DNA of 64,000 nt from Phycisphaerae bacterium (GTDB lineage Bacteria; Planctomycetota; Phycisphaerae; UBA1845). Positions within the stretch are counted from its first letter, which is position 1, and every line of letters begins with the position of its first letter. This document shows positions 1-64,000 of the stretch, piece by piece. A program made the translations under genes and the position numbers. The notes under the pieces were generated by a model. That model was not told the DNA's origin. It made no database searches and was given only the letters and a program-made list of their open reading frames with translations. The stretch lies in assembly GCA_029260215.1 (NCBI GenBank), contig JAJDDQ010000040.1, positions 1 through 64,000 of the forward strand, given 5' to 3'.

Positions 1-126
1 AACAGCTTCGCCAAGCCTCGCCGGGGCATTGCGAAGCCAAATCGGCAAGCAAAACCCGCCCAATTCAACATCAACACTGGCGATAATTGCAAAACATCGC
101 GGAAAACACATTCCCGATGAGGTTGT

Positions 127-822
127 TTAGCAACCTGTTAAGGAGGCCACATTGTCCCGGAATGTGCAGTTTTCCACTACTGGCGATCCACCACTTGTCG
201 TCGTCCCGTAGACGATCAGTCCGGCCCCCATACCGCGATTGTCGTCGCAGCCGCCCACGTAATCATTTGCGTAGCCGCCTTGGATTATGAAGCCGTCGAG
301 TTTCGCCGTTGAATCGGCACCGCTTCCCGTCACAATGTGTAGACTATTGTCACCCAAGTCGCCGTTGGCGATGCAGAAACCGTCGACGCATAGCTTCCCG
401 TAACTGGCGCAATCCGGCAGGTCGTCCGTGCAGGCGATCGGAGGGCTGTCATCGCCGTTCAGGTCTCCACTTAGAATTGTAGGGTTGCACGGAATTCGGT
501 TGTCTGGGCGAAGGACCGACTCCATACCTTCGAAACCCCCGTAGATGGCCACGTTGTCCCGTAGTTGGAACGTTGCGTTACGATCAAGCGCGGTTTGGTT
601 CAGTCCCAGGTCCGGCGTGTAAGTACCCGCCGCCACCCAGATTTCTTTGCAGACCGGATTCGCGTTGAGTGCATCCTGTATATGTCGATAAGCCAAAAGC
701 CAGGTGCTTCCGTTTCCGGGATTACCGATCCCGATGTCTACGTGCGCTGTGCAGTCCGCCTGTCCCAGTGCTGCATCACAAATCAACCCCAGGAACGCGA
801 GTGAGATGACAATTCGCTTCAT
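127..822 (-). CDS. Secreted beta-helix-like protein, apparently truncated
   Basis: The 231-residue product starts with a clear signal peptide (MKRIVISLAFLGLI, then A-L-G-Q near residue 20). It continues with text typical of planctomycete polymorphic right-handed beta-helix surface proteins: GSTWLLAYRHIQDAL, IWVAAGTYTPD, AIYGGFEGME, and a late VENCTFRDNVA rung. Such proteins normally carry many more NCTF-type rungs; here the frame stops right after the first, at the point where a GGG turn is expected. Translation beyond the stop in this frame gives no further beta-helix text, so the gene looks like a 5' fragment left by a deletion or recombination rather than a simple nonsense mutation. The stop is TAA, so selenocysteine readthrough is excluded. 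Function unknown, probably cell surface. Confidence 0.6.
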   Translation of the reverse strand: MKRIVISLAFLGLICDAALGQADCTAHVDIGIGNPGNGSTWLLAYRHIQDALNANPVCKEIWVAAGTYTPDLGLNQTALDRNATFQLRDNVAIYGGFEGMESVLRPDNRIPCNPTILSGDLNGDDSPPIACTDDLPDCASYGKLCVDGFCIANGDLGDNSLHIVTGSGADSTAKLDGFIIQGGYANDYVGGCDDNRGMGAGLIVYGTTTSGGSPVVENCTFRDNVASLTGC

Positions 823-888
823 GATCCGAACTCCTCAATACAGATGATATGAAACCAAGGGCCGCTACCCGGCCCGAATACACATTCT

Positions 889-1031
889 TTCCCCTTCACA
901 AGGAGGGGTCAGCACATTCTTTCCCCCCTTGCAAAGGGGGGATCAAGGGGGGTATGGACAAGAATAGTGCCCAATTCCGTCCAAACCTCTTCCGACCGCT
1001 CCTTTGCAAGGAGAAGAGAGGAAGAGAGACA
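889..1031. repeat. Dispersed palindromic repeat, family A, copy 1
   Basis: G-run/C-run hairpins (CCCCCCTTGCAAAGGGGGG type) are followed by a short conserved linker and a second CTCCTTTGCAAGGAG hairpin. The same arrangement recurs near 3055-3285, 21525-21705 and 58570-58800. This copy is shorter and more degraded than the others. No gene is visible in the rest of the 823-1361 interval. Confidence 0.7.
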
Positions 1032-1361
1032 GACTAACGGTTTCACACGCGCGAAACCGTCTCGCATCGCAGAATTCGCCGTCACCCGAAATTACGCGCG
1101 GATGAATCCGTAACATTCTATGGTACCGTAGCGTCGCACAACTGTACCGTCACGTGAAAATTGGATTATTCGTCTCAATTGAGCGGGGTGTCCGTTGACA
1201 GGTGCTTCCCCGGCGGCAACCATTGTCCAAAGAGCGTAACGGCCCAAAATTCGGGTTTCCGGCTGATGACGGGCGTGAAAACGCCCGCTTTGCAGGTGTC
1301 CCGGGCCAGATGGTCCCGTGTGCGCTCGGAATTTGTAGTACAGTTAGCGCAGTTGGACGAT

Positions 1362-2948
1362 ATGTCTAAAATGAATCAGCAAACACACAACATCTCCCTT
1401 GTAGCGTTGCTCGTCTGCTTATCTGGGAACACCGGTTTCGCAGACGCTCCCGCTGACGCCTCGCAAACCAAGGCTGGCGCCGCGGGCGAATGGTCCCCAC
1501 AATCCGGTTGGCCGGCGGACATTCCCGGCTTAGCCTTCCCGGGGAGCATCAAGCCGGCTGTTGTGGATCTTGATCGTGACGGACGCAATGAAGTCGTGGT
1601 TGTGACTGGGCACGATATCCGAATTTTCACGGCGGATGGGCGTTTGCACGCCGATGCCTGGCCGGTCAAGTTCCCCGAGGATGGGACGACGGCCAATCTG
1701 CGCCTCACCGTTGCGAATTTGGACGAGGACAATGATCTGGAAGTGCTCTTTTCACGTAATGACGTCTCAACTGATCCACGGGAATGTACGCTGCATGCGT
1801 TCAACATCGACGGCACGTATGTGAACGGTTGGCCGCTAACTATAATTGGGCTTTGTCGCGATGCGTTGGTGGCGGACCTTGATCGCGACGGCATCAATGA
1901 GGTCGTTGTGGGAACGAGCGGGACACCGCTCCTCTACGTCCTGCTGGCCGACGGCACGCCGTTCAGCAATGGCTGGCCTCGTGAATTCGAGAACGGAGTC
2001 TCAAGGGTTGCAACCGCTGATCTGGATGGCGACGGTGATCTGGAAATCGTCATGCAGGATGCCCTGTTCCCGCCCCCGGCGCTGGTGTACGCCTTGCACC
2101 ACGACGGCAGCGTGGTTGAAGGTTGGCCTGTCAGCGTGCCGGAGCAACTTGACTCGCCGCTGGTTGTCGGCGATGTCGATGGCGACGGGACAGCCGAAGT
2201 CGCGTTCGCATTGCTCGATTTCCAGGTCAGCGATCGGGTGTATCTTCTCGACCACCAAGGAAACCCCCACAGCGAAAACTGGCCCGTGACGCTTCCGGCA
2301 TTTGGCGAACCGTTGAGATTGGCGATGGCGGACGTCGACGCGGACGGCACGCTCGATATTCTGGTGAGCGGGAGAATGCCGCAAGTCTTCGCGCTGGATC
2401 AATTCGGTAACAGCTTGCCCGGTTGGCCCGCGATCGTGCCCCCCGCACCGGGGGTTGTGCCGTTCAGCAATGTTGTCCACGCCGTGGCGGATGTCGATGC
2501 CGACGGTATGCCGGAATTGGTCGTAGGGTCGCGCCTCGGCGTGCTTGTTTTCAACCACGATGCCACGCCGCTGCCCGGAGCCAGCCCGCTGCCCATGGAC
2601 GAGGATCAGCCCGTCGCGACTGCCAGTCTCACGGCGACGGTTGCGGACGCGGACCTGGACGGCGATGTGGAGATATTTTCCGGCGTATCGCGGACGTTGT
2701 ACGCCTGGGACTTCCCCGGCCCCGAGTGCAGCGTGCAGTGGTCGCGATCGTCCGGCAGCTTGGCCAACACCGGTGCCGTCACCCCGCCCACTGTAGATCG
2801 CAGCGAATGGATTTTGTTCAACGACTGCCTCACCGGCCCCGCGACCGAGGCCCTGTCTCCCGAATGCAATTGCCTCGACGCCGACGGCGATGCCGACGTA
2901 GACTTCCACGACTTCGCCAGTCTCCAGCGCGAGTACGATTCACAGTAA
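1362..2948 (+). CDS. Secreted VCBS/FG-GAP repeat protein with dockerin-like C-terminus
   Basis: The frame is open from 1161, but the ATG at 1362 (or 1371) is the natural start because it begins a signal peptide (ISLVALLVCLSGNTGFA). The mature protein is a series of FG-GAP/VCBS blades with calcium-type loops such as VDLDRDGRNEVVVVTG, ADLDRDGINEVVVG, DLDGDGDLEIVM, GDVDGDGTAEVAF and ADVDADGMPELVVG, probably a seven-bladed integrin-like propeller. The tail carries NDCLTGP, two cysteines and DADGDADVDFHDFASLQ, the EF-hand/dockerin-like signature common on planctomycete surface proteins. No enzymatic domain is visible. It is likely an extracellular calcium-binding surface protein; its ligand is unknown. 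Confidence 0.85.
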   Translation: MSKMNQQTHNISLVALLVCLSGNTGFADAPADASQTKAGAAGEWSPQSGWPADIPGLAFPGSIKPAVVDLDRDGRNEVVVVTGHDIRIFTADGRLHADAWPVKFPEDGTTANLRLTVANLDEDNDLEVLFSRNDVSTDPRECTLHAFNIDGTYVNGWPLTIIGLCRDALVADLDRDGINEVVVGTSGTPLLYVLLADGTPFSNGWPREFENGVSRVATADLDGDGDLEIVMQDALFPPPALVYALHHDGSVVEGWPVSVPEQLDSPLVVGDVDGDGTAEVAFALLDFQVSDRVYLLDHQGNPHSENWPVTLPAFGEPLRLAMADVDADGTLDILVSGRMPQVFALDQFGNSLPGWPAIVPPAPGVVPFSNVVHAVADVDADGMPELVVGSRLGVLVFNHDATPLPGASPLPMDEDQPVATASLTATVADADLDGDVEIFSGVSRTLYAWDFPGPECSVQWSRSSGSLANTGAVTPPTVDRSEWILFNDCLTGPATEALSPECNCLDADGDADVDFHDFASLQREYDSQ

Positions 2949-2961
2949 GACTCCCGCTTCT

Positions 2962-3052
2962 CGCAGTGGAGCGGGTGGCACGGTCTGACGAAGTCAGGCC
3001 GTGGGAATCGTCCTGCGATCCACGGCCTTGCTGCGCAAGACCGTACCACCCG
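2962..3052. repeat. Dispersed palindromic repeat, family B, copy 1
   Basis: A long imperfect inverted repeat: GGTGGCACGGTCT at the left pairs with AGACCGTACCACC at the right, and CAGGCCGTGG pairs with CCACGGCCTTG inside. Related copies lie at 8232-8362 and 16745-16895, with a partial one near 21915. It directly abuts the family A copy that follows. Confidence 0.75.
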
Positions 3053-3054
3053 AG

Positions 3055-3285
3055 TCGGCATTGTGGATTCGCAACAGATCAGCCTCGTGCAATGCGTGCG
3101 TATCTATTGTCTTTTCCTTGCGACAGGGAACAATCTTTTCCCCCCTTGCGAAGGGGGGATACAGGGGGGGGTGGACCAGAGCAACGCGTCGTTTTGCAAG
3201 AAGAACCTCCCCCGGCCCCTCCTTGCGAAGGAGGGGAGGAAGAGGGCGATCGCCGCGTTTGTACGAGACAGGCTGAGACAAAGAC
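3055..3285. repeat. Dispersed palindromic repeat, family A, copy 2
   Basis: A near full-length family A element. Modules in order are a TGCAATGCGTGCGTA box, a CGACAGGGAACAAT box, a C-run/G-run hairpin, the linker GGACCAGAGCAACG, a second CTCCTTGCGAAGGAG hairpin and a GATCGCCGCGTTTGTACGA box. The copy at 58570-58800 has the same modules in reverse-complement order. I see no gene between 2949 and 3525. Confidence 0.75.
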
Positions 3286-3525
3286 GACCGTGACAATGCA
3301 TCGGCCCTGTCGATGCGGTCGCGCACCCTGGGGCTGAATTCCCGCGCGTCTTGCGACGCCCGTTCAAAAACATCAGCCCCGCCGCCCGTTTGTGCCGATA
3401 GAATCTGGCCAAGGCCTGATTCAGGCTTATAATCTCAAGTCCTTGGGTCGCCCGTCCACAATGAACGAGTTCGATTTCCAAGGGTTCCAAGCGCGGAATG
3501 AACAGGGGTTTTTAGGGAGCGGTTC

Positions 3526-4371
3526 GTGCCGCCTGAACTGAACGGATACCGCACACTAAGCCAGATCGGCGTCGGGGCACGGTCAACGATCAATCAGATC
3601 GTGCGGACCACGACGGGGCACTTCTATGCGCTCAAACGCGTCGTCCGCAAGGGGGCTGAAGACGACCCGTTCATCAAACAGGTCGAAACCGAATTCGAGG
3701 TCGGCCACGCCGTGGACCACCCGGCTGTACGCAAGTGTCTGGAAATCCACCGCGACAAGAAATGGTTCAAAATTACCGAGATCAAGCTGGTCATGGAATA
3801 CGTCGCCGGCAAAACGCTTGAGCAGGACAGGCCCGAGGAAATCGGGGGTGCCATTCGCGTCACCCGGCAGATCGCCGAAGGCCTGCACGCCATGCATGAA
3901 CACGGCTTCGTCCACGCGGACATCAAGCCCAGCAACGTCATCCTCACCGAAGACGGCGTGAAAATCATCGATCTGGGCCAAAGCTGCCCCGTAGGCCACA
4001 AGAAGGAGCGTATCCAGGGAACCCCGGATTACATCTCTCCAGAGCAGGTGCGCAAGCTCCCGCTCGACCAGCGCACGGACGTTTTCAACCTCGGAGCCAC
4101 GCTCTACTGGGTTTTGACCAACCGGAATTACCCCACCGAGATTCGCCAGTCGGCCAAGCCCGGCGGGCACGAAATCGCGTCGCCCACACAAACCCCCAAG
4201 GATATCAACCCGAAAATCCACGCCTCGCTGTCGCAACTGGCTATGGATTGCTGTAAGAATAATCCAGCCGATCGGCCGGCGGGCATGAAACAGGTCGTCG
4301 CCCGGTTGGATGTGGCGGAGCGAATGTGGAAAAGACAGCGGGAAACCGTCCACGACGGTACGGGGGAGTAG
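3526..4371 (+). CDS. Serine/threonine protein kinase (Hanks type)
   Basis: A 281-residue kinase domain with no transmembrane or extracellular part. Visible motifs: a degenerate P-loop IGVGARSTINQIV; ALKRV with Lys37 as the ATP-anchoring lysine; catalytic HADIKPSN with Asp132; metal-binding DLG instead of DFG (Asp149); and GTPDYISPEQV in the activation/APE region. The start is GTG, preceded by GGGAG at a good distance. It sits 13 bp upstream of a PP2A-like phosphatase on the same strand, so the two probably form a reversible phosphorylation pair. The substrate cannot be deduced. The altered glycine loop and DLG could mean weak activity, but all catalytic residues are present. Confidence 0.9.
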   Translation: MPPELNGYRTLSQIGVGARSTINQIVRTTTGHFYALKRVVRKGAEDDPFIKQVETEFEVGHAVDHPAVRKCLEIHRDKKWFKITEIKLVMEYVAGKTLEQDRPEEIGGAIRVTRQIAEGLHAMHEHGFVHADIKPSNVILTEDGVKIIDLGQSCPVGHKKERIQGTPDYISPEQVRKLPLDQRTDVFNLGATLYWVLTNRNYPTEIRQSAKPGGHEIASPTQTPKDINPKIHASLSQLAMDCCKNNPADRPAGMKQVVARLDVAERMWKRQRETVHDGTGE

Positions 4372-4384
4372 TTAACGCACCATT

Positions 4385-5239
4385 ATGTCACGAACCCAGA
4401 CAGACATGCAAACGCTGGAGGAGGCTGCTCAGCTCAATCGCGAGGACTCCCTGCTCGAAGGATCGCTGCTGACCTTTCCCGACTTCGGACAACTCGTGAT
4501 GACCGGCGACATGCATGGCCACATGCGCAATTTCGAGCGTGTGAAAAACTACGCCGACCTGAGCCATTCGCCCGCGCGACACGTCATCCTGCACGAACTC
4601 ATCCACGCCGAGCACAACGGCCCCATCGGCGACGATCATTCAATGGAGCTTGTCGTAGCCGCCGCCCGATGGAAGGTGGAATTCCCCGATCAGGTCCACT
4701 TCATCCAAAGCAACCACGAGATGGCCCAGCTTACCGGGAAAGCGATCTGCAAGGGCGGGCGTATCGTCAACTACGATTTTGAGTGCAGCCTGGCCAAGTC
4801 GTACGGTCGCCATGCGGACGACGTCAACGAAGCGCTCAAGGGGTACATCGCGTCTTTTCCGCTCGCCGCCAGAACCCGCAATCGCATCTTTCTCTCGCAT
4901 TCCCTGCCCAATAAGGGGGATGTGCACCACTTCGACCCCACCATCATCGAACGCGAGCTCACCATCGACGACATGACCGAGGGCGGCCACGCCTACATGA
5001 TGGTCTGGGGGCGGCACCTCCCCCCGGAGTGGCTGGACCACTTGGCCGAGGTTTTCGACGTTGATTTCTTCCTTTCCGGGCACCAGCCTCAGGAGGGCGG
5101 TTTCGGCATCATGCCCGAGCGCATGATTATCCTGGCCAGTGACCACAATCACGGTGCGATTTTGCCCTTCGACTTGAAAAAAACCTACACGCTGGACGAT
5201 CTTTCGCGGCTGGTTCGCCCGCTTGCCTCAATTGCCTGA
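4385..5239 (+). CDS. Calcineurin-like metallophosphatase with unusual metal motif
   Basis: A 284-residue PPP-like metallophosphoesterase. GDMHGH (Asp42, His44), SNHE (Asn110, His111), SGHQ (His233) and a later SDHNHG fit the metal-binding motifs of the family. The usual GDxxDRG motif is replaced by ILHELIHAEHNG, so the bridging Asp of the dinuclear site is missing or supplied by another residue. No signal peptide or membrane segment is present, so it is cytoplasmic. It lies 13 bp after the kinase gene, suggesting co-transcription and opposing action on the same target. It could also be a nucleotide phosphatase. Confidence 0.8.
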   Translation: MSRTQTDMQTLEEAAQLNREDSLLEGSLLTFPDFGQLVMTGDMHGHMRNFERVKNYADLSHSPARHVILHELIHAEHNGPIGDDHSMELVVAAARWKVEFPDQVHFIQSNHEMAQLTGKAICKGGRIVNYDFECSLAKSYGRHADDVNEALKGYIASFPLAARTRNRIFLSHSLPNKGDVHHFDPTIIERELTIDDMTEGGHAYMMVWGRHLPPEWLDHLAEVFDVDFFLSGHQPQEGGFGIMPERMIILASDHNHGAILPFDLKKTYTLDDLSRLVRPLASIA

Positions 5240-5644
5240 CTTGCCTCGTCGTTACGGTCGCACTCCCGATGCCTTTTGGCGCGTCCTTTCGGATAGCTAT
5301 TATTGGACCTTGGGTGGTGTGTCGCCGTGCGCATTTCACAGGCTTGTCGTCGCCCGGAAAAAAAACGCGGACCCCCGGCATTTTCCTCAAGGTTGCCGAT
5401 AAGCACCGACGATACAAGTCCAGCGGAGTGGCTTCGGTTGGGGTCGGTGTGGACGATGGATCGCACGCCGGCAACCACGGAAGGGGCCAATCGGCGGAAG
5501 TGACTCATGTCATTCACGGACGAATGCGCGTGGGCTCTACGGTCATGAACGTGATCGAAGACGGCGCGCCGATCGTTCGGTGTGCATGAATCGCGGACAC
5601 GGCGTAGCGCATTCGGTGCCGTATCGAAGAAGTTCAAACACCCT
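5240..5644. other. Non-coding gap upstream of the flgM-like gene
   Basis: No convincing gene. Short frames cross this interval on both strands but none shows domain text or a good start. The only notable site is the GCCGATAA box listed separately. The interval could hold the leader of the FlgM-like gene. Confidence 0.4.
5395..5402 (+). promoter_or_regulatory. Possible sigma-28 -10 box
   Basis: GCCGATAA is an exact match to the sigma-28 (FliA) -10 consensus and lies about 240 bp upstream of a FlgM-like anti-sigma-28 gene. A good -35 (TAAAGTTT-like) at the right distance is not visible; a TCAAG stretch lies too close. The match may be chance. Confidence 0.3.
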
Positions 5645-5956
5645 ATGACAAGACCCATCGACAATCTGAACGCGGGCGGTGTCTCCAATCTGCAGCTTTC
5701 TCTCATTCAGGAGAAGGAAGCGCAGAAGCCGACGGTACGTTCCAACGGAAATTCGCTGGAGCCGCAGGACCGCGTCGAATTCTCCAGGCAGGGAGAGAGG
5801 TTGGCCAACCTCGAACAGGTGCGGGCACAGCGTGATGCGCGGATCGCCGGCATTCGCGAGGAAATCCGTAACGGCACGTACGAAACCGAAGCCCGCATCG
5901 GAACCGTGGTCGATCGGCTCTTCGGCGAGCTTTCCGCCATCGACGTCAAAGCGTAG
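5645..5956 (+). CDS. flgM: FlgM-like anti-sigma-28 factor
   Basis: A 103-residue protein with a disordered polar N-terminal half. The C-terminal half reads DRVEFSRQGERLANLEQVR, then RIAGIREEIRNGTYETEA, then VVDRLFGEL, which is the FlgM C-terminal sigma-28-binding helix pattern (VxLSxxA, Ix(x)IxxGTY, ADxL). FlgM holds FliA inactive until the flagellar hook is complete. No flagellar genes lie in the window. The ATG at 5645 is chosen because it leaves the usual FlgM length; no strong ribosome site is visible. Family assignment is by pattern, so moderate. Confidence 0.65.
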   Translation: MTRPIDNLNAGGVSNLQLSLIQEKEAQKPTVRSNGNSLEPQDRVEFSRQGERLANLEQVRAQRDARIAGIREEIRNGTYETEARIGTVVDRLFGELSAIDVKA

Positions 5957-5978
5957 CAGCCGTCTCAACCCAAAATAA

Positions 5979-6005
5979 CGAGTCGCGGACTTCAGTACGC
6001 GCGGA
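5979..6005. repeat. Short palindromic repeat, family D, copy 1
   Basis: A 27-bp unit of the form CGAGyCGCGnACTTCAGT followed by nCGCGCGGA, forming a near-perfect hairpin. Other copies are at 16624, 47607 and 58475. The rest of 5957-6293 shows no gene. Confidence 0.75.
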
Positions 6006-6293
6006 TGTCCCGAAGTCGGTACGCGCAAACCGCCGCGACCGGATCGAGAATTTGCGTTGGCTGCGGGGGATTGCACAACCCCGGCACGCGGCGCGGCTTG
6101 AGGTGATTGCATTCCGGGCCACATCCCTCGACGTCCACCCTCGCTACGCACTGCGGGCGAATTGTCCGATTCACGCTGAACCGGTAGAGTTGCGGCGGCT
6201 GGATTCACTCTCAGCGGAAATCCGTATTTCTCAGACGCGGAGTCGATCGCGATCCGTGCAGACCGATTGTGCGGCCAAGAGGATGCCGGCGGC

Positions 6294-8192
6294 GTGTCAT
6301 CTTTGAATGAATCGAAGTCGTCAGCCCCATTGCGCGGGAGACCCTTGCTGACTGCGGCGCTCGGCGGCCTTGGGGTTGTCTACGGCGACATCGGGACCAG
6401 CCCGCTCTACGCGCTTCGGGCGTGCTTTCACGGTGCTCAATCCGTCGATCCGACTATGGAAAACATCCTCGGTATTCTGTCTCTGATCCTCTGGTCCCTC
6501 ATTGTCATCATCTCCATCAAGTATCTTCTGGTCGTGATGCGGGCGAGCAATCACGGCGAAGGCGGAGTTCTCGCACTGATGGCGTTGGCTATCGAAGGAC
6601 GAACATCGAAGCGGGCGCGATGGATGCTCATCCCGCTTGGTCTGTTCGCTGCGGGCCTCTTGTATGGGGATGGAATGATAACGCCCGCGATCTCCGTGTT
6701 GAGCGCGGTGGAAGGGCTGGAACTGGCGACGCCCGCTTTGGGAAAGTTTGTAATCCCGCTTTCGCTTGCCATTCTGATTGTGCTCTTCGCGTTTCAGCAG
6801 CGGGGCACGTCGCGCATGGCGAGCATCTTCGGGCCGGTGATGCTCGTGTGGTTTGTCAGCCTGATCGTTCTGGCGATTCCGGCGATTGCTCGGGAGCCGG
6901 GCGTGCTCGCCTCTTTCAATCCCCTTTTGGCCGTCAGCTTTTTTGTGCGTAACCAGGGCCACGCATTCCTGATCCTCGGCGTGGTCTTTCTCGTTGTGAC
7001 GGGTGGCGAAGCGTTGTACGCAGACATGGGACATTTCGGGCTTCGCCCGATTCGCCTGGCGTGGTTCGCACTTGTCCTGCCGTCGCTCATCATAAACTAC
7101 CTCGGGCAGGGTGCTCTGTTGATAAGTGACCCAGCCGCTGTGCGAAACCCGTTTTATCTGCTGGCCCCCGCTTGGGCTCGATACCCACTCGTGATCCTGG
7201 CGACCGTCGCGACGGTGATCGCATCGCAGGCCGTCATCACGGGGGCGTTCTCTCTTGCAAGCCAAGCGGTCCGCCTCGGGTATTCGCCGAGACTTAGAAT
7301 CCTGCACACTTCCGCCGACCAGCGTGGCCAAGTCTACCTCCCGCTGATCAACTGGGCGTTGTTTGTCGCGGTCATCGGATTGATTCTTGTTTTTCGATCG
7401 TCGGCTGCGCTCGCGGGAGCGTACGGAATGGCAGTGAGCAGTACGATGCTGATTACCACCATCCTGCTTTACGTCGTGGCGAGAGACGTTTGGAAGTGGG
7501 GTCGTCCGACTGCTCTGCTGATCATGGGGTGTTTCCTGCTCCTCGATATAGCGTTTGTTTCGGCGAACGGTGTCAAGCTCCTCGCCGGCGGCTGGCTGCC
7601 GCTGGCGATCGGAATCATCGCGTGTGTCCTGATGACCACCTGGCAACAGGGACGTCGCAGCCTGCACGCTCGGTTGAAGAGAAAAACGGAATCGGTGGAG
7701 GCGTTCCTTGATCGAATCGAAGCGGCCGCGCCGTACCGGGTGCCCGGAGCCGCAGTTTACCTTTCTGCACATCCCGACGGCGTACCGTTCGCCCTGCTGC
7801 ACAATCTCAAGCACAACAAGGTTCTTCACGAGACCGTGGCTATTCTGCGCATCGTCACCGACGAACGCCCTCGGGTACATGCGGCTGATCGTGTGGAGAT
7901 CGAGCATTTCGATCGCGGTGTCTATCGCGTAACGGCGCGGTTCGGATTTATGGAACACCCCAGCATGACAGGGATTCTAACGAGCTGCAGGAAACAAGGC
8001 CTCGACCTCGACGCGGACGACGTGTTTTTCGTTCTGGGTCGCGAGACGCTGGCCGTCGAACGCGGAGCGAAAATGTCCCGCTGGCGCAAGACGGTGTTCG
8101 CCTGGATGTCGCGGAACGCCAGCGACGCAAGTTCGCACTTCGGCTTGCCGCCCGACCGCGTGATGGAAATTGGTGTGAAGCTGGAGTTTTGA
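6294..8192 (+). CDS. kup: Kup-family potassium uptake transporter
   Basis: A large polytopic membrane protein of the KUP/HAK/KT family, expected to import K+ with protons. The signature GVVYGDIGTSPLYAL is near the N-terminus, followed by NHGEGGVLALMAL, LLYGDGMITPAISVLSAVEGL and about 12 hydrophobic segments, then a C-terminal cytoplasmic domain of about 130 residues. The total of about 632 residues matches the family. The frame is open from a TTG at 6267, but the GTG at 6294 has AAGAGGA about 10 nt upstream and gives the usual short N-terminus, so it is preferred. It is a single gene with repeats on both sides. Confidence 0.93.
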   Translation: MSSLNESKSSAPLRGRPLLTAALGGLGVVYGDIGTSPLYALRACFHGAQSVDPTMENILGILSLILWSLIVIISIKYLLVVMRASNHGEGGVLALMALAIEGRTSKRARWMLIPLGLFAAGLLYGDGMITPAISVLSAVEGLELATPALGKFVIPLSLAILIVLFAFQQRGTSRMASIFGPVMLVWFVSLIVLAIPAIAREPGVLASFNPLLAVSFFVRNQGHAFLILGVVFLVVTGGEALYADMGHFGLRPIRLAWFALVLPSLIINYLGQGALLISDPAAVRNPFYLLAPAWARYPLVILATVATVIASQAVITGAFSLASQAVRLGYSPRLRILHTSADQRGQVYLPLINWALFVAVIGLILVFRSSAALAGAYGMAVSSTMLITTILLYVVARDVWKWGRPTALLIMGCFLLLDIAFVSANGVKLLAGGWLPLAIGIIACVLMTTWQQGRRSLHARLKRKTESVEAFLDRIEAAAPYRVPGAAVYLSAHPDGVPFALLHNLKHNKVLHETVAILRIVTDERPRVHAADRVEIEHFDRGVYRVTARFGFMEHPSMTGILTSCRKQGLDLDADDVFFVLGRETLAVERGAKMSRWRKTVFAWMSRNASDASSHFGLPPDRVMEIGVKLEF

Positions 8193-8231
8193 TTCGGAGA
8201 AAGCGGGCAGCCGCCTCGTGCGGATTCCGGA

Positions 8232-8362
8232 CTGGTGCATCCCCAAGTGGGCGGCAACTCGCAGTGCAGAGTGGCACGGCCTGCCGGCGTAGTCGGTAGT
8301 CCGTGTGAGCTACGGAACACCACGGCCTGGCTACGCCAGACCGTGCCACCCAAAATGAGACG
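8232..8362. repeat. Dispersed palindromic repeat, family B, copy 2
   Basis: Contains GCAACTCGCAGTGCAG, GGTGGCACGG-like and CCACGGCCTGGCTACGCC modules that fold into one long hairpin ending ACCGTGCCACCC. It is closely similar to 16745-16895 and fills most of the gap between kup and the methyltransferase. Confidence 0.8.
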
Positions 8363-8428
8363 CAGCAATACCGGACGGCTTTGACGCCCGCGCTCCCCAT
8401 GCATGGGCAGGCCGGTTAGAATCGGGGT

Positions 8429-9127
8429 GTGAACCTGACCCCCACAACCACCGTGCCGCCCGCGTCGACGGAGATGAAACGTCGCGCCATGCAGCAGTTT
8501 GACCGATGGGCTGACAGCTACGATCGGTCCATTCTGCATTTTTTCCTTTTCAAACCCAGCTATCTTACGCTGGTTACGGAAATCGCACGCTGGCATAGCG
8601 AGAACCCCAAGCCCTTTTCACTGCTCGATGTCGGTTGTGGAACGGGTGAGTTGGCTGGCTATCTCGCACATGGGCCTTTGCCGGTGACCACGGTCGGACT
8701 GGACTACGCAGCCAACATGTGCGTCAGTGCGGCGGCCAAGTTCACGGAGCTGGAAGGTTCGGACAGGCCTCAGTTTATCAACGGCGACAGCGAGCATCTT
8801 CCCTTCGCCGACGGCTCGTTCGACATGATCACCTGCTCGAATTCGTTCCATCATTACCCGCATCAGCAGAATGTCGTGAGCGAAATGATGCGTCTGCTGT
8901 CGCCGGGCGGGCGGCTGATCATCATCGACGGATTCCGCGATTGCGTGGTCGGGTGGTTTGTGTTCGACGTGGTGATCGCCAAGGTCGAGGGCGACGTGCA
9001 TCACGCCCCCTGGCCTTTGATGACGAAGTATTTCGAAACCGCCGGCCTGACCGGGATCCGCCGTCGCAAGTTCAACTTCATTTTTCCCGCGTGCGCGACC
9101 ATCGGCGACAAGCCGAAGGGTGCGTGA
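8429..9127 (+). CDS. Class I SAM-dependent methyltransferase
   Basis: A 232-residue protein of the UbiE/Methyltransf_11 type. Motif I is LLDVGCGTGELAGYLA, an acidic residue ends strand 2 (GLDYAANM), and INGDSEHLPFADGSFDMITCSNSFHHYP holds motifs II-III, followed by RLLSPGGRLIIIDGF. The start is given as GTG 8429; an ATG at 8474 (MKRRAMQQFDRWAD) is an alternative that keeps the whole fold. Substrate unknown: small molecule, quinone or lipid methylation are all possible. No operon partner. Confidence 0.85.
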   Translation: MNLTPTTTVPPASTEMKRRAMQQFDRWADSYDRSILHFFLFKPSYLTLVTEIARWHSENPKPFSLLDVGCGTGELAGYLAHGPLPVTTVGLDYAANMCVSAAAKFTELEGSDRPQFINGDSEHLPFADGSFDMITCSNSFHHYPHQQNVVSEMMRLLSPGGRLIIIDGFRDCVVGWFVFDVVIAKVEGDVHHAPWPLMTKYFETAGLTGIRRRKFNFIFPACATIGDKPKGA

Positions 9128-9167
9128 CCGGCGGAACCCCGATCCGGGGAGTAGGCCAAAACCTGAT

Positions 9168-9210
9168 ATCAATTACCTATCAATTTGAAAGAAATTGATA
9201 GGTAATTGAT
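9168..9210. repeat. Perfect 19-bp inverted repeat with 5-nt loop
   Basis: ATCAATTACCTATCAATTT at 9168-9186 and its exact reverse complement at 9192-9210, separated by GAAAG. The arms are strikingly AT-rich in a GC-rich region. There is no T-run after the stem, so a classical intrinsic terminator is unlikely. It lies 40 bp after the methyltransferase stop. Confidence 0.9.
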
Positions 9211-9269
9211 GATTCTCAGGAATTTATCATCGGTTCAAGGAGTTTTTACGCGTTGCGCGGATGATCTCG

Positions 9270-9486
9270 ATGCGACTGCGTGTGACCGTGGCTTGCCGAT
9301 TGGCGGAGGCTGCGATGTCAAAAGGCGTTCCGTGTGGAAGCATTGCCCGCTAAACGGCAAGCCACTACCGGCTCGTAAACCGTGACCCGGGTGGGTTTTT
9401 TTCCGGGAGGCTTCACCTGCCGTACCAGCTCGATGCACTTGAAGTCTCAGGAGGCAAAACCTTTGATGCCACCATGCATGGCCACA
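9270..9486. repeat. Dispersed composite repeat, family E, copy 1
   Basis: This is the longest copy. A GTGGCTTGCCG-type arm (near 9288) pairs with CGGCAAGCCAC (near 9356) to form a hairpin with a roughly 45-nt loop. A G-rich GGGTTTTTTTCCGGGAGG stretch and a conserved tail ending ATGCCACCATGCATGG follow. Partial copies are at 23097, 48229 and 49257. The rest of 9211-9794 has no recognisable gene. Confidence 0.7.
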
Positions 9487-9794
9487 CTTTCTACGGAATC
9501 CGCCCCCCCGCGGCGATTGACTTTGGGCTCGCTCGGGGCTAGATTACGCCCCTCGAAGCATCCCGGATCACCGGGGGCGGCGGGTGGAGTCTGTTTCACC
9601 CGCAGCGGGCCCTGCTGTAGCGGCGGTGGGCTCGGGCCTCAAGTCCGGGACGGATTGATCGTTCTTTGTTGAACATCGGTCCGGAGCCGCGTCCTTTCGC
9701 GTGGCCTGCACAATGTTCCGAAGCGGATTGGTTCTCGTACGGCGGATTCCGTCTCTGTGCGCGGGTTGGTTGGTTCGGATTCATGCGGCGTCCT

Positions 9795-9865
9795 TGCCCG
9801 GTGGTGTAATGGTAACACACCAGGTTTTGATCCTGGTATTCCAGGTTCGAGCCCTGGCCGGGTAA
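9795..9865 (+). tRNA. tRNA-Gln (anticodon TTG)
   Basis: Acceptor TGCCCGG pairs with CCGGGTA, the anticodon arm is CCAGG-TTTTGAT-CCTGG (anticodon TTG, reading CAA), and the T arm is CCAGG-TTCGAGC-CCTGG. CCA is not encoded. It lies 47 bp upstream of glmU on the same strand. Confidence 0.93.
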
Positions 9866-9912
9866 TTTCGTGGCGTCGATGCCTCAGCAGACTATTCAGG
9901 AGCAGGCGTTTC

Positions 9913-10887
9913 ATGGCCGATGCGGTGGCCATCATTCTGGCGGCGGGTAAGAGCACGCGCATGAACAGCGCGCGGGCCAAGGTTCTGCACGAGGTTTGCG
10001 GTCAGCCCATGCTTGCCTACACCATCGATGCCTGTCGCAGTGCCGGGGTCGGGCGCATCCTGCTCGTTGTCGGGCACGACCGTCAGGCTGTCCGCGATGC
10101 CTTCTCCGATCAACCGGATATTGAATGGGTCGAGCAACTCGAACAAAAAGGCACAGGCCACGCCGTTCAGGTGTGTGCGGAGCGGCTGGGCGATTTTTCG
10201 GGGCAGACGGTTGTCCTTGCGGGGGACATGCCTCTGATTCGGGCCGAGACCGTTCGGGCGATGCTCGACGAACAGCGCAAGACGGGTGACGCGGTCACGC
10301 TTGCGACGACTGTTCTCGATGATCCCGGTGCGTATGGGCGTATCGATCGCGACGAAGCTGGCCGATTGCGTGGTATTGTCGAATTTGTGGATTGCAACGA
10401 ACAGCAGCGGGCCATCGGCGAAGTCAACGTTAGTTACTATTGTTTCGATAACGCGCGCATGTTCGAGATGCTTGGTGAACTCAAAGCCGACAACGCCAAG
10501 GGCGAGTATTACCTTACGGACCTTGTTGGCATCGCGTTCGCCAAGGGGCATGGTGCCGGCGCTATTGCAGCCGTCGCACCGAATGATGCGATGGGTGTCA
10601 ACACGCGCGGCGATCTCGCTTTGATCAATCGCATGATGCAGGAACGTATTCAGGATGCGTGGATGGCTGCCGGCGTTACGATTGTCAGCCCCGAGCGCAC
10701 GTGGATCGAATCCGGCTGCTCGATCGGTGTGGAGTCGGTTATTCACCCATTCACGCACATTGCGTGTGGTGCGAGTATAGGACAGGGCTGTCGGGTCGGG
10801 CCGTACGCGACCGTTGCGGGCGATGATTCCATTCCCGACGGTGGTTCCGTCGGCTGTGTTCAATTCAGCGGAGCAACCTGTTCATGA
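9913..10887 (+). CDS. glmU: GlmU-like UDP-GlcNAc uridylyltransferase, short form
   Basis: A nucleotidyltransferase that should make UDP-GlcNAc from GlcNAc-1-phosphate and UTP for peptidoglycan and polysaccharide synthesis. The N-terminal IILAAGKSTRMNS...KVLHEVCGQPM signature, VLAGDMPLI, GTGHAVQ and NVSYYCFDN support the family. The ATG at 9913 is chosen because upstream frame runs into the tRNA. At 324 residues it is much shorter than the usual 450 or so: only about four hexapeptide turns of the left-handed beta-helix are left (ESGCSIGVESVIHPFTHIACG...), so the acetyltransferase site is absent. The stop overlaps the prs start by 4 nt, so the short form looks settled rather than damaged. Confidence 0.88.
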   Translation: MADAVAIILAAGKSTRMNSARAKVLHEVCGQPMLAYTIDACRSAGVGRILLVVGHDRQAVRDAFSDQPDIEWVEQLEQKGTGHAVQVCAERLGDFSGQTVVLAGDMPLIRAETVRAMLDEQRKTGDAVTLATTVLDDPGAYGRIDRDEAGRLRGIVEFVDCNEQQRAIGEVNVSYYCFDNARMFEMLGELKADNAKGEYYLTDLVGIAFAKGHGAGAIAAVAPNDAMGVNTRGDLALINRMMQERIQDAWMAAGVTIVSPERTWIESGCSIGVESVIHPFTHIACGASIGQGCRVGPYATVAGDDSIPDGGSVGCVQFSGATCS

Positions 10888-11882
10888 TCGGTACCCGCGA
10901 CTGCAATCACGACCTGAATCGCCTGCGCATCTTCTCTGGAAGTTCCGTGCCCTCGCTTGCGGGCAAGATTTGTGAACATCTGGGGGTCGCACCCGGGCGG
11001 GCCACGATCGACTACTTCCCCGACGGCGAAACGCTTATCAAACTCGAAGACGACGTCCGAGGCCGGGATTGCTTCGTGGTGCAATCCACTTGCCCGCCGG
11101 TCAACAACAATCTTATGGAGCTTTTGATCTTCATTGATTCGCTCCGCCGGGCCAGCGCCGATCGCATCACAGCCGTTATTCCGTACTTCGGGTACGCGCG
11201 GCAGGATCGCAAGACCGAAGGTCGCACGCCGATCACAGCCAAGCTCGTCGCGAACATGATCGCGTCAGCCGGTGCCCATCGTGTGCTGGCGATGGACCTG
11301 CACGCCGACCAGATTCCGGGCTTTTTCGACATGCCGGTGGACCATCTGACAGCCGCCCCGGTCTTGTGCAGGCATTTTCAATCGCTGCAATTGGAAAACA
11401 TCGCACTCGTGTCGCCGGACGTTGGCAATATCAAGACTGCCAACCGTTTCGCAGCGCGCCTTGGCGGTGACTTGGCTGTCATCGACAAGCGACGCTCTGC
11501 CGGTGGGACCGCGACGGCGATTCGTATTATCGGTGACGTCAGCGGCAAGACCGTGTGCATCTTCGACGACATGATTACGACCGCGGGCACCGCCACCGAG
11601 GCGGCCCGAATCGTTCGCGAACACGGTGCCGGCGACGTGTGCCTCGGTGCTACCCATGCGGTCTTCGCCGATCCCGCGTTTGATCGACTTGAAAAAGCCA
11701 ACTTCAAGCACATCGTCGCGACGGATACCATCGGCACGACCGAGGAAGCCAAACGACGACTTCCCAATCTGACGACATTGACCGTGGCTGACCTGATCGC
11801 TGAAGCCATTCGGCGCATCCACCACCATGAATCGGTCAGCGCACTGTTTAAGGAACATTACAACCATCCGCACCACGTTTGA
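10884..11882 (+). CDS. prs: Ribose-phosphate pyrophosphokinase
   Basis: Makes PRPP from ribose-5-phosphate and ATP for nucleotide, His and Trp synthesis. Visible motifs: FSGSSVPSLAGKICEHLG, FVVQSTCPPVNNNLMELLI, YFGYARQDRKTEGRTPI, the metal-binding MDLHADQIPGFF and the PRPP loop CIFDDMITTAGTATEAA. At 332 residues it is slightly longer than the typical 315 because of short N- and C-terminal extensions. It overlaps glmU by ATGA, so the two are probably translationally coupled. Confidence 0.96.
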   Translation: MIGTRDCNHDLNRLRIFSGSSVPSLAGKICEHLGVAPGRATIDYFPDGETLIKLEDDVRGRDCFVVQSTCPPVNNNLMELLIFIDSLRRASADRITAVIPYFGYARQDRKTEGRTPITAKLVANMIASAGAHRVLAMDLHADQIPGFFDMPVDHLTAAPVLCRHFQSLQLENIALVSPDVGNIKTANRFAARLGGDLAVIDKRRSAGGTATAIRIIGDVSGKTVCIFDDMITTAGTATEAARIVREHGAGDVCLGATHAVFADPAFDRLEKANFKHIVATDTIGTTEEAKRRLPNLTTLTVADLIAEAIRRIHHHESVSALFKEHYNHPHHV

Positions 11883-11914
11883 TCAGACCGCGGATCGAAG
11901 GAGAATCTCGAAAT

Positions 11915-12562
11915 ATGAAAATCCCAACATTGAAGGCCGAGACGCGAACGCAGCGCGGCACGCGATTCTGCAGGAACCTTAGAGAGTCGGGGCGGTTGCC
12001 GGGCGTCATCTACGGGCACGGCGAAGAGCCTGTTTCCGTATCGTTCTCGGCACACGAACTCAAGATGGAACTGCGTCACGGCTCGCGCCTGATGAGTCTT
12101 GAGATGGGCGGGGAAGCCAAGCAATACCTCATCAAGGAAGTTCAGTACGACCACTTTGACAAGGACCCCGTACACGTCGACTTCGCCCGCGTCGATCTCG
12201 ACGAGCGCGTGCGTGTTCAAGTCACGGTCGAGCTGCGCGGCACGCCGGCTGGTTTGAGCGAGGGCGGCATCCTCGATCAACTGCATGACAAAATTGAGGT
12301 CGAGTGTCGGGCGGGTGACATCCCGTCCACGCTGCATCCCAGCGTGGCCGGCTTGCTGGTGAACGACGCGCTGTGCGCCAAGGATATTGAGCTTCCCGAG
12401 GGCGTCACGCTGATTACCGGTCCCGACGAAAAAATTGCAATGGTCCATATTCTGGCGGTGAAGGCCGACGAAGCCACCGAAGAGGGGGCGGAGTCCACAG
12501 GTTCAGCCGAGCCGGAGCGTATCGGGCGTGTGGCTGAAGACCCCGAATCCAAGGACGCGTAA
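11915..12562 (+). CDS. rplY: 50S ribosomal protein L25/CTC
   Basis: A 215-residue two-domain L25/TL5 (CTC) protein that binds 5S rRNA. The N-terminal L25 fold is seen in RTQRGTRFCRNLRESGRLPGVIYGHGEEP, and the C-terminal CTC domain in VELRGTPAGLSEGGILDQ and VECRAGDIPSTL. The ATG at 11915 follows GAAGGAGAA, an excellent ribosome site. The acidic tail is common in the long form. It sits between prs and pth, as in many bacteria. Confidence 0.94.
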   Translation: MKIPTLKAETRTQRGTRFCRNLRESGRLPGVIYGHGEEPVSVSFSAHELKMELRHGSRLMSLEMGGEAKQYLIKEVQYDHFDKDPVHVDFARVDLDERVRVQVTVELRGTPAGLSEGGILDQLHDKIEVECRAGDIPSTLHPSVAGLLVNDALCAKDIELPEGVTLITGPDEKIAMVHILAVKADEATEEGAESTGSAEPERIGRVAEDPESKDA

Positions 12563-12586
12563 GGACACCGCTCGTGAGCCGCAGTC

Positions 12587-13162
12587 GTGAAACTAATCGT
12601 AGGCATGGGCAACCCGGGGGCGCAGTACGACGGAACGCGCCACAACGTCGGCTTCTCGGTGATCGATGCGCTGGCGGAGCGCTGGCAGATCGACATGACG
12701 CGGGAGAAGTTCCACGCGCGCTTCGGCGACGGGGAGATTCGCAACGAGCGCGTTGTATTGCTCAAGCCGATGACGTTCATGAACCGCAGCGGCGACGCGG
12801 TGCTGGCAGCCGGAAGATTCTATCGTCTGGAAAAGGACGATTTTCTGGTTGCCTACGACGACTGGGCGCTGCCGGTCGGGATGGTGCGCATTCGCCCGCG
12901 GGGTTCCGCGGGAAGCCACAACGGGTTACGCAGCGTGATTGAACGCGTGGGCTTTAATGATTTTGCGCGGCTGCGCGTGGGCATCGGCAAGCCGCTGGGC
13001 AACCCGGTGAACTTCGTGCTCACCCGTTTCGCGGGTCAGGAACTGATCGACGCGAAGGACGCCGTCGCGACCGCAGCCGATGCAGCCGAGTGCTGGCTCG
13101 AGCATGGCCCGATGACCGTTATGAACCGTTTCAACCGGCGGGTTGACGACGAACAGGAATAG
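12587..13162 (+). CDS. pth: Peptidyl-tRNA hydrolase
   Basis: Recycles peptidyl-tRNA released from stalled ribosomes. The 191 residues start at GTG with KLIVGMGNPGAQYDGTRHNVGF (catalytic His in RHNVGF), then LLKPMTFMNRSGDAV, YDDWALPVGMVRIRPRGSAGSHNGLRS and LRVGIG. Standard length. It follows rplY directly. Confidence 0.96.
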   Translation: MKLIVGMGNPGAQYDGTRHNVGFSVIDALAERWQIDMTREKFHARFGDGEIRNERVVLLKPMTFMNRSGDAVLAAGRFYRLEKDDFLVAYDDWALPVGMVRIRPRGSAGSHNGLRSVIERVGFNDFARLRVGIGKPLGNPVNFVLTRFAGQELIDAKDAVATAADAAECWLEHGPMTVMNRFNRRVDDEQE

Positions 13163-13207
13163 AAGAAACAAATAAGAGTCCGGAAGGCATTGTTGGAGGT
13201 TTGACAT

Positions 13208-13768
13208 TTGAGACAATACGAAGCCATGTTCATTTTTGATTCGACGTTTGCGACTGATTTCGCCGCCGTCGAAAAGGAAGTGGATCGCATCATGAATCGT
13301 GCCGGAGGCGAAGTGATCCTCTGCCGCAAGTGGGAGGAACGCAAACTCGCCTACGAAATCAATAAACGCAAGCGAGGCTGCTACGTGCTCTGCTTCTTCC
13401 GGGCGGCGACTGACAAGATCGTTGGCCTGGAGCGTGACTGCGTGCTGTCCGAAAGCATCCTTCGCGTGCTTGTGCTGCGTGCGGAAGAAGTCACGCCCAA
13501 GCGCATGGAACTGATGTTCGAGGAACGTGCGGAACGCGAAGGCGGTTCGGACGACTACAGGCGCGGCGATCGCCCCGCAAAGCCTGTCGAGAAAAAGAGC
13601 GAATCCGCCGCTGCGCCTGAAGGAGCAGCCACCGCAACAGCCGTGGCAGCGGAGCCAGCGGCAGCGGAACCGGCCGTAGAAGAAGCGGCACCGGCACCGG
13701 TGGCAGAAGACGCAGCCCCAGCGGCTGAAGCCGCTGCCGACGACAGTGAATCGACGGATAAGGAATAA
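13208..13768 (+). CDS. rpsF: 30S ribosomal protein S6 with long acidic/Ala tail
   Basis: S6 core: RQYEAMFIFDSTFA, WEERKLAYEINKRKRGCYVLCFF and ESILRVLVLRA. The start is TTG at 13208, supported by GGAGG eight nt upstream. The core of about 100 residues is followed by about 85 residues rich in Ala, Glu and Pro, probably disordered. It begins the rpsF-ssb-rplI-dnaB group. Confidence 0.94.
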   Translation: MRQYEAMFIFDSTFATDFAAVEKEVDRIMNRAGGEVILCRKWEERKLAYEINKRKRGCYVLCFFRAATDKIVGLERDCVLSESILRVLVLRAEEVTPKRMELMFEERAEREGGSDDYRRGDRPAKPVEKKSESAAAPEGAATATAVAAEPAAAEPAVEEAAPAPVAEDAAPAAEAAADDSESTDKE

Positions 13769-13807
13769 GGTCGGCCCGGTCGCGGGCGCAACTTCGGAGC
13801 AGTCGCA

Positions 13808-14290
13808 ATGGCCAATTTCAATCGCTTGATTCTCATCGGTAACCTGACGCGAGATCCCGAGCTTTCCTACACGCCAAGCAATACGCCGGTGTGCAAGTTC
13901 GGAATCGCGGTCAATCGCAAATGGTTTTCCAAACAGGAAAACGCTCAACGCGAAGAGACCATGTTCATCGATTGCACCGCCTGGGCGAAAGGCGGCGAGC
14001 TGATCAATCAGTATTGTCGCAAGGGAAATCCGCTCATGATCGAGGGGCGACTTGACCTCGATACCTGGACTTCGCCCGAAGGACAAAAACGCAGCAGGCA
14101 CACCGTCACCGTGGAGAACTTCCAGTTCCTCAACAGCGGCGGGGGCGGGGGCGGAGGCGGAGCGCAAGGCGCTTCCGGCGGATACCGCGACAGCGGCCGA
14201 GCACCGGAATCGGAACGGGCACCGTTGCAGGCCCCAGTGCAAGCGTCGGCTCCGCCGGCGTCGCGCGCACCGGACGACGTGCCCTTTTAG
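13808..14290 (+). CDS. ssb: Single-stranded DNA-binding protein
   Basis: 160 residues with an OB fold starting MANFNRLILIGNLTRDPEL, then FGIAVNR, MFIDCTAWAKGGELINQYCRKGNPLMIEGRL. A Gly-rich linker follows and the protein ends in the acidic DDVPF tip that recruits DNA-replication and repair partners. It sits between rpsF and rplI. The usual rpsR is not present in the 89-bp gap before rplI. Confidence 0.96.
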   Translation: MANFNRLILIGNLTRDPELSYTPSNTPVCKFGIAVNRKWFSKQENAQREETMFIDCTAWAKGGELINQYCRKGNPLMIEGRLDLDTWTSPEGQKRSRHTVTVENFQFLNSGGGGGGGGAQGASGGYRDSGRAPESERAPLQAPVQASAPPASRAPDDVPF

Positions 14291-14379
14291 CATCGTGATG
14301 ACCGAGTAAACCAGCAAACATTGGACAGAGCGGCTGTCGCAGGCAAGTTATCCAAGCCGCCGATCAAGGAATAAGCAGC

Positions 14380-14889
14380 ATGAAGTTATTGCTAACCAAA
14401 GACATCCCGCACCTCGGTATCGTGGGCGATGTTGTCAACGTATCAGCCGGTTACGGGCGGAACTACCTCCTCCCCAAGGGGCTGGGGACCGCCGCCACCG
14501 ACGCCAACATGCGTGCCCTGGCTGAAGACCGCAAACAGGCAGAGGAACGTCGCCGCGTCGCCCGCGAAGCCATGATGGCCGCCGTCGATCGACTGCGTGA
14601 AGTCGAGATCACCATCGCAGCAGCCGCCAACGAAGACGGCGCTCTGTACGGCTCCGTCGGTCCGCGCGAAATTGCCTCCGCATTACGCGACGAAGGTCAC
14701 GAAGTCGACGCCGCACACGTCCACCTGGACGTCCCGATTCGCCGGCTGGACAAGGTGATGGCCACCGTCAAACTCGCCGACGAAATCTCGGCAGAGGTCA
14801 CCGTTTGGGTCGTTCGTTCGCAGGCATCGATCGACGAAGACGAGGGCGGCGAAAATCGCGAGCAGACCCAGGACGAAGAAAGCGACTAG
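14380..14889 (+). CDS. rplI: 50S ribosomal protein L9
   Basis: 169 residues. MKLLLTKDIPHLGIVGDVVNVSAGYGRNYLLPKGLG is spread over the N-terminal 23S rRNA-binding domain, a long central helix follows, and the C-terminal domain carries ITIAAAANEDGALYGSVG. A short acidic tail (DEDEGGENREQ) extends the family length. The ATG at 14380 has AAGGAATAAGCAGC upstream. Confidence 0.96.
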   Translation: MKLLLTKDIPHLGIVGDVVNVSAGYGRNYLLPKGLGTAATDANMRALAEDRKQAEERRRVAREAMMAAVDRLREVEITIAAAANEDGALYGSVGPREIASALRDEGHEVDAAHVHLDVPIRRLDKVMATVKLADEISAEVTVWVVRSQASIDEDEGGENREQTQDEESD

Positions 14890-14913
14890 TGCTCCGTCAG
14901 CGGTCGAACGATT

Positions 14914-15002
14914 GGTTGGGTGCCCCATCTCTTCAGAGGTGGGGAAGCAGGGAATTTCTTGGATTCGACTGCCCCACGGCTAAAGCCGTGGGGCACCCAA
15001 CC
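14914..15002. repeat. Long inverted repeat, gene-end palindrome
   Basis: The outer arms GGTTGGGTGCCCCA (14914-14927) and TGGGGCACCCAACC (14989-15002) are perfect complements. A second perfect hairpin GCCCCACGGC-TAAA-GCCGTGGGGC lies inside at 14971-14994. It follows rplI and could act as a terminator-like or REP-like element. Confidence 0.85.
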
Positions 15003-15044
15003 TGTTAATTGAGTCGTGACAATGCACTAGAGGCTGTTCCCAAA

Positions 15045-15098
15045 GTGTGGCACGGGTTTTTAATCCGTGCCCGCACCGGTTAGAAACCGGTGCCACAC
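15045..15098. repeat. Inverted repeat between rplI and dnaB
   Basis: The outer arms GTGTGGCAC and GTGCCACAC are complementary, with two smaller hairpins between them (CACGGGTTTTTAATCCGTG and CACCGGTTAGAAACCGGTG). Together with the preceding element it fills the 304-bp gap. Confidence 0.8.
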
Positions 15099-15193
15099 CG
15101 AAAAAAGACACCGCAGCGGCGCTGCGTGTGCTTGACGACTTCGTCTGAGTTTGCAAGGTTGATCCGCCCATCCGCACGGCAAGGAGGCAGGTT

Positions 15194-16603
15194 GTGATAG
15201 CCGATCCCAACATGGCTGCGTCCGCCGCGGACCACGCTCAGGGGGTTCTCCCACCGCACAATATCGATGCCGAAATGTCGCTGCTCGGCTCCATGATGCT
15301 GGACCGCGATGCCATCTCCAACATCCTGCCCATCATCGGTCGCGAAGACAAACACTGGTTCTACCGACCCGATCACGAACTGCTCTTCGACGCCTTGATC
15401 GACATCTACGACGCCAACCGCGAAATCGACCTGGTCACCGTCTCCGACCACCTAAGGCAAAAGCAGCTACTCGACCAGGTCGGTGGCTTGGCCTATCTCG
15501 TCACGCTGGCCGAAAGCGTGCCCTCCGCCGCCAACGCCGAGCACTACGCGAAAATCGTCTGCGACAAGGGCATGCTCCGCGACCTCATCCGCTGCGTCAG
15601 CCAGATCAGCCAGGACGCCTTCGCAGACAACCTACCCGCCAACGAACTCATCGACCTGGCTGAGCAGGAGTTCTTCGCCGTCACCGAGCGGCGCATCAGC
15701 GGCCACGCCGTCCAGATTCGCGAGATGCTTGAAACCATCTACGCACAGGTGGAAGCCGGCGAGGAAAGCTACTCTTCGGGCGTAGCCTCCGGTTTCACCG
15801 CGCTCGACGATCTCACCAGCGGCTTCCAGCCCGGCGATTTCATCATTGTCGCAGGCCGACCGTCGATGGGCAAAACCGCTTTCGGACTCACCATCGCAAC
15901 GCACATGGCCGTCGATGACAACATCCCCGTGGCCTTCTTTTCTATGGAGATGAGCAATCAGCAGGTGGCCCAGCGTATCCTCTGCTCGCGCGGCGAGGTT
16001 AATTCCTACCGCTTCCGTAAGCGGCAGATATCGGAAGAGGAAATCAGGCATCTGGGCCAATTGATTTGCGAGCAACTCGCGCCCGCTCCGCTGTACGTCG
16101 ACGACACGCCGGGCATGACCATTATGGAGATGCGCGCGAAAATCCGACGTCTCGTGAGGCAGCACGACATCAAAGCCGTCTTCGTCGATTACCTCCAGCT
16201 CATGCACGTGCCCAAGTCCGAGTCCCGGCAGCAGGAAATCGCTACCATCAGTAGAGGCCTCAAAGGCGTCGGACGGGAATTGAACATCCCCATCATCGCG
16301 ATGGCCCAGCTCAATCGTCAGGCAGAAGGCCGAGAAGGACACAAGCCCCGGATGAGCGACTTGCGCGAGTCGGGCGCCCTCGAGCAGGACGCCGACGTCA
16401 TCATCCTCCTGCACCGCGAGGAGTACTACAAACCCGACAACCCCGACAACGCCGGCATCGCCGAGATCATCATCGCCAAGCAGCGCAACGGTCCCGTGGA
16501 CACCATCAAACTCCAGTTCAACAAGCAGTTGACCAAGTTCAACAACCTCTCCATGACCGCCGACCACGGCGACTACACCTCCGCCCACGGCGCCCCGTTC
16601 TGA
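15194..16603 (+). CDS. dnaB: Replicative DNA helicase DnaB
   Basis: 469 residues. The N-terminal primase-binding domain begins PPHNIDAEMSLLGSMM. The RecA-like core has Walker A GRPSMGKTAF, SMEMSNQQVAQRIL, Walker B-region AVFVDYLQLM, ISRGLKGVGRELNIPIIAMAQLNRQ and DLRESGALEQDADVIILLHR. The start is GTG at 15194 with AAGGAGG seven nt upstream. Hexameric helicase of the replication fork; no intein is visible in the core motifs. Confidence 0.97.
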   Translation: MIADPNMAASAADHAQGVLPPHNIDAEMSLLGSMMLDRDAISNILPIIGREDKHWFYRPDHELLFDALIDIYDANREIDLVTVSDHLRQKQLLDQVGGLAYLVTLAESVPSAANAEHYAKIVCDKGMLRDLIRCVSQISQDAFADNLPANELIDLAEQEFFAVTERRISGHAVQIREMLETIYAQVEAGEESYSSGVASGFTALDDLTSGFQPGDFIIVAGRPSMGKTAFGLTIATHMAVDDNIPVAFFSMEMSNQQVAQRILCSRGEVNSYRFRKRQISEEEIRHLGQLICEQLAPAPLYVDDTPGMTIMEMRAKIRRLVRQHDIKAVFVDYLQLMHVPKSESRQQEIATISRGLKGVGRELNIPIIAMAQLNRQAEGREGHKPRMSDLRESGALEQDADVIILLHREEYYKPDNPDNAGIAEIIIAKQRNGPVDTIKLQFNKQLTKFNNLSMTADHGDYTSAHGAPF

Positions 16604-16623
16604 TTCACCGCGCACAACCCCAA

Positions 16624-16650
16624 CGAGCCGCGAGCTTCAGCTCGCGCGGA
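16624..16650. repeat. Short palindromic repeat, family D, copy 2
   Basis: CGAGCCGCGAGCTTCAGCT followed by CGCGCGGA, 21 bp after the dnaB stop. It shares the hairpin layout of the copies at 5979, 47607 and 58475. Confidence 0.8.
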
Positions 16651-16744
16651 TTCAGATTCGCAACACAGCGACCACACTCAAAGACGAACCCGTCAACATC
16701 GCCATAACAAAGTCGCCATGAACATTTCGACGGAACGCAAACGA

Positions 16745-16895
16745 ACGGCCGGGGGTGCATCCCAAAACGGGTGGCAATTCGCAGTGCAGGGTGGCACGGT
16801 CTACCGGCGCAGTCGGTAGGCCGTGGGTGTTGCGGATATCCACGGCCTGGCTGCGCCAGACCGTGCCACCCAGAATGGGATGCACCCACGGCTGG
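16745..16895. repeat. Dispersed palindromic repeat, family B, copy 3
   Basis: A long hairpin bounded by GGGTGCATCCCA at the left and TGGGATGCACCC at the right. It carries the same CAGTGCAGGGTGGCACGG and GCCTGGCTGCGCCAGACC modules as 8232-8362, and is the most complete copy because both outermost arms are kept. The rest of 16896-17144 has no gene I can recognise. Confidence 0.8.
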
Positions 16896-17144
16896 GCCTT
16901 GGCGGATCATCTTTTCGTGCACCGTGATGGGCACAGCCTTTGGCGGGACAGAGGCCGCCGCTGACATCATTCACACGTGGCTGCTTCACTGAGATAGCGC
17001 CGAGCCCGGTCTGGTGGTCACGTTCGGACGCGTGTCCGTTGCGTACGACCAAACGGCGGCCATCCGCATCTCGTTCATGGGCATGAGCAGCGTAAGCGCC
17101 CGACGAACGACAGGCGGCGATATTTGTTGGCGGGGGCGGGGCGG

Positions 17145-17445
17145 CTATGCGGCTGGCTGGGCGTGGTGGTGATTGGGGGTGCCCGCGCCGAAGCGCTGCT
17201 TCCATCGACGGGGCGCGAGCTCGTGGATGTAATCGGCGGGATGGGCGTGAATCCGGGTGAGAACGTCTCGGAGATACGCGAACGGATACACGCCGGCGAG
17301 CTTGCAGGAGACCACGATGCTGAACAAGATGGCCGCGTTCTCGGTGCCAGTCTCACTGCCGGCGAACATCCAATTCTTGCGGCCAATGACCATCTGTTTG
17401 ATCTGATGCTCCGAATGGTTGTTGTCGATCGAGAGGTAAGGAGTC
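17145..17445 (-). pseudogene. IS66-family transposase, C-terminal remnant
   Basis: About 100 residues of an IS66 TnpC C-terminus: LSIDNNHSEHQIKQMVIGRKNW, then FAGSETGTENAAILFSIVVSCKLAGVYPFAYLRDVL and HELAPRRWK. The N-terminal DDE domain is missing; the match fades upstream of the YLSIDNN stretch, about 45 bp before the 24-bp inverted-repeat element. The natural stop is preserved at 17145. Confidence 0.8.
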
Positions 17446-17490
17446 GCGCAAGAATAAGATAAATGATTCTGCATGACTCCTCCGATTAAG

Positions 17491-17769
17491 GGTTCTCCTC
17501 CCAAAAAGTTACTGGAAGGATGTTGGTTCGAAGCGCTTTGTGCGACAACGACTTACCACACAATTCGCGTTTGGGCCTGCGGCTCGGGACCCTTTCGGCC
17601 GTCGCTCGCCCTGTCCGAGCGAAGCGAGTGGGCGACGGCTGACAGGGTGGGCCGCAGGCCGGCCCTGCGGACGGGCTCCCCGAGGCCCGAGATCGGCCAA
17701 AATCCCGTGAAATCAGTTTTTCAGGGCACCAAGGCCATCTCGCTTAGTAACTTTTTGGGAGGAGAACCC
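17491..17769. mobile_element. MITE-like element with perfect 24-bp terminal inverted repeats
   Basis: 17491-17514 (starting GGGTTCTCCTCCC) and 17746-17769 (ending GGGAGGAGAACCC) are exact reverse complements over 24 bp. The 231-bp interior has no coding frame but strong nested self-complementarity: GGGCCTGCGGC pairs with GCCGCAGGCC, and GCCGTCGC with GCGACGGC, around a CGAGCGAAGCGAG hairpin. It lies between an IS66 remnant and an ISAzo13-like remnant whose frame resumes directly at the right end, as if the element had landed in transposon debris. No clear target duplication longer than AA is seen. Confidence 0.8.
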
Positions 17770-17771
17770 AA

Positions 17772-17935
17772 CTTATTGGCAATACAATAACGGATCGAGG
17801 ACTTCGAATCCGAGCGGAAGTGGATGCAAATGAATACCCGACGAAAGAAACGGTGACGCCGGAACAACTGGCAAGAGTGCGCCTCCGTCCGTCAATATTC
17901 CACGGAGAGCGGAACTATGCTGTTCTGCCGCACCA
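17772..17935 (+). pseudogene. ISAzo13-like transposase, C-terminal remnant
   Basis: Reading from the right end of the inverted-repeat element, the frame gives LIGNTITDRGLRIRAEVD, then NEYPTKETVTPEQLARVRL and FHGERNYAVLP. This resembles the C-terminal tail of ISAzo13-family DDE transposases (YPTG...VSDEEM...FHGEWNY). Everything upstream is missing. The frame continues past the conserved end into the intergenic space before the epimerase gene. Confidence 0.6.
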
Positions 17936-17966
17936 GGAATCATTTAACTTATTTTTACGCGAATCC

Positions 17967-18902
17967 TTATCGCGGCGGCAACACACCGATTTCACGTTGC
18001 CACGCGACGCCCTTGGCCAGTCCGCCGGTCAGCGGTGTCGTGGGCTTGTAGCCCAGCAGTGATTTGGCTTTGGTCAGATCGGCAACGTACTTCGTCACCT
18101 CGCCCGCGCGTGTTGGCTCAAACGTGACGTTAGGCTCTTTGCCGATCGCCAGCCCCAGGAGATTCACCACGTCAACCAAAGTGAATCCTTGGCCGGTGGC
18201 GAGGTTGATGGTCTCGTTCCACACTTTGCCATTGAGCAGGGCGTCCATGCCAGCCACCACGCCCGCGACGCAATCGTCGATGTACGTAAAATCGAGCACC
18301 TTTTCCCGACCGTAGACCACGATCGGTTCGCCCGCGGCGATGCGCTGAGCGAACAAAGGAATCACACGCTCCATGCGATCGATGTCGCAATCGTATCGGC
18401 CATAGACATTGCTGAATCGAAACACCAGATGCGGCAGGGCGTAGCAGCGCGAAAACGAGTAGATAAACGCTTCGCCAGCGATCTTGCTCGCGGAGTAGGG
18501 GCTTTCCGCTACGACGAAATCGGCATACGACTCTTGGGTAACGTGGTGCTGAATGTCGCCGTAGACTTCGCGCGAGCTGGCGAAGATGATCGGTATCTCC
18601 TCGGCCCGGCAGTAATCCAGCACGTTGAAGACGACGCGCACGTTGTCCATCGCCCGCTCGGGGTGTTCGACGAGTTCGAAGACCTTTGCGTTGGCGGCCA
18701 GGTGCAGCACGATGTCCGGCTTTGCGCCGACTTTGAAATCATCGAGGCCGGCGTTCCTCAGATCGACGGAGCGCATTTCGATGCGATCGGTCCACGTGTT
18801 CGGACGACGGTCAATGCCGATGACTTCGTCGCCGCGATCGAGCAATGCCAGCGAAACGGCGGTCCCTACCAAACCGCTCGACCCTGTGATGAGCGCGCGC
18901 AT
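17967..18902 (-). CDS. NAD-dependent sugar-nucleotide epimerase/dehydratase
   Basis: 311-residue extended short-chain dehydrogenase. The Rossmann motif is GSSGLVGTAV (residues 8-17), with HLAANAK near 68 and catalytic YSASK (Tyr136, Lys140) preceded by ASSREVYG. C-terminal TYIDDCVAGVV and LATGQGFTLVDVV are typical of UDP-glucose 4-epimerase/GDP- or dTDP-sugar enzymes. The substrate is most likely a UDP- or dTDP-sugar for cell-surface polysaccharide, which fits the exosortase genes upstream on the same strand. Single ATG start. Confidence 0.88.
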   Translation of the reverse strand: MRALITGSSGLVGTAVSLALLDRGDEVIGIDRRPNTWTDRIEMRSVDLRNAGLDDFKVGAKPDIVLHLAANAKVFELVEHPERAMDNVRVVFNVLDYCRAEEIPIIFASSREVYGDIQHHVTQESYADFVVAESPYSASKIAGEAFIYSFSRCYALPHLVFRFSNVYGRYDCDIDRMERVIPLFAQRIAAGEPIVVYGREKVLDFTYIDDCVAGVVAGMDALLNGKVWNETINLATGQGFTLVDVVNLLGLAIGKEPNVTFEPTRAGEVTKYVADLTKAKSLLGYKPTTPLTGGLAKGVAWQREIGVLPPR

Positions 18903-19106
18903 ATCCTGCCAATCTCCGTTCGTTCGGTGTACCGATGATCGAAAATCCTCCCGAGATCACGATGTCCCCGGAAAATTGTCGTTGGAAGCGATTCCGAAAC
19001 TCGCGTTCCAACGGCCCGCTACCGGCCGATGAAGGGCCGCGACAATGCCACTATTACTCAATTTTGGGGTCCGCGTCCAAGCAAGGGGTTGGCGTGCTTC
19101 GGTACG

Positions 19107-19604
19107 TCAGGCAGACCGTCGAGCAATCCACGCTCCGGCGGCGACGAGCGTGATCCCGACAAGGCAGCCCATCTTCTGCTGCATGCCGAAGCCTTCGTCG
19201 CTGCCGAATCCGAGCCAATCCGCCAGAACCGACAGGCCCGCTCCGACCAATCCGATCACGAGAATCGTCCTCGCTCGGGCGGCGGCACCGAGAATCAACA
19301 GGACGAGGCTGATCAAAAGCCCCTGACGCTGTCTCCATCCAAAGCCCTCACCCTCACCGAAATGAAGACTGTCGGCAAAAAGAGAAATCAGAAACGTTAT
19401 GCCGCCGAACACGAAAAGAATGGCTGCGTCACCTCGGAGACGGTTGATTGAGATCGGGGTTCGCTCGATCGATTCCACGCATGCGGCACAATAATGTTCC
19501 ATCGTCGCGACGCCGTCGCGCACGTCGGAAATGTGTACGATTGCGGGGGCACCGCAGGTTTCGCACTTGACCGCGCTGTGATGTACCGGGTTGGCTTCGC
19601 TCAT
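19107..19604 (-). CDS. Zinc-ribbon plus multi-pass membrane protein, coupled to exosortase
   Basis: 165 residues. The N-terminus CETCGAPAIVHISDVRDG...EHYCAACV has two CxxC pairs, probably one zinc ribbon. Four hydrophobic segments follow (ILFVFGGITFLISLF, LLISLVLLILGAA, ILVIGLVGAGLSVL, GCLVGITLVAAGAWI). The ATG at 19604 overlaps the exosortase stop by 4 nt, so the two are probably translated together. The role is unknown; coupling suggests an accessory of sorting or of polysaccharide export. A longer in-frame extension upstream is rejected because it lies inside the exosortase gene. Confidence 0.75.
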   Translation of the reverse strand: MSEANPVHHSAVKCETCGAPAIVHISDVRDGVATMEHYCAACVESIERTPISINRLRGDAAILFVFGGITFLISLFADSLHFGEGEGFGWRQRQGLLISLVLLILGAAARARTILVIGLVGAGLSVLADWLGFGSDEGFGMQQKMGCLVGITLVAAGAWIARRSA

Positions 19605-20500
19605 GATGTTGCGTGCGCAGCCGGAGGCGGCGCATCCTCGACGACCAGTTTGGCCATGATCCACAATTCCAAAACGAGCATCGCAACCGCGAGCGGCATC
19701 ATAAAAAATCCTGCGAAGTCGTGGAAAAAACGTTCCGCGAATTCGTCGTTGGTGATTTGGAACAGCAGGGCGGTCACGACGAGCCGGCCCACGTTGCACA
19801 GAATCGCGACGGGAAAACTTGAGAGAACCAGAGCTGCTTTTTGCCAAAGAGGGCGTCGTATCAGGTATGCCAAAGTCGACCCGACCACCAGGAACGCGGT
19901 CAACATGCGCAGCCCGCTGCAAGCTTCCGCCACGGCCAACGGCTTGTCGTTGCCGATGATGATGACGTGCCCTTCGCCCGATATGTCCACGCCGATCAAT
20001 TCCAGCGTGAAAATAGCTCCGGACGTTGCGTAGTCCTGAAGCGGGCCTGAGATCATGTCATGCACCCGGCCCGGAAGCGGAATCATCAGAAACAGGAAGA
20101 CCAGCAGCCATTTGAACCGCCAGGCCGCCCGGAAACCGGCGACCAGAACGACAACGCCGACGACGGTAAGGATCAACGCATAACGCTCAGCCGATTCGAA
20201 CAGCCAGACGACACCGAACGCCCGACCTGCCTGCGCGGCGATCAAAATGGCCAGTCCTGCCAACCAGCTCGGCTTGACCGGGCAAGTTTTCAGTCGAGCG
20301 CGGTCGTGCCACAACAGGTAGACAATCGCGAGCGGGACCAGTTGCCCGACAGAATAGTTGTCGTCGGTCTTCCAGTCGCGGAACAGGCCCAGCATGACAG
20401 ACCAATAAGACCAGAGCACCGCGCCCAATAGCACGACTGCCGCAATGAACGACGTTCGCATTGCGTTCGCCCCGGAATGTCTATTCGTGGGATCGGTCAC
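19601..20500 (-). CDS. Exosortase (PEP-CTERM protein-sorting transpeptidase)
   Basis: 299-residue integral membrane protein with about eight hydrophobic segments. The catalytic triad is visible: Cys194 in EACSGLR, Arg239 in NVGRL and His260 in FFHDFAGF. Exosortases are thought to cleave PEP-CTERM proteins at the outer leaflet and pass them to the surface. The start is GTG at 20500; an ATG at 20461 (MRTSFIAAV) is possible. It lies 11 bp after the EpsI gene and overlaps the zinc-ribbon gene. Its likely substrate is the PEP-CTERM protein at 57430-58350, far away, as is normal for this system. The subtype cannot be set without profiles. Confidence 0.93.
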   Translation of the reverse strand: MTDPTNRHSGANAMRTSFIAAVVLLGAVLWSYWSVMLGLFRDWKTDDNYSVGQLVPLAIVYLLWHDRARLKTCPVKPSWLAGLAILIAAQAGRAFGVVWLFESAERYALILTVVGVVVLVAGFRAAWRFKWLLVFLFLMIPLPGRVHDMISGPLQDYATSGAIFTLELIGVDISGEGHVIIIGNDKPLAVAEACSGLRMLTAFLVVGSTLAYLIRRPLWQKAALVLSSFPVAILCNVGRLVVTALLFQITNDEFAERFFHDFAGFFMMPLAVAMLVLELWIMAKLVVEDAPPPAAHATS

Positions 20501-20511
20501 GGATTACTGTC

Positions 20512-21285
20512 TCAACTCTCTAACGATTCAAGTGGTCGCTGCGCGGTTTTCGACGCAGAGTCTGCCACGGCAGTTTCGATCAGTTCCAGTATCAGCGGTG
20601 TGACTGAGGATGCGAACTCGCGCACCAATCGCTCCGCCACTTCCGGCGGAACAGAGCCGCCGCAGACAATCTGCACCTGGGCCGCGTAGGTTTCGCCAGC
20701 CGGTCTCGCGGCCCGGGAGCGAAGCAGTGACACGTCCGCGCACATCTGCCCGTCCACGACGTAGTAGTGAAGCACAGTCGTTCGCTCGCCGGCTAGCCCG
20801 CCTCGGTGGAAATGATGAATCTGGCAGGACAGCAGCGTGCCGTCGCTGAGTTTCAGATCATCGATCCGCTGCGTGCCGTCCCGCGTCCAACCCGCCCCGC
20901 GATAACACACTTCCGGGCGATGGGGCGCGAGATCGCGCAGATTTACACCGTATCCGATAAACAGCACAACCGAGCTTCCGCCGCGACGGTATACGCGACT
21001 GAGGTGGTCGTCGGTCTTGGTGGCTTCGACGACGCGGCTCGCCAGCGGCTCGTCCACGCCGATCCAGCCGTCAATGTACTCCGGCAGCGTGTCCAGCGTT
21101 CCCGGCGGCAGCGGGACACTCACCCCGGCCCGAGCGTAGTGAGCCGACAAGAGCCGGAACCCCGCGCCGAACGCGATCAGCAATACCGCCGTCGACCAAA
21201 CGCTGATCCAGATTGTTTTCGCAGGCGCGTATTGCGACAAAGCCAAAATCCTCAATTCCCGGCTGCCCCGGCGTTGTTCATGCAA
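20512..21285 (-). CDS. EpsI-domain exosortase-associated protein
   Basis: 257 residues with one N-terminal membrane anchor (WISVWSTAVLLIAFGAGF). An EpsI-type periplasmic domain follows: LPEYIDGWIGVDEPL, VVLFIGYGVNLRDLAPHRPEVCYRGAGW and TTVLHYYVVDG. The HxPExCY-type motif is a hallmark of EpsI proteins, which are found as separate proteins or fused to exosortases. Function is unknown but tied to exopolysaccharide and sorting. It is first of three genes on this strand (EpsI, exosortase, zinc-ribbon protein). Confidence 0.9.
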   Translation of the reverse strand: MHEQRRGSRELRILALSQYAPAKTIWISVWSTAVLLIAFGAGFRLLSAHYARAGVSVPLPPGTLDTLPEYIDGWIGVDEPLASRVVEATKTDDHLSRVYRRGGSSVVLFIGYGVNLRDLAPHRPEVCYRGAGWTRDGTQRIDDLKLSDGTLLSCQIHHFHRGGLAGERTTVLHYYVVDGQMCADVSLLRSRAARPAGETYAAQVQIVCGGSVPPEVAERLVREFASSVTPLILELIETAVADSASKTAQRPLESLES

Positions 21286-21524
21286 TCAACGGGCATCAAG
21301 CCGAGCCAAGTCACGATCCCCGAACCGCACGCAGATCATTATCGCCCGCCAGCCGATGCACGCAACGATTATCGGCGATCGCTCGCCGCTCCCGAACCCT
21401 CGACGCGGTTCGTCACTAACTATCGTCGGCTCGAATGCCAGACCGTGCCAATAATCGCCCTGCGCGACCGTGTGGTTTCCGCGACCGTGGACGTCCGATA
21501 GCCGATTCCCGGTTTTGTCCCGAT

Positions 21525-21705
21525 GGTTGCACTCCTCCTCCCCACCTTGCAAAGGAGGGGCTTGGGGGAGGTTCTTCTTGTGAACCGAAGCGTTACTCTG
21601 GTCCAGACCCCCCTGTATCCCCCCCTTTGCAAGGGGGGAAAAGAACGTTTCCTGTCGCAAGGCGAGGGTAGGTCGTGGCTTCGCATTGCGCATGGTTGAA
21701 GATTT
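21525..21705. repeat. Dispersed palindromic repeat, family A, copy 3
   Basis: Reverse-complement orientation relative to 3055. CACCTTGCAAAGGAGGGG hairpin, then GTTACTCTGGTCCAGACC linker, a CCCCCCTTTGCAAGGGGGG hairpin and a CCTGTCGCAAGG box. It lies between the divergent EpsI and selD genes. I see no gene in 21286-22015. Confidence 0.75.
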
Positions 21706-21914
21706 ACTCCTGAAGGTCGCACGGCTCGTGATGATTTTCCCCATGTCGTCGCTCCTTTGTCTTGCAGGAGCCTCCGTTTGAATGCTCCCGCACCAGTTCT
21801 GCGTTGCCGCACACATGCGAACTTACGCCTGCTGTCTACCAATAGAACGTCGCCGCTGATTCGCGCGGACGTAAAAAAAGCAATCAGGGGTGGCCGCCGC
21901 GCTCGGGCGGGGGG

Positions 21915-21968
21915 CTTGGGTGCCACCCCACACATCGAATTGCCACCCGTTCTGGGACGCACCCAGGG
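21915..21968. repeat. Partial family B repeat
   Basis: CTTGGGTGCCACCCC, then AATTGCCACCCGTTCTGGGACGCACCC, corresponding to the outer arm of the family B element at 16745. The centre is missing. Confidence 0.5.
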
Positions 21969-22015
21969 GGCGTCGCGCGTTTGCGTGCGGCTGTGGGTCG
22001 GATAGGGTGGGGGGT

Positions 22016-23062
22016 ATGACGGTTGCTCGAAAAATTCGCCTTACGGACTACGCCAGCTGCGCGGGGTGAGCGGGAAAGCTCCCGGTGGAGCTGACCGCGC
22101 AGGTGCTGCGCAGCTTAGGTAAGATGTCCCATCCGAATCTGCTGGTTGATGCGGAACACTTCGACGACGCCGGGGTGTACCGTTTGAACGAGTCGACGGC
22201 TATCGTGCAGACTGTGGATTTCTTCCCGCCGCTGGTGGATGACCCGTTTACCTTCGGGCGTATCGCCGCGTCCAACGCACTGTCCGATGTTTATGCGATG
22301 GGGGGGACGCCGATCACGGCGCTCAACATCGTCGGTTTCCCGGACAAGGAACTGCCGGGGGAGATTCTCGTCGAGATTCTCAAGGGCGGTCAGGAGCGTG
22401 TGGCTGCGGCCGACGCGGTGCTGATCGGTGGGCACAGCGTACGCGACGCCGAGATCAAGTACGGGTTGGCGGTTACGGGCACGGTTCACCCGGATCGCAT
22501 CGCGACCAACGGCGGGGCGCAGGTCGGTGATCGGCTTGTGCTTACGAAGCCGATCGGCAGCGGCGTGCTGACATCGGCTGCCAAACAGGGCAAGCTGCCC
22601 GTGGCGGACCTGGCGGAGGCCATCGATGTTATGGTCGGTCTGAATCGGGCGGCGGCTGACGCGATGATGAAGGTCGGTGCGCACGCAGCCACTGACGTGA
22701 CCGGTTTTGGGCTTTTGGGCCATGCGTTTGAGATGGCGACTGCGAGCGGCGTTTCTTTGGTTATCGATTCTGGGTCGGTGCCGTTGTTGGCTGAGACGAT
22801 GCGTTTTGCTTCGGAGGGGATTCTGACCCGTGCTCATAAGGGTACGCTTGGGCACCTTGGCGATCGACTGGCGACGGGCGATGTGGACGGGACGCTCGTG
22901 GGTGTGTTGGCGGACGCTCAGACTTCGGGTGGAATGTTGGTGGCTGTTGCGCCCGATCGGGTGGAGGAACTCCAATTGGAGCTTCGGGCTTCGGATGCGC
23001 ACGCCTCGGCTGTCATCGGTGAGGTCGTTACGCAGACGTCGGCTTCGATTCTTCTTCGCTGA
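22016..23062 (+). CDS. selD: Selenide, water dikinase (SelD), itself a predicted selenoprotein
   Basis: Makes selenophosphate for selenocysteine and selenouridine synthesis. The frame starting at ATG 22016 reads MTVARKIRLTDYASCAG, then TGA at 22067-22069, then AGKLPVELTAQVL. The TGA is exactly where SelD carries its catalytic Cys or Sec (…GCxxK), with the conserved Lys three residues later. The rest is full-length SelD: VDFFPPLVDDPFTFGRIAASNALSDVYAMGG, GGHSVRDAEIKYGLAVTG, LTKPIGSGVL, DVTGFGLLGHAFEMA and DAQTSGGMLVAV. With Sec the protein has 348 residues; starting after the TGA (GTG 22085) would remove the active site. SelA, SelB and tRNA-Sec are not in the window. Confidence 0.93.
22067..22092 (+). 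promoter_or_regulatory. In-frame UGA with bacterial SECIS-like hairpin
   Basis: Eight codon-phase nucleotides of spacer after the UGA (22067-22069) lead to a perfect 6-bp stem AGCTCC/GGAGCT at 22077-22082 and 22087-22092 with a CGGT tetraloop. A small G-containing loop on a short stem just downstream of the UGA is what SelB recognises in bacterial mRNAs. Confidence 0.7.
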
Positions 23063-23096
23063 TGGATTTGTTCTGTGATCGCGGCCTTTTGCGGGG

Positions 23097-23243
23097 CAGC
23101 GCCCGCTAAACGGCAAGCCACTACCGGCTTGTAGGCCGTCGCTCGGCTGGGGGTTTTTCGGGGGGTTTCACCGGCCGTACCCGCCCGCTGCGTTTGAAGT
23201 CTCAAGAGACGAACCCTCCGCCGCTGCCATGTATGGCCGCACC
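23097..23243. repeat. Dispersed composite repeat, family E, copy 2
   Basis: CCCGCTAAACGGCAAGCCAC, then CTACCGGCTTGTAGGCCGT, a G-rich GGGGGTTTTTCGGGGGG stretch and a tail GTTTGAAGTCTCAAGAG...CATGTATGGCCGCAC. The same order of modules is seen at 9345-9486. The left arm of the hairpin is missing here. There is no gene in 23063-23424. Confidence 0.75.
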
Positions 23244-23424
23244 CGCACCCGCACCCGCCCCCCGCAGCTGGGGTCCGTTTTCACTTGAATCGAGCGAACT
23301 AATTGTGTACTGTGGTGCTGGAATTCCCAAGGACGGGAACAGTCCTGAATGCGGTGTGGTGCCCATTTGTTGGCCGTCTCGCGCCGCGCGAATTTCACAC
23401 GCCGAATTGAATTGGAGCGATTAG

Positions 23425-25422
23425 ATGGGTTGGTCGAAAGGGGTTTGCAGCGTTGGGTGTGTTCTCCTTTGTGTTTCACAAATGGCTTGGGCGGAGGTTC
23501 CACCTTCCCTGTCCCATCAGGGCGTTATTGCCGTGAACGGCGTGCGGTTTTCCGGCGATGGAGCGTTTCGTTTCGCGCTGGTCGACGCTGACACCGATGC
23601 GTATCTGTGGGTGAATGACGGGAGTGTAGTCGGGTCGCCCGACGCGCCGACGGACGCGGTGACGCTGCAGGTCATCAACGGTGTCTACCAGCTTCGGCTG
23701 GGCGATACGTCGCTCGCCAACATGACCGCGTTGCCCGTGAGCGTGTTCAACGAGAATGACAATGTCGTGTTGCGCATCTGGTTCGACGACGGCAGGGGGA
23801 ATGGTATGCATCAGCTTTCTCCCGATCAGCCGATTGGCAGCGTGCCCTTCACGCATCACGCCGGGTCATCTGAGCGACTCAACATCCCGGGTGAAGACAC
23901 ATCAGCTGTCTTCGTTGGCGACTCCGGCAATGTTGGCATCGGAACCACCGCCCCCGGTGGTCGGTTGGAGATTCAAGCCCCAGCAGGCGAACCGACACAG
24001 GGCCAGATCCACATCGAAGGAAACGGCGGTAGCGGTGTCGGCGACGCCTTCATCAGTTTTGCCGAGGGTACAGAACCCGATTCGTTTTCGATGGGTGTGC
24101 GGGACAACGGTGATGAGTTCGCGATCTCCAAGGGGTTGACTTTGGACAATGATCCGAAGTTCGTTATTGACTATGATTCGGGAAACGTTGGGATCGGAAC
24201 TACGACACCCGAAGGTACTCTCGAAGTCGCCGGTGGCGATGACGGCGCGGCGGTGATTTCCGGCTTCAACACGTCCACCCTATTCCTCAAACGCGACGGG
24301 GGCGGTTTCGACGCAGCCATGAGCAATCAGGGCGGAACCGCGCCGTTCGTCTTCTACGGAAACGGAGCGACCAACTCGACGGACCCCAACACGCTCAGCG
24401 AGTTGATGCGCATTACGTCAACGGGCCGCGTCGGCATTGGAACGAACAACCCCAGCGCTAGTCTCGACGTGGTGGGCACTACGGAACTTAATGGCAACGT
24501 CGGAATCGGTAGGGTTCCGAACAACCGGCTGGACGTCGAGCGTTCAATCGCGGGACCTGATAATGTTTCGTCCAGTTACGTCGCCCACATCCACAATCCA
24601 AACACGGGCGGAGATGGCGACGGTCTGATCATCGAGATTGGCGTTGATACTTTCAACGAGAATGCCACTACTTCGAACAACTTCATTCAGTTCCTTAGAG
24701 GTCCTCCTGGTATCGGTGGCCCTGCAGGGAAGATCCAAGGCAACGGTGGCTTTGGCGTGACTTATTCCACCTCAGGGTCAGACTTCGCCGAAGCACTGCC
24801 GCGCCAGGATCTCGAGGAAGTCATTAAGGCCGGTGATGTTGTCGGCGTGTTCGGCGGGAAGATCTCCAAGAGGACGGCCGGTGCGGAATGGGTCATGGCC
24901 GTCAGCACGGCCCCCGGATTCCTGGGCGGTGACAGCGACGATTCGAGGGGCGCGCGTGACGTGGTCGCGTTCATCGGTCAGGTGCCGGTCAAAGTTCGCG
25001 GCCCGGTTGCGATCGGCGACTACATCGTCGCTTCGGAGCTTGGGGACGGAACAGCGGTCGCCATCTCGCCATCCGCGATCGCGCTAGAGCATGGCCGCCT
25101 GACCGTCGGCCGCGCTTGGGAGGCTTCCGACGATGAAGGTGTTAAGCAAATCAACACCGCCGTCGGCCTGCCCGAATCAGCCTCGACCGCGGCAGCGCTT
25201 GCACGAACCGTGAGCTCGCAACAAGAGCAGATCAACGAGCTGCGGCGTGAAGTTCAAGTCGTACGCGCTCAGGCCGCCGAGTTGGCGTCGATGAGGCAGC
25301 GATTCGAGCGCATCGAAGCCACGCTGGCCCACGCTGCATCAGCCCCGTCTGCTGAATTGGCGCGATCGAACGCTCCGTCCGCCGGGCGGCCGACCGCGAC
25401 CGCTTCTGGAGGTGCCAGATAA
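23425..25422 (+). CDS. Secreted tail-fibre-like surface protein with GNVGIGT repeats
   Basis: 665 residues with a signal peptide (CSVGCVLLCVSQMAWA). The N-terminal part (SHQGVIAVNGVRFSGDGAFRFALVD) is a globular domain often found at the start of such proteins. Several GNVGIGTTxPxGxLE units follow, typical of trimeric fibres. Then comes a domain SGSDFAEALPRQDLEEVIKAGDVVGVFGGKISK that resembles a self-contained C-terminal fibre domain, and finally a coiled coil (SSQQEQINELRREVQVVRAQ). Probably a trimeric surface fibre or adhesin. No anchor is visible. It is not part of a recognisable phage module. Confidence 0.8.
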   Translation: MGWSKGVCSVGCVLLCVSQMAWAEVPPSLSHQGVIAVNGVRFSGDGAFRFALVDADTDAYLWVNDGSVVGSPDAPTDAVTLQVINGVYQLRLGDTSLANMTALPVSVFNENDNVVLRIWFDDGRGNGMHQLSPDQPIGSVPFTHHAGSSERLNIPGEDTSAVFVGDSGNVGIGTTAPGGRLEIQAPAGEPTQGQIHIEGNGGSGVGDAFISFAEGTEPDSFSMGVRDNGDEFAISKGLTLDNDPKFVIDYDSGNVGIGTTTPEGTLEVAGGDDGAAVISGFNTSTLFLKRDGGGFDAAMSNQGGTAPFVFYGNGATNSTDPNTLSELMRITSTGRVGIGTNNPSASLDVVGTTELNGNVGIGRVPNNRLDVERSIAGPDNVSSSYVAHIHNPNTGGDGDGLIIEIGVDTFNENATTSNNFIQFLRGPPGIGGPAGKIQGNGGFGVTYSTSGSDFAEALPRQDLEEVIKAGDVVGVFGGKISKRTAGAEWVMAVSTAPGFLGGDSDDSRGARDVVAFIGQVPVKVRGPVAIGDYIVASELGDGTAVAISPSAIALEHGRLTVGRAWEASDDEGVKQINTAVGLPESASTAAALARTVSSQQEQINELRREVQVVRAQAAELASMRQRFERIEATLAHAASAPSAELARSNAPSAGRPTATASGGAR

Positions 25423-25518
25423 CACGCACTGGACCGGGTGGCCCACGGCGGGAATGAATCGAGGCCGCAGCAGGAATTGGCGCGACGGTTCCGGCATGCC
25501 TCGCGTTGCTCGGACGTC

Positions 25519-26288
25519 GAAACGGGGACGCAGCTAGTATTGACTCCGTCTCTCAACGGCGATAGCCTCCGGGCATGCCAAGAACAGCGAGAGTAGCACC
25601 GGGCGGATTGGTTTATCACGTGTTGAATCGGGCGGTGGCGCGTCTGCCGCTGTTTCGCAAAGATGCGGATTATGCAGCCTTCGAGCGCGTGATGCTGGAG
25701 GCGCACGAGCGGTTCCCGACTCGGATCCTCGCGTGGTGCCTGATGCGCAACCACTGGCACTTCGTGATTTGGCCGCGGAAAGACGGAGAATTGACGGCCT
25801 TCCTGCGTTGGCTGACGCACACACACGTCATGCGCTGGCACGTCGCACACGGGACGGTGGGTTGCGGCCCGTTGTATCAAGGACGGTTCAAAAGTTTCCC
25901 GGTCCAGCGTGACGAGCATTTCCTGAACGTGTGCCGCTATGTCGAGCGAAACGCGCTGACCGCCAACATGATCGAACGGGCCGAGGATTGGCGATGGGGC
26001 AGCCTGTGGGCGCGTCGCAATGGCGATGATCGCTTGCGGTCGTTGCTGAGCGATTGGCCAATCGATCGGCCACGAAACTGGGTACAAGTGGTCAACAAGC
26101 CCATCTCCGCGAAGGAGCGCGCGCGGTTCCAGATCAGTATCGCCAAGAGTCAGCCGTTCGGCCACGAGTCGTGGCAGAAGCGAACGGCCACACGTCTGGG
26201 CCTGACCGCATCACTCCGTTCGGAAGGTCGCCCGAGAAAAGCCAGGGGCACCGACGCGGCGCCAGAAAACTAGCTGCGTCCCCGTTTC
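25519..26288. mobile_element. RAYT transposon unit with perfect 19-bp inverted ends
   Basis: GAAACGGGGACGCAGCTAG at 25519-25537 is the exact reverse complement of 26270-26288. The two copies bracket the Y1 transposase gene, and the right copy overlaps its stop codon. This is the layout expected of a REP-associated tyrosine transposase unit whose ends are recognised as single-stranded hairpins. Confidence 0.85.
25575..26273 (+). CDS. REP-associated tyrosine transposase (Y1/TnpA_REP)
   Basis: 232 residues. HVLNRAV at the N-terminus, the HUH motif LMRNHWHFVIWP (His60, His62), GPLYQGRFKSFPV and the catalytic Tyr122 in VCRYVERNALTANM. This single-strand endonuclease cuts and rejoins hairpin DNA. 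All key residues are present, so it may be active. The ATG follows AGCCTCCGGGC. Flanking inverted repeats are listed separately. None of the dispersed palindromes in this window matches its ends well. Confidence 0.93.
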   Translation: MPRTARVAPGGLVYHVLNRAVARLPLFRKDADYAAFERVMLEAHERFPTRILAWCLMRNHWHFVIWPRKDGELTAFLRWLTHTHVMRWHVAHGTVGCGPLYQGRFKSFPVQRDEHFLNVCRYVERNALTANMIERAEDWRWGSLWARRNGDDRLRSLLSDWPIDRPRNWVQVVNKPISAKERARFQISIAKSQPFGHESWQKRTATRLGLTASLRSEGRPRKARGTDAAPEN

Positions 26289-26544
26289 AAAACTTTGCGG
26301 AGCGTGGGGTGTGGTATTTGGCGTTCCTTATTGTCCGGCCGCTCCATTACTGTCGCGGTTCTGATGGGCTGCAATCGTTCTGCCGGAAGTGTCGTGTACC
26401 CGAACTGGGGATGCGTTGCGTTGAGGCTTGACGTTTGGCCTGCGGCCCGGACAATGTTCGTTTTCGACCTTTTGGGTGCGGATTGTCGGTATTTGCGGAG
26501 GGTACGCGGGTTCCGTAATTCGCCCGGATTGAGATTTGGCTTGG

Positions 26545-27489
26545 ATGAGGGTTCTACTGGCTAATCCGCGGTGTTGCTGCGCTGGCGTTGATCGCGCCGT
26601 TGAGATCGTGGACGTTGCGTTAAAGCGTTTTGGCGCACCGGTTTACGTTCGCAAGGAGATCGTCCACAACAGTCACGTGGTGGAATCGTTCCGCGAGCGC
26701 GGCGTTATTTTTGTGGAAGAACTCGATGAAGTGCCTCCCGGGGCGGTCACAGTTTTCAGTGCTCACGGCGTGTCGCCCGCGGTGGAGTCGGCGGCGGCTG
26801 GTCGCAGTTTGACCGTGATCGACGCGACCTGCCCGCTGGTGACGAAGGTCCATTCTGAGGTAATTCGTTTTGTGAAAGAAGGTTACCACGTTCTCCTGGT
26901 AGGCCATCAGGGTCACGAGGAGGTCGAGGGTACGATGGGGTTCGCGCCCGACAACATCACATTGGTCGAAAACGTTTCGCAGGCGACGGAAATGGAGATC
27001 GCGCCAGCGGCGAAGTACATGATACTCATGCAGACGACGTTGAGCGTTGACGATACGCGCGAGATTGTGGATTCGCTGCGTAAGCGTCTGTCAAATGTGG
27101 AGTTACCGCCGTCCGAGGATATTTGCTACGCGACGCAGAACCGTCAGAATGCGGTTAAGGAAATGTGCGGGCGGGGGATTGATCTTCTTTTGGTGGTCGG
27201 TTCGTGGAATTCCAGCAATGCCAAGCGTCTGGCGGAAGTGGCGACGTCGCGCGGGATTGAGGCCCGGTTGATCGACGGTGCGGGAGAAATCGTACCGGAT
27301 TGGGTCGTGAATGCGGTTTTGGTGGGTGTTACCGGTGGGGCGAGTACCCCGGATGCGCTTGTTCAAGGCGTTGTGGATCGGCTTCGGGCGCTGGGGGCGG
27401 AGTCGGTTGAGCTTTGCACGACGGCGGAGGAGAACACGGTTTTCAAGTTGCCGCCGATTCTCGCGGACGCGAAGGCGAAGGCCAGATAG
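26545..27489 (+). CDS. ispH: 4-hydroxy-3-methylbut-2-enyl diphosphate reductase
   Basis: Last step of the MEP isoprenoid pathway, giving IPP and DMAPP. The three Fe-S cysteines are Cys12 in PRCCCAGVDRA, Cys96 in IDATCPLVTKVH and Cys194 in EDICYATQNRQ. HNSHVV, GHQGHEEVEGTMG (catalytic Glu) and VVGSWNSSNAKRL complete the site. The triple Cys before AGVDRA replaces the usual GFC. 314 residues. ATG 26545 is preferred over a TTG three codons earlier. It is upstream of the pfa genes but 270 bp away, so it may be transcribed separately. Confidence 0.95.
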   Translation: MRVLLANPRCCCAGVDRAVEIVDVALKRFGAPVYVRKEIVHNSHVVESFRERGVIFVEELDEVPPGAVTVFSAHGVSPAVESAAAGRSLTVIDATCPLVTKVHSEVIRFVKEGYHVLLVGHQGHEEVEGTMGFAPDNITLVENVSQATEMEIAPAAKYMILMQTTLSVDDTREIVDSLRKRLSNVELPPSEDICYATQNRQNAVKEMCGRGIDLLLVVGSWNSSNAKRLAEVATSRGIEARLIDGAGEIVPDWVVNAVLVGVTGGASTPDALVQGVVDRLRALGAESVELCTTAEENTVFKLPPILADAKAKAR

Positions 27490-27759
27490 GATAGACTTCG
27501 GAGTGCGGCTCGGTTGGCGCGCCGGGCGACACGCCGTCTCGAAGATTCCTAGTGCGCGGCTACACCCAATTGTGCGGGGCTCGCCAACCGCTCCCTCACG
27601 GTCGCGGCTCTGAAGGAGCGTGCGGAACCCGCAGGAAAAGGGGGGTCGCTGTACTTGGATGCTCGCGGGTGTTGCGGGCGAGGGAAATCCGTTGGAAACA
27701 AAACTACTTTGATTACGCAGTCAGCCGTTCAATTCGAGGCAGGAACAACCGGCAGGGTG

Positions 27760-29385
27760 ATGGGCGGCTGGTGTTCGGATGGGCAGAGGCCGATGGTCGG
27801 CAATGAGGCTGTCGTGCGCGCTGTTCGCGACGTGACGCGACCTGTTCAACTGGTTTTGAGCGATGGAAGGCAGGCTGCGGCGGACGGTGGGGCCGTTACG
27901 CTGGGTGCCGGTGGCTTGGAAGCAGGGTGTTTACCCCTAGTGGGTTACGCGCCGGCATTGAGGCCTGAATGTCTTGGCTCGGCTGACTTTCGGGCTGCGC
28001 ACGGTCTTCGATATGCTTACGTGGCTGGGGCGATGGCCAACGGTATCGCGTCGGAGGCGATGGTTGAGGCGATGTCTGCTTCGGGGATGATCGGATTTTT
28101 CGGGTCGGCTGGTCTTGAACTGGATCGCATTGAGGCTGCCATCGACCGGATTCAGCGAAACGTCGGGGACGGTTGCTATGGTTTCAACCTGATCCACTCG
28201 CCGAGCGAGCCGCAAATGGAGTCGGCTGTCGTGGATTTGTATCTGCGACGGGGCGTTCGGCTGGTCAGTGCTTCGGCCTATCTGGATTTGACGCTGCCTC
28301 TGGTTCGTTTTCGTCTGAGCGGGATTCGTGCTGGGGCGGACGGTGGGGTTGTGACGCCGAACCGGGTTATTGCGAAGGTTTCGCGGGTCGAGGTGGCGCG
28401 TAAGTTTTTCAGTCCTGCGCCTTTGGAGATGATCGAGCGGCTGGTGTCGGACGGCGTGCTGACGCGGGAGCAGGCTGAGCTGGCTGGTCGGGTTCCGGTG
28501 GCGGAGGATTTGACGGCTGAGGCGGATTCGGGCGGTCACACTGATAATCGTCCTGCGATTGCGTTGATTCCGACGATGATCGCGTTGGCGGAGGAGATGA
28601 CCGAGGCCCACGGGTTCGCGAAACCGTTGCGTGTTGGTGCGGCGGGGGGGATTGCGACGCCTCAGTCCGCTGCGGCTGCTTTTGCGCTGGGGGCGGCCTA
28701 TGTGCTGACGGGTTCGATCAATCAGGCCTGTGTGGAGGCTGGGACGTCTGAAACGGTGCGTGAAATGCTTGCGGAGGCGGGTCAGGCTGACATGACGATG
28801 GCCCCTGCGGCGGATATGTTTGAGATGGGGGTGAAGGTTCAGGTTCTGAAGTGGGGGACGATGTTTGCGGTCCGGGGGCGCAAGCTTTACGATCTATACC
28901 GTTCCTGCGCGTCGCTGGAGGACTTGCCCGCGAACCAGCGTGCGGTTCTGGAGCGAGATTATTTTCGGTGCAGTCTGGCGGAGGCGTGGGCGCGGACGTG
29001 TGCGTTTTTTGCGGAGCGCGATCCGAAACAGATTGAGCGGGCGGAGCGCGACGCGAAGCACAAGATGTCGCTGGTGTTTCGTTCGTACCTTGGTCGATCT
29101 TCGGATTGGGCCAATCGCGGTGAGCCGTCGCGGAAGTCGGATTACCAGATTTGGTGCGGTCCGGCGATGGGTGCGTTTAACGAGTGGACGCGGGGCAGCT
29201 TTTTGGCGAAGCCCGCGGCGCGCGATGTCGTGACGGTCGCGGTGAATCTTTTGGTCGGGGCTGCGGATATGACGCGCGTGGGCTGGTTGCGGGTCGGCGG
29301 TGTGTCGTTGCCGCGCGATGCGTATCGCGTTCGTCCTCGACCGGTGGAAGAGTTGAAAAGAATGTTGGCTGACGAGGCGGCATGA
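27760..29385 (+). CDS. pfaD: PfaD-type enoyl reductase of a PUFA/secondary-lipid synthase
   Basis: Flavin-dependent enoyl reductase of the 2-nitropropane dioxygenase TIM-barrel type, acting in trans on acyl chains carried by PfaA. Typical PfaD text: PLVGYAPALRPECLGSADF, YAYVAGAMANGIASEAMVEAM, MIGFFGSAGLELDRIEAAI, GCYGFNLIHSPSEPQMES, ADSGGHTDNRPAIALIPTMI, GAAGGIATPQSAAAAFALGA, DMFEMGVKVQVLKWGTMFA and the C-terminal DYQIWCGPAMGAFNEWTRGSFL. About 541 residues, as in the family. ATG 27760 is chosen because upstream codons have no similarity. The stop overlaps the pfaA start (ATGA). First gene of the pfa-ole operon, the same position as in myxobacterial pfa1-pfa2-pfa3. Confidence 0.93.
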   Translation: MGGWCSDGQRPMVGNEAVVRAVRDVTRPVQLVLSDGRQAAADGGAVTLGAGGLEAGCLPLVGYAPALRPECLGSADFRAAHGLRYAYVAGAMANGIASEAMVEAMSASGMIGFFGSAGLELDRIEAAIDRIQRNVGDGCYGFNLIHSPSEPQMESAVVDLYLRRGVRLVSASAYLDLTLPLVRFRLSGIRAGADGGVVTPNRVIAKVSRVEVARKFFSPAPLEMIERLVSDGVLTREQAELAGRVPVAEDLTAEADSGGHTDNRPAIALIPTMIALAEEMTEAHGFAKPLRVGAAGGIATPQSAAAAFALGAAYVLTGSINQACVEAGTSETVREMLAEAGQADMTMAPAADMFEMGVKVQVLKWGTMFAVRGRKLYDLYRSCASLEDLPANQRAVLERDYFRCSLAEAWARTCAFFAERDPKQIERAERDAKHKMSLVFRSYLGRSSDWANRGEPSRKSDYQIWCGPAMGAFNEWTRGSFLAKPAARDVVTVAVNLLVGAADMTRVGWLRVGGVSLPRDAYRVRPRPVEELKRMLADEAA

Positions 29386-32300
29386 GCAACGAGCTTCGAA
29401 CCGAACGTGAAAGCTACCGTCAGACACCCATCGCCATCGTCGGCATGGGGTGTCTGTTTCCGAATGCGCGTGATATTCGCGCATACTGGCGTCTGCTGCG
29501 ACGCTGCGAGGACGCGGTGCGTGAGGTTCCGCCGACGCATTGGCTGATGGATGATTATGTTCATCCGGACAAGGTGTCGGGTGATTTCACCTATTGCGGG
29601 CGGGGGGCGTTCCTGCCTTCGGTCGATTTTGATCCTACGGAATTCGGTATTCCGCCGACTGTGCTGGAGGCTACGGACACCGCACAGCTTTTGGCGTTGA
29701 AGGTGGCTAAGGCTGCGCTGTGTGATGCGGGGTATGGCGGTGATCGGGAGTTCGACCGTTCGCGTGCGAGCGTTTTGCTTGGTGTGACGGGCACGCAGGA
29801 GCTGGTTATTTCGCTTGGTGCGCGGATGGGGCATCCGTTCTGGCGGAAGGCGATGCTTGAGGCTGGCATCGATGCGGAGCGTGCGGAGTCGATCGTCGAT
29901 CGCATCGCGGACCAATATGTTTCGTGGCAGGAGAATTCATTTCCGGGATTGCTGGGGAATGTGGTGGCGGGCCGGATTGCGAACCGGCTTGATCTGCGCG
30001 GGACGAACTGCGTGGTGGACGCTGCTTGTGCGAGTTCTTTGAGTGCCGTACATCTGGCACTTATGGAATTGGCCGCCGGTCGGAGCGACATGGTTCTGAC
30101 CGGTGGTGTGGACGCGCTCAACGACATTTTCATGTACATGTGTTTCAGCAAGACGCAGGCGCTTTCGCCGACGGGTGATGCGCGTCCGTTTTCGGGCGAT
30201 GCGGACGGCACCGTGCTGGGTGAGGGCGTGGGTATGCTGGTGCTGAAGCGTCTGGACGACGCTCAGCGTGACGGCGACCGTGTTTACGCGACGATTCGCG
30301 GCGTGGGGACAGCCAGCGACGGTCGCTCGCAGAGCATTTACGCGCCGCGTGCGGGGGGGCAGGCTGACGCTTTGCGCGACGCTTACAAAGTGAGTGGTAT
30401 TGATCCATCCACGGTCGAGTTGGTCGAGGCCCACGGGACTGGGACCAAAGTCGGCGACGCTGTTGAATTCGAGGCCCTTAAAACGGTCTATCGCGAATCG
30501 CAATCCGAAGGCAAGTGGTGCGCGCTGGGATCGGTCAAGTCGCAGATCGGGCATACCAAAGCGGCGGCTGGTGTGGCGGGTTTGATTAAGGCTGCGTTGG
30601 CGGTGCATCACAAGGTGCTGCCCCCGACCTTGAAAGTGTCTCGTCCGAACGAGAGCATGGGCTTGGATGCGAGTCCGTTTTATCTCAATACGAACGCGAC
30701 ACCCTGGACGAAACATTCCGAGCATCCTCGACGTGCAGCCGTCAGTTCGTTCGGATTCGGCGGGAGCAATTTTCACGCGGTGGTCGAGGAAGCTCCGATC
30801 GAATGTGCTCAGCCTGCGTGGGACGGTTCGGTGATGCCGATCGCGTTTTCGGCTGACGCGCGCGAGGTTTTGCTGGAACAGGTGGCGGAGTGGATTGCGT
30901 TTGTTGCGGGCGACGCGCGTGAGGATCAGATTGCTCATCGTGCGTGCGTGTCGCGTCGGGGCTTTTCGGCTGATCTTGCCTATCGTCTCGTGGTTGTGGT
31001 TGAGAAGGGCGATGACGTTGCGGTTGTGCTCAAGGGTGCGCTGGAACTGGTGCGTTCGAGCAATGTCGATGCGGAATCCAGCGATGGGAATGTGTTCTAC
31101 GGTTGCGGCGTGAAGTCGCCCAAAGTTGCGTTCCTGTTTCCCGGTCAGGCTAGCCAATATGTGGGAATGGGTCGGGATTTGTTTTGCGTTTTCCCGGAGG
31201 CGCATCGGGCGATTGAAGAGTCAGACGCCGGTGTGGAATATGGCGATTCGCTGAGTGCGCGCATTTTCCCGCATGCGACATTCGACCGGGCGGAGCGTGC
31301 TCGGCAGGAGGCGGACCTTACGCGGACCGACGTTGCTCAGCCGGCCATCGGAACGGTGGCGTTGGCGGCGATGCGTGTGCTCGAACGGTTCGGAGTCAGG
31401 CCTGACATTTCGGCGGGTCACAGTTATGGGGAGCTGGTCGCGTTGCGGTCGGCTGGTCGTATCGACGACGCTGCTTTGCTCGCACTGTCTCGCGTGCGCG
31501 GGGCATTGATGGCGGATTCGACGGTTGCGCGTGGGGCGATGGCGGCTGTGTCCGCCCCTGTGGATGCTTTGCAGGAGATGGTGGATGACGCGGGGCTTGA
31601 CGTTGTGCTGGCGCATCGCAACACGCCGAAGCAGGGCGTATTGTCGGGGGCGCCGGAATCGATTGATGCTGCTTTGAAATGTTGCGCGCAGAAGGGTTGG
31701 CCTTCGACGCGGTTGAATGTATCCGGCGCGTTTCACAGCCCGTTGATGTCGAGTGCTCGGGATCGGTTCCGGGACGCGCTGGCGACGGTATCCATTGATG
31801 CCGGCGCCAGGCCTGTGTACGCCAATGCCACGAGTGAGGTTTTTCCCGACGATGCGGACGCGGTGCGCGATTCGCTGGCGAATCAGTTTGTGCAGCCCGT
31901 GGACTTTGTCGGGTTGGTTCGTCGTTTGCACGGGGAGGGCGTGACGCATTTCGTGGAGGTCGGCCCGAAGAATGTGCTGACGAAGCTGGTGCGGGCGATC
32001 CTTCCCGATATAGGTGCCAGGGTCGTGTCAGTTGACGTGGGGCAGAGTGGTTCCGGGCTGACGCAGTTGGCCCGTGTCTTGGGCGGCTTGGCTGTTGCGG
32101 GCTGTCATGTGAAACTCGATGAATGGGAACCGGACGTTCCCGAACCCCGTCAGCCGCGGATGGTCGTTCCGCTTGTGGGGGCCAACTACCGTAATCCGAA
32201 GAATCGCGTCAGTCGTGTGCAGGCCTGTGGGTCTGATCGGCTGACTCAGGAAACGAACACAGTGAAACGCAGTGTACCTACCAACGGCTCGGCGGCACCT

Positions 32301-35300
32301 GGGGCGTCGATTTCGGAGCCTCTCCATCCTGTGGCACAACATGTACGTCCGGCGTCTGCGGCGGCACCTTTGCAATCGTCGGTTGGCGGCGAGGTGCTGC
32401 AAGTTGTGCAGGAAGGGCTTCGTGCGATGCAGAAATTGCAGGAGCAGACAGCCGACGCGCACAAGCGATTCCTCGAAGGGCAGGAGCTGGCGCAGAAGAC
32501 GTTTCAGATGGTTCTGCAAGAGCAGCATCGCATCGTGCATCACACGATGGGTCATCCGGTTTCGCCGCCCGCTTATCCTGCGGTGGCGGCTCGTTCGCCG
32601 GAGACGTCGGTGTCCGATCCGAGCGGAGTGGTTGGGGCACGCGAGGCGTTGGTTGGGGCTGTGGCTGCGGCGGTGCCGCCGGTCGCGTCTGAAGGGAATG
32701 GTCATCTGGGGCGGGTTGAATCTGCGTTGCTGAAGGCTGTGTCGGAGACGACGGGTTATCCGATCGACTCGGTGCATCTTGATATGGATTTGGAGTCGGA
32801 CCTCGGAATTGACAGCGTTCGTCGAAACGCGCTGTTGGCTCGGTTGGGTGAGTATTATCCGCAGGCGGCTGCGATTGCACCGGATCAGTCGTATCGACTT
32901 ACGACACTGCGACAGATTGCCGAGCATGCTGCCAATGGCAATGGTCACGTGCCCGCGCATGTTGGCGGCAACGGAACTTCGCAGACGGAGGCTTCGGCTT
33001 CGCCTACACCTGCAACGGTGGATCAGGCGGAGTCGGGATCGGCTGAGCTGGCGCAGACATTGCTCGAAGTGGTTGCGCATCTGACCGGTTATCCGATTGA
33101 GATGCTCGATTGTGACATGGATATGGAGGCTGACCTCGGCATCGATTCGATCAAGCGTGTTGAGATTCTCGCGGAAGTGCAGACGCGCATGCCGGGTTTG
33201 AAGGAAGTCGACTCGTCGTACATGGGCAGTATGCGTACGCTGCGGAACATTATTGATTACCTTGACGAGCAGGAATCGCCGGGCGGTGCGGTTGGTGGAA
33301 ATGGTCACGTTCAGGCCGCACCGGCGACGCAGCCTCAGCCGGCGCAGGACCGGGAAGTTGCGGTGTCGCCTGTTCCGGTGGCGACATCGTTGGACCGCCG
33401 GGTGCTTCGTGTGAAGCCGTTGTCCGATCAGCCTGAAGCGGGCGTGTTGCCTTTGGCGAGCGGTCGTGAGGTTTTGATCGTGGGTGACGATGCGCTGGCG
33501 ACTGCGTTGCGGGATCGTCTTTCGGCTGACGGTGTGTCGGCGCGGCGTGCGTCCTGGAAATCTACGCGGAAGAAATCCAAGACGGAAATCGGCGGGTTGA
33601 TACTCGTTGCATCGGGTGCATCAACCGAGGCCGCTTCGGCCAAGGCTGGTTCAGCCGAGGCTTTGACGAAAATGCTCAAGGAGGCGTTCGCGGTTGCGAA
33701 GTCTTGTGGGGCGGATTTGTGCGAGGCTGCCGGTGAGGGCGGGGCGTTTCTTGCGACGGTCACGCGCATGGACGGTGCGTTCGGGCTTCGCGGTGGAGCG
33801 TTCGAGCCGCTGCAGGGCGGATTGGCTGGGTTGGCCAAGACGGTTGGGTGCGAGTGGTCTGAGGTTCGGGTGCGGGCGTTCGATGTTGATCCGCAATGGA
33901 AGAATGCGTCGGAAGCGGCTGATGCGATTGTTCGTACACTTGGAACCACGGGGCCGACAGAGATTGGTTTGTCAGCCGACGGGCGGTGCAGTCTGGAGCT
34001 TGCGGCGGGTGACGCTCCTTCCGGTGACATTGATCTGTCACAAGGCGATGTTGTTCTGGTTTCCGGCGGGGCGCGCGGTGTGACGGCTGAGGCTGTGATG
34101 TCGCTCGCGTCATTCAAGCCGGTGCTCGTGCTGTTTGGTCGTTCGCCTGAGCCTGAGGGTGAGCCGCAATGGTTGAGTGGTTTGACCGGTGAGGCGGAGA
34201 TCAAGCGGGCTGTCCTCGAACACGAATTCCGAGGGCAGGCTACGCCGACGGATGTGCGTACGTCTTACAATCGCATTATGGCTGGTCGGGAGATTCGACG
34301 GCAGATCGGTCGCATGGAGCGGGCTGGTGCGTCGGTTGTGTACCGGTCGCTGGACATTCGCGATGCGCGGGCGGTGCGGGCGGAGGTGGCTGACATTCGC
34401 GCGTCGTTCGGATCGCCGCGGATGCTGGTACACGGTGCGGGCGTGCTTCATGATCGGGCTATTTTGGACAAGACGCCCGAGCAATTTGATAACGTGTTCG
34501 ACACAAAAATCGTCGGGTTGTTGAACCTGCTCGACGCTACGAAAGATGACGATCTGCGGGCGATCGGGTTGTTTTCGTCCGTTAGCGGGCGTTTTGGGCG
34601 ACGGGGTCAAATCGACTACGCGATGGCCAACGAGTGCGTGAACAAGCTGGCCCGTCGTCTGGCTGCGGATCGTCCGAAGTGCCGCGTTGTGGCACTGAAC
34701 TGGGGGCCTTGGGATGGCGGCATGGTGGACGCGACGCTTCGTGCGGAATTTGAGCGTGAAGGGGTTGGGCTTATCCCGCTGGATGCGGGGTCGCGCGCTT
34801 TTGGTGCGGAACTCGCTCAACGTGCGTCGGGAGATGTTGAGGTTGTTTTGGGGGCTGGTTTCGATGGTCTGATGGATGGTGGTCTTGAAGACGATGTTCA
34901 GACACGGAGCGTGCCCGCTTTGCCGGTCGCGTACGAGCGACGTCTGGACCTTGATCGTCACGAATTTCTTCGCTCTCACGTGTTTGCGTCCAGGCCTGTG
35001 TTGCCGATCGCGGTTATGGTTGAGTGGTTGGGGCATGCTGCGCTGCACGATCATCCCGGTTTGATTCTCGCGGGGCTGGATGATTTTCGACTCTTTGGCG
35101 GCGTGGTGGTGGATCAGGCCGGTGTGGATTTGAGTTTCGCTGCCGGCAGGGTGCGTAAGACGGGTGACCTGTTCGAGGTTGACGTGGAGCTGGCCAGCGT
35201 TGACGTTGACGTGGAGCTGGCCAGCGTTGACGCGCCCACGCGGCGTACAGTGCATGCTCGGGCGACTGCGTTGCTCTCAAGTGTGTGTCGGCCTGCTGAC

Positions 35301-35804
35301 AACAGCCGTGCGGAACGGATCGAGGGCAATGGCGCGCCGATTCCGTCCGACCCGTACGATGCGATTCTTTTCCACGGGCCGCATTTTCATACCATTGAGC
35401 GCATTACCTGCATGTCGCGGGAAGGGATTGCTGCCCAGGTGCGTTCCGCTCCGTCGCCGTCGGCCTGGATGACCGATCCGCTGCGCAGTGAATGGCTTGG
35501 CGATCCCTTGGTCGTGGACGCCGCTTTGCAGTTGGGCATTGTTTGGGCGCATCAACATCTCGGAGCCGGTGCTTTGCCGAGCCGTATCGGGCGTATTCGT
35601 TTCTTCAGAAGTGTGTTTCCGGCGGAGGGTGTCTCCGTTGCTTTGCGCGTTGTGGATGCGTCGCGTCACGCATTGACCGCGGATGCTTCGATTCTGGACG
35701 CCGCAGGCGTACCGATCGCGCAGATCAGCCGATGTGTCTGGACGGTTGATCCGTCGCTGGCGGATGCGTTCTGTGAACGGAGCTTGGCTGGGGCGTCTTG
35801 CTGA
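29382..35804 (+). CDS. pfaA: PfaA-type megasynthase (KS-AT-ACP-ACP-KR-DH)
   Basis: 2140 residues. Ketosynthase about 14-460 (Cys216 in VDAACASSLSA, EAHGTGTKVGD, GSVKSQIGHTKAAAG). Acyltransferase about 580-900 (FLFPGQASQYVGMG, Ser681 in GHSYGE). Linker with a coiled part near 1010-1050. ACP1 with Ser1145 in LGIDSVRRN and ACP2 with Ser1256 in LGIDSIKRVEIL. Ketoreductase about 1555-1800 (SGGARGVTAEA, SSVSGRFGRRGQIDYAMAN), preceded by a structural pseudo-reductase. Dehydratase-like double hotdog from about 1855 (His1866 in SHVFASRPVLP, HxxxS instead of HxxxG). It builds and partly reduces the growing chain from malonyl units. Only two ACPs, fewer than in most PUFA synthases. Likely needs a 4'-phosphopantetheinyl transferase from elsewhere. 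Confidence 0.93.
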   Translation: MSNELRTERESYRQTPIAIVGMGCLFPNARDIRAYWRLLRRCEDAVREVPPTHWLMDDYVHPDKVSGDFTYCGRGAFLPSVDFDPTEFGIPPTVLEATDTAQLLALKVAKAALCDAGYGGDREFDRSRASVLLGVTGTQELVISLGARMGHPFWRKAMLEAGIDAERAESIVDRIADQYVSWQENSFPGLLGNVVAGRIANRLDLRGTNCVVDAACASSLSAVHLALMELAAGRSDMVLTGGVDALNDIFMYMCFSKTQALSPTGDARPFSGDADGTVLGEGVGMLVLKRLDDAQRDGDRVYATIRGVGTASDGRSQSIYAPRAGGQADALRDAYKVSGIDPSTVELVEAHGTGTKVGDAVEFEALKTVYRESQSEGKWCALGSVKSQIGHTKAAAGVAGLIKAALAVHHKVLPPTLKVSRPNESMGLDASPFYLNTNATPWTKHSEHPRRAAVSSFGFGGSNFHAVVEEAPIECAQPAWDGSVMPIAFSADAREVLLEQVAEWIAFVAGDAREDQIAHRACVSRRGFSADLAYRLVVVVEKGDDVAVVLKGALELVRSSNVDAESSDGNVFYGCGVKSPKVAFLFPGQASQYVGMGRDLFCVFPEAHRAIEESDAGVEYGDSLSARIFPHATFDRAERARQEADLTRTDVAQPAIGTVALAAMRVLERFGVRPDISAGHSYGELVALRSAGRIDDAALLALSRVRGALMADSTVARGAMAAVSAPVDALQEMVDDAGLDVVLAHRNTPKQGVLSGAPESIDAALKCCAQKGWPSTRLNVSGAFHSPLMSSARDRFRDALATVSIDAGARPVYANATSEVFPDDADAVRDSLANQFVQPVDFVGLVRRLHGEGVTHFVEVGPKNVLTKLVRAILPDIGARVVSVDVGQSGSGLTQLARVLGGLAVAGCHVKLDEWEPDVPEPRQPRMVVPLVGANYRNPKNRVSRVQACGSDRLTQETNTVKRSVPTNGSAAPGASISEPLHPVAQHVRPASAAAPLQSSVGGEVLQVVQEGLRAMQKLQEQTADAHKRFLEGQELAQKTFQMVLQEQHRIVHHTMGHPVSPPAYPAVAARSPETSVSDPSGVVGAREALVGAVAAAVPPVASEGNGHLGRVESALLKAVSETTGYPIDSVHLDMDLESDLGIDSVRRNALLARLGEYYPQAAAIAPDQSYRLTTLRQIAEHAANGNGHVPAHVGGNGTSQTEASASPTPATVDQAESGSAELAQTLLEVVAHLTGYPIEMLDCDMDMEADLGIDSIKRVEILAEVQTRMPGLKEVDSSYMGSMRTLRNIIDYLDEQESPGGAVGGNGHVQAAPATQPQPAQDREVAVSPVPVATSLDRRVLRVKPLSDQPEAGVLPLASGREVLIVGDDALATALRDRLSADGVSARRASWKSTRKKSKTEIGGLILVASGASTEAASAKAGSAEALTKMLKEAFAVAKSCGADLCEAAGEGGAFLATVTRMDGAFGLRGGAFEPLQGGLAGLAKTVGCEWSEVRVRAFDVDPQWKNASEAADAIVRTLGTTGPTEIGLSADGRCSLELAAGDAPSGDIDLSQGDVVLVSGGARGVTAEAVMSLASFKPVLVLFGRSPEPEGEPQWLSGLTGEAEIKRAVLEHEFRGQATPTDVRTSYNRIMAGREIRRQIGRMERAGASVVYRSLDIRDARAVRAEVADIRASFGSPRMLVHGAGVLHDRAILDKTPEQFDNVFDTKIVGLLNLLDATKDDDLRAIGLFSSVSGRFGRRGQIDYAMANECVNKLARRLAADRPKCRVVALNWGPWDGGMVDATLRAEFEREGVGLIPLDAGSRAFGAELAQRASGDVEVVLGAGFDGLMDGGLEDDVQTRSVPALPVAYERRLDLDRHEFLRSHVFASRPVLPIAVMVEWLGHAALHDHPGLILAGLDDFRLFGGVVVDQAGVDLSFAAGRVRKTGDLFEVDVELASVDVDVELASVDAPTRRTVHARATALLSSVCRPADNSRAERIEGNGAPIPSDPYDAILFHGPHFHTIERITCMSREGIAAQVRSAPSPSAWMTDPLRSEWLGDPLVVDAALQLGIVWAHQHLGAGALPSRIGRIRFFRSVFPAEGVSVALRVVDASRHALTADASILDAAGVPIAQISRCVWTVDPSLADAFCERSLAGASC
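35178..35231 (+). repeat. Perfect 27-bp tandem duplication inside pfaA
   Basis: Two identical 27-bp units (35178-35204 and 35205-35231), each encoding VDVELASVD, lie in the C-terminal dehydratase-like region. Because the copies are identical and in frame, the duplication is recent and adds nine residues. Confidence 0.95.
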
Positions 35805-35818
35805 ACGGGCGTAGATGA

Positions 35819-38800
35819 ATGGAGCACACACCGCCGATCGCCATCGTCGGCTTGGGCGGGCTTTTTCCCGACGCGCCCGATCCCGCAACCTTCCTGCGAA
35901 ACATTCTGCACGGTCATGATGCTTCGCGCCCCGTACCGGTTGGGCGGTGGGCGTTGGAACTGCCCGACGCCTACGAACCCGGGCCTGCGCACGACAAAGT
36001 TTATTCCGCCAAAGCGTGCCTCGTGGACGATTTTTCGTTCGATGCGCAGTATCTCCAACTTGCAGCCGGGGCGTTGGACGGGCTTGACCCGCTGTATCGC
36101 ATTGTTCTTCACGTGGGGCGGCAGGCGTTTCGCGACGCGGTCACGAAAAATCTCGATCTTGATCGCGTTGGTGTTGTCCTTGCGTCGATTGCGCTGCCCA
36201 CCGATGGATCCTCAGCCGTTACGCGCGAGGTGTATGGGCGGGCTTTTGAGCGGAAGCTCTTTGGACCGTCGGTGGGCGATGGGCAGCGGCTGAAGTCTTT
36301 ATCGTGTCCTGCCAATGCGCGGGTCACTTCGCTTCCCGCTTCGCTGCTGGCGCGTGCTTTGGGTTTGGGCGGCGGATCGTTCACGCTGGATGCCGCCTGT
36401 GCGTCGAGCTTTTACGCGATCAAGCTGGCTTGCGACGAGCTTCACGAGGGTAGGGCGGACGCGATGCTGGCGGGCGGTGTTTCGAGGCCTGATTCTTTGT
36501 TCACGCAGATGGGCTTTTCGCAATTGCGTGCGCTGTCGCCGAGCGGTGTCTGTCGGCCTTTTGATCGCGATGCCGATGGTTTGGTGGTCGGCGAAGGGGC
36601 GGGCATTTTTGTCTTGAAACGGTTGGACGACGCGCTACGCGACTGCGACGACATTCGCGGCTTGATTCGCGGGATCGGCTTGTCGAACGATGCAGCCGGG
36701 AGTTTGCTGGCGGCTGATGCGAGCGGTCAGCTTCGGGCGATGCGTTCTGCTTACGAGCGCGCCGGGTGGAAGCCGACGGATGTTGACCTGATTGAGTGCC
36801 ACGGAACCGGCACTCCACTGGGCGACGCGGCGGAGTTGAACAGTCTGCGTGCGTTGTGGGGTGCTACGGGCTGGACGCGCCGTGTTTGCCCGATCGGATC
36901 GGTGAAGTCGAACGTCGGGCATCTTCTGACGGCGGCGGGGGCAGCGGGGTTGGCCAAGACGCTGCTGGCGATGCGCGAGAAGGTACTGCCGCCGTCCATC
37001 AACTTTCAGACGCCGACCGAGGGGTCACCGCTTTTCGACGGGCCTTTTCGCGTTCAAACTGAGGCTGAAGATTGGTCACGGCGCGAAGCGGGGCAGCCGA
37101 GGCGTGCGGCGGTGAGCGGATTCGGATTCGGTGGTATTAACGCGCATCTTCTCATCGAGGAATTCGATGCGGACCTGCATCAGCCGGCGAAACGAAGCGT
37201 TCCGCGTGTGCCTGTGAATCGCGAGCGTCCCGATGTTGCCATTGTGGGTATGGACATCGCTATTGGGCAAAGCGTCACGTTAAGTCGTTTCGAGGAACTT
37301 GTTTTTTCTGGTGAGGCGTGGGGCGAGGATCGTCCGGCTGACAGATGGTTGGGTTGCGAGGACGTTGTCGAGGATGATCGACGTGGCGGCGCGTACATTG
37401 AGTCGGTCTCCGTACCGGCGGGCAAGTTTCGCCTGCCGCCGAATGAGATCGCGGAAGTTCTGCCGCAGCAATTGCTGATGCTTCAATCCGTGGCCCGGGC
37501 GATCGAGGACGCCGGGATCGACCCGCGTGCAGCGGCTGAGCGGACGGGTGTATTCATCGGCATGAGCCTGGACCTGAACACGACCAACTTTCATCATCGC
37601 TGGAACCTGCTGAACGAGGCTCGCCGGTGGAATGCAGAGCGTGGGCTTTGGCTGAACGAACAGGAACTGAACGAATGGGTTGCGCAACTGCGCGAAGCCT
37701 CCGGGCCTCCGTTGACGCCGGCGCGTGTGGTGGGGTCGCTGGGCAACATCATCGCGAGCCGTATCGCGCGGGAGTACGGATTTGGCGGGCCTGGGTATGC
37801 GATATCTTCCGAGGAGGGATCGGGTCTGCGTGCGCTTGAGATCGGCATGCGTGCGCTGCAGCGCGGCGAGCTGGACGTGGCTGTTGTGGGTGCGGTGGAC
37901 CTGCCGGGCGATGTGCGCAACGAATTGTCGCTGTGCGGAATTCGTGCGATGAGCGTCTCGGGCGAGGTTAGACCGTTCGACGCGAAGGCTTCGGGATCAG
38001 CTGTTGCGGAGGGAGTAGCCGCCGTAATTCTGCAGCGCGTGTCGGACGCGTGCGCGGCGCATCGATCTTCATACGCAGTGGTGGAGGGAATCGGCTTCGC
38101 GAGCGGATCGTCCGCCGATCGGCTGGACACTGAATCATCGCGGCGGGCGATGGGTCGCGGTCTTGGCGACGCGGGCGTGGACGCACGAGCGATCACGTAT
38201 CTCGAAACGAGCGGTTGCGGTGAACCGTTGGAAGACGCCGCGGAAATTGGCGCGTTGGCCGACGTTTTCGAGTGTCGCGCGGAAGCGCATCCAGTCTGTG
38301 CAATCGGCGCGCTGGCTGGGCATTGTGGTAACGCCGGTGCGGCTGCCGGACTGGCATCGGTGGTAAAGGCGTCGGTCAGCTTGGCCAATCGCGTGCTTCC
38401 CCCGTTGCGGGGATTCGTCGATGCAGCGGAACCGCAGGCATGGGGTCGCGGGCGTTTTTTCGCGCCGGAATCGGCACAGCACTGGATTCAAGATCGATCA
38501 GAAGGACCGCGTCGGGCGGGCGTACATTGCAGGACGTTGGACGGCGGTGCTGCCTTTGTCGTACTGCGCGACGCGGTGGAAGCCTCGACGCGCGCCGACT
38601 CTTCGTCACCCTGTCGCCGTGTTTCGCCCGTCGAGCGAGGCCAATCTGCGCAGACGCTTTTTGCGCTGACCGGACGTGACGCGAATGAGCTTTTGAGTGA
38701 ACTGGAACGACTTCGCCAACGCATCGATAAAGCGGATGATGTTGGCTCGCTCGCTCGTCGCTGGGATTCCGAGCGACGGGCCGATGCATCGCCGGCTTGC

Positions 38801-41800
38801 CTGCGTTTGGTTTTGCGATCGGAGCATCGCGATGATCTTCGCAAGGTGATCGAAGAGGCCGTCGCGACCGTAAGAAACAGTCAAAAATCCGCACTGACCG
38901 GCACGTCGGTTTATTATTCGAAGGAGCCCGAGTTCGCGGGCGAGCGTGTTGCGTTCGTTTTCCCTGGATCGGGAAGTCATTTCATCGGTATGGGCCGATC
39001 GTTGTTCGAACGTTGGCCTGAAGTGCTCGAACAACTCGACGGGGAGACCGAGCACCTTCGCAGCCAGATGCGCCCGGACCTGTACCAACCGCGTCGATTC
39101 TCCTGGCCTGCCGATTGGCGGGCGGATGCGGACGCGCTTATCCGTCGCGACCCGGTGGCGATGATTATGGGGCAGGTGGCGTGTTCGGTGGCCATGAATG
39201 ATTTGCTGGTGCATCTCGGCGTGAATCCGTCCAGTGTCATCGGCTACAGTTTGGGCGAGACGGCTGCGATGTTCGCGACTCGGGCCTGGCGCGATCGGGA
39301 CGATATGTTCCGGCGCATGCACGCATCGCCTTTGTTTCGCACTGAGCTTGCCGGCTCGTACGATGCGGTTGCGCGTTGTTGGCGTTTCGCAAACGATGAG
39401 CCTGTCGATTGGCGTGTCGTGGTGGTGAATCGGCCTGCCGGAGAGGTTCGGCGTGTGTTGGCTGGGCGCGAGCGCGTGTACCTGCTCATCGTCAACGCGC
39501 CGGATGAATGCGTGGTCGGCGGGCAGGGGCGTGTGGTGGACGAGGTCGTTCGGGCGCTTTCGTGTGAGGCCTTCCCGCTGGACGGCGCGTCGAGCGTTCA
39601 TTGCGAAATCGTGCATGAAGTGGCGGATTGCTATCGCGACCTGCATCTGTTGAATACGACGCCCGCCGCCGACATCGCTTACTACAGTTCAGCCGCTAGC
39701 AAGCGCATCCCGATCGATTGCGATTCAGCCGCTGAGTCGATTCTCAATCAGGCGTTGCACGGGTTCGACTTCACCAAGGTCGTCGAACAGGCTTGGCGGG
39801 ACGGCGTGCGTGTATTCGTCGAGCCGGGGCCTGGCGCGTCCTGCACCCGGATGATCGGCAAGATTCTGGCGGGCAAACCGCATTTGGCGCGGGCGGCGTG
39901 CATGCCGGGTGAAGATGACATCACAACCGTTCTATCGCTTCTCGCGAGGCTGTTTGTTGAAGGTGTTATCGACGACTTCGGACGCCTGTTCGATGGCGAC
40001 GATACGAACTTTTCGCCTCGCAAGACCTCGCGGGATACTTCCGCCGGTCACTGTATCGTCGTGCCCGTGGGCGGTCTGAATCCCAAGCCGAAGCGTCCCT
40101 TGAAGCGTTCTGCCGACGACCGCCCCAAGCCAATGACGATTCCGGCAGGGATCGCGCAATCCGCTGATTCGAGCGTGGCATCGGTGGCGGCGCCCGATGC
40201 GATGCTTATGAACGCGATTGCGGAAAGCGGCATCGCGACGGCTCGGGCGCACGACACGTTCCTGCGTGTTTCGCAACAGTCGCTGGCGGACATGGGTGAA
40301 GCCATTGCGTTGCAGGCGCGTCTTCTGGAATCGCACGACGCGCATGCATTGCGACTCGACGGGCGCGGTGACACGCCGCCCCGTGAAGCTGACAGCGGGC
40401 CGACGATCGACAAGGCGCGTCCGCTGTTCGACCGGGCGATGTGCATGGAGTTCGCCGTCGGATCGGTCGCGCGCGTATTGGGCCCGGAGTTCGCAGAGGT
40501 TGACGGGTACCCCGTGCGTGTTCGTTTGCCGGACGAGCCGTTGATGCTCGTGGACCGCATCCTCGAAATCGACGCCGAGGAGCGATCCCTAAAGGGCGGG
40601 TGCGTGGTGACCGAGCACGATGTGCTTGAAGGCGCGTGGTATCTCGACGGCCATCGGGCGCCGGTCTGCGTCACCGTCGAAGCAGGGCAGGCGGACCTTT
40701 TTCTGTGTTCCTATCTCGGCATCGACCTGGCTGTTAAGGGTACGCGCTCCTATCGATTGCTCGATGCGATTGTGGTTTTTCACCGTGGTCTGCCGCAGCC
40801 GGGGGAGACGATTCGATACGAAATCCACATCGATCGATTCGTAAAGCAAGGCGAGACGTACCTTTTCTTTTTCCGCTTCGAGGGCACGATCGACGGTCAG
40901 CCGATGATCTCGATGCGTGATGGTTGCGCGGGCTTTTTCACGGAGCAGGAAATCGCGGAATCGGGCGGTATCGTGCGGACGGCTGAGGATCGCGCTCCCA
41001 CCGCCGGCAAGCGTCCCGCCGACCTGCCCGAATTCGTGCCCGTATCTGTCGAAGCGTACGACGAGCGGGCGATCGATGCTTTGCGACGGGGGGAGTTGGC
41101 TGCTTGCTTTGGATCGTTGTTTGAAAATCTTCCGATCGAAAACCCGGTACGTCTTCCCGGCGGGCGCATGCGTCTGGTGCATCGCGTTGTGCAGCTTGAA
41201 CCAGTCGGCGGTCGTTTCGGTCTCGGCTGCATCCGTGCGGAGGCGGACATTCACAGCGACGACTGGTTCCTGACCTGCCACTTTCCGGACGACATGGTCA
41301 TGCCCGGCACGCTGATGTACGAATGCTGCGCGCATACGCTGCGCATCCTGCTGATGCGCATGGGCTGGGTGTGCGAGCACGAAAGCGTGTGCTACGAGCC
41401 GGTGGCTGGTGTGCCCGCGCGTCTGAAATGCAGGGGCCCGGTAACGCCCGAAACGCGGCTGGTTACATACGACGTCGAGATCAAGGAGATCGGTTTCAAT
41501 CCGCAGCCGTACGTGCTTGCGGACGCGCTGATGTACGCCGACGGCGACGATGAGCCGATCGTGCAATTCAAGGACATGCCGCTGCAAATGACCGGCGTGT
41601 TCCGCGAGACGTTCGCTCGCGTGTGGGATCACCGCAATCAACACGAGCCGAAATCGGAAGTGGCGTTGATCGGCGACGCACCGCTCGCAGACGACCCCGC
41701 ACCCGCTGTTTACGACAACGACCGGATTTTCGCGTTCGCCGTCGGCAGGCCGTCGGACGCGTTTGGCCAACCGTACAAGATTTTCGATTCCGGGCGACGC

Positions 41801-42862
41801 ATCGCGCGCCTGCCGGGGCCGCCTTACAAATTTCTCGACCGCATCACCCGCGTTCAGCCCGAACCGTGGAAGCTGACGCCCGGCGGCTGGATCGAAGCTC
41901 AATACGACGTGCCGCGTGACGCATGGTACTTCAACGCCAATCGCCAGATTTCCATGCCGTTCGGTGTGATTCTCGAAATCGCGCTTCAGCCCTGCGGGTG
42001 GCTGGCTGCTTATCTGGGGTCCGCGTTGCAGAGTGCCGTTGATCTGTCATTCCGCAATCTCGGCGGTGACGCCATTCTTCACGAAGAATTGAAGCCCGAC
42101 GCGGGCACGCTGACCACCCGTGTGCGCATGACCAAAGTGTCCCGGGCCGGCGGCATGATTATCGAGGCGTTCGACATGCAGATATGGCGTCAGGGACTGA
42201 TCGTCTACGACGGCGAAACCACGTTCGGATTCTTCACAGCCGAGGCGTTGGCGCAGCAGGTCGGCATTCGCGATGCACAGGAGCGCAGGCACGTTCCTTC
42301 CGGTGCGGAAATCGCACGGGCGATACCCGTTCACGTGAATCACGATGGCCCAACGACGCCGGACGCTGCCACAGAGATTTGCGAATCGCATCGCGTCAAG
42401 GGGCTAAAGCAACCCTCGACCGTGTTGCGCATGATCGACGAAGTCGAGCTGTTCATTCCCGACGGCGGACCGGCTGGGAAAGGTTTGATCCGCGGTATCA
42501 AGCGGGTCGACCCCGACGAGTGGTTCTTCAAAGCTCATTTTTATCAGGATCCGGTATGCCCCGGCTCGCTGGGTTTGGAGTCGTTTCTGCAACTTCTGAA
42601 GGTCGTCGCGGTCCATCGCTGGGGCGATAAGTTCGCCGAAACGCATCGCTTCGAGCCGATGGCCGTTGGCGCGAAACACCGTTGGCTGTACCGTGGCCAA
42701 GTTGTCCCCGGCAACCATCGCGTGGATGTCGAAGCCTTCATCACCGAAATCGTCGACGGCGACGAACCGCTGATTCGGGCCGACGGTTTCCTGCGCGTGG
42801 ACGGGGTTACGGTTTATGAAATGATTGATTTCACACTCCGGTTAGTGCCGGCCAACCGCTGA
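35819..42862 (+). CDS. pfaC: PfaC-type megasynthase (KS-CLF-AT-DH-DH)
   Basis: 2347 residues. Ketosynthase about 5-450 (Cys194 in LDAACASSFYA, ECHGTGTPLGD, SNVGHLLTAAG). Chain-length-factor-like second ketosynthase about 475-950, in which the active Cys is replaced by Glu (SSEEGSG, Glu665-666). Acyltransferase from about 1043 (VAFVFPGSGSHFIGMG, Ser1144 in GYSLGE). Then four hotdog units making two FabA-like dehydratases: LMLVDRILEID near 1570, CHFPDDMVMPGTLM (His1821), FLDRITRVQP near 2000 and AHFYQDPVCPGSLGLE (His2240). FabA-type units can place cis double bonds. The order equals myxobacterial Pfa3 but without its C-terminal AGPAT; the protein ends right after the last dehydratase. It is 14 bp from pfaA and 5 bp from oleA. 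Confidence 0.92.
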   Translation: MEHTPPIAIVGLGGLFPDAPDPATFLRNILHGHDASRPVPVGRWALELPDAYEPGPAHDKVYSAKACLVDDFSFDAQYLQLAAGALDGLDPLYRIVLHVGRQAFRDAVTKNLDLDRVGVVLASIALPTDGSSAVTREVYGRAFERKLFGPSVGDGQRLKSLSCPANARVTSLPASLLARALGLGGGSFTLDAACASSFYAIKLACDELHEGRADAMLAGGVSRPDSLFTQMGFSQLRALSPSGVCRPFDRDADGLVVGEGAGIFVLKRLDDALRDCDDIRGLIRGIGLSNDAAGSLLAADASGQLRAMRSAYERAGWKPTDVDLIECHGTGTPLGDAAELNSLRALWGATGWTRRVCPIGSVKSNVGHLLTAAGAAGLAKTLLAMREKVLPPSINFQTPTEGSPLFDGPFRVQTEAEDWSRREAGQPRRAAVSGFGFGGINAHLLIEEFDADLHQPAKRSVPRVPVNRERPDVAIVGMDIAIGQSVTLSRFEELVFSGEAWGEDRPADRWLGCEDVVEDDRRGGAYIESVSVPAGKFRLPPNEIAEVLPQQLLMLQSVARAIEDAGIDPRAAAERTGVFIGMSLDLNTTNFHHRWNLLNEARRWNAERGLWLNEQELNEWVAQLREASGPPLTPARVVGSLGNIIASRIAREYGFGGPGYAISSEEGSGLRALEIGMRALQRGELDVAVVGAVDLPGDVRNELSLCGIRAMSVSGEVRPFDAKASGSAVAEGVAAVILQRVSDACAAHRSSYAVVEGIGFASGSSADRLDTESSRRAMGRGLGDAGVDARAITYLETSGCGEPLEDAAEIGALADVFECRAEAHPVCAIGALAGHCGNAGAAAGLASVVKASVSLANRVLPPLRGFVDAAEPQAWGRGRFFAPESAQHWIQDRSEGPRRAGVHCRTLDGGAAFVVLRDAVEASTRADSSSPCRRVSPVERGQSAQTLFALTGRDANELLSELERLRQRIDKADDVGSLARRWDSERRADASPACLRLVLRSEHRDDLRKVIEEAVATVRNSQKSALTGTSVYYSKEPEFAGERVAFVFPGSGSHFIGMGRSLFERWPEVLEQLDGETEHLRSQMRPDLYQPRRFSWPADWRADADALIRRDPVAMIMGQVACSVAMNDLLVHLGVNPSSVIGYSLGETAAMFATRAWRDRDDMFRRMHASPLFRTELAGSYDAVARCWRFANDEPVDWRVVVVNRPAGEVRRVLAGRERVYLLIVNAPDECVVGGQGRVVDEVVRALSCEAFPLDGASSVHCEIVHEVADCYRDLHLLNTTPAADIAYYSSAASKRIPIDCDSAAESILNQALHGFDFTKVVEQAWRDGVRVFVEPGPGASCTRMIGKILAGKPHLARAACMPGEDDITTVLSLLARLFVEGVIDDFGRLFDGDDTNFSPRKTSRDTSAGHCIVVPVGGLNPKPKRPLKRSADDRPKPMTIPAGIAQSADSSVASVAAPDAMLMNAIAESGIATARAHDTFLRVSQQSLADMGEAIALQARLLESHDAHALRLDGRGDTPPREADSGPTIDKARPLFDRAMCMEFAVGSVARVLGPEFAEVDGYPVRVRLPDEPLMLVDRILEIDAEERSLKGGCVVTEHDVLEGAWYLDGHRAPVCVTVEAGQADLFLCSYLGIDLAVKGTRSYRLLDAIVVFHRGLPQPGETIRYEIHIDRFVKQGETYLFFFRFEGTIDGQPMISMRDGCAGFFTEQEIAESGGIVRTAEDRAPTAGKRPADLPEFVPVSVEAYDERAIDALRRGELAACFGSLFENLPIENPVRLPGGRMRLVHRVVQLEPVGGRFGLGCIRAEADIHSDDWFLTCHFPDDMVMPGTLMYECCAHTLRILLMRMGWVCEHESVCYEPVAGVPARLKCRGPVTPETRLVTYDVEIKEIGFNPQPYVLADALMYADGDDEPIVQFKDMPLQMTGVFRETFARVWDHRNQHEPKSEVALIGDAPLADDPAPAVYDNDRIFAFAVGRPSDAFGQPYKIFDSGRRIARLPGPPYKFLDRITRVQPEPWKLTPGGWIEAQYDVPRDAWYFNANRQISMPFGVILEIALQPCGWLAAYLGSALQSAVDLSFRNLGGDAILHEELKPDAGTLTTRVRMTKVSRAGGMIIEAFDMQIWRQGLIVYDGETTFGFFTAEALAQQVGIRDAQERRHVPSGAEIARAIPVHVNHDGPTTPDAATEICESHRVKGLKQPSTVLRMIDEVELFIPDGGPAGKGLIRGIKRVDPDEWFFKAHFYQDPVCPGSLGLESFLQLLKVVAVHRWGDKFAETHRFEPMAVGAKHRWLYRGQVVPGNHRVDVEAFITEIVDGDEPLIRADGFLRVDGVTVYEMIDFTLRLVPANR

Positions 42863-42867
42863 GATTC

Positions 42868-43908
42868 ATGCGTTACACGCGAGTATTCATCCAATCGATC
42901 GGGTACCAGCTCGCGCCCAATGTGGTGTCGACCGCCTCGCTGGAAGCGCGACTCGCGCCAGTCTACAAAGCGCTAAGAGTGCCGCCGAATCAGATCGAGC
43001 CATTGACCGGCGTGCGCGAACGACGCTACTGGGACGCAGGCCAGACGATGGCCGGCGGCGCTCTCAAGGCCGCCCGCAAGGCGCTCGAAACCGCCGATTT
43101 CGACCCGCACGATCTGGGCATGCTTCTGTATGCAGGCGTTTGCCGAGACAATCTCGAGCCGGCCACCGCGTGCGAAGTGGCGGACCGGTTGGACGTCCGA
43201 GGCCGAGCGATCGTTCACGATGTGTCCAACGCTTGTCTCGGGCTGATGAATTCCATTTTCCTCGTCGCCAACGCCATCGAGCTAGGCCAAATCAACGCGG
43301 GGTTGGTCGTTTCATGCGAATCCGCGCGGCAGATCGTCGACCTGACCATCGAACGCATGCTGCAAAAGTGCGACATGGAAACGTTCAAAGCGTCGATGGC
43401 TACCATGACCGGCGGATCGGGAGCCGCCGCCGTGCTGCTCGTCAACGAAACACTGGCCCGCGACGGGCATCGCGTGGCCGGCGGCGTGTTGCGCAGCGCC
43501 CCCGAGCATCACACGCTCAGTCGGTGGGGGCCTGATTCGGGCGTACCCACTAGCGGCCCGCAGATTATGGAGACCGACGCAGCCGCCACGTTGGACCACG
43601 GTGTGCGACTCGGCTGTGCGACGCATCGCGATTTCCTGGAAGAACTCGGCTGGCCCGCCCCCGGCCCTGATCGGGTCATCTGTCATCAGGTTGGTTCCGC
43701 GCATCGGCTGACCGTCCTGAAGGCAGTCGAAATTCCGATCGAGCGGGATTTTTGCACATTTGAGTATCTCGGTAACATCGGCACCGTATCGTTGCCGCTG
43801 ACCGCCGCAGTGGCCGACGAACGCGGGTTTCTAGAACGCGGGCAACGCGTCGGGTTTTTCGGAATCGGCAGCGGGTTGAATTGCCTGCTCCTTGGAATCG
43901 AGTGGTAG
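42868..43908 (+). CDS. oleA: OleA: head-to-head acyl condensing thiolase-fold enzyme
   Basis: Condenses two long acyl thioesters to a 2-alkyl-3-keto acid, the first step of long-chain olefin synthesis. The thiolase-fold protein has Cys123 in SNACLGLMN and Glu97 in VCRDNLEPATA; this Glu, 26 residues before the Cys, is the OleA-specific base and has the same spacing as Glu117/Cys143 of Xanthomonas OleA. That separates it from FabH. GGSGAAAVLL and IGSGLNCLLLGIEW close the fold. 346 residues, as expected. ATG start 5 bp after the pfaC stop, so probably supplied directly with acyl groups from the Pfa complex. Confidence 0.93.
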   Translation: MRYTRVFIQSIGYQLAPNVVSTASLEARLAPVYKALRVPPNQIEPLTGVRERRYWDAGQTMAGGALKAARKALETADFDPHDLGMLLYAGVCRDNLEPATACEVADRLDVRGRAIVHDVSNACLGLMNSIFLVANAIELGQINAGLVVSCESARQIVDLTIERMLQKCDMETFKASMATMTGGSGAAAVLLVNETLARDGHRVAGGVLRSAPEHHTLSRWGPDSGVPTSGPQIMETDAAATLDHGVRLGCATHRDFLEELGWPAPGPDRVICHQVGSAHRLTVLKAVEIPIERDFCTFEYLGNIGTVSLPLTAAVADERGFLERGQRVGFFGIGSGLNCLLLGIEW

Positions 43909-43918
43909 GAGGGCGCGC

Positions 43919-44851
43919 GTGACGTTCGATCTCTCCCCATATCGGCACCTTTATCCCTTCGAAAGTCGCTGGCTGAACATCGACGGCCAGCGCATGCACT
44001 ATGTTGACGAAGGCGCGGGCGAACCCATCCTCTTCGTCCACGGCAATCCGACATGGTCGTTCTTTTTCCGGCGATTGATCGTCGAACTGCGTAAGGATTA
44101 TCGCGTCATCGCGATGGACCACATCGGTTGCGGCCTGTCGGACAAGCCTGACGATCGCGCGTACAACCACACGCTCGCCCGCCGCGCCGCCGACCTCGAC
44201 GCACTTATCGACCACCTCGGGCTGACCACGTTCTCGATGGGCATGCACGATTGGGGCGGGATGATCGGCACAACCTCAGCCCTCCGCCATCTGCCCGCGA
44301 TACGCTCACTCGTTTACTTCAACACCGCCGCGTTCCTGCTGCCCGCGCCAAAACGCATGCCGCTGCGACTGTCGCTGATACGCAGCGTCCCGTTGATCGG
44401 CGCTCCGCTGGTGCTCGGCCTTAACGCATTCGCACGATCAGCCATAAACATGGCCGTAGTCAAAAAGCTCCCCCGCGACGTCGCAGCCGCCTATCTCGCG
44501 CCGTACGATCGCTGGTCGCATCGGCGGGCGGTGTTGCGATTCGTGCAGGACATCCCGCTCAAACCGGGCGACCAGGCATACGAAACCGTCAAACACGTGG
44601 ACGACAATCTGCACACATTGCAGGACATTCCGACATTTATCGCGTGGGGCGAACGTGATTTTGTGTTCGATCGTCATTTCCTGGACGAATGGCGAAAACG
44701 CCTGCCGCAAGCGTCCATCCACGCGTTCCCGGACGCCGGTCATTACGTGCTCGAAGACGCCGGCGACCAAATCGTGCCGTTGCTTCGCGACTTCCTTGCA
44801 CAGCATCATTATCGAGTGTCAGCCGTTGACACCGTCGAGGCTGCGTCATGA
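43919..44851 (+). CDS. oleB: OleB: beta-lactone decarboxylase (alpha/beta hydrolase)
   Basis: Converts cis-beta-lactone to cis-olefin and CO2. Haloalkane-dehalogenase-like alpha/beta hydrolase: HGNPTWSFFF oxyanion region, nucleophile Asp111 in HDWGG, GCGLSDKP, and catalytic His in DAGHYVLED near the end. Start GTG 43919 is chosen because TAGGAGGG lies just upstream; a frame opening at TTG 43892 would extend into oleA. 310 residues. Its stop overlaps the oleC start (ATGA). Confidence 0.92.
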   Translation: MTFDLSPYRHLYPFESRWLNIDGQRMHYVDEGAGEPILFVHGNPTWSFFFRRLIVELRKDYRVIAMDHIGCGLSDKPDDRAYNHTLARRAADLDALIDHLGLTTFSMGMHDWGGMIGTTSALRHLPAIRSLVYFNTAAFLLPAPKRMPLRLSLIRSVPLIGAPLVLGLNAFARSAINMAVVKKLPRDVAAAYLAPYDRWSHRRAVLRFVQDIPLKPGDQAYETVKHVDDNLHTLQDIPTFIAWGERDFVFDRHFLDEWRKRLPQASIHAFPDAGHYVLEDAGDQIVPLLRDFLAQHHYRVSAVDTVEAAS

Positions 44852-46533
44852 TCGCGCCCACCGCGCCGGCTCAGCCCGTGGTAAAGTTGCGTGAGCGCGT
44901 GAATATCGTCGATCGCGTGACGGAAATGGCTGCACGCTTCCCGAAAAAGCACGCCGTCGTCTGGCCCGTCTCGCGACGAGGTCGTGAAGTTCGCTACCAG
45001 AGCGTCACCTTCGCGGAATTGATCGAAGAAATCGACGCATGCGCGCGAGGCCTGCGTTCGATCGGCGTCGCGAGAGGCCATCGGTGTGTCGTATTCGTGA
45101 AACCCGGGCTGGATTTCTTCGCCATCGTTTTCGCATTGTTCAAGCTGGGGGCTGTCCCCGTACTCATCGATCCCGGAATCGGCAAACAGCAGATGCGCGC
45201 CAGTTTGGCCGAAGTCGAATCCGACGCGTTCATCGGCGTACCCATCGCGCACGTGTTTCGCAAGCTCTATCCGCAGGCCTTCCGCAAACTCCGCGCCACG
45301 GTAACGGTAGGGCGACGCTGGTTCTGGGGCGGTCATCGCCTACGCGACATTCGCCGCAAAAAAGGACCGCCGATCGCAACCGAACCGACCCGCGCCGAAG
45401 ACGTAGCCGCAATCCTGTTCACCAGCGGCAGCACCGGGCCGGCCAAAGGCGTGATCTACACACACGGCGTGTTCGATGCACAGATACGATCCCTCCGCGA
45501 CCACTTCGGCTTCTCCGAGTCGGAAAAAGACCTGCCGACCTTTCCGCTTTTCGCACTTTTCGACGCAGCCCTCGGCATGACAGCCGTTCTGCCAGATATG
45601 GATTTCACCAAGCCGGGTTCCGTCGATCCGCGACGCATCATCGAACCGATTATCGAATTCAAAATCACGCATATGTTCGGCTCGCCCGCTTTGCTCGATC
45701 GCGTCAGCCGCTACGGTGTGGAAACAGGCGCGAAGCTGCCGACCTTGCGACGCGTCATCACCGCCGGCGCACCCGTCAGTCCGGATATCCTCGAACGGAT
45801 GCACGGCATGCTGTCACGCGATGCGGAAATACTCACACCCTACGGCGCCACCGAGTGCCTGCCCGTGGCATCGATCGGCAGCCGCGAAATCCTGGCCGAA
45901 ACCCGTTCTGTGACAGCCGCCGGCGGTGGCACCTGCGTAGGCAAACCCATGCCGGAACTTACCGTCCGCGTGATCTCCATAAGCGACGACCCCATCGAAG
46001 AGTGGAACGACCAGATAACGTTGCCCACCGGCCGCATCGGCGAAATCGTTGTCAAGGGTGATGTCGCAACGCGCGCCTACCATCATCGCCCCGATGCCAC
46101 ACGCGCCGCCAAGATTCGCGACGGTGACGACGTCTGGCACCGCATGGGCGACGTCGGATACTTCGATGAAACCGGCCGACTCTGGTTCTGCGGTCGAAAG
46201 GCACACCGGGTCATCACACGCGACGAAACGCTTTTCACCGTGCCCTGCGAAGCGATCTTCAACCAACACCCCGCTGTGTTACGCAGCGCGCTCGTAGGCC
46301 TCAGTACGGGCAACGAACAACAGCCGGTAATCTGCATCGAATTGGAAGCGTCGAGCAGGAACGCGAACCGCGACGACCTCGCGCGCGAGTTGCTGACGCT
46401 CGCCCGCACCAGCAAGCTCACCGCCAACATCCGTCGCGTCTTGTTTCACCCCGCATTCCCCGTGGACGTGCGACACAATTCCAAAATCTTCCGGGAAAAA
46501 CTGGCGATCTGGGCCGCAAGGCAACCGTTTTGA
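44848..46533 (+). CDS. oleC: OleC: beta-lactone synthetase (AMP-forming)
   Basis: Activates a 2-alkyl-3-hydroxy acid with ATP and closes it to a beta-lactone. 561-residue ANL-superfamily enzyme: P-loop FTSGSTGPAKGVIYTH near 191, FPLFALFDAALGM, TPYGATECLPVA, a GDVGYFDETGRLWFCGRKAHRV hinge region spread over the C-terminal third, and the RHNSKIFREKLA Lys near the end. The long divergent N-terminal part matches OleC rather than acyl-CoA ligases. Coupled to oleB by ATGA and to oleD by TTGA. Confidence 0.92.
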   Translation: MIAPTAPAQPVVKLRERVNIVDRVTEMAARFPKKHAVVWPVSRRGREVRYQSVTFAELIEEIDACARGLRSIGVARGHRCVVFVKPGLDFFAIVFALFKLGAVPVLIDPGIGKQQMRASLAEVESDAFIGVPIAHVFRKLYPQAFRKLRATVTVGRRWFWGGHRLRDIRRKKGPPIATEPTRAEDVAAILFTSGSTGPAKGVIYTHGVFDAQIRSLRDHFGFSESEKDLPTFPLFALFDAALGMTAVLPDMDFTKPGSVDPRRIIEPIIEFKITHMFGSPALLDRVSRYGVETGAKLPTLRRVITAGAPVSPDILERMHGMLSRDAEILTPYGATECLPVASIGSREILAETRSVTAAGGGTCVGKPMPELTVRVISISDDPIEEWNDQITLPTGRIGEIVVKGDVATRAYHHRPDATRAAKIRDGDDVWHRMGDVGYFDETGRLWFCGRKAHRVITRDETLFTVPCEAIFNQHPAVLRSALVGLSTGNEQQPVICIELEASSRNANRDDLARELLTLARTSKLTANIRRVLFHPAFPVDVRHNSKIFREKLAIWAARQPF

Positions 46534-47588
46534 ACGATGATTCCCACTATCGTCACACGCCCGAGCGCGCTCTCGTAACCGGCGGCAGCGGCTTCCTCGG
46601 TCGAGCGACCATAGAAAAATTGCTCGAACGCGGCGACCACGTCAGGAGCCTGCACAGAGGCCATTATCCCGAGCTGGAAGACATGGGCGTCGAAGTGATC
46701 CGAGGCGACGTCCGCGATGCCTCCGTGGTGCGAAAAGCCGCCGAGGATTGCGATGTCGTCTACCACGTCGCCGCCAAGTCGGGCTTCTGGGGTGCCTACC
46801 GCGAATACCACGAAACAAATGTGCAGGGCACGCACAACGTGCTGAACGCATGCAAAGAAAACGGCGTCGGACGACTGGTCTACACGAGTTCGCCCAGCGT
46901 TTTGTTCCACGGCGGCGACATGCAGGGTGTGGACGAATCCGCACCCTACCCGAGGCGATTCATCTCAAACTATTCCGCCACCAAAGCCAAAGCGGAACAA
47001 GCTGTGCTGGCCGCGAATTCCGCCGATTTGAAGACTATCGCACTCAGGCCGCACCTCATCTGGGGCCCGCGTGACAACCACATCGTGCCGCGCTTTATCG
47101 CACAAGGGGCAGCCGGTAAACTCCGCTGTCTCGGCGACGGCCAAAATCTCGTTGACGTAACCTACATCGACAACGCAGCCGATGCTCAAACGCTGGCTGC
47201 GGACGCATTGAGCACCAACCCAAACGCAGCCGGCCGAGCGTTTTTCATCAGCCAGGGCGAACCGATCAAACTCTGGGACATCATCAACGGCATCCTCGCT
47301 GCCGCCGGTGTGCCGCCGGTCAACCGTTCCCTGCCCCGCGCAGTAGGATGGACCGCCGGGGCCGTCCTGGAAATGGCCTACAAAGTTCTTCGTTTACCGG
47401 GCGAGCCGCGTATGACGCGCTTCGTCGCCAACGTGCTCTACACCCACCACTGGTTCGATATTTCCGCTGCCCGCCGCGAACTTGGATACCAGCCGCGCGT
47501 CACAGTGGAACAAGGGCTTGAACGTCTTGAGACATGGCTCCGCAAAACCGGCCGATATCTCGGCAATCGCCGAAATATCAACCAGTGA
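46530..47588 (+). CDS. oleD: OleD: 2-alkyl-3-ketoacid reductase
   Basis: NAD(P)H-dependent reductase of the 3-beta-HSD/extended SDR family, reducing the OleA product to the beta-hydroxy acid. VTGGSGFLGRATIEKLLERG at the N-terminus, YHVAAKSGFWG, TSSPSVLF and catalytic Tyr148/Lys152 in YSATKAKAE. 352 residues. The start is TTG at 46530, overlapping the oleC stop by four nt; no ATG lies nearby. Last gene of the pfa-ole group. A family D palindrome follows 18 bp downstream and the next gene is convergent. Confidence 0.92.
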   Translation: MNDDSHYRHTPERALVTGGSGFLGRATIEKLLERGDHVRSLHRGHYPELEDMGVEVIRGDVRDASVVRKAAEDCDVVYHVAAKSGFWGAYREYHETNVQGTHNVLNACKENGVGRLVYTSSPSVLFHGGDMQGVDESAPYPRRFISNYSATKAKAEQAVLAANSADLKTIALRPHLIWGPRDNHIVPRFIAQGAAGKLRCLGDGQNLVDVTYIDNAADAQTLAADALSTNPNAAGRAFFISQGEPIKLWDIINGILAAAGVPPVNRSLPRAVGWTAGAVLEMAYKVLRLPGEPRMTRFVANVLYTHHWFDISAARRELGYQPRVTVEQGLERLETWLRKTGRYLGNRRNINQ

Positions 47589-47606
47589 ATTTCAACCAAA
47601 GCGCAG

Positions 47607-47633
47607 CGAGCCGCGAACTTCAGTTCGCGCGGA
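47607..47633. repeat. Short palindromic repeat, family D, copy 3
   Basis: CGAGCCGCGAACTTCAGTT followed by CGCGCGGA, between the convergent oleD and PilZ-like genes. Its position suits a bidirectional terminator-like role, but it lacks T-runs. Confidence 0.8.
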
Positions 47634-47697
47634 CGCACCAGACACGACAACCGCAGTTTGCTCCGCGTCCATCAAATGTGATTGATTCGGATGAACT

Positions 47698-48114
47698 TCA
47701 AATATGACAGTCGCGCACATTGACCGCCCGGGCACACGCCTGCACATCATCAAGCACAAACGCACACCCCACGAGCAGCCCATGCTCGACTTCCTTGGCA
47801 TACTGCACGCTGGCTGGAACGCGCGGGCAGTACTGATCCGACCAGAACAGCTTAAGGAACAGAATCTGCCCCGGCTCGAATCGCGACCCGGACAAAAACG
47901 CGACGCCGACCTCGCTGGCATTGTGTAATGCCACGCTCACGTCCATCGCGCCGCGGTGTCCCGCCCGAACCAGCATAGGCCAGGAACGGTGATATCGGCG
48001 TTTGGCTCGCCGCCGGGCGCCGACATCGTATTCGCTGCGTTCGCGCGTCGCCTCCATAAACCGGTCGATTTCTTCGCGCAGAACGAGTTCAGGTTCGATT
48101 TCAATAACTGCCAT
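47698..48114 (-). CDS. PilZ-domain-like protein
   Basis: 138 residues. RRRAKRRYHRSWP followed by LHNASEVGVAFLSGSRFEPGQILFLKLF resembles the PilZ layout (RxxxR, then N/DxSxxG and beta strands), which binds cyclic di-GMP. The ATG at 48114 starts MAVIEIEPELVL and has AGAGGG upstream; a longer frame is open upstream but has no sense as protein. Convergent with oleD and not obviously related to it. Moderate confidence because the Arg motif is shifted. Confidence 0.6.
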   Translation of the reverse strand: MAVIEIEPELVLREEIDRFMEATRERSEYDVGARRRAKRRYHRSWPMLVRAGHRGAMDVSVALHNASEVGVAFLSGSRFEPGQILFLKLFWSDQYCPRVPASVQYAKEVEHGLLVGCAFVLDDVQACARAVNVRDCHI

Positions 48115-48228
48115 GTGATTACCCTCTTTCCCCAACCATTTGTACGATTGACGGAGCCTTTGAGCAAAACAATGTGGGTCCGATAGTTCTTGCGCGAATA
48201 CCACACCCGCAAGCCAACTCCAATCAAC

Positions 48229-48356
48229 CCCGAAAGGGTCAGCAAGCGCAACCGTGGCTTGCCGTTTAGCAGACGTTACGATGTCAGAAGGCGTCCCCTG
48301 TGGAAGCAGCCTCGCAAAGAGACGATTCTTCCGATGTCACCATGTAGGGCCACACC
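48229..48356. repeat. Dispersed composite repeat, family E, copy 3
   Basis: CCGAAAGGGTCAGCAAGCGC, CGTGGCTTGCCGTTTAGC, GATGTCAGAAGGCGTCCCC and the tail GATGTCACCATGTAGGGCCAC. It has the left arm and the tail of the copy at 9270 but lacks the middle. No gene in 48115-48459. Confidence 0.75.
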
Positions 48357-48459
48357 CTGCGGCGCTCGTCCGTGATCCGGCGTATTTCTCGAACATGAGA
48401 TATGAACTAGAATCCCGGTTCGGAATGTCCACGACACATATCGGAACCGGGAGTACGGC

Positions 48460-49173
48460 ATGAACAGCCTCACGCAGGTCATGAAGGAATTGAAGAAATG
48501 CGGTAGCGAGCAGACGCGTAAGATATACGCGCGGCACGGAGCCGGCGACAATGTATTCGGCATGAAAGCGGCGGACCTGAAAGCGATCGCCAAGAAAATC
48601 AAGGGGAACCACGAGCTGGCGTGCGAACTCTACGAAACCGGAAACTACGACGCGATGTATCTTGCGGGGCTGGTGGCTGACGGAAAACAGATGAGCAAGA
48701 AAGAGTTGGACGACTGGGCCAAGTCGGCTGCGTGGCTGTGGATTTCGGAGCACGCCGTGCCTTGGGTGGCGTCGGAAAGTCAGCACGGACGCGACATGGC
48801 GATGAAGTGGATCAAGCTGAAGAAAAAGGAATCCATCGCGGCCTGTGGATGGTCTACGTATTCCAGCCTGGTGGCCATCACGCCGGACGAGGAGTTGGAC
48901 CTGGCTGAAATCAAAGAGTTGCTGAAGCGCGTTGAGAAGGAGATCGACGCATCAGCCAATCGTGTGAAGTACACGATGAACGGTTTCGTCATCGCCGCGG
49001 CGATGTATGTGACGCCGGTCATGAAACAGGCCAAGGCCACCGCGAAGAAACTCGGCAAAGTCGAAGTGGATATGGGCGATACCGCCTGTAAAGTGCCGCT
49101 GGCATTGGAATACATCGAGAAGTTGGAGAAAGCGGGCCGGGTCGGGAAGAAGCGCAAAACCACGCGGTGTTAG
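48460..49173 (+). CDS. AlkD-like DNA alkylation repair glycosylase
   Basis: 237 residues, all-helical HEAT-like repeat protein of the AlkC/AlkD family: IYARHGAGDNVFGMKAADLKAIAKKI at the start, LACELYETGNYDAMYLAGLVAD, and WLWISEHAVPWVASESQHGRDMAMKWI. These proteins excise bulky or positively charged alkylated bases without base flipping. Lys-rich C-terminus. Single gene between two family E repeats. The family is clear; activity on a given lesion is not. Confidence 0.82.
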   Translation: MNSLTQVMKELKKCGSEQTRKIYARHGAGDNVFGMKAADLKAIAKKIKGNHELACELYETGNYDAMYLAGLVADGKQMSKKELDDWAKSAAWLWISEHAVPWVASESQHGRDMAMKWIKLKKKESIAACGWSTYSSLVAITPDEELDLAEIKELLKRVEKEIDASANRVKYTMNGFVIAAAMYVTPVMKQAKATAKKLGKVEVDMGDTACKVPLALEYIEKLEKAGRVGKKRKTTRC

Positions 49174-49256
49174 GAACACGCTCGTCGCCCCCGTCACGCG
49201 CGGCATGATATTTTACGAAAAAGAAACATAGCGATCAGGTGGGGGTCGGAGAGTGG

Positions 49257-49320
49257 CGCTCCGCTCCGAAAGGGTCAGCAAGTGCAGTAGTGGCTTGCCG
49301 TTTAGCGGACGCTACGATGC
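49257..49320. repeat. Dispersed composite repeat, family E, copy 4 (partial)
   Basis: CTCCGAAAGGGTCAGCAAGT, then AGTGGCTTGCCGTTTAGCGG and ACGCTACGATGCC. It is only the left arm and ends at the 3' end of the cysteine desulfurase gene. Confidence 0.75.
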
Positions 49321-49321
49321 C

Positions 49322-50440
49322 TCACCCGATCGAGCGAACAGCCGCAACAACCATCGCCGCCGCCGTATCGATTTCGGATTCCGTCGTATGGCGTCCCAGG
49401 CTGAAACGAATCGCCCCCAACGCGATATCGCGGGGCACGTTCATCGCTGAAAGAACCTGCGACGGATCATGCCGACCCCCGTGGCAGGCCGCCCCCGGGC
49501 TGGCGGCGATTTCGGGCAGCTTCGCCAGAATGTCCTGCCCGATCAACTCGCGAAACCCGATGTTCAGCGTGTTCGGCAGGCGATTCTCCGGATGACCGTT
49601 CAAGACGACGCGATCCCCCAACCCCTCACGCAGCAAGTTGTGGAATTTGGCGCAAAGCCCGCGCGATTTGCCACTGTTTGTGTCGGCTGCCAACTCCGCC
49701 GCTACCCCCAAACCCACAATGCTCGGGACGGGTTCCGTTCCCGACCGCCGCCCCTTCTCGTGGCCAGCTCCGTGAATCAGAGGCTCGATTTCCTGCCCGG
49801 AACGGATGTACAACGCCCCAACACCCGCCGGGGCGTAAAGCTTGTGCCCAGCCAGCGTCAGAAAGTCCACTCCGAGGTCGTCGACCTTGGCGTCAATTTT
49901 GCCGATGGACTGAGCCGCATCCGTGTGAACGGGTACGCCAGCCTCATGTGCGATACGTGCGATATCCGCAAGCGGCTGAATCGTCCCGACTTCGTTGTTG
50001 GCGTGCATGATGGTGACGAGGATCGTGTCCGGCGTGATGGCTTTGCGGACATCCTCGGGGTCAACCCATCCCGTGCCATCGACGGGCACTTTCGTGATCT
50101 TGCAACCGCGTGATTCAAGAAACGCGCACGGCGCTAGGATGGCTGGGTGCTCCACAGCCGACGTCACAATGTGGCAGGGGCGACCGGCGTAGCGCTCGAA
50201 CATGCCCTTCAGAACGAAGTTGTTGGACTCGCTGCCCCCGGAGGTGAAAACGATTTCGTCAGGCGAAGCGCCCAGCAAACGGGCCACCTGTTCTCGCGCC
50301 CGATCGATAGCCGACCGCATCTTGCGACCCAGCGCGTGTCCACTCGAGGGGTTGCCGTGGTGCTCCTTCAAATAAGGCCACATAGCTTCCACGACGGAAT
50401 CTTCGAGCGGGGTTGTGGCGTTGAAATCAAGATAAATCAC
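49322..50440 (-). CDS. Cysteine desulfurase (IscS/NifS family)
   Basis: PLP enzyme that moves sulfur (or selenium) from cysteine. YLDFNATTPLEDSVVEAMWPYLKEHHGNPSS is spread over the N-terminus, then VFTSGGSESNNFVLKG, HTDAAQSIGKIDAKVDDLGVDFLTLAGHKLYAPAGVG (PLP Lys in AGHK) and the mobile Cys loop SPGAACHGGRHDPS. Start GTG 50440 is chosen because AAGGAGG lies six nt upstream; an in-frame ATG 11 codons earlier is weaker. 372 residues. A NifS-like enzyme could also feed selenium to SelD, but the genes are not linked. Confidence 0.92.
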   Translation of the reverse strand: MIYLDFNATTPLEDSVVEAMWPYLKEHHGNPSSGHALGRKMRSAIDRAREQVARLLGASPDEIVFTSGGSESNNFVLKGMFERYAGRPCHIVTSAVEHPAILAPCAFLESRGCKITKVPVDGTGWVDPEDVRKAITPDTILVTIMHANNEVGTIQPLADIARIAHEAGVPVHTDAAQSIGKIDAKVDDLGVDFLTLAGHKLYAPAGVGALYIRSGQEIEPLIHGAGHEKGRRSGTEPVPSIVGLGVAAELAADTNSGKSRGLCAKFHNLLREGLGDRVVLNGHPENRLPNTLNIGFRELIGQDILAKLPEIAASPGAACHGGRHDPSQVLSAMNVPRDIALGAIRFSLGRHTTESEIDTAAAMVVAAVRSIG

Positions 50441-50633
50441 CGGATCCTCCTTCGTTTGTGGTCGGGGAATCATGCTAGCGGATCGGAGCGTTCACGGCGA
50501 GCACGAGTTTTAAGGAGTCGGGAGCAATCCTGTTCGGAACACAGATTGCATGTGGGCGGTGGCGAGGCCGCTGTATGTTTTCGCGCCACACTTTACTTGC
50601 GCGCCGGGCGGCCTGCGCGCATACTGTCCGGCG

Positions 50634-51160
50634 ATGGCTGGGACTCCAAAACCGAAGATCAGAGCGCTGGACCTCCACGGCTTCAAGCACTTCAAGCTGC
50701 TAAGCCCCATCCTCGAGAAGCTCCATGACAACGCCTGTCACCGCGACCGGGCCCACAATCGAAAGCTCCACTACGATCAGTGCGCGGCCCTCATCCTTGC
50801 TCTACTTCTTCAATCCCATCGTCACCAGCCTCCGCGGCGTGAACCCGGCCGAGACCATCGCCGAGGCACTCAAAACTTACCTGACCACCGGTCAACTTCC
50901 CCCGCTACCAGCCTGAACCATTGCACGTGGCTGAAGAGTTACGATTCTTCAAGCACGTCCTGGGTCGCCGGCACTTGATAAGCCACGCCGCCAACGGAAT
51001 CGAAATCCAAGTATACCTGGGCATGATTGCCTGTTTGTTGATTGCGTTGTGGACGGGCAAAAAACCGACGCTGCGCACCTACGAGATGATCTGTCATTAC
51101 TTCACGGGTTTAGCCGACTGTGCAAAGCTATTCAATTCGAAGCCATTGCGATGGACATGA
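50634..51160 (+). pseudogene. IS4-family transposase remnant, frameshifted
   Basis: The N-terminal part ALDLHGFKHFKLLSPILEKL...LHYDQCAALIL continues only in another frame as LLYFFNPIVTSLRGVNPAETI (shift near 50800). After a stop the C-terminal part reads LRFFKHVLGRRHLISHAANG and IEIQVYLGMIACLLIALWTGKKPTLRTYEMI. The central DDE region is deleted. Non-functional. Confidence 0.78.
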
Positions 51161-51729
51161 ATGGAGCGTATGCCGCCGAGGTGCAGGATCAATGTTCTGA
51201 CGCTGAGATCGTGTATGACCTGTTCCACATGGTGGCCAAGTACGGGCGCGAGGTAATTGACAAGGTGCGTGCCTCCGAGGCCAAGCGGCAGACGAATCGC
51301 GGTGCGCGAAAAGTCATCAAAAGCTCGCGCCGGTTGTTGTTGCGAAACAGTGGGAATCTCAAACGCAAAGATCGCGTTCGACTTCGAGAACTGCTCGCAG
51401 CCAACCCGCGTTTGGCGGCGGTCTACGTGCTGAAAGATGATCTCAAGACTCTGTGGGACTATCGCTACCGGAAATGGGCGAAGCGCTTCTTTGAGGAATG
51501 GTACACGCGGGCGATTCGCGGCCGGATCGAACCGCTGAAGCGTTTCGCTCGACAACTACGCGAGAAGATCGATGGTATTCTGAGCCACTGCCAATACCCA
51601 CTGCACACGAGCCTCCTGGAGGGCATCATGAACAAGATCAAAGCGATCAAGAGGATGGCCTACGGATTCCGCGATGACGACTACTTCTTCCTCAAGATCA
51701 GAGCCGCGTTCCCCGGAATTTCCGGATGA
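51130..51729 (+). pseudogene. ISL3-family transposase, C-terminal remnant
   Basis: From about 51135 the frame reads FEAIAMDMNGAYAAEV, DAEIVYDLFHMVAKYGREVID, RWAKRFFEEWYTRAIRG-like text, and HTSLLEGIMNKIKAIKRMAYGFRDDDYFFLKIRAAFPG. This is the ISL3 C-terminal DDE half with its natural stop; the zinc-finger/HTH N-terminus is absent. Its 5' break joins the IS4 remnant, so two unrelated transposons are fused here. Confidence 0.82.
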
Positions 51730-52169
51730 ACCAAATGTCTACTGGCAGACATTGCCCGATGCCGTCTGGGCTGGGATTGCGGTGATGGTGAAAGCTTCAG
51801 CGGGCGAGGCAGAGTTATTCCACTCGCCCGCCGGCAAACCCTCCGCCAACGCCCTTTGAGTCTCTCAACGACGGGTGTTTTGGGTATCGAACGTGCGAAC
51901 ATGCCTAGCGAATATCGTAGACGCGACCTGAGCACCGATTGCGCGAGCGATGACAGCCGCTGAGTCGGCGTCCAAATTGTCGCTCTTTCTGTGATCTGCA
52001 ATGCTTCTGAAGCGCCTTGATTCACTATTCGATGTGAGTTATTGATATACTTGGTTGCTACGCAGTCGTTCGAATCCCACCGTTACCGATTTTTGAGGTC
52101 ACTTTGGGGTTGGATGATCGGATCAGTGTGTTTGTGTGCTTCGGAGAGTGAGAGCCCGATGGTCTGGAA
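51730..52169. other. Gap after transposon remnants
   Basis: About 440 bp. It has lower GC in the right half and no frame with recognisable protein text. Probably more transposon debris and the leader of the next gene. Confidence 0.4.
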
Positions 52170-52988
52170 TTGGAAATGAGCAAACGTACGACACGCTGGA
52201 AGCGATCAAATTCTTGCCAATTCGTGGGCTGCTTGCATCTGGATCCGCTGTGCGGCAGCCCGGGTTGGAAGGGGCAGTTCGCCCCGGTCATCGATCGGTG
52301 TCTACGAGAGGCTGAAGTTTACAAAAACGCTGGCGTAGACGGATTGATTATCGAAAACACGCATGATCGTCCGTATCAAAAGACGCAGGTGGACGCAGGC
52401 TGCGTGGCGGGGTTGGCCGTCGCCTGTCACGCTGTCCGAGAACGCTTTGGTGGTCCCGTCGGTTTGCAAATTCTCGCAGGTGCCGATGTCGCAGCGATCG
52501 ACGTTGCAGCCACATGTGACTTGGACTTCATTCGGTCCGAAGGCTTTGCGTATGCGCATGTGGCTGATGAAGGAATCATCGAAGGGGATGCAGCCAACAT
52601 CCTTCGCCGCCGATCACACGTCTTTGCGGGTGGAATAGAAGTCTGGACGGACATCAAGAAAAAACATGGATCGCATGCGATAACCGGTGATCTTGATTTG
52701 CGAGAGGCCGCACGGGGCGCAGTTTATTGTGGTGCGGACGCTGTCATCGTAACAGGCGGATTGACCGGCGAGCCGCCGCGTGTCGAGGATGTCGCGTCAT
52801 TGGCAGGTTTGCACTGCCGCGTCGTTGTCGGATCCGGTGTCGATGCAAGAAACATCTCGGAATTCGGAGCCGTCGCGGATGTACTGATCGTTGGCTCCGC
52901 GTGTAAGAGAGGCGGCGACTGGAAGGGGCCGATCGATGCCAATCGTGTTCAACGCCTCGTCGATAAATTGCACTCGACTCAAGCCTGA
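52170..52988 (+). CDS. BtpA/SgcQ-family TIM-barrel protein
   Basis: 272 residues. FVGCLHLDPLCGSPGW corresponds to the BtpA MVHLLPLPGSP-type start, followed by YKNAGVDGLIIENTHDRPY, GLQILAGADVAAIDVAATCDLDFIR, ADVLIVGSACKRGGDWKGPID and barrel strands between them. BtpA is known from cyanobacterial photosystem I stability, while SgcQ-like members occur in sugar clusters; in other bacteria the role is unknown. Start ATG 52170 or 52176. No operon partner. Confidence 0.78.
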   Translation: MEMSKRTTRWKRSNSCQFVGCLHLDPLCGSPGWKGQFAPVIDRCLREAEVYKNAGVDGLIIENTHDRPYQKTQVDAGCVAGLAVACHAVRERFGGPVGLQILAGADVAAIDVAATCDLDFIRSEGFAYAHVADEGIIEGDAANILRRRSHVFAGGIEVWTDIKKKHGSHAITGDLDLREAARGAVYCGADAVIVTGGLTGEPPRVEDVASLAGLHCRVVVGSGVDARNISEFGAVADVLIVGSACKRGGDWKGPIDANRVQRLVDKLHSTQA

Positions 52989-53424
52989 CCTGTCCCTGCC
53001 GAAGACTCCGTCGCCCTTGTCAGATGAGGGCTTACGTTGCCGGCGAAACAGGGATTGGCAAGCGTACGACTTTCCCTCACAAACACCGAATTGAGGTTGT
53101 CCCATGACCTTCGTGAACCTGCTCGGCTTTGCTCGCTCGGCGATGCCGTCGGTGATGGCCTGACGGTAGACCGGGTCGAACAGACTGGCGATCTCTTCCA
53201 GCCGTCGCAGCAAGGCGTCGAATTCGTGGAGATTCAAGATTGCGGATCGGTAATCGCCTGCTGAAATCCCCGAGGTCGTGAAGGTCAACGTCGTTGTAGG
53301 AGTCGAAATCGCCGGCTTGGCAGGTGTCGAAGGCAAGGACGCGAAGCCATAAATCTCTTACGCCCTGATTATTAACAAGGGCCTGCGCGACGCTTTGGGG
53401 CATCGTGTAAGCCCTTGCGATGAT
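52989..53424. other. Gap with faint protein remnants
   Basis: No intact gene. On the minus strand 53260-53334 encodes AFDTCQAGDFDSYNDVDLHD, which resembles the dockerin-like tail of planctomycete surface proteins. A second minus frame (LHEFDALLRRLEEIASLFDP) is unrecognised. Both are short and out of register, so I read this as decayed sequence. Confidence 0.3.
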
Positions 53425-53497
53425 TACCCCCAACGGGACTCGAACCCGTGTCTCCAGGATGAGAACCTGATATCCTAGGCCGCTAGACGATGGGGGC
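53425..53497 (-). tRNA. tRNA-Glu (anticodon CTC)
   Basis: Acceptor GCCCCCA pairs with TGGGGGT, anticodon arm TCAGG-TTCTCAT-CCTGG (anticodon CTC), T arm ACGGG-TTCGAGT-CCCGT. Discriminator A; CCA not encoded. Confidence 0.93.
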
Positions 53498-53632
53498 GGC
53501 TAACTCGGTCGGGCTTCAAAACACCCGCCGATCAATGGGGAAAGGGTAGGGACCGAACGCGTATTCGTCAACCGCCCACCGTGTCGCCGCGTCGCAGTTG
53601 TGAGACGGGATTGACGCTTCGAAATCCGAGGA

Positions 53633-55132
53633 TCAGGATGTGATGAAATCCAGCAAATCGTCGATCGCGATGTTCGCAAACGTCGTAGCGGAGTCCGAAA
53701 CAGCGTAGGGGATGAGCAGTTGGCCGTTGTGCCTCAACGCCCCGCACGTGTACACGACGTTGGGGACGTACCCCTCGCGCTCTTTCTCGTTTGGCTCGAT
53801 GAGCGGCCGGGAGGCCGACGCGATGATCTTCGACGGATTGTCAAGGTCGAGCAGCATCGCACCGATGCAGTACCGTCGCATCGGCCCCACGCCGTGCGTC
53901 AGCAGAATCCAGCCGTGCTCAGTTTCGATGGGCGACCCGCAATTGCCGATCTGAATAATCTCCCAGGGTTGCTCCGGGCCTCTCAGCTTCGTGGCATCAT
54001 TCCAGAAGCGCACGTTGCTTGAACGCATGAGGAAGAGGTTTTCATTGTCCAATCGCCCGATCATCATGAACTTGCCGCCGACCTTGCGCGGGAACAACGC
54101 CATGCCCTTATTCTGCACGCACTTGCCGTTCATGGTCATGATGTGAAAACGGCGAAAATCCTTGGTCGTGAGAATCTGCGGGAGAATATGGAAACCGTTG
54201 TAGGCAGTATACGTGCCGTAGTAGGTCACGCTCCCGTCGTCGTCGACGAAACGCACGAAACGTGCGTCTTCAATGCCCCGGCTTTCATTCTCGGTCACCG
54301 GGAAAATCACCATTTCCGAAATGGGACAGTCCGTGGGATAGCTCAATTGATAATTCGAGTGGGCAAGCCAGATCATGCTCTCAGCCGCGTCCTCGAAATC
54401 CGTATCTCCGGTCACCCCCTGACGCAGTTCCGCGACGACGTGTTGCAGATCGATGGCCGTGAATCGGTCGGGAAGTTCGTCAATGATATGACCAGCCTGC
54501 TCGTTGTAGCCGCCCATTTCAATGAGCTTGAGAAAGAACTGATACTTGTCTTTGATCGCATCCCGGTCGGGCATGACGCTCGCGACGTATGGGCTTAGCT
54601 CTTCAAACGTGATATTGCCCCGTGCGTCCACCACGCCCGTGCGAAACGCGATGGATGAAATGTGCCCTTCGCCGGTCGCGCGCAGGCTTAGTATGAACCG
54701 GCACGCCCCGTCTTCCATACCACTTTGATCCATGTGCGGGACGATCGACGGATTGAACAACGCAGCCGCTTCGATCGCGTATTCCATCGTGAAATACGCA
54801 CCGACGAGCATACGCTGCTGCTCCGTAAGCACGGTGTCGACCGGCGCGATCTGCAGAATCTCCCGCGCACTGCGATCGAATATCCCGACCACATTCCGAT
54901 GCCGGCCCGAGAAATTGCGCATGACCTCATCGAGTTGGCCCGACGCCTGCTCGTGCGACAGGTTCAAAATCCGATCGATGATGCCCCGGATACGCTCGGC
55001 ATCCCCGGGGACGAGAAGGCGCGTAATGACCCGGCGATCGTCGGAGATGAACTGCTCCGTTCGACGCGTCAGTTTCGGCTTGTTATCGGACATCAACTTG
55101 GGATTCTCACACTGCTGAAACATTCGATTCAT
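53633..55132 (-). CDS. GH130-family glycoside phosphorylase/hydrolase
   Basis: 499 residues. A five-bladed propeller of the GH130 (DUF377) type: ESRGIEDARFVRFVDDDG with YYGTYTAYNGF, KGMALFPRKVGGKFMMIGR, GNCGSPIETEHGWILLTHGVG and IASASRPLIEPNEKER. GH130 enzymes act on beta-mannosides, most by phosphorolysis. The N-terminal 100 residues (VITRLLVPGDAERIRGIIDRIL) form the helical extension of the long type. The start ATG 55132 overlaps the stop of the upstream membrane protein; an inner ATG at 55093 is possible. Substrate linkage unknown. Confidence 0.85.
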   Translation of the reverse strand: MNRMFQQCENPKLMSDNKPKLTRRTEQFISDDRRVITRLLVPGDAERIRGIIDRILNLSHEQASGQLDEVMRNFSGRHRNVVGIFDRSAREILQIAPVDTVLTEQQRMLVGAYFTMEYAIEAAALFNPSIVPHMDQSGMEDGACRFILSLRATGEGHISSIAFRTGVVDARGNITFEELSPYVASVMPDRDAIKDKYQFFLKLIEMGGYNEQAGHIIDELPDRFTAIDLQHVVAELRQGVTGDTDFEDAAESMIWLAHSNYQLSYPTDCPISEMVIFPVTENESRGIEDARFVRFVDDDGSVTYYGTYTAYNGFHILPQILTTKDFRRFHIMTMNGKCVQNKGMALFPRKVGGKFMMIGRLDNENLFLMRSSNVRFWNDATKLRGPEQPWEIIQIGNCGSPIETEHGWILLTHGVGPMRRYCIGAMLLDLDNPSKIIASASRPLIEPNEKEREGYVPNVVYTCGALRHNGQLLIPYAVSDSATTFANIAIDDLLDFITS

Positions 55133-55749
55133 ATCGGCAGATCATCGTCGTCGCGCGACGAACGCATCGGATTTTCGGTCGGCCCGACCGCGCCAAGCCA
55201 CATCCCTTCGCCCGCAGCCGCCAATACCAGGAGCGGCAACACCATCAACCCGAACATGTGCCACTTTATCGCCCCTTCAATGCCGCCTGAAAACACCCCT
55301 TGCCCGAGGCACAACCCCAACGCGACAACGATCGCGAGCAGTTCGAGCATGTTCAACGCCAACCCGATCGAAACCCGGGGCGTGCGTGCAGCCGACTCCG
55401 GGAGCGTCATGTCACCAGCCCGACGTCCCAAAAGGTGAAACCCAACGCCCAGCGTGAAGCCCAGTGACGCCACGGCTGCGATCGCGGTTGGTCGCGTCGC
55501 ACCCGCAGCCACCACAATAGCGCAGAGCGTCGCGTTGTTGGCAAGAATCCCCGCGAATCTCGTCAGCCACGACTCGCTCTTTACGAGAGGCAGGACGAAA
55601 AGTTCAACCCATCGGTCGATGAGTCGCACGACCACAAACTTGCCCGACGTCGCCATCGTCCAACCGGCCCACACTCCGACGAGGGCAAGCCCGACCCCGA
55701 AGAACATCGCCGGCAACAGATGGCTGAGCTTTTCGAACAGATCGCTCAT
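55129..55749 (-). CDS. Multi-pass membrane protein, unknown function
   Basis: 206 residues with about five hydrophobic segments (LLPAMFFGVGLALVGVWAGW, ATLCAIVVAAGATRP, AIAAVASLGFTLGVGF, LLAIVVALGLCLGQGVF, MFGLMVLPLLVLAAAG). No family is recognised. It precedes the GH130 gene with a 4-nt ATGA overlap, so the two are made together; an export or sensing role in glycan use is a guess. Confidence 0.65.
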   Translation of the reverse strand: MSDLFEKLSHLLPAMFFGVGLALVGVWAGWTMATSGKFVVVRLIDRWVELFVLPLVKSESWLTRFAGILANNATLCAIVVAAGATRPTAIAAVASLGFTLGVGFHLLGRRAGDMTLPESAARTPRVSIGLALNMLELLAIVVALGLCLGQGVFSGGIEGAIKWHMFGLMVLPLLVLAAAGEGMWLGAVGPTENPMRSSRDDDDLPI

Positions 55750-55812
55750 ATGTAGTTATGGGACCAGCGAACGCGCAGGATCACTCCGCGTGATGTGTGG
55801 TTGTGGAGATTT

Positions 55813-57237
55813 TTATCCAATTCGTTGGCGCCAGGGACCGGTGATGGCCAGCGTCAGGCCGCCTTCCTGAAGATTGACGAACAAGGTCGATCCGTCGGGC
55901 GAAAAGACAGCCCCGGCGAATTCGGAAACATCCGTGGCATTGCGGGCGAACTTGTAGAGCGAACCTTCCGGCGTCACGCCGACCAGATACTGATCGCCCG
56001 TGCCGTCCTCGCAAACGATCAAATCTCCCCACGGTGCCACCGTGAGATTGTCCGCGTTTTCGAGCAGCCCGGGATCGTTCGGCTCCAGAAAAAGCTCCAG
56101 TTGGCCGGGCTTGCTGTCTTCCTTGCCCGTGCCCTCGACCGGGCTTGGTGTGTACTTCCAGATATGCCCAGCCAGCGCTCTGCCGCCGTTGGTGCAGGCG
56201 AAGTAAACCACGCCCCGGCCGTACCACATTCCTTCCGCGCGGGCGAAGCGGGCGGCACCCAACTGATGCATGCGATACCGCAGATCATTCTGAAGGCCAT
56301 GCACATCGTCCACATCCAGCCAGCGCACCGCCAGCGTCTGCCCGACGCGAATGGTCGGCCCCATCGGCTGATCGTGCTCGTCGAACCAGTTGCGCACGTC
56401 AGCTTGTTGCTGATCGCGTATGGCCAGCGCTTGCAGCTTGCCCCCGCGATGCAGGTTCCCGGGTTCTTTCGGAATGAACCGATAGATCACACCGTCGTGC
56501 TGATCCTCGGTCTGGTAAACGATGCCCGTTCTCGGATCGACGGCGACAGCCTCACGTCTGAATCGACCCATCGCCGACAGCGGCACCGGTTTGACCGGAA
56601 GCCCCTCCATCGTGGCGGGAACTTCAAAGGCGTAACCGTGATGCTGTCGGAGACCTTCCTCCGCACGGTACTCGGTTTCCTCACAGGTGATCCACGTGTT
56701 CCACGGCGTGGGGCCGCCAGCGCAATTGTTGATCGTTCCCGCGAGGCTGAGCACCTGCCGCTCAACCTTCTGAGTCTTGGTGTTGAACAGGATATTTGTC
56801 GTGCCCCCGAGGCAGCGAATTTTGTCCTCGCCGATGTCGTAAAAACACTTCGGGTCCAGATTTTTCAACAACTCGTCGTCCGCGCCGAACGGTCCGATGT
56901 CCGCACGAGCCGGGTCGTTTTCGTGGTTGCGTATCAGGATGGTCCTGCCATCCGGGCCGGGGAAGGCAGCCATCCCGTCGGGGTTGCCGGGAACAACAAA
57001 GCAATCGTCCATCGTATCAGAGGCACGGGAGACAACGCGGCAGGAGAATCCCTTGGGCAGATCGAGGATGTTGGCCGGGTCTGAAATCAGACGGCCGAAC
57101 CCGTAGCCGACCTCCGCATCATCGCGGCTGGCGGCCAACGCATCGGTATCGAGCATGCTTCGCAGCCCGGCGAAACCGAGCGAGACAGCCCCTGCGGACT
57201 GAAGGAAATGGCGTCGCGATGGAAATTGTGCGGCCAT
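55813..57237 (-). CDS. PhoX-like secreted phosphatase, Tat-exported
   Basis: 474 residues. Twin-arginine signal SRRHFLQSAGAVSLGFAGL at residues 7-25. Mature part matches the PhoX/DUF839 propeller: LPKGFSCRVVSRASD, DGMAAFPGPDGRTILIRNHEN, GGTTNILFN, NCAGGPTPWNTWITCEET, GRFRREAVAVDPRTGIVYQTED and a C-terminal GRALAGHIWKYTP. PhoX enzymes are Ca/Fe alkaline phosphatases that fold in the cytoplasm. No pho box was searched for. Upstream lies tRNA-Ala. Confidence 0.87.
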   Translation of the reverse strand: MAAQFPSRRHFLQSAGAVSLGFAGLRSMLDTDALAASRDDAEVGYGFGRLISDPANILDLPKGFSCRVVSRASDTMDDCFVVPGNPDGMAAFPGPDGRTILIRNHENDPARADIGPFGADDELLKNLDPKCFYDIGEDKIRCLGGTTNILFNTKTQKVERQVLSLAGTINNCAGGPTPWNTWITCEETEYRAEEGLRQHHGYAFEVPATMEGLPVKPVPLSAMGRFRREAVAVDPRTGIVYQTEDQHDGVIYRFIPKEPGNLHRGGKLQALAIRDQQQADVRNWFDEHDQPMGPTIRVGQTLAVRWLDVDDVHGLQNDLRYRMHQLGAARFARAEGMWYGRGVVYFACTNGGRALAGHIWKYTPSPVEGTGKEDSKPGQLELFLEPNDPGLLENADNLTVAPWGDLIVCEDGTGDQYLVGVTPEGSLYKFARNATDVSEFAGAVFSPDGSTLFVNLQEGGLTLAITGPWRQRIG

Positions 57238-57292
57238 TCCCCGAACTCTCGAGGGAGTTTACTTGCAGGCGATGCAGATCCGTCTGAGAAAA

Positions 57293-57365
<73 letters not shown>

Positions 57366-57429
57366 CTGTTTTCGACTGCGTGCCCTTATAACCGAGCGTG
57401 GCCTGCGAGACAAGATGGATAAGGAAAAC

Positions 57430-58350
57430 TTACCGCCGACGACGCCGGAGCATGACCGTCGCGCCGAGCGAAAGCAGCAGGGCGGTTGTGGGTTCCGGAA
57501 CGCTGGACGGAATCGTGCCCGGTGTGATGTCGAGTGCGTCGGCGCTGACGAAACTCGTATCCGGCACGTCGTCGCCCAGCAGGTTGGCGAAAAAAGCGAC
57601 GGCTGACAGGCGGGTCAGCTCGTCCTCGTTCAGCTTCCCGCCCGCGTCGACCTTGGCCTGCAATGCGGAGACGATGTCGAATGCCTGCTGCTCGCGAAAA
57701 ACGCGCCCGCTGAATTCCGCGAAGATATTTTCCAAGCCAGCCGCTTCAAAAAACGGGTCCGTAACCGTGGCCAGGAAGTCCGCCACGATGTTGCCTTCAA
57801 GGTCGAGTGGGCCGAGGTCGAAATCGGCGTTGCCCGTCGCGAAATCCTCAAACCGGCCGTCAAGAAACGTCGTCTGACGGTTGGAGGCCTGCAAGCTCAG
57901 ATCGTAGCTTCCGAACTGGTTGATCTTGCCGCGGATGTCGAACAGAAAGTTCCCGACGATCTGCGTACTGTTCGTGCCGCTGTCGAAACTGAACGAGTAA
58001 ACGATAGGCTGAGCAGGGCCAACGGTCGGAACCTGATTCGGGTTAATATTGAACAAGCCGGAACTCAGCGTGAATTCCAGTTCCCGAATCTGTCGCCCGC
58101 CGGTCTCGAACACGAACGACGCAGGCCCGTTCAGGGAGAACTCGAAGTCGCCAAGGTCGATGGTGTTCCCCTGGAAGTTGTTGGCGATGACAGCGATCGA
58201 CGAGTTGGACGTGCCGACATAGGTCGAGTCGGCCGTGAACCCGGCGAACCGGAGCGTCTTGACCAGATCCTCGAACATGCCAGCCCGAAGCGGCGACGCG
58301 ATCAGAACCATCGTGGCCAACGCGAAAACCCATTGTCTGCTGCGATTCAT
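57430..58350 (-). CDS. PEP-CTERM-sorted secreted protein
   Basis: 306 residues with a signal peptide (WVFALATMVLIASPLRAG). The C-terminus SVPEPTTALLLSLGATVML followed by RRRRR is a textbook PEP-CTERM signal: PEP box, hydrophobic helix and basic end. The mature part (FVFETGGRQIRELEFTLSSG, PIVYSFSFDSGTNSTQIVG) has no known enzyme fold. It should be processed by the exosortase at 19601-20500. Confidence 0.88.
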   Translation of the reverse strand: MNRSRQWVFALATMVLIASPLRAGMFEDLVKTLRFAGFTADSTYVGTSNSSIAVIANNFQGNTIDLGDFEFSLNGPASFVFETGGRQIRELEFTLSSGLFNINPNQVPTVGPAQPIVYSFSFDSGTNSTQIVGNFLFDIRGKINQFGSYDLSLQASNRQTTFLDGRFEDFATGNADFDLGPLDLEGNIVADFLATVTDPFFEAAGLENIFAEFSGRVFREQQAFDIVSALQAKVDAGGKLNEDELTRLSAVAFFANLLGDDVPDTSFVSADALDITPGTIPSSVPEPTTALLLSLGATVMLRRRRR

Positions 58351-58474
58351 CCAAACACTCCGAAAGCGAGTTTCCTTCGTTCCATCCCGTCCAGCCTAAA
58401 CCTACGCCCGCCGCCCGCGACACGCAAGCCCGCCGACCCGGAACCAGCGCAACGCCCGGACGGTCCCAACCCAA

Positions 58475-58501
58475 CGAGCCGCGGACTTCAGTCCGCGCGG
58501 A
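58475..58501. repeat. Short palindromic repeat, family D, copy 4
   Basis: CGAGCCGCGGACTTCAGTC followed by CGCGCGGA, in the leader region upstream of the PEP-CTERM gene. Confidence 0.8.
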
Positions 58502-58569
58502 CCCCCGAACAAAAACGATCCGACGTAACAGGTCAGCCGTGTGCAGTGTCGGATGACGAAAAACACCGC

Positions 58570-58800
58570 GAAGGCGAAATGTATTCGTACAAACGTAACG
58601 ATCACCTTCTTCCTCCCCTCCTTACGAAGGAGGGGCCGGGGGAGGTTCTTTGTGCGAAGCGAGACGTTGCTCTGGTCCAGACCCCCCTGTATCCCCCCTT
58701 CGTAAAGGAGGGGAAAATTGTTCCCTGTTGCAAGAAAGGGGCGGAGAATACGCACGCATTGCACATGGCTGACCTGTTACGATCCCACGAACCGCGCCGC
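58570..58800. repeat. Dispersed palindromic repeat, family A, copy 4
   Basis: Reverse orientation to 3055: TTCGTACAAACGTAACGATC, CTCCTTACGAAGGAGGGG hairpin, GTTGCTCTGGTCCAGACC, CCCCCTTCGTAAAGGAGGGG hairpin, TTGTTCCCTGTTGCAAG, and TACGCACGCATTGCACATGG. The last module repeats in part near 58530. No gene in 58351-59212. Confidence 0.8.
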
Positions 58801-59212
58801 CTCAGCCCATCCACACCCCAATCACCGACCACGAAACGCCACCGCCCATGCAGCCGAGCGCCACACCATGTTATCGACGATTCGCAGCGATTCCTACGCT
58901 TTCCCGCCCAATTCGACTGACCCAATAACCCCAGCCCCACCTGCCGCCTGTGCGGAGCGTTTTTCCAGCGTTTCGCGAACGTAAAGGCAGGTTTCAGTCG
59001 AAACACCGCGTCCGCAAGCGACACTCCGGTCGCGCCACCGTTGCACTTTTTCGGACGACATTCCGAGAACGCGATCCAATCACGAGAGTCGACAAGCCGG
59101 CCCGGTGGATAGACGCGAATCGTGGCGGTGGGGCGTCTCGATTGAGTCGAGCGGTTGGATTGGATACGATGGAAGGCGTGTAATGTGACAACTGAAAAAG
59201 TATACCTGCTGG

Positions 59213-60619
59213 ATGGAGTCAGTCATGCACGCCTTAACGCACGTCGCAGTTTTGTTAAGCACCGCGTTTGTTGCCGCACAGCAGCCTGACGCAGACAAGC
59301 GGGATGCCGATCCATCGCAGGTCATGCAGCACGCGCGGACGCTTGCCGGGAACGGTCAGCACGAGGAGGCCTTGGCAGAACTCCTGTGGTGCTTCGATTA
59401 TGGTGCCAAAGAAAATCCCGCCTTTGTAGGAGTACGTCTTTCGTTCCTTCCAGTGCAGATCGCGGAGCTTGGCAAAAAGTACCCGCCGGCGTTGGACGCG
59501 CTTCGCGAACGGCGAGACACCGCCGAACAACGGGCGGCAAAAACGAAGGGCACGAACCGTTACATGATGGACGTGATGGAATTGGCCGCTCTTGATCACT
59601 ACCTTGGAAATGACGCGGCCAACCTTGAACTTTACGATGAGTTGAAGAGTGAATCGCCCGACTCGCCGATCCTGAAATTCCTGGGCCACCATGTCGTGGA
59701 TGAGCTCATCAAGGCGGGCCGTGAGGACGAAGCCCGAGAGGTCGGTGCGGCCAAGAACAAATCAAGGCGGGCTGTTCGCAAGCCGGTGGATATTGAGCGG
59801 GCCTGGCCGCGTGACGCATCGACCCGGCTGATTGTCGACTCCGCCATCCGGCCAACAACAGCCTATGCACTGGACAGCGTACAGTATGAGCAGGAGTTGT
59901 CCGCCAGCCGAAGTGAGGAAGAAAGGCTGAGCGTGCTCAAGCGGCGATGGGATGCGGTTGTTCTCGCTGCGACTTACTGTGACGTGGTCACAAGTGCGTG
60001 GTTTCATCAATCGGTTCAAAATTGGCAAAGTGGATGGCTGATTACAGGAACATGGACAGTTCGGGCGGATGGCGACCTGAATGCTTCGCACGACGCATTG
60101 AGTAAGGCCACTTTCTTGGTGACCGGAGATTGCGAGGCGGATGTTTCTGTTACCGAAAATGGAATAGTCCACATTTATGGTGACCTCAGATCGACCCTCA
60201 CGATATCGGGACAAAGCGAGGTCGTCATCGGCGGGGACATAACCGAGGACGCAGTCATTGAAGGAGACGGCATCCTGCGTGTGTTCGTCGGTGGCAACAT
60301 GGACGGCCGGATCGTGAGCAAGGGCGGCGCGATGTTGTGGATTAACGGCGATGTATCCGGAAGCGTTCACACAGGCCGTCCGATCACGAAACTCCACGTC
60401 ATTGGAGATTTCTTTGGGCAGTTAATGCCGTCGAATGTCGCTCACCTCGCATACCTTGACGTGCGGGGTGCTATGGCTTCCGAGCTGGTGGCGAAAACGG
60501 CTGGGTATGGCTGGTCTGAATTCAACGCATCGATAGGGATAAGCGACGTGTCTCCCGGGCTTTACACCAAGAATCGAATGTCGAGCGCACGTTGGGTCGT
60601 TCATGCCAATCAACCATGA
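59213..60619 (+). CDS. Secreted hypothetical protein with beta-helix-like C-terminus
   Basis: 468 residues with a probable signal peptide (HVAVLLSTAFVAAQQ). The first part (VMQHARTLAGNGQHEEALAE) looks like a tetratricopeptide-type helical region. The last 170 residues are short repeating strands (ADVSVTENGIVHIYGDL, STLTISGQSEVVIGGDIT, AVIEGDGILRVFVGGNMDG, RIVSKGGAMLWINGDVSG), a pattern like bactofilin or polymer-forming beta-helix proteins. No catalytic motif. A start five codons in (ATG 59225) is equally possible. Confidence 0.65.
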   Translation: MESVMHALTHVAVLLSTAFVAAQQPDADKRDADPSQVMQHARTLAGNGQHEEALAELLWCFDYGAKENPAFVGVRLSFLPVQIAELGKKYPPALDALRERRDTAEQRAAKTKGTNRYMMDVMELAALDHYLGNDAANLELYDELKSESPDSPILKFLGHHVVDELIKAGREDEAREVGAAKNKSRRAVRKPVDIERAWPRDASTRLIVDSAIRPTTAYALDSVQYEQELSASRSEEERLSVLKRRWDAVVLAATYCDVVTSAWFHQSVQNWQSGWLITGTWTVRADGDLNASHDALSKATFLVTGDCEADVSVTENGIVHIYGDLRSTLTISGQSEVVIGGDITEDAVIEGDGILRVFVGGNMDGRIVSKGGAMLWINGDVSGSVHTGRPITKLHVIGDFFGQLMPSNVAHLAYLDVRGAMASELVAKTAGYGWSEFNASIGISDVSPGLYTKNRMSSARWVVHANQP

Positions 60620-60722
60620 GAGCAATAGGTACTTTCAGCGCCACGAGGTGGCAGAGATGCCTCGGACGGCGCGCGTCCTTGACCGCAGGAAGTTCGCGCG
60701 TTCTCAACCCGTTGTGCTTGAA

Positions 60723-60747
60723 CATGCCCGGCGGAAAGCCGGGCATG
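60723..60747. repeat. Hairpin after the hypothetical gene
   Basis: CATGCCCGGC and GCCGGGCATG form a perfect 10-bp stem with a GGAAA loop, about 100 bp after the stop. No T-run follows, so it may be another small palindromic repeat. Confidence 0.7.
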
Positions 60748-60883
60748 CCACCCATGTCTATGGCGCCCGCTGACGACTTCGCGCAGGTCATCGCGAATTC
60801 GCAAATTTATTCATCTACACGGCTTTCGATTCCGTATCCCCTTGCAGAATCGGATTATCCTATGGTCGAGAGAACGTCCCATA

Positions 60884-62725
60884 ATGCGCGTGGTCAAGCG
60901 AATCGCCGAATGGATCGCACGCTATCGCTACCCGCTGATCCCGGCGGTCGCAGCGGTGGTGCTTGCGTTGCCGTCTCTGTTTGTGGGAATCCAAGCCGAC
61001 GACTGGGCGCTGCGGTCGGCTGCGCTGGGGATTGACCCTGTGCCCGGGGTCAGCATCAACCCCTGGCAGCCGTTCATGTTCGAGGGGGACGCCGACACTT
61101 ACCGTGCATTGATGGATCATGGCTGGCTGCCGTGGTGGACCGACTTGCAATGTCGCACGGTTCACATGCGCTTCATCCCGCTGATGACGCATTTTCTCGA
61201 CTTTCGCCTTTGGGACGCGACCCCGATCATCATGCACATCCATTCGCTGCTGTGGTTTGCTGCGGTGGTGTATCTGGCTTGCGTTTTGTATCGCCGGTTG
61301 CTGGGGCCTGCACATCCGGTATGGGTGGTGGGATTGGCTGCCCTGTTGTTCGCCATCGACGAAGCCCACGCGATCCCCGCGTCGTGGTTGGCCAATCGTA
61401 ATTCGCTGGTCGCGGCTGTCTTCGGAATCGCGACGCTCATCTTCTACGACCGCTATCGACGCGACGGCTGGTCCGCCGGAGCGCTGCTCGCACCGGCTGC
61501 GCTGCTGTTGAGCCTGTTGAGCAAAGAGGAAGGAATATGTACGGTCGCCTACCTGTTCGCCTACGCAATGTTCATCGATCGCGCTGCATGGCGAAATCGA
61601 TTGGCTGCGTTGGCTCCTTGCGTGATCGTGGTCGCTGCTTGGCTCGTTGCGTACAAGACACTTGGGTACGGAGCACAGCACACCGACGTGTACTTCGATC
61701 CGTCGGAAAACCCAATCGCGTTTGTACATCAGATTATTCAGAAGGGGCCTGTGTATCTGCTGGGCCAGTTCGGTCTGCCGCCGTCGGACGCGACCACGGC
61801 ATGGTCCGCAGCGGCCTACCGAATTCATTGGTTGTGGGCGGTTATTTACGTTTCGGTCCTTGCGGTCTTTTTGTTCCCGCTGATTAGGCGAGATGCGACC
61901 GCACGGTTCTGGGCCTGTGGCATGCTGTTGTCGGTCATTCCTTCTTGTGCGATTTTTCCGAGCGACCGATTGCTCATGTTTGCCGGTGTCGGCGGTCATG
62001 CTCTTGTGGCGATGTGGTTGGCGGGTGTGTTCAGTTCCGCAGGCTGGTTGCCGAAATCGACGGCGTGGCGACGCGGTGCGCGCTGGACCACGCGCGTGTT
62101 GATTGCGATCCACTTGGTCGTAGCTCCTCTGGGGCTGCTGGCAGGCTCGTACTCGATGCGCCTGGTCGGTGCCATGCTGGACCGAAACTATGAAACGATG
62201 CCCACCGATGCGGCCTTCGCGAACCAGACCGTAGTCTTCGTCAACTCCCGTTCTCAAATGATTGATCGTTGCTTGTTCTTGTCGCGTGAAGCCGTGGGCA
62301 TTCCTGTTCCGAATTACGCCCTAACCTTAGCACCCGCTGCCAGCGGCTCTGTCGTGACGCGCGTGGACGACCGAACGCTGGTCGTCAGACCCGACGGTGG
62401 ATATCTCAAGCCGCTGCGTTGGACGCCGCCGGAGGATCGACCCGCGCCGTGGGTGTCGACGCGCTACATTGGGCAGTTGCTGGACACGCTGACGCGCAGC
62501 GCAAGACATCCGATGCGAATCGGCGAACGCGTGGAATTGTCAACGGCCACCGTAACGATCACCGCGTTGACCGCAGACGGCCGTCCAGCGGAAGCGACGT
62601 TCGTCTTCGCAAAATCGTTGGATGCGGCGTCCTATCGCTGGCTGATGTCGACCTCAGACGGCTATCAGCCGTTTTTCCCCCCACGCGTCGGGGAGACCAA
62701 AAGCGTTCCGTCGGTTTTCGACTAA
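60884..62725 (+). CDS. Polytopic membrane protein, possible glycosyltransferase (GT-C-like)
   Basis: 613 residues with about ten membrane segments. The first loop contains GIQADDWALR, an acidic DD-type motif like that of lipid-linked GT-C glycosyltransferases, then HMRFIPLMTHFLDFRLW, SWLANRNSLVAAVFG and LLSKEEGICTVAYLF. A soluble C-terminal part of about 160 residues follows. Start ATG 60884 is chosen over a TTG at 60842 because the positively charged MRVVKRIAEWIARYR then opens the protein. The stop overlaps the convergent heme oxygenase gene by 4 bp. Function not proven. Confidence 0.65.
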   Translation: MRVVKRIAEWIARYRYPLIPAVAAVVLALPSLFVGIQADDWALRSAALGIDPVPGVSINPWQPFMFEGDADTYRALMDHGWLPWWTDLQCRTVHMRFIPLMTHFLDFRLWDATPIIMHIHSLLWFAAVVYLACVLYRRLLGPAHPVWVVGLAALLFAIDEAHAIPASWLANRNSLVAAVFGIATLIFYDRYRRDGWSAGALLAPAALLLSLLSKEEGICTVAYLFAYAMFIDRAAWRNRLAALAPCVIVVAAWLVAYKTLGYGAQHTDVYFDPSENPIAFVHQIIQKGPVYLLGQFGLPPSDATTAWSAAAYRIHWLWAVIYVSVLAVFLFPLIRRDATARFWACGMLLSVIPSCAIFPSDRLLMFAGVGGHALVAMWLAGVFSSAGWLPKSTAWRRGARWTTRVLIAIHLVVAPLGLLAGSYSMRLVGAMLDRNYETMPTDAAFANQTVVFVNSRSQMIDRCLFLSREAVGIPVPNYALTLAPAASGSVVTRVDDRTLVVRPDGGYLKPLRWTPPEDRPAPWVSTRYIGQLLDTLTRSARHPMRIGERVELSTATVTITALTADGRPAEATFVFAKSLDAASYRWLMSTSDGYQPFFPPRVGETKSVPSVFD

Positions 62726-63354
62726 TCCCCGTGTTGCGTTTCCGGGTTCAGATCATCGCACAGGGCGGTGACGCCCCGGAACATGCGGGCGGCGGCATCG
62801 AGAACGATGGCTGACTCGACGGGAGTCATATTCACCGCGTCCAGAGCGGCGCGATACTCAAGCCACTTCGAGCGTTGATCGTCACCGTAGGGATCGAGAA
62901 AGCGCGTGCCAGCCTCAGTAAGGTTGAAGGCCAGGCGAATGCTGCGGGCGATGTACCGGCTGCCGTTGTTGCTTCCCTCGAGGACATAATGAAACCCCAG
63001 AGCGGCTGCGGGCTGCTCGGCGACGGTCGATTCGATTTCGGCCATGAGTCTTTTCGTGCCTCGCGTGGCCGATCGATCATCGAGGCCGATGTGGTCCAAA
63101 TCCTGTGTCAGGCGAATGGATTGGAAATAGGCCGACTTGATCACGCTGCGGACAGCCGGGTGTTCACTTTGTGCGACGCAGCGTTCAAGCGTGCGATGCA
63201 CGTGGAACATCTGTGCAAGAAAACGCCCGTACGCATGCCGCGTAACTCTTCCAGCTACCAGGGCCGTCTGGAACGGGTGTTTTTCGGCGATATCGTGGAG
63301 GGCTCTGGTGTCGCTCCTGAGCGCGTCGCAAATTCCGGGGGCTGTTTGGATCAT
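62722..63354 (-). CDS. Heme oxygenase-like protein
   Basis: 210 residues, all-helical. The N-terminal ALHDIAEKHPF holds the likely heme-binding His20, followed by HAYGRFLAQMFHVHRTLE and FHYVLEGSNNGSRYIARSI, the pattern of bacterial HO/BphO proteins that cut heme to biliverdin, iron and CO. A Fur-like box 20 bp upstream suggests iron starvation control, so the likely role is iron recovery from heme. A phytochrome partner is not in the window. Confidence 0.8.
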   Translation of the reverse strand: MIQTAPGICDALRSDTRALHDIAEKHPFQTALVAGRVTRHAYGRFLAQMFHVHRTLERCVAQSEHPAVRSVIKSAYFQSIRLTQDLDHIGLDDRSATRGTKRLMAEIESTVAEQPAAALGFHYVLEGSNNGSRYIARSIRLAFNLTEAGTRFLDPYGDDQRSKWLEYRAALDAVNMTPVESAIVLDAAARMFRGVTALCDDLNPETQHGD

Positions 63355-63373
63355 GATGGCCTCCTGATGGTAA

Positions 63374-63388
63374 TGAGAATCAGTCTCA
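63374..63388 (-). promoter_or_regulatory. Fur-box-like operator upstream of heme oxygenase
   Basis: TGAGAATCAGTCTCA is a 7-1-7 inverted repeat matching 11 of the 14 fixed positions of the Fur consensus TGATAATnATTATCA. It lies 20 bp upstream of the heme oxygenase start codon, where it would block transcription when iron is plentiful. Confidence 0.6.
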
Positions 63389-63585
63389 ATAAGTCTGTTG
63401 ACGGGGGAGGTTATTCGTGAGTCTGAATCGTGTCAACGAATTTCGCCTGAAATTCCGATTTCGATGGGCCGCGATCAGAATTCCGCTGGCGGCGAGTACT
63501 GCGTTGAGGAACAGGGGTTTTGGGCCGGATGGCGAAAATGGGAGGGGGAGTCCAACCTGAATGGCTGGGGTGCCGATAAACCGGC

Positions 63586-64000
63586 GTGTCTCTTGCGATT
63601 ATTGACAAAAGGCGATTTGGGAGCGGCGAACGCGATGGGCGGGCGGCTGAGGCTGTTCGGGTGTCGGTTTGGCGGGGTGACGCTCCGGCGGGGTGGGATG
63701 CTTTTGTGCGCGGGGTGGTTGGCGGGAGCGTGTTTCACTCCGAGGCGTGGGGTGGGGCGATCGCCTCAGCGTTCGGACATAAAACGGTTTATGTGACGGC
63801 TTTGCGCGCGGGTGAGATTGTGGCGGGTGTGCCGCTGTGTGTTGTGCGGAGTCTGCTGGGCGGGACGATGGTAGTGAGTATGCCCTATGGGGTGTACGGC
63901 GGGGTCTTGGGGGAGGATGAGGCGGCTGTCGAACTGGTGTATCGAGAGGCGCGGGCTTTCGCTCAAAGCGTCGATGCCCGGGTTTTGGATTTTCGGTCGG
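63586..64000 (+). CDS. FemAB-like GNAT protein, 5' part (cut by window end)
   Basis: The frame open from 63580 with a GTG at 63586 reads RVSVWRGDAPAGWDAFVRG, GGSVFHSEAWGGAIASAFGH, YVTALRAGEIVAGVPLCVV, MVVSMPYGVYGGVLGEDEAA and VDARVLDFRS to the last base. This fits FemAB-related proteins found with PEP-CTERM/exosortase systems (WDAFV…FH…W…AFGH…P…YGG). About 138 residues are visible; the rest is outside. The true start may be a later GTG at 63661. Confidence 0.65.
   Translation, partial: MSLAIIDKRRFGSGERDGRAAEAVRVSVWRGDAPAGWDAFVRGVVGGSVFHSEAWGGAIASAFGHKTVYVTALRAGEIVAGVPLCVVRSLLGGTMVVSMPYGVYGGVLGEDEAAVELVYREARAFAQSVDARVLDFRS

Follow-up and report, generated by a model that had tools for sequence, protein, structure and literature searches.

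How does a polyunsaturated acyl chain leave its synthase when the last synthase protein ends without an acylglycerolphosphate acyltransferase (AGPAT) and the gene for a condensing enzyme, OleA, begins almost immediately afterwards? This question is raised by a locus on contig JAJDDQ010000040.1 of a Phycisphaerae bacterium (GCA_029260215.1), in a 64,000-nucleotide stretch of DNA referred to here as the window. An initial annotation of the window proposed that OleA takes the chain straight from the acyl carrier protein (ACP) and is therefore the off-loading enzyme.

The operon and its proposed product

Open reading frames and family profiles delimit seven genes, pfaD-pfaA-pfaC-oleA-oleB-oleC-oleD, that form one operon on the plus strand at 27655–47588 (Table 1). 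Intergenic spacings range from −17 to +14 bp, and pfaD and pfaA overlap by 4 bp. The TTG start of pfaD is given as listed, and the real start may lie further downstream. PfaC carries two ketosynthase domains, the second of which is missing the active-site cysteine and is a chain-length factor (CLF). OleC also scores against the olefin beta-lactone synthetase models NF045786 and NF045785 (646 and 584 bits), under their cut-offs of 900 and 850. Nearby, ispH/lytB lies on the same strand at 26536–27489, 165 bp 5' of pfaD, and an exosortase-type locus encoding an exosortase (PF09721), a DUF3485 protein and an epimerase occupies 17967–21816 on the minus strand.

Table 1. Features of the pfa–ole operon, in window coordinates
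Feature	Position	Strand	Evidence
pfaD, trans-acting enoyl reductase	27655–29385	+	TIGR02814, 630 bits (cut-off 449)
pfaA, KS-MAT-ACP-ACP-KR-DH (PKS type), 2140 aa	29382–35804	+	TIGR02813, 1434 bits (cut-off 1010); Pfam KS, AT, PP-binding, KR, PS-DH
Two PfaA ACP phosphopantetheine motifs, LGIDSV (32802–32819) and LGIDSI (33135–33152)	32802–33152	+	Motif scan; PF00550, two stretches
pfaC, PfaB+PfaC fusion, KS-CLF-AT-DH-DH, 2347 aa, one ORF, without AGPAT	35819–42862	+	Pfam, NCBIfam
PfaB-type AT domain inside PfaC, GYSLG nucleophile motif and conserved His	38954–39868	+	PF00698, TIGR02816
Final FabA-type unit of PfaC	42413–42823	+	PF07977, residues 2199–2335
Gap between pfaC stop and oleA start, GATTC, 5 bp	42863–42867	+	Sequence
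oleA, thiolase-fold non-decarboxylative Claisen condensing enzyme	42868–43908	+	NF006720, PDB 3ROW, fold search, alignments
oleB, alpha/beta hydrolase (Ole-pathway beta-lactone decarboxylase)	43892–44851	+	PF00561; haloalkane-dehalogenase-like NCBIfam below cut-off; operon position
oleC, beta-lactone synthetase	44848–46533	+	NF006754, 731.7 bits (cut-off 478)
oleD, 2-alkyl-3-oxoalkanoate reductase	46530–47588	+	NF042422/NF042423, 417/406 bits, under cut-offs of 580

The seven genes very probably constitute a single-operon pathway to a polyunsaturated hydrocarbon. PfaD, PfaA and PfaC would assemble a polyunsaturated acyl chain in repeated cycles on the two ACPs of PfaA, the presumed chain donors to OleA. 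OleA, probably co-translated with PfaC, would bind the loaded ACPs, accept a first chain on Cys123 and condense it with a second, with release of a beta-keto acid. OleD would reduce this acid, OleC would then form a beta-lactone, and OleB would decarboxylate the lactone to a very long polyene hydrocarbon. Chain length and product are inferred by analogy, the product probably being C31:9, as in Geobacter. In this scheme, OleA would be the main off-loading enzyme, and neither an AGPAT nor a thioesterase would be necessary. A PfaE/Sfp-type phosphopantetheinyl transferase to charge the PfaA ACPs was not found in the host genome, which is 97% complete; the sole PF01648 match there (L006) looks AcpS-like.

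The end of PfaC and its surroundings in other genomes

The boundary between pfaC and oleA is as first described. PfaC stops after its last FabA-like unit, with 12 residues left beyond residue 2335, and a Pfam scan of the 2347-residue ORF gives no match to the PF01553 acyltransferase family. The TGA stop of pfaC (42860–42862) is followed by the 5-bp gap and by the oleA ATG at 42868, and family profiles identify no thioesterase domain in the seven genes. A C-terminal AGPAT is, however, a distinctive feature of myxobacterial Pfa3 (PMC4882568, PMC9702510), and because the tail is particular to that protein, other Pfa systems are without it whether or not ole genes adjoin. The AGPAT-free end is the usual state rather than a loss peculiar to this PfaC, and the absence of an AGPAT is by itself no pointer to OleA as the off-loader.

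The arrangement of pfaC and oleA is widespread. When 392 genomes of the phylum Planctomycetota were searched with the C-terminal 447 residues of PfaC, 52 proved to have this end, and 53 loci were fetched. At 38 of the 53, oleA lies downstream on the same strand and PfaC is AGPAT-free; same-strand oleA is no more than 160 bp away at 36, with 22 overlapping the pfaC stop. At one locus oleA lies on the other strand; four loci carry a tail of 683–804 residues and no oleA within the fetched stretch, seven are untailed with no oleA within that stretch (some at contig ends), and three are missing the PfaC end. At the untailed locus L067, oleA lies about 24 kb farther along. Named genomes were scanned with an alignment of OleA sequences, and the 80 best-scoring of at least 584 matches, which are not a random sample, were taken; 66 of these 80 loci have an AGPAT-free PfaC upstream of oleA, at a distance of 460 bp or less in 64. 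These records derive from Planctomycetota, Desulfobacterota and Geobacter relatives, Elusimicrobia, Acidobacteria, Gamma- and Betaproteobacteria, Sumerlaea and KSB3, and a few genomes are shared between the phylum set (38 loci) and the named set (66 loci).

Co-occurrence extends to whole genomes. Among the 392 planctomycete genomes, 46 encode both PfaC and OleA (at least 45% identity), six encode PfaC only, six have OleA without a PfaC match and 334 have neither (Fisher p about 1e-46, kinship ignored), so the association is not due to chance. Ten of 11 genomes whose OleA is not beside PfaC have a PfaC elsewhere, and none of the nine readable ends is AGPAT-tailed. Among those 80 best matches in named genomes, out of at least 584, the closest OleA (L092, from a Phycisphaerae MAG, 73% identity) is encoded in an oleABC set that adjoins a UvrC-like gene, apart from pfaC; physical linkage is therefore not required. 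A PfaC–OleA fusion was sought as proof of transfer; none of the 104 loci where PfaC precedes oleA, a set in which a few genomes appear twice, has one.

AGPAT-like PfaC tails resembling that of Minicystis Pfa3 occur outside Myxococcota, in four Planctomycetota genomes (loci L065, L066, L068 and L083 in G052, G005, G081 and G071, respectively), where PfaC ends in PS-DH and AGPAT-like regions. The three tails scanned all match PF01553 above cut-off and PS-DH weakly, and the fourth (L068) shows the same motifs by eye. OleA genes adjoin none of the four tailed loci versus 39 of 43 untailed loci, the latter being those judged readable in a manual count (p 4e-4). The tailed PfaCs fall in a single six-member clade (support 0.54), in which one member is untailed and one is cut by a contig end, and they possibly go back to a single event. 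G071 encodes one tailed and one OleA-linked PfaC. The AGPAT tail and OleA are not exclusive within a genome, because G052 and G081 combine a tailed PfaC with an unlinked OleA. Exclusivity was thus rejected as strong evidence: it is true locally, but the tailed PfaCs are one small clade, and OleA is encoded elsewhere in two of their genomes.

The separation of AGPAT and OleA between loci fits alternative exits for the chain, which is suggestive rather than proof. An extended proposal is that OleA replaces AGPAT as the obligate, dedicated off-loader in this Pfa lineage and docks the PfaA ACPs by means of a surface specific to its subfamily; tailed (phospholipid) and OleA-coupled (hydrocarbon) forms would then be two alternative exits from one machine. 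This proposal is tentative and, on balance, doubtful.

OleA and the routes of chain release

The OleA encoded here has a full-length match to NF006720 (441 bits, cut-off 285) and matches Xanthomonas campestris OleA in the PDB with an E-value of 2e-52. Its AlphaFold model has a pLDDT of 92 and a TM-score of 0.94 to 6b2s, also X. campestris OleA. Alignments indicate that the thiolase-fold catalytic residues Glu97, Cys123, His273 and Asn303 are all kept, and they are conserved among 120 aligned sequences with one exception at the Asn. Phylogenetic analysis places all 105 Pfa-linked OleAs in one clade that includes none of 28 OleAs from planctomycete genomes without a detected PfaC; the whole clade has a support of 0.62, and a 111-member node inside it one of 0.98. 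Many planctomycetes have a second OleA subfamily that is less closely related (about 35–45% identity; L198–L217), without any PfaC match and often with no oleBCD nearby.

A FabH-like ACP docking patch was considered as a possible mark of the Pfa-linked OleAs and rejected. The position of the FabH docking residue Arg249 is Ala278 in this OleA, and the alignment gives no equivalent of Arg249 in Pfa-linked or Pfa-free OleAs. The equivalent of FabH Lys256 is kept in part only, other charge differences run both ways, and the Pfa-linked proteins have no consistent extra positive patch relative to Pfa-free OleAs. The sequence itself favours neither ACP nor CoA as the substrate of OleA.

Published work carries more of the argument. 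In work by Allemann, Shulse and Allen (2019), an E. coli fadD mutant that expressed oleA together with pfaA-E yielded the 31:8 ketone; EPA fell equally with the catalytically dead OleA C123A, and the in vivo substrate of Shewanella pealeana OleA was concluded to be acyl-ACP (PMC6463001). A patent cited in that study describes acyl-ACP use in vitro (PMC6463001). Use of ACP-bound chains, which the initial annotation considered new, had therefore already been proposed from co-expression. Chiefly by way of this in vivo work, rather than through any feature peculiar to the window, direct transfer from the PfaA ACPs to OleA is the best-supported model and a plausible one, and the conserved pfaC–oleA coupling agrees with it. 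We infer that the donor is ACP, not CoA, and regard direct transfer as fairly likely, even though no FabH-like docking patch sets the Pfa-linked OleAs apart and PfaC itself provides a live rival.

That rival, overlooked when OleA was taken for the only possible off-loader, is the PfaB-type AT domain within PfaC, the chief competing candidate and one that could act by itself. The AT would move the finished chain from the PfaA ACP to water, CoA or the FAS ACP, leaving OleA to use a secondary thioester. Its best PDB match is PfaB (9RY8, E 4e-24), with the GYS motif and His aligned, and the Ser is present in all 89 alignable homologues and the His in 88 of them (one further homologue was not aligned). 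A published account treats PfaB as a terminal acyltransferase and suggests that it off-loads to a soluble ACP (PMC12895367), and thraustochytrid AT domains release free acid (PMC9702510). However, a PfaB route to acyl-CoA lacks demonstration, and the fadD mutant with OleA still gave ketone, so that FadD-reactivated free acid was unnecessary there (PMC6463001). Off-loading by the AT is rated unlikely. It is quite unlikely that the synthase mainly makes membrane PUFA, with free-standing AGPATs (PlsC) loading phospholipid and OleA as a side branch. Two PF01553 proteins are encoded elsewhere in the host genome, and strains of Shewanella and Photobacterium produce EPA as well as C31:9 (PMC6463001), but the tight pfaC–oleA coupling and the rarity of this type of PfaC without OleA argue for hydrocarbon as the main product. 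One of the two PF01553 acyltransferases (L001) shares its frame, of at least 696 residues, with an AMP-ligase-like region and an ACP-like LGVDSL motif.

A thioesterase and an acyl-CoA ligase encoded elsewhere might instead release and reactivate the chain, with OleA using acyl-CoA as in X. campestris, whose enzyme has been crystallised with myristoyl-CoA (PDB 4KU2, 4KU3). The host genome does encode two hot-dog thioesterases, but both are unlinked to the operon, and their solved relatives are YbgC-like, with no entry named Orf6 or PfaT among the matches listed; neither was retained as a dedicated thioesterase. PfaT is also dispensable in Shewanella and Photobacterium, where it is viewed as a type II editing enzyme (PMC6463001), and the route costs ATP. 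It is considered highly improbable.

Relation to known Pfa and Ole systems

Both the operon layout and the idea of acyl-ACP delivery to OleA are already published. With pfaD, pfaA, a fused pfaBC (the PfaB-type AT lying in PfaC) and oleABCD directly downstream, the locus resembles Type I Pfa clusters with linked ole genes in gene content and order. Such clusters with fused pfaBC are known from Geobacter relatives and Gemmata, often with linked ole genes (PMC3098273), and loci homologous to this operon were found in Geobacter relatives and planctomycetes. The closest parallel is Geobacter bemidjiensis, in which a tandem pfaD-A-B-C-oleA-B-C-D-pfaE cluster accompanies C31:9 production (PMC4882568). 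Gene order is the same as in that cluster and in the Type I secondary lipid synthase (PMC3098273), with one protein combining the activities of PfaB and PfaC and with oleABCD next; the Phycisphaerae locus differs in belonging to another phylum and in having no pfaE directly after oleD.

In Shewanella and Photobacterium, pfaABCDE and oleABCD likewise supply a Pfa chain that OleA condenses to a polyunsaturated hydrocarbon, and direct ACP–OleA transfer was proposed there (PMC6463001); however, PfaB and PfaC are separate proteins, EPA is also made, and in P. profundum the thioesterase gene pfaT lies between the pfa and ole operons. The myxobacterial pfa1-pfa2-pfa3 systems (PMC6731297, PMC4882568) share the order ER, KS-MAT-ACP-KR-DH and KS-CLF-AT-DH-DH, but Pfa3 ends in an AGPAT presumed to load phospholipid, whereas ole genes stand in the corresponding place here. 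OleA of X. campestris (PDB 3ROW, 4KTI) has the same fold (TM 0.93–0.94) and the same Cys/His/Asn/Glu catalytic residues, though it is 33% identical to the present protein and was solved with acyl-CoA. The locus adds a Phycisphaerae-type planctomycete to the known carriers of the Pfa–Ole hydrocarbon operon, and the survey documents the wide spread of this layout. Within Planctomycetota, loci where PfaC is AGPAT-tailed and loci where oleA follows pfaC, with one genome containing both, offer a natural comparison for product release from PUFA synthases.
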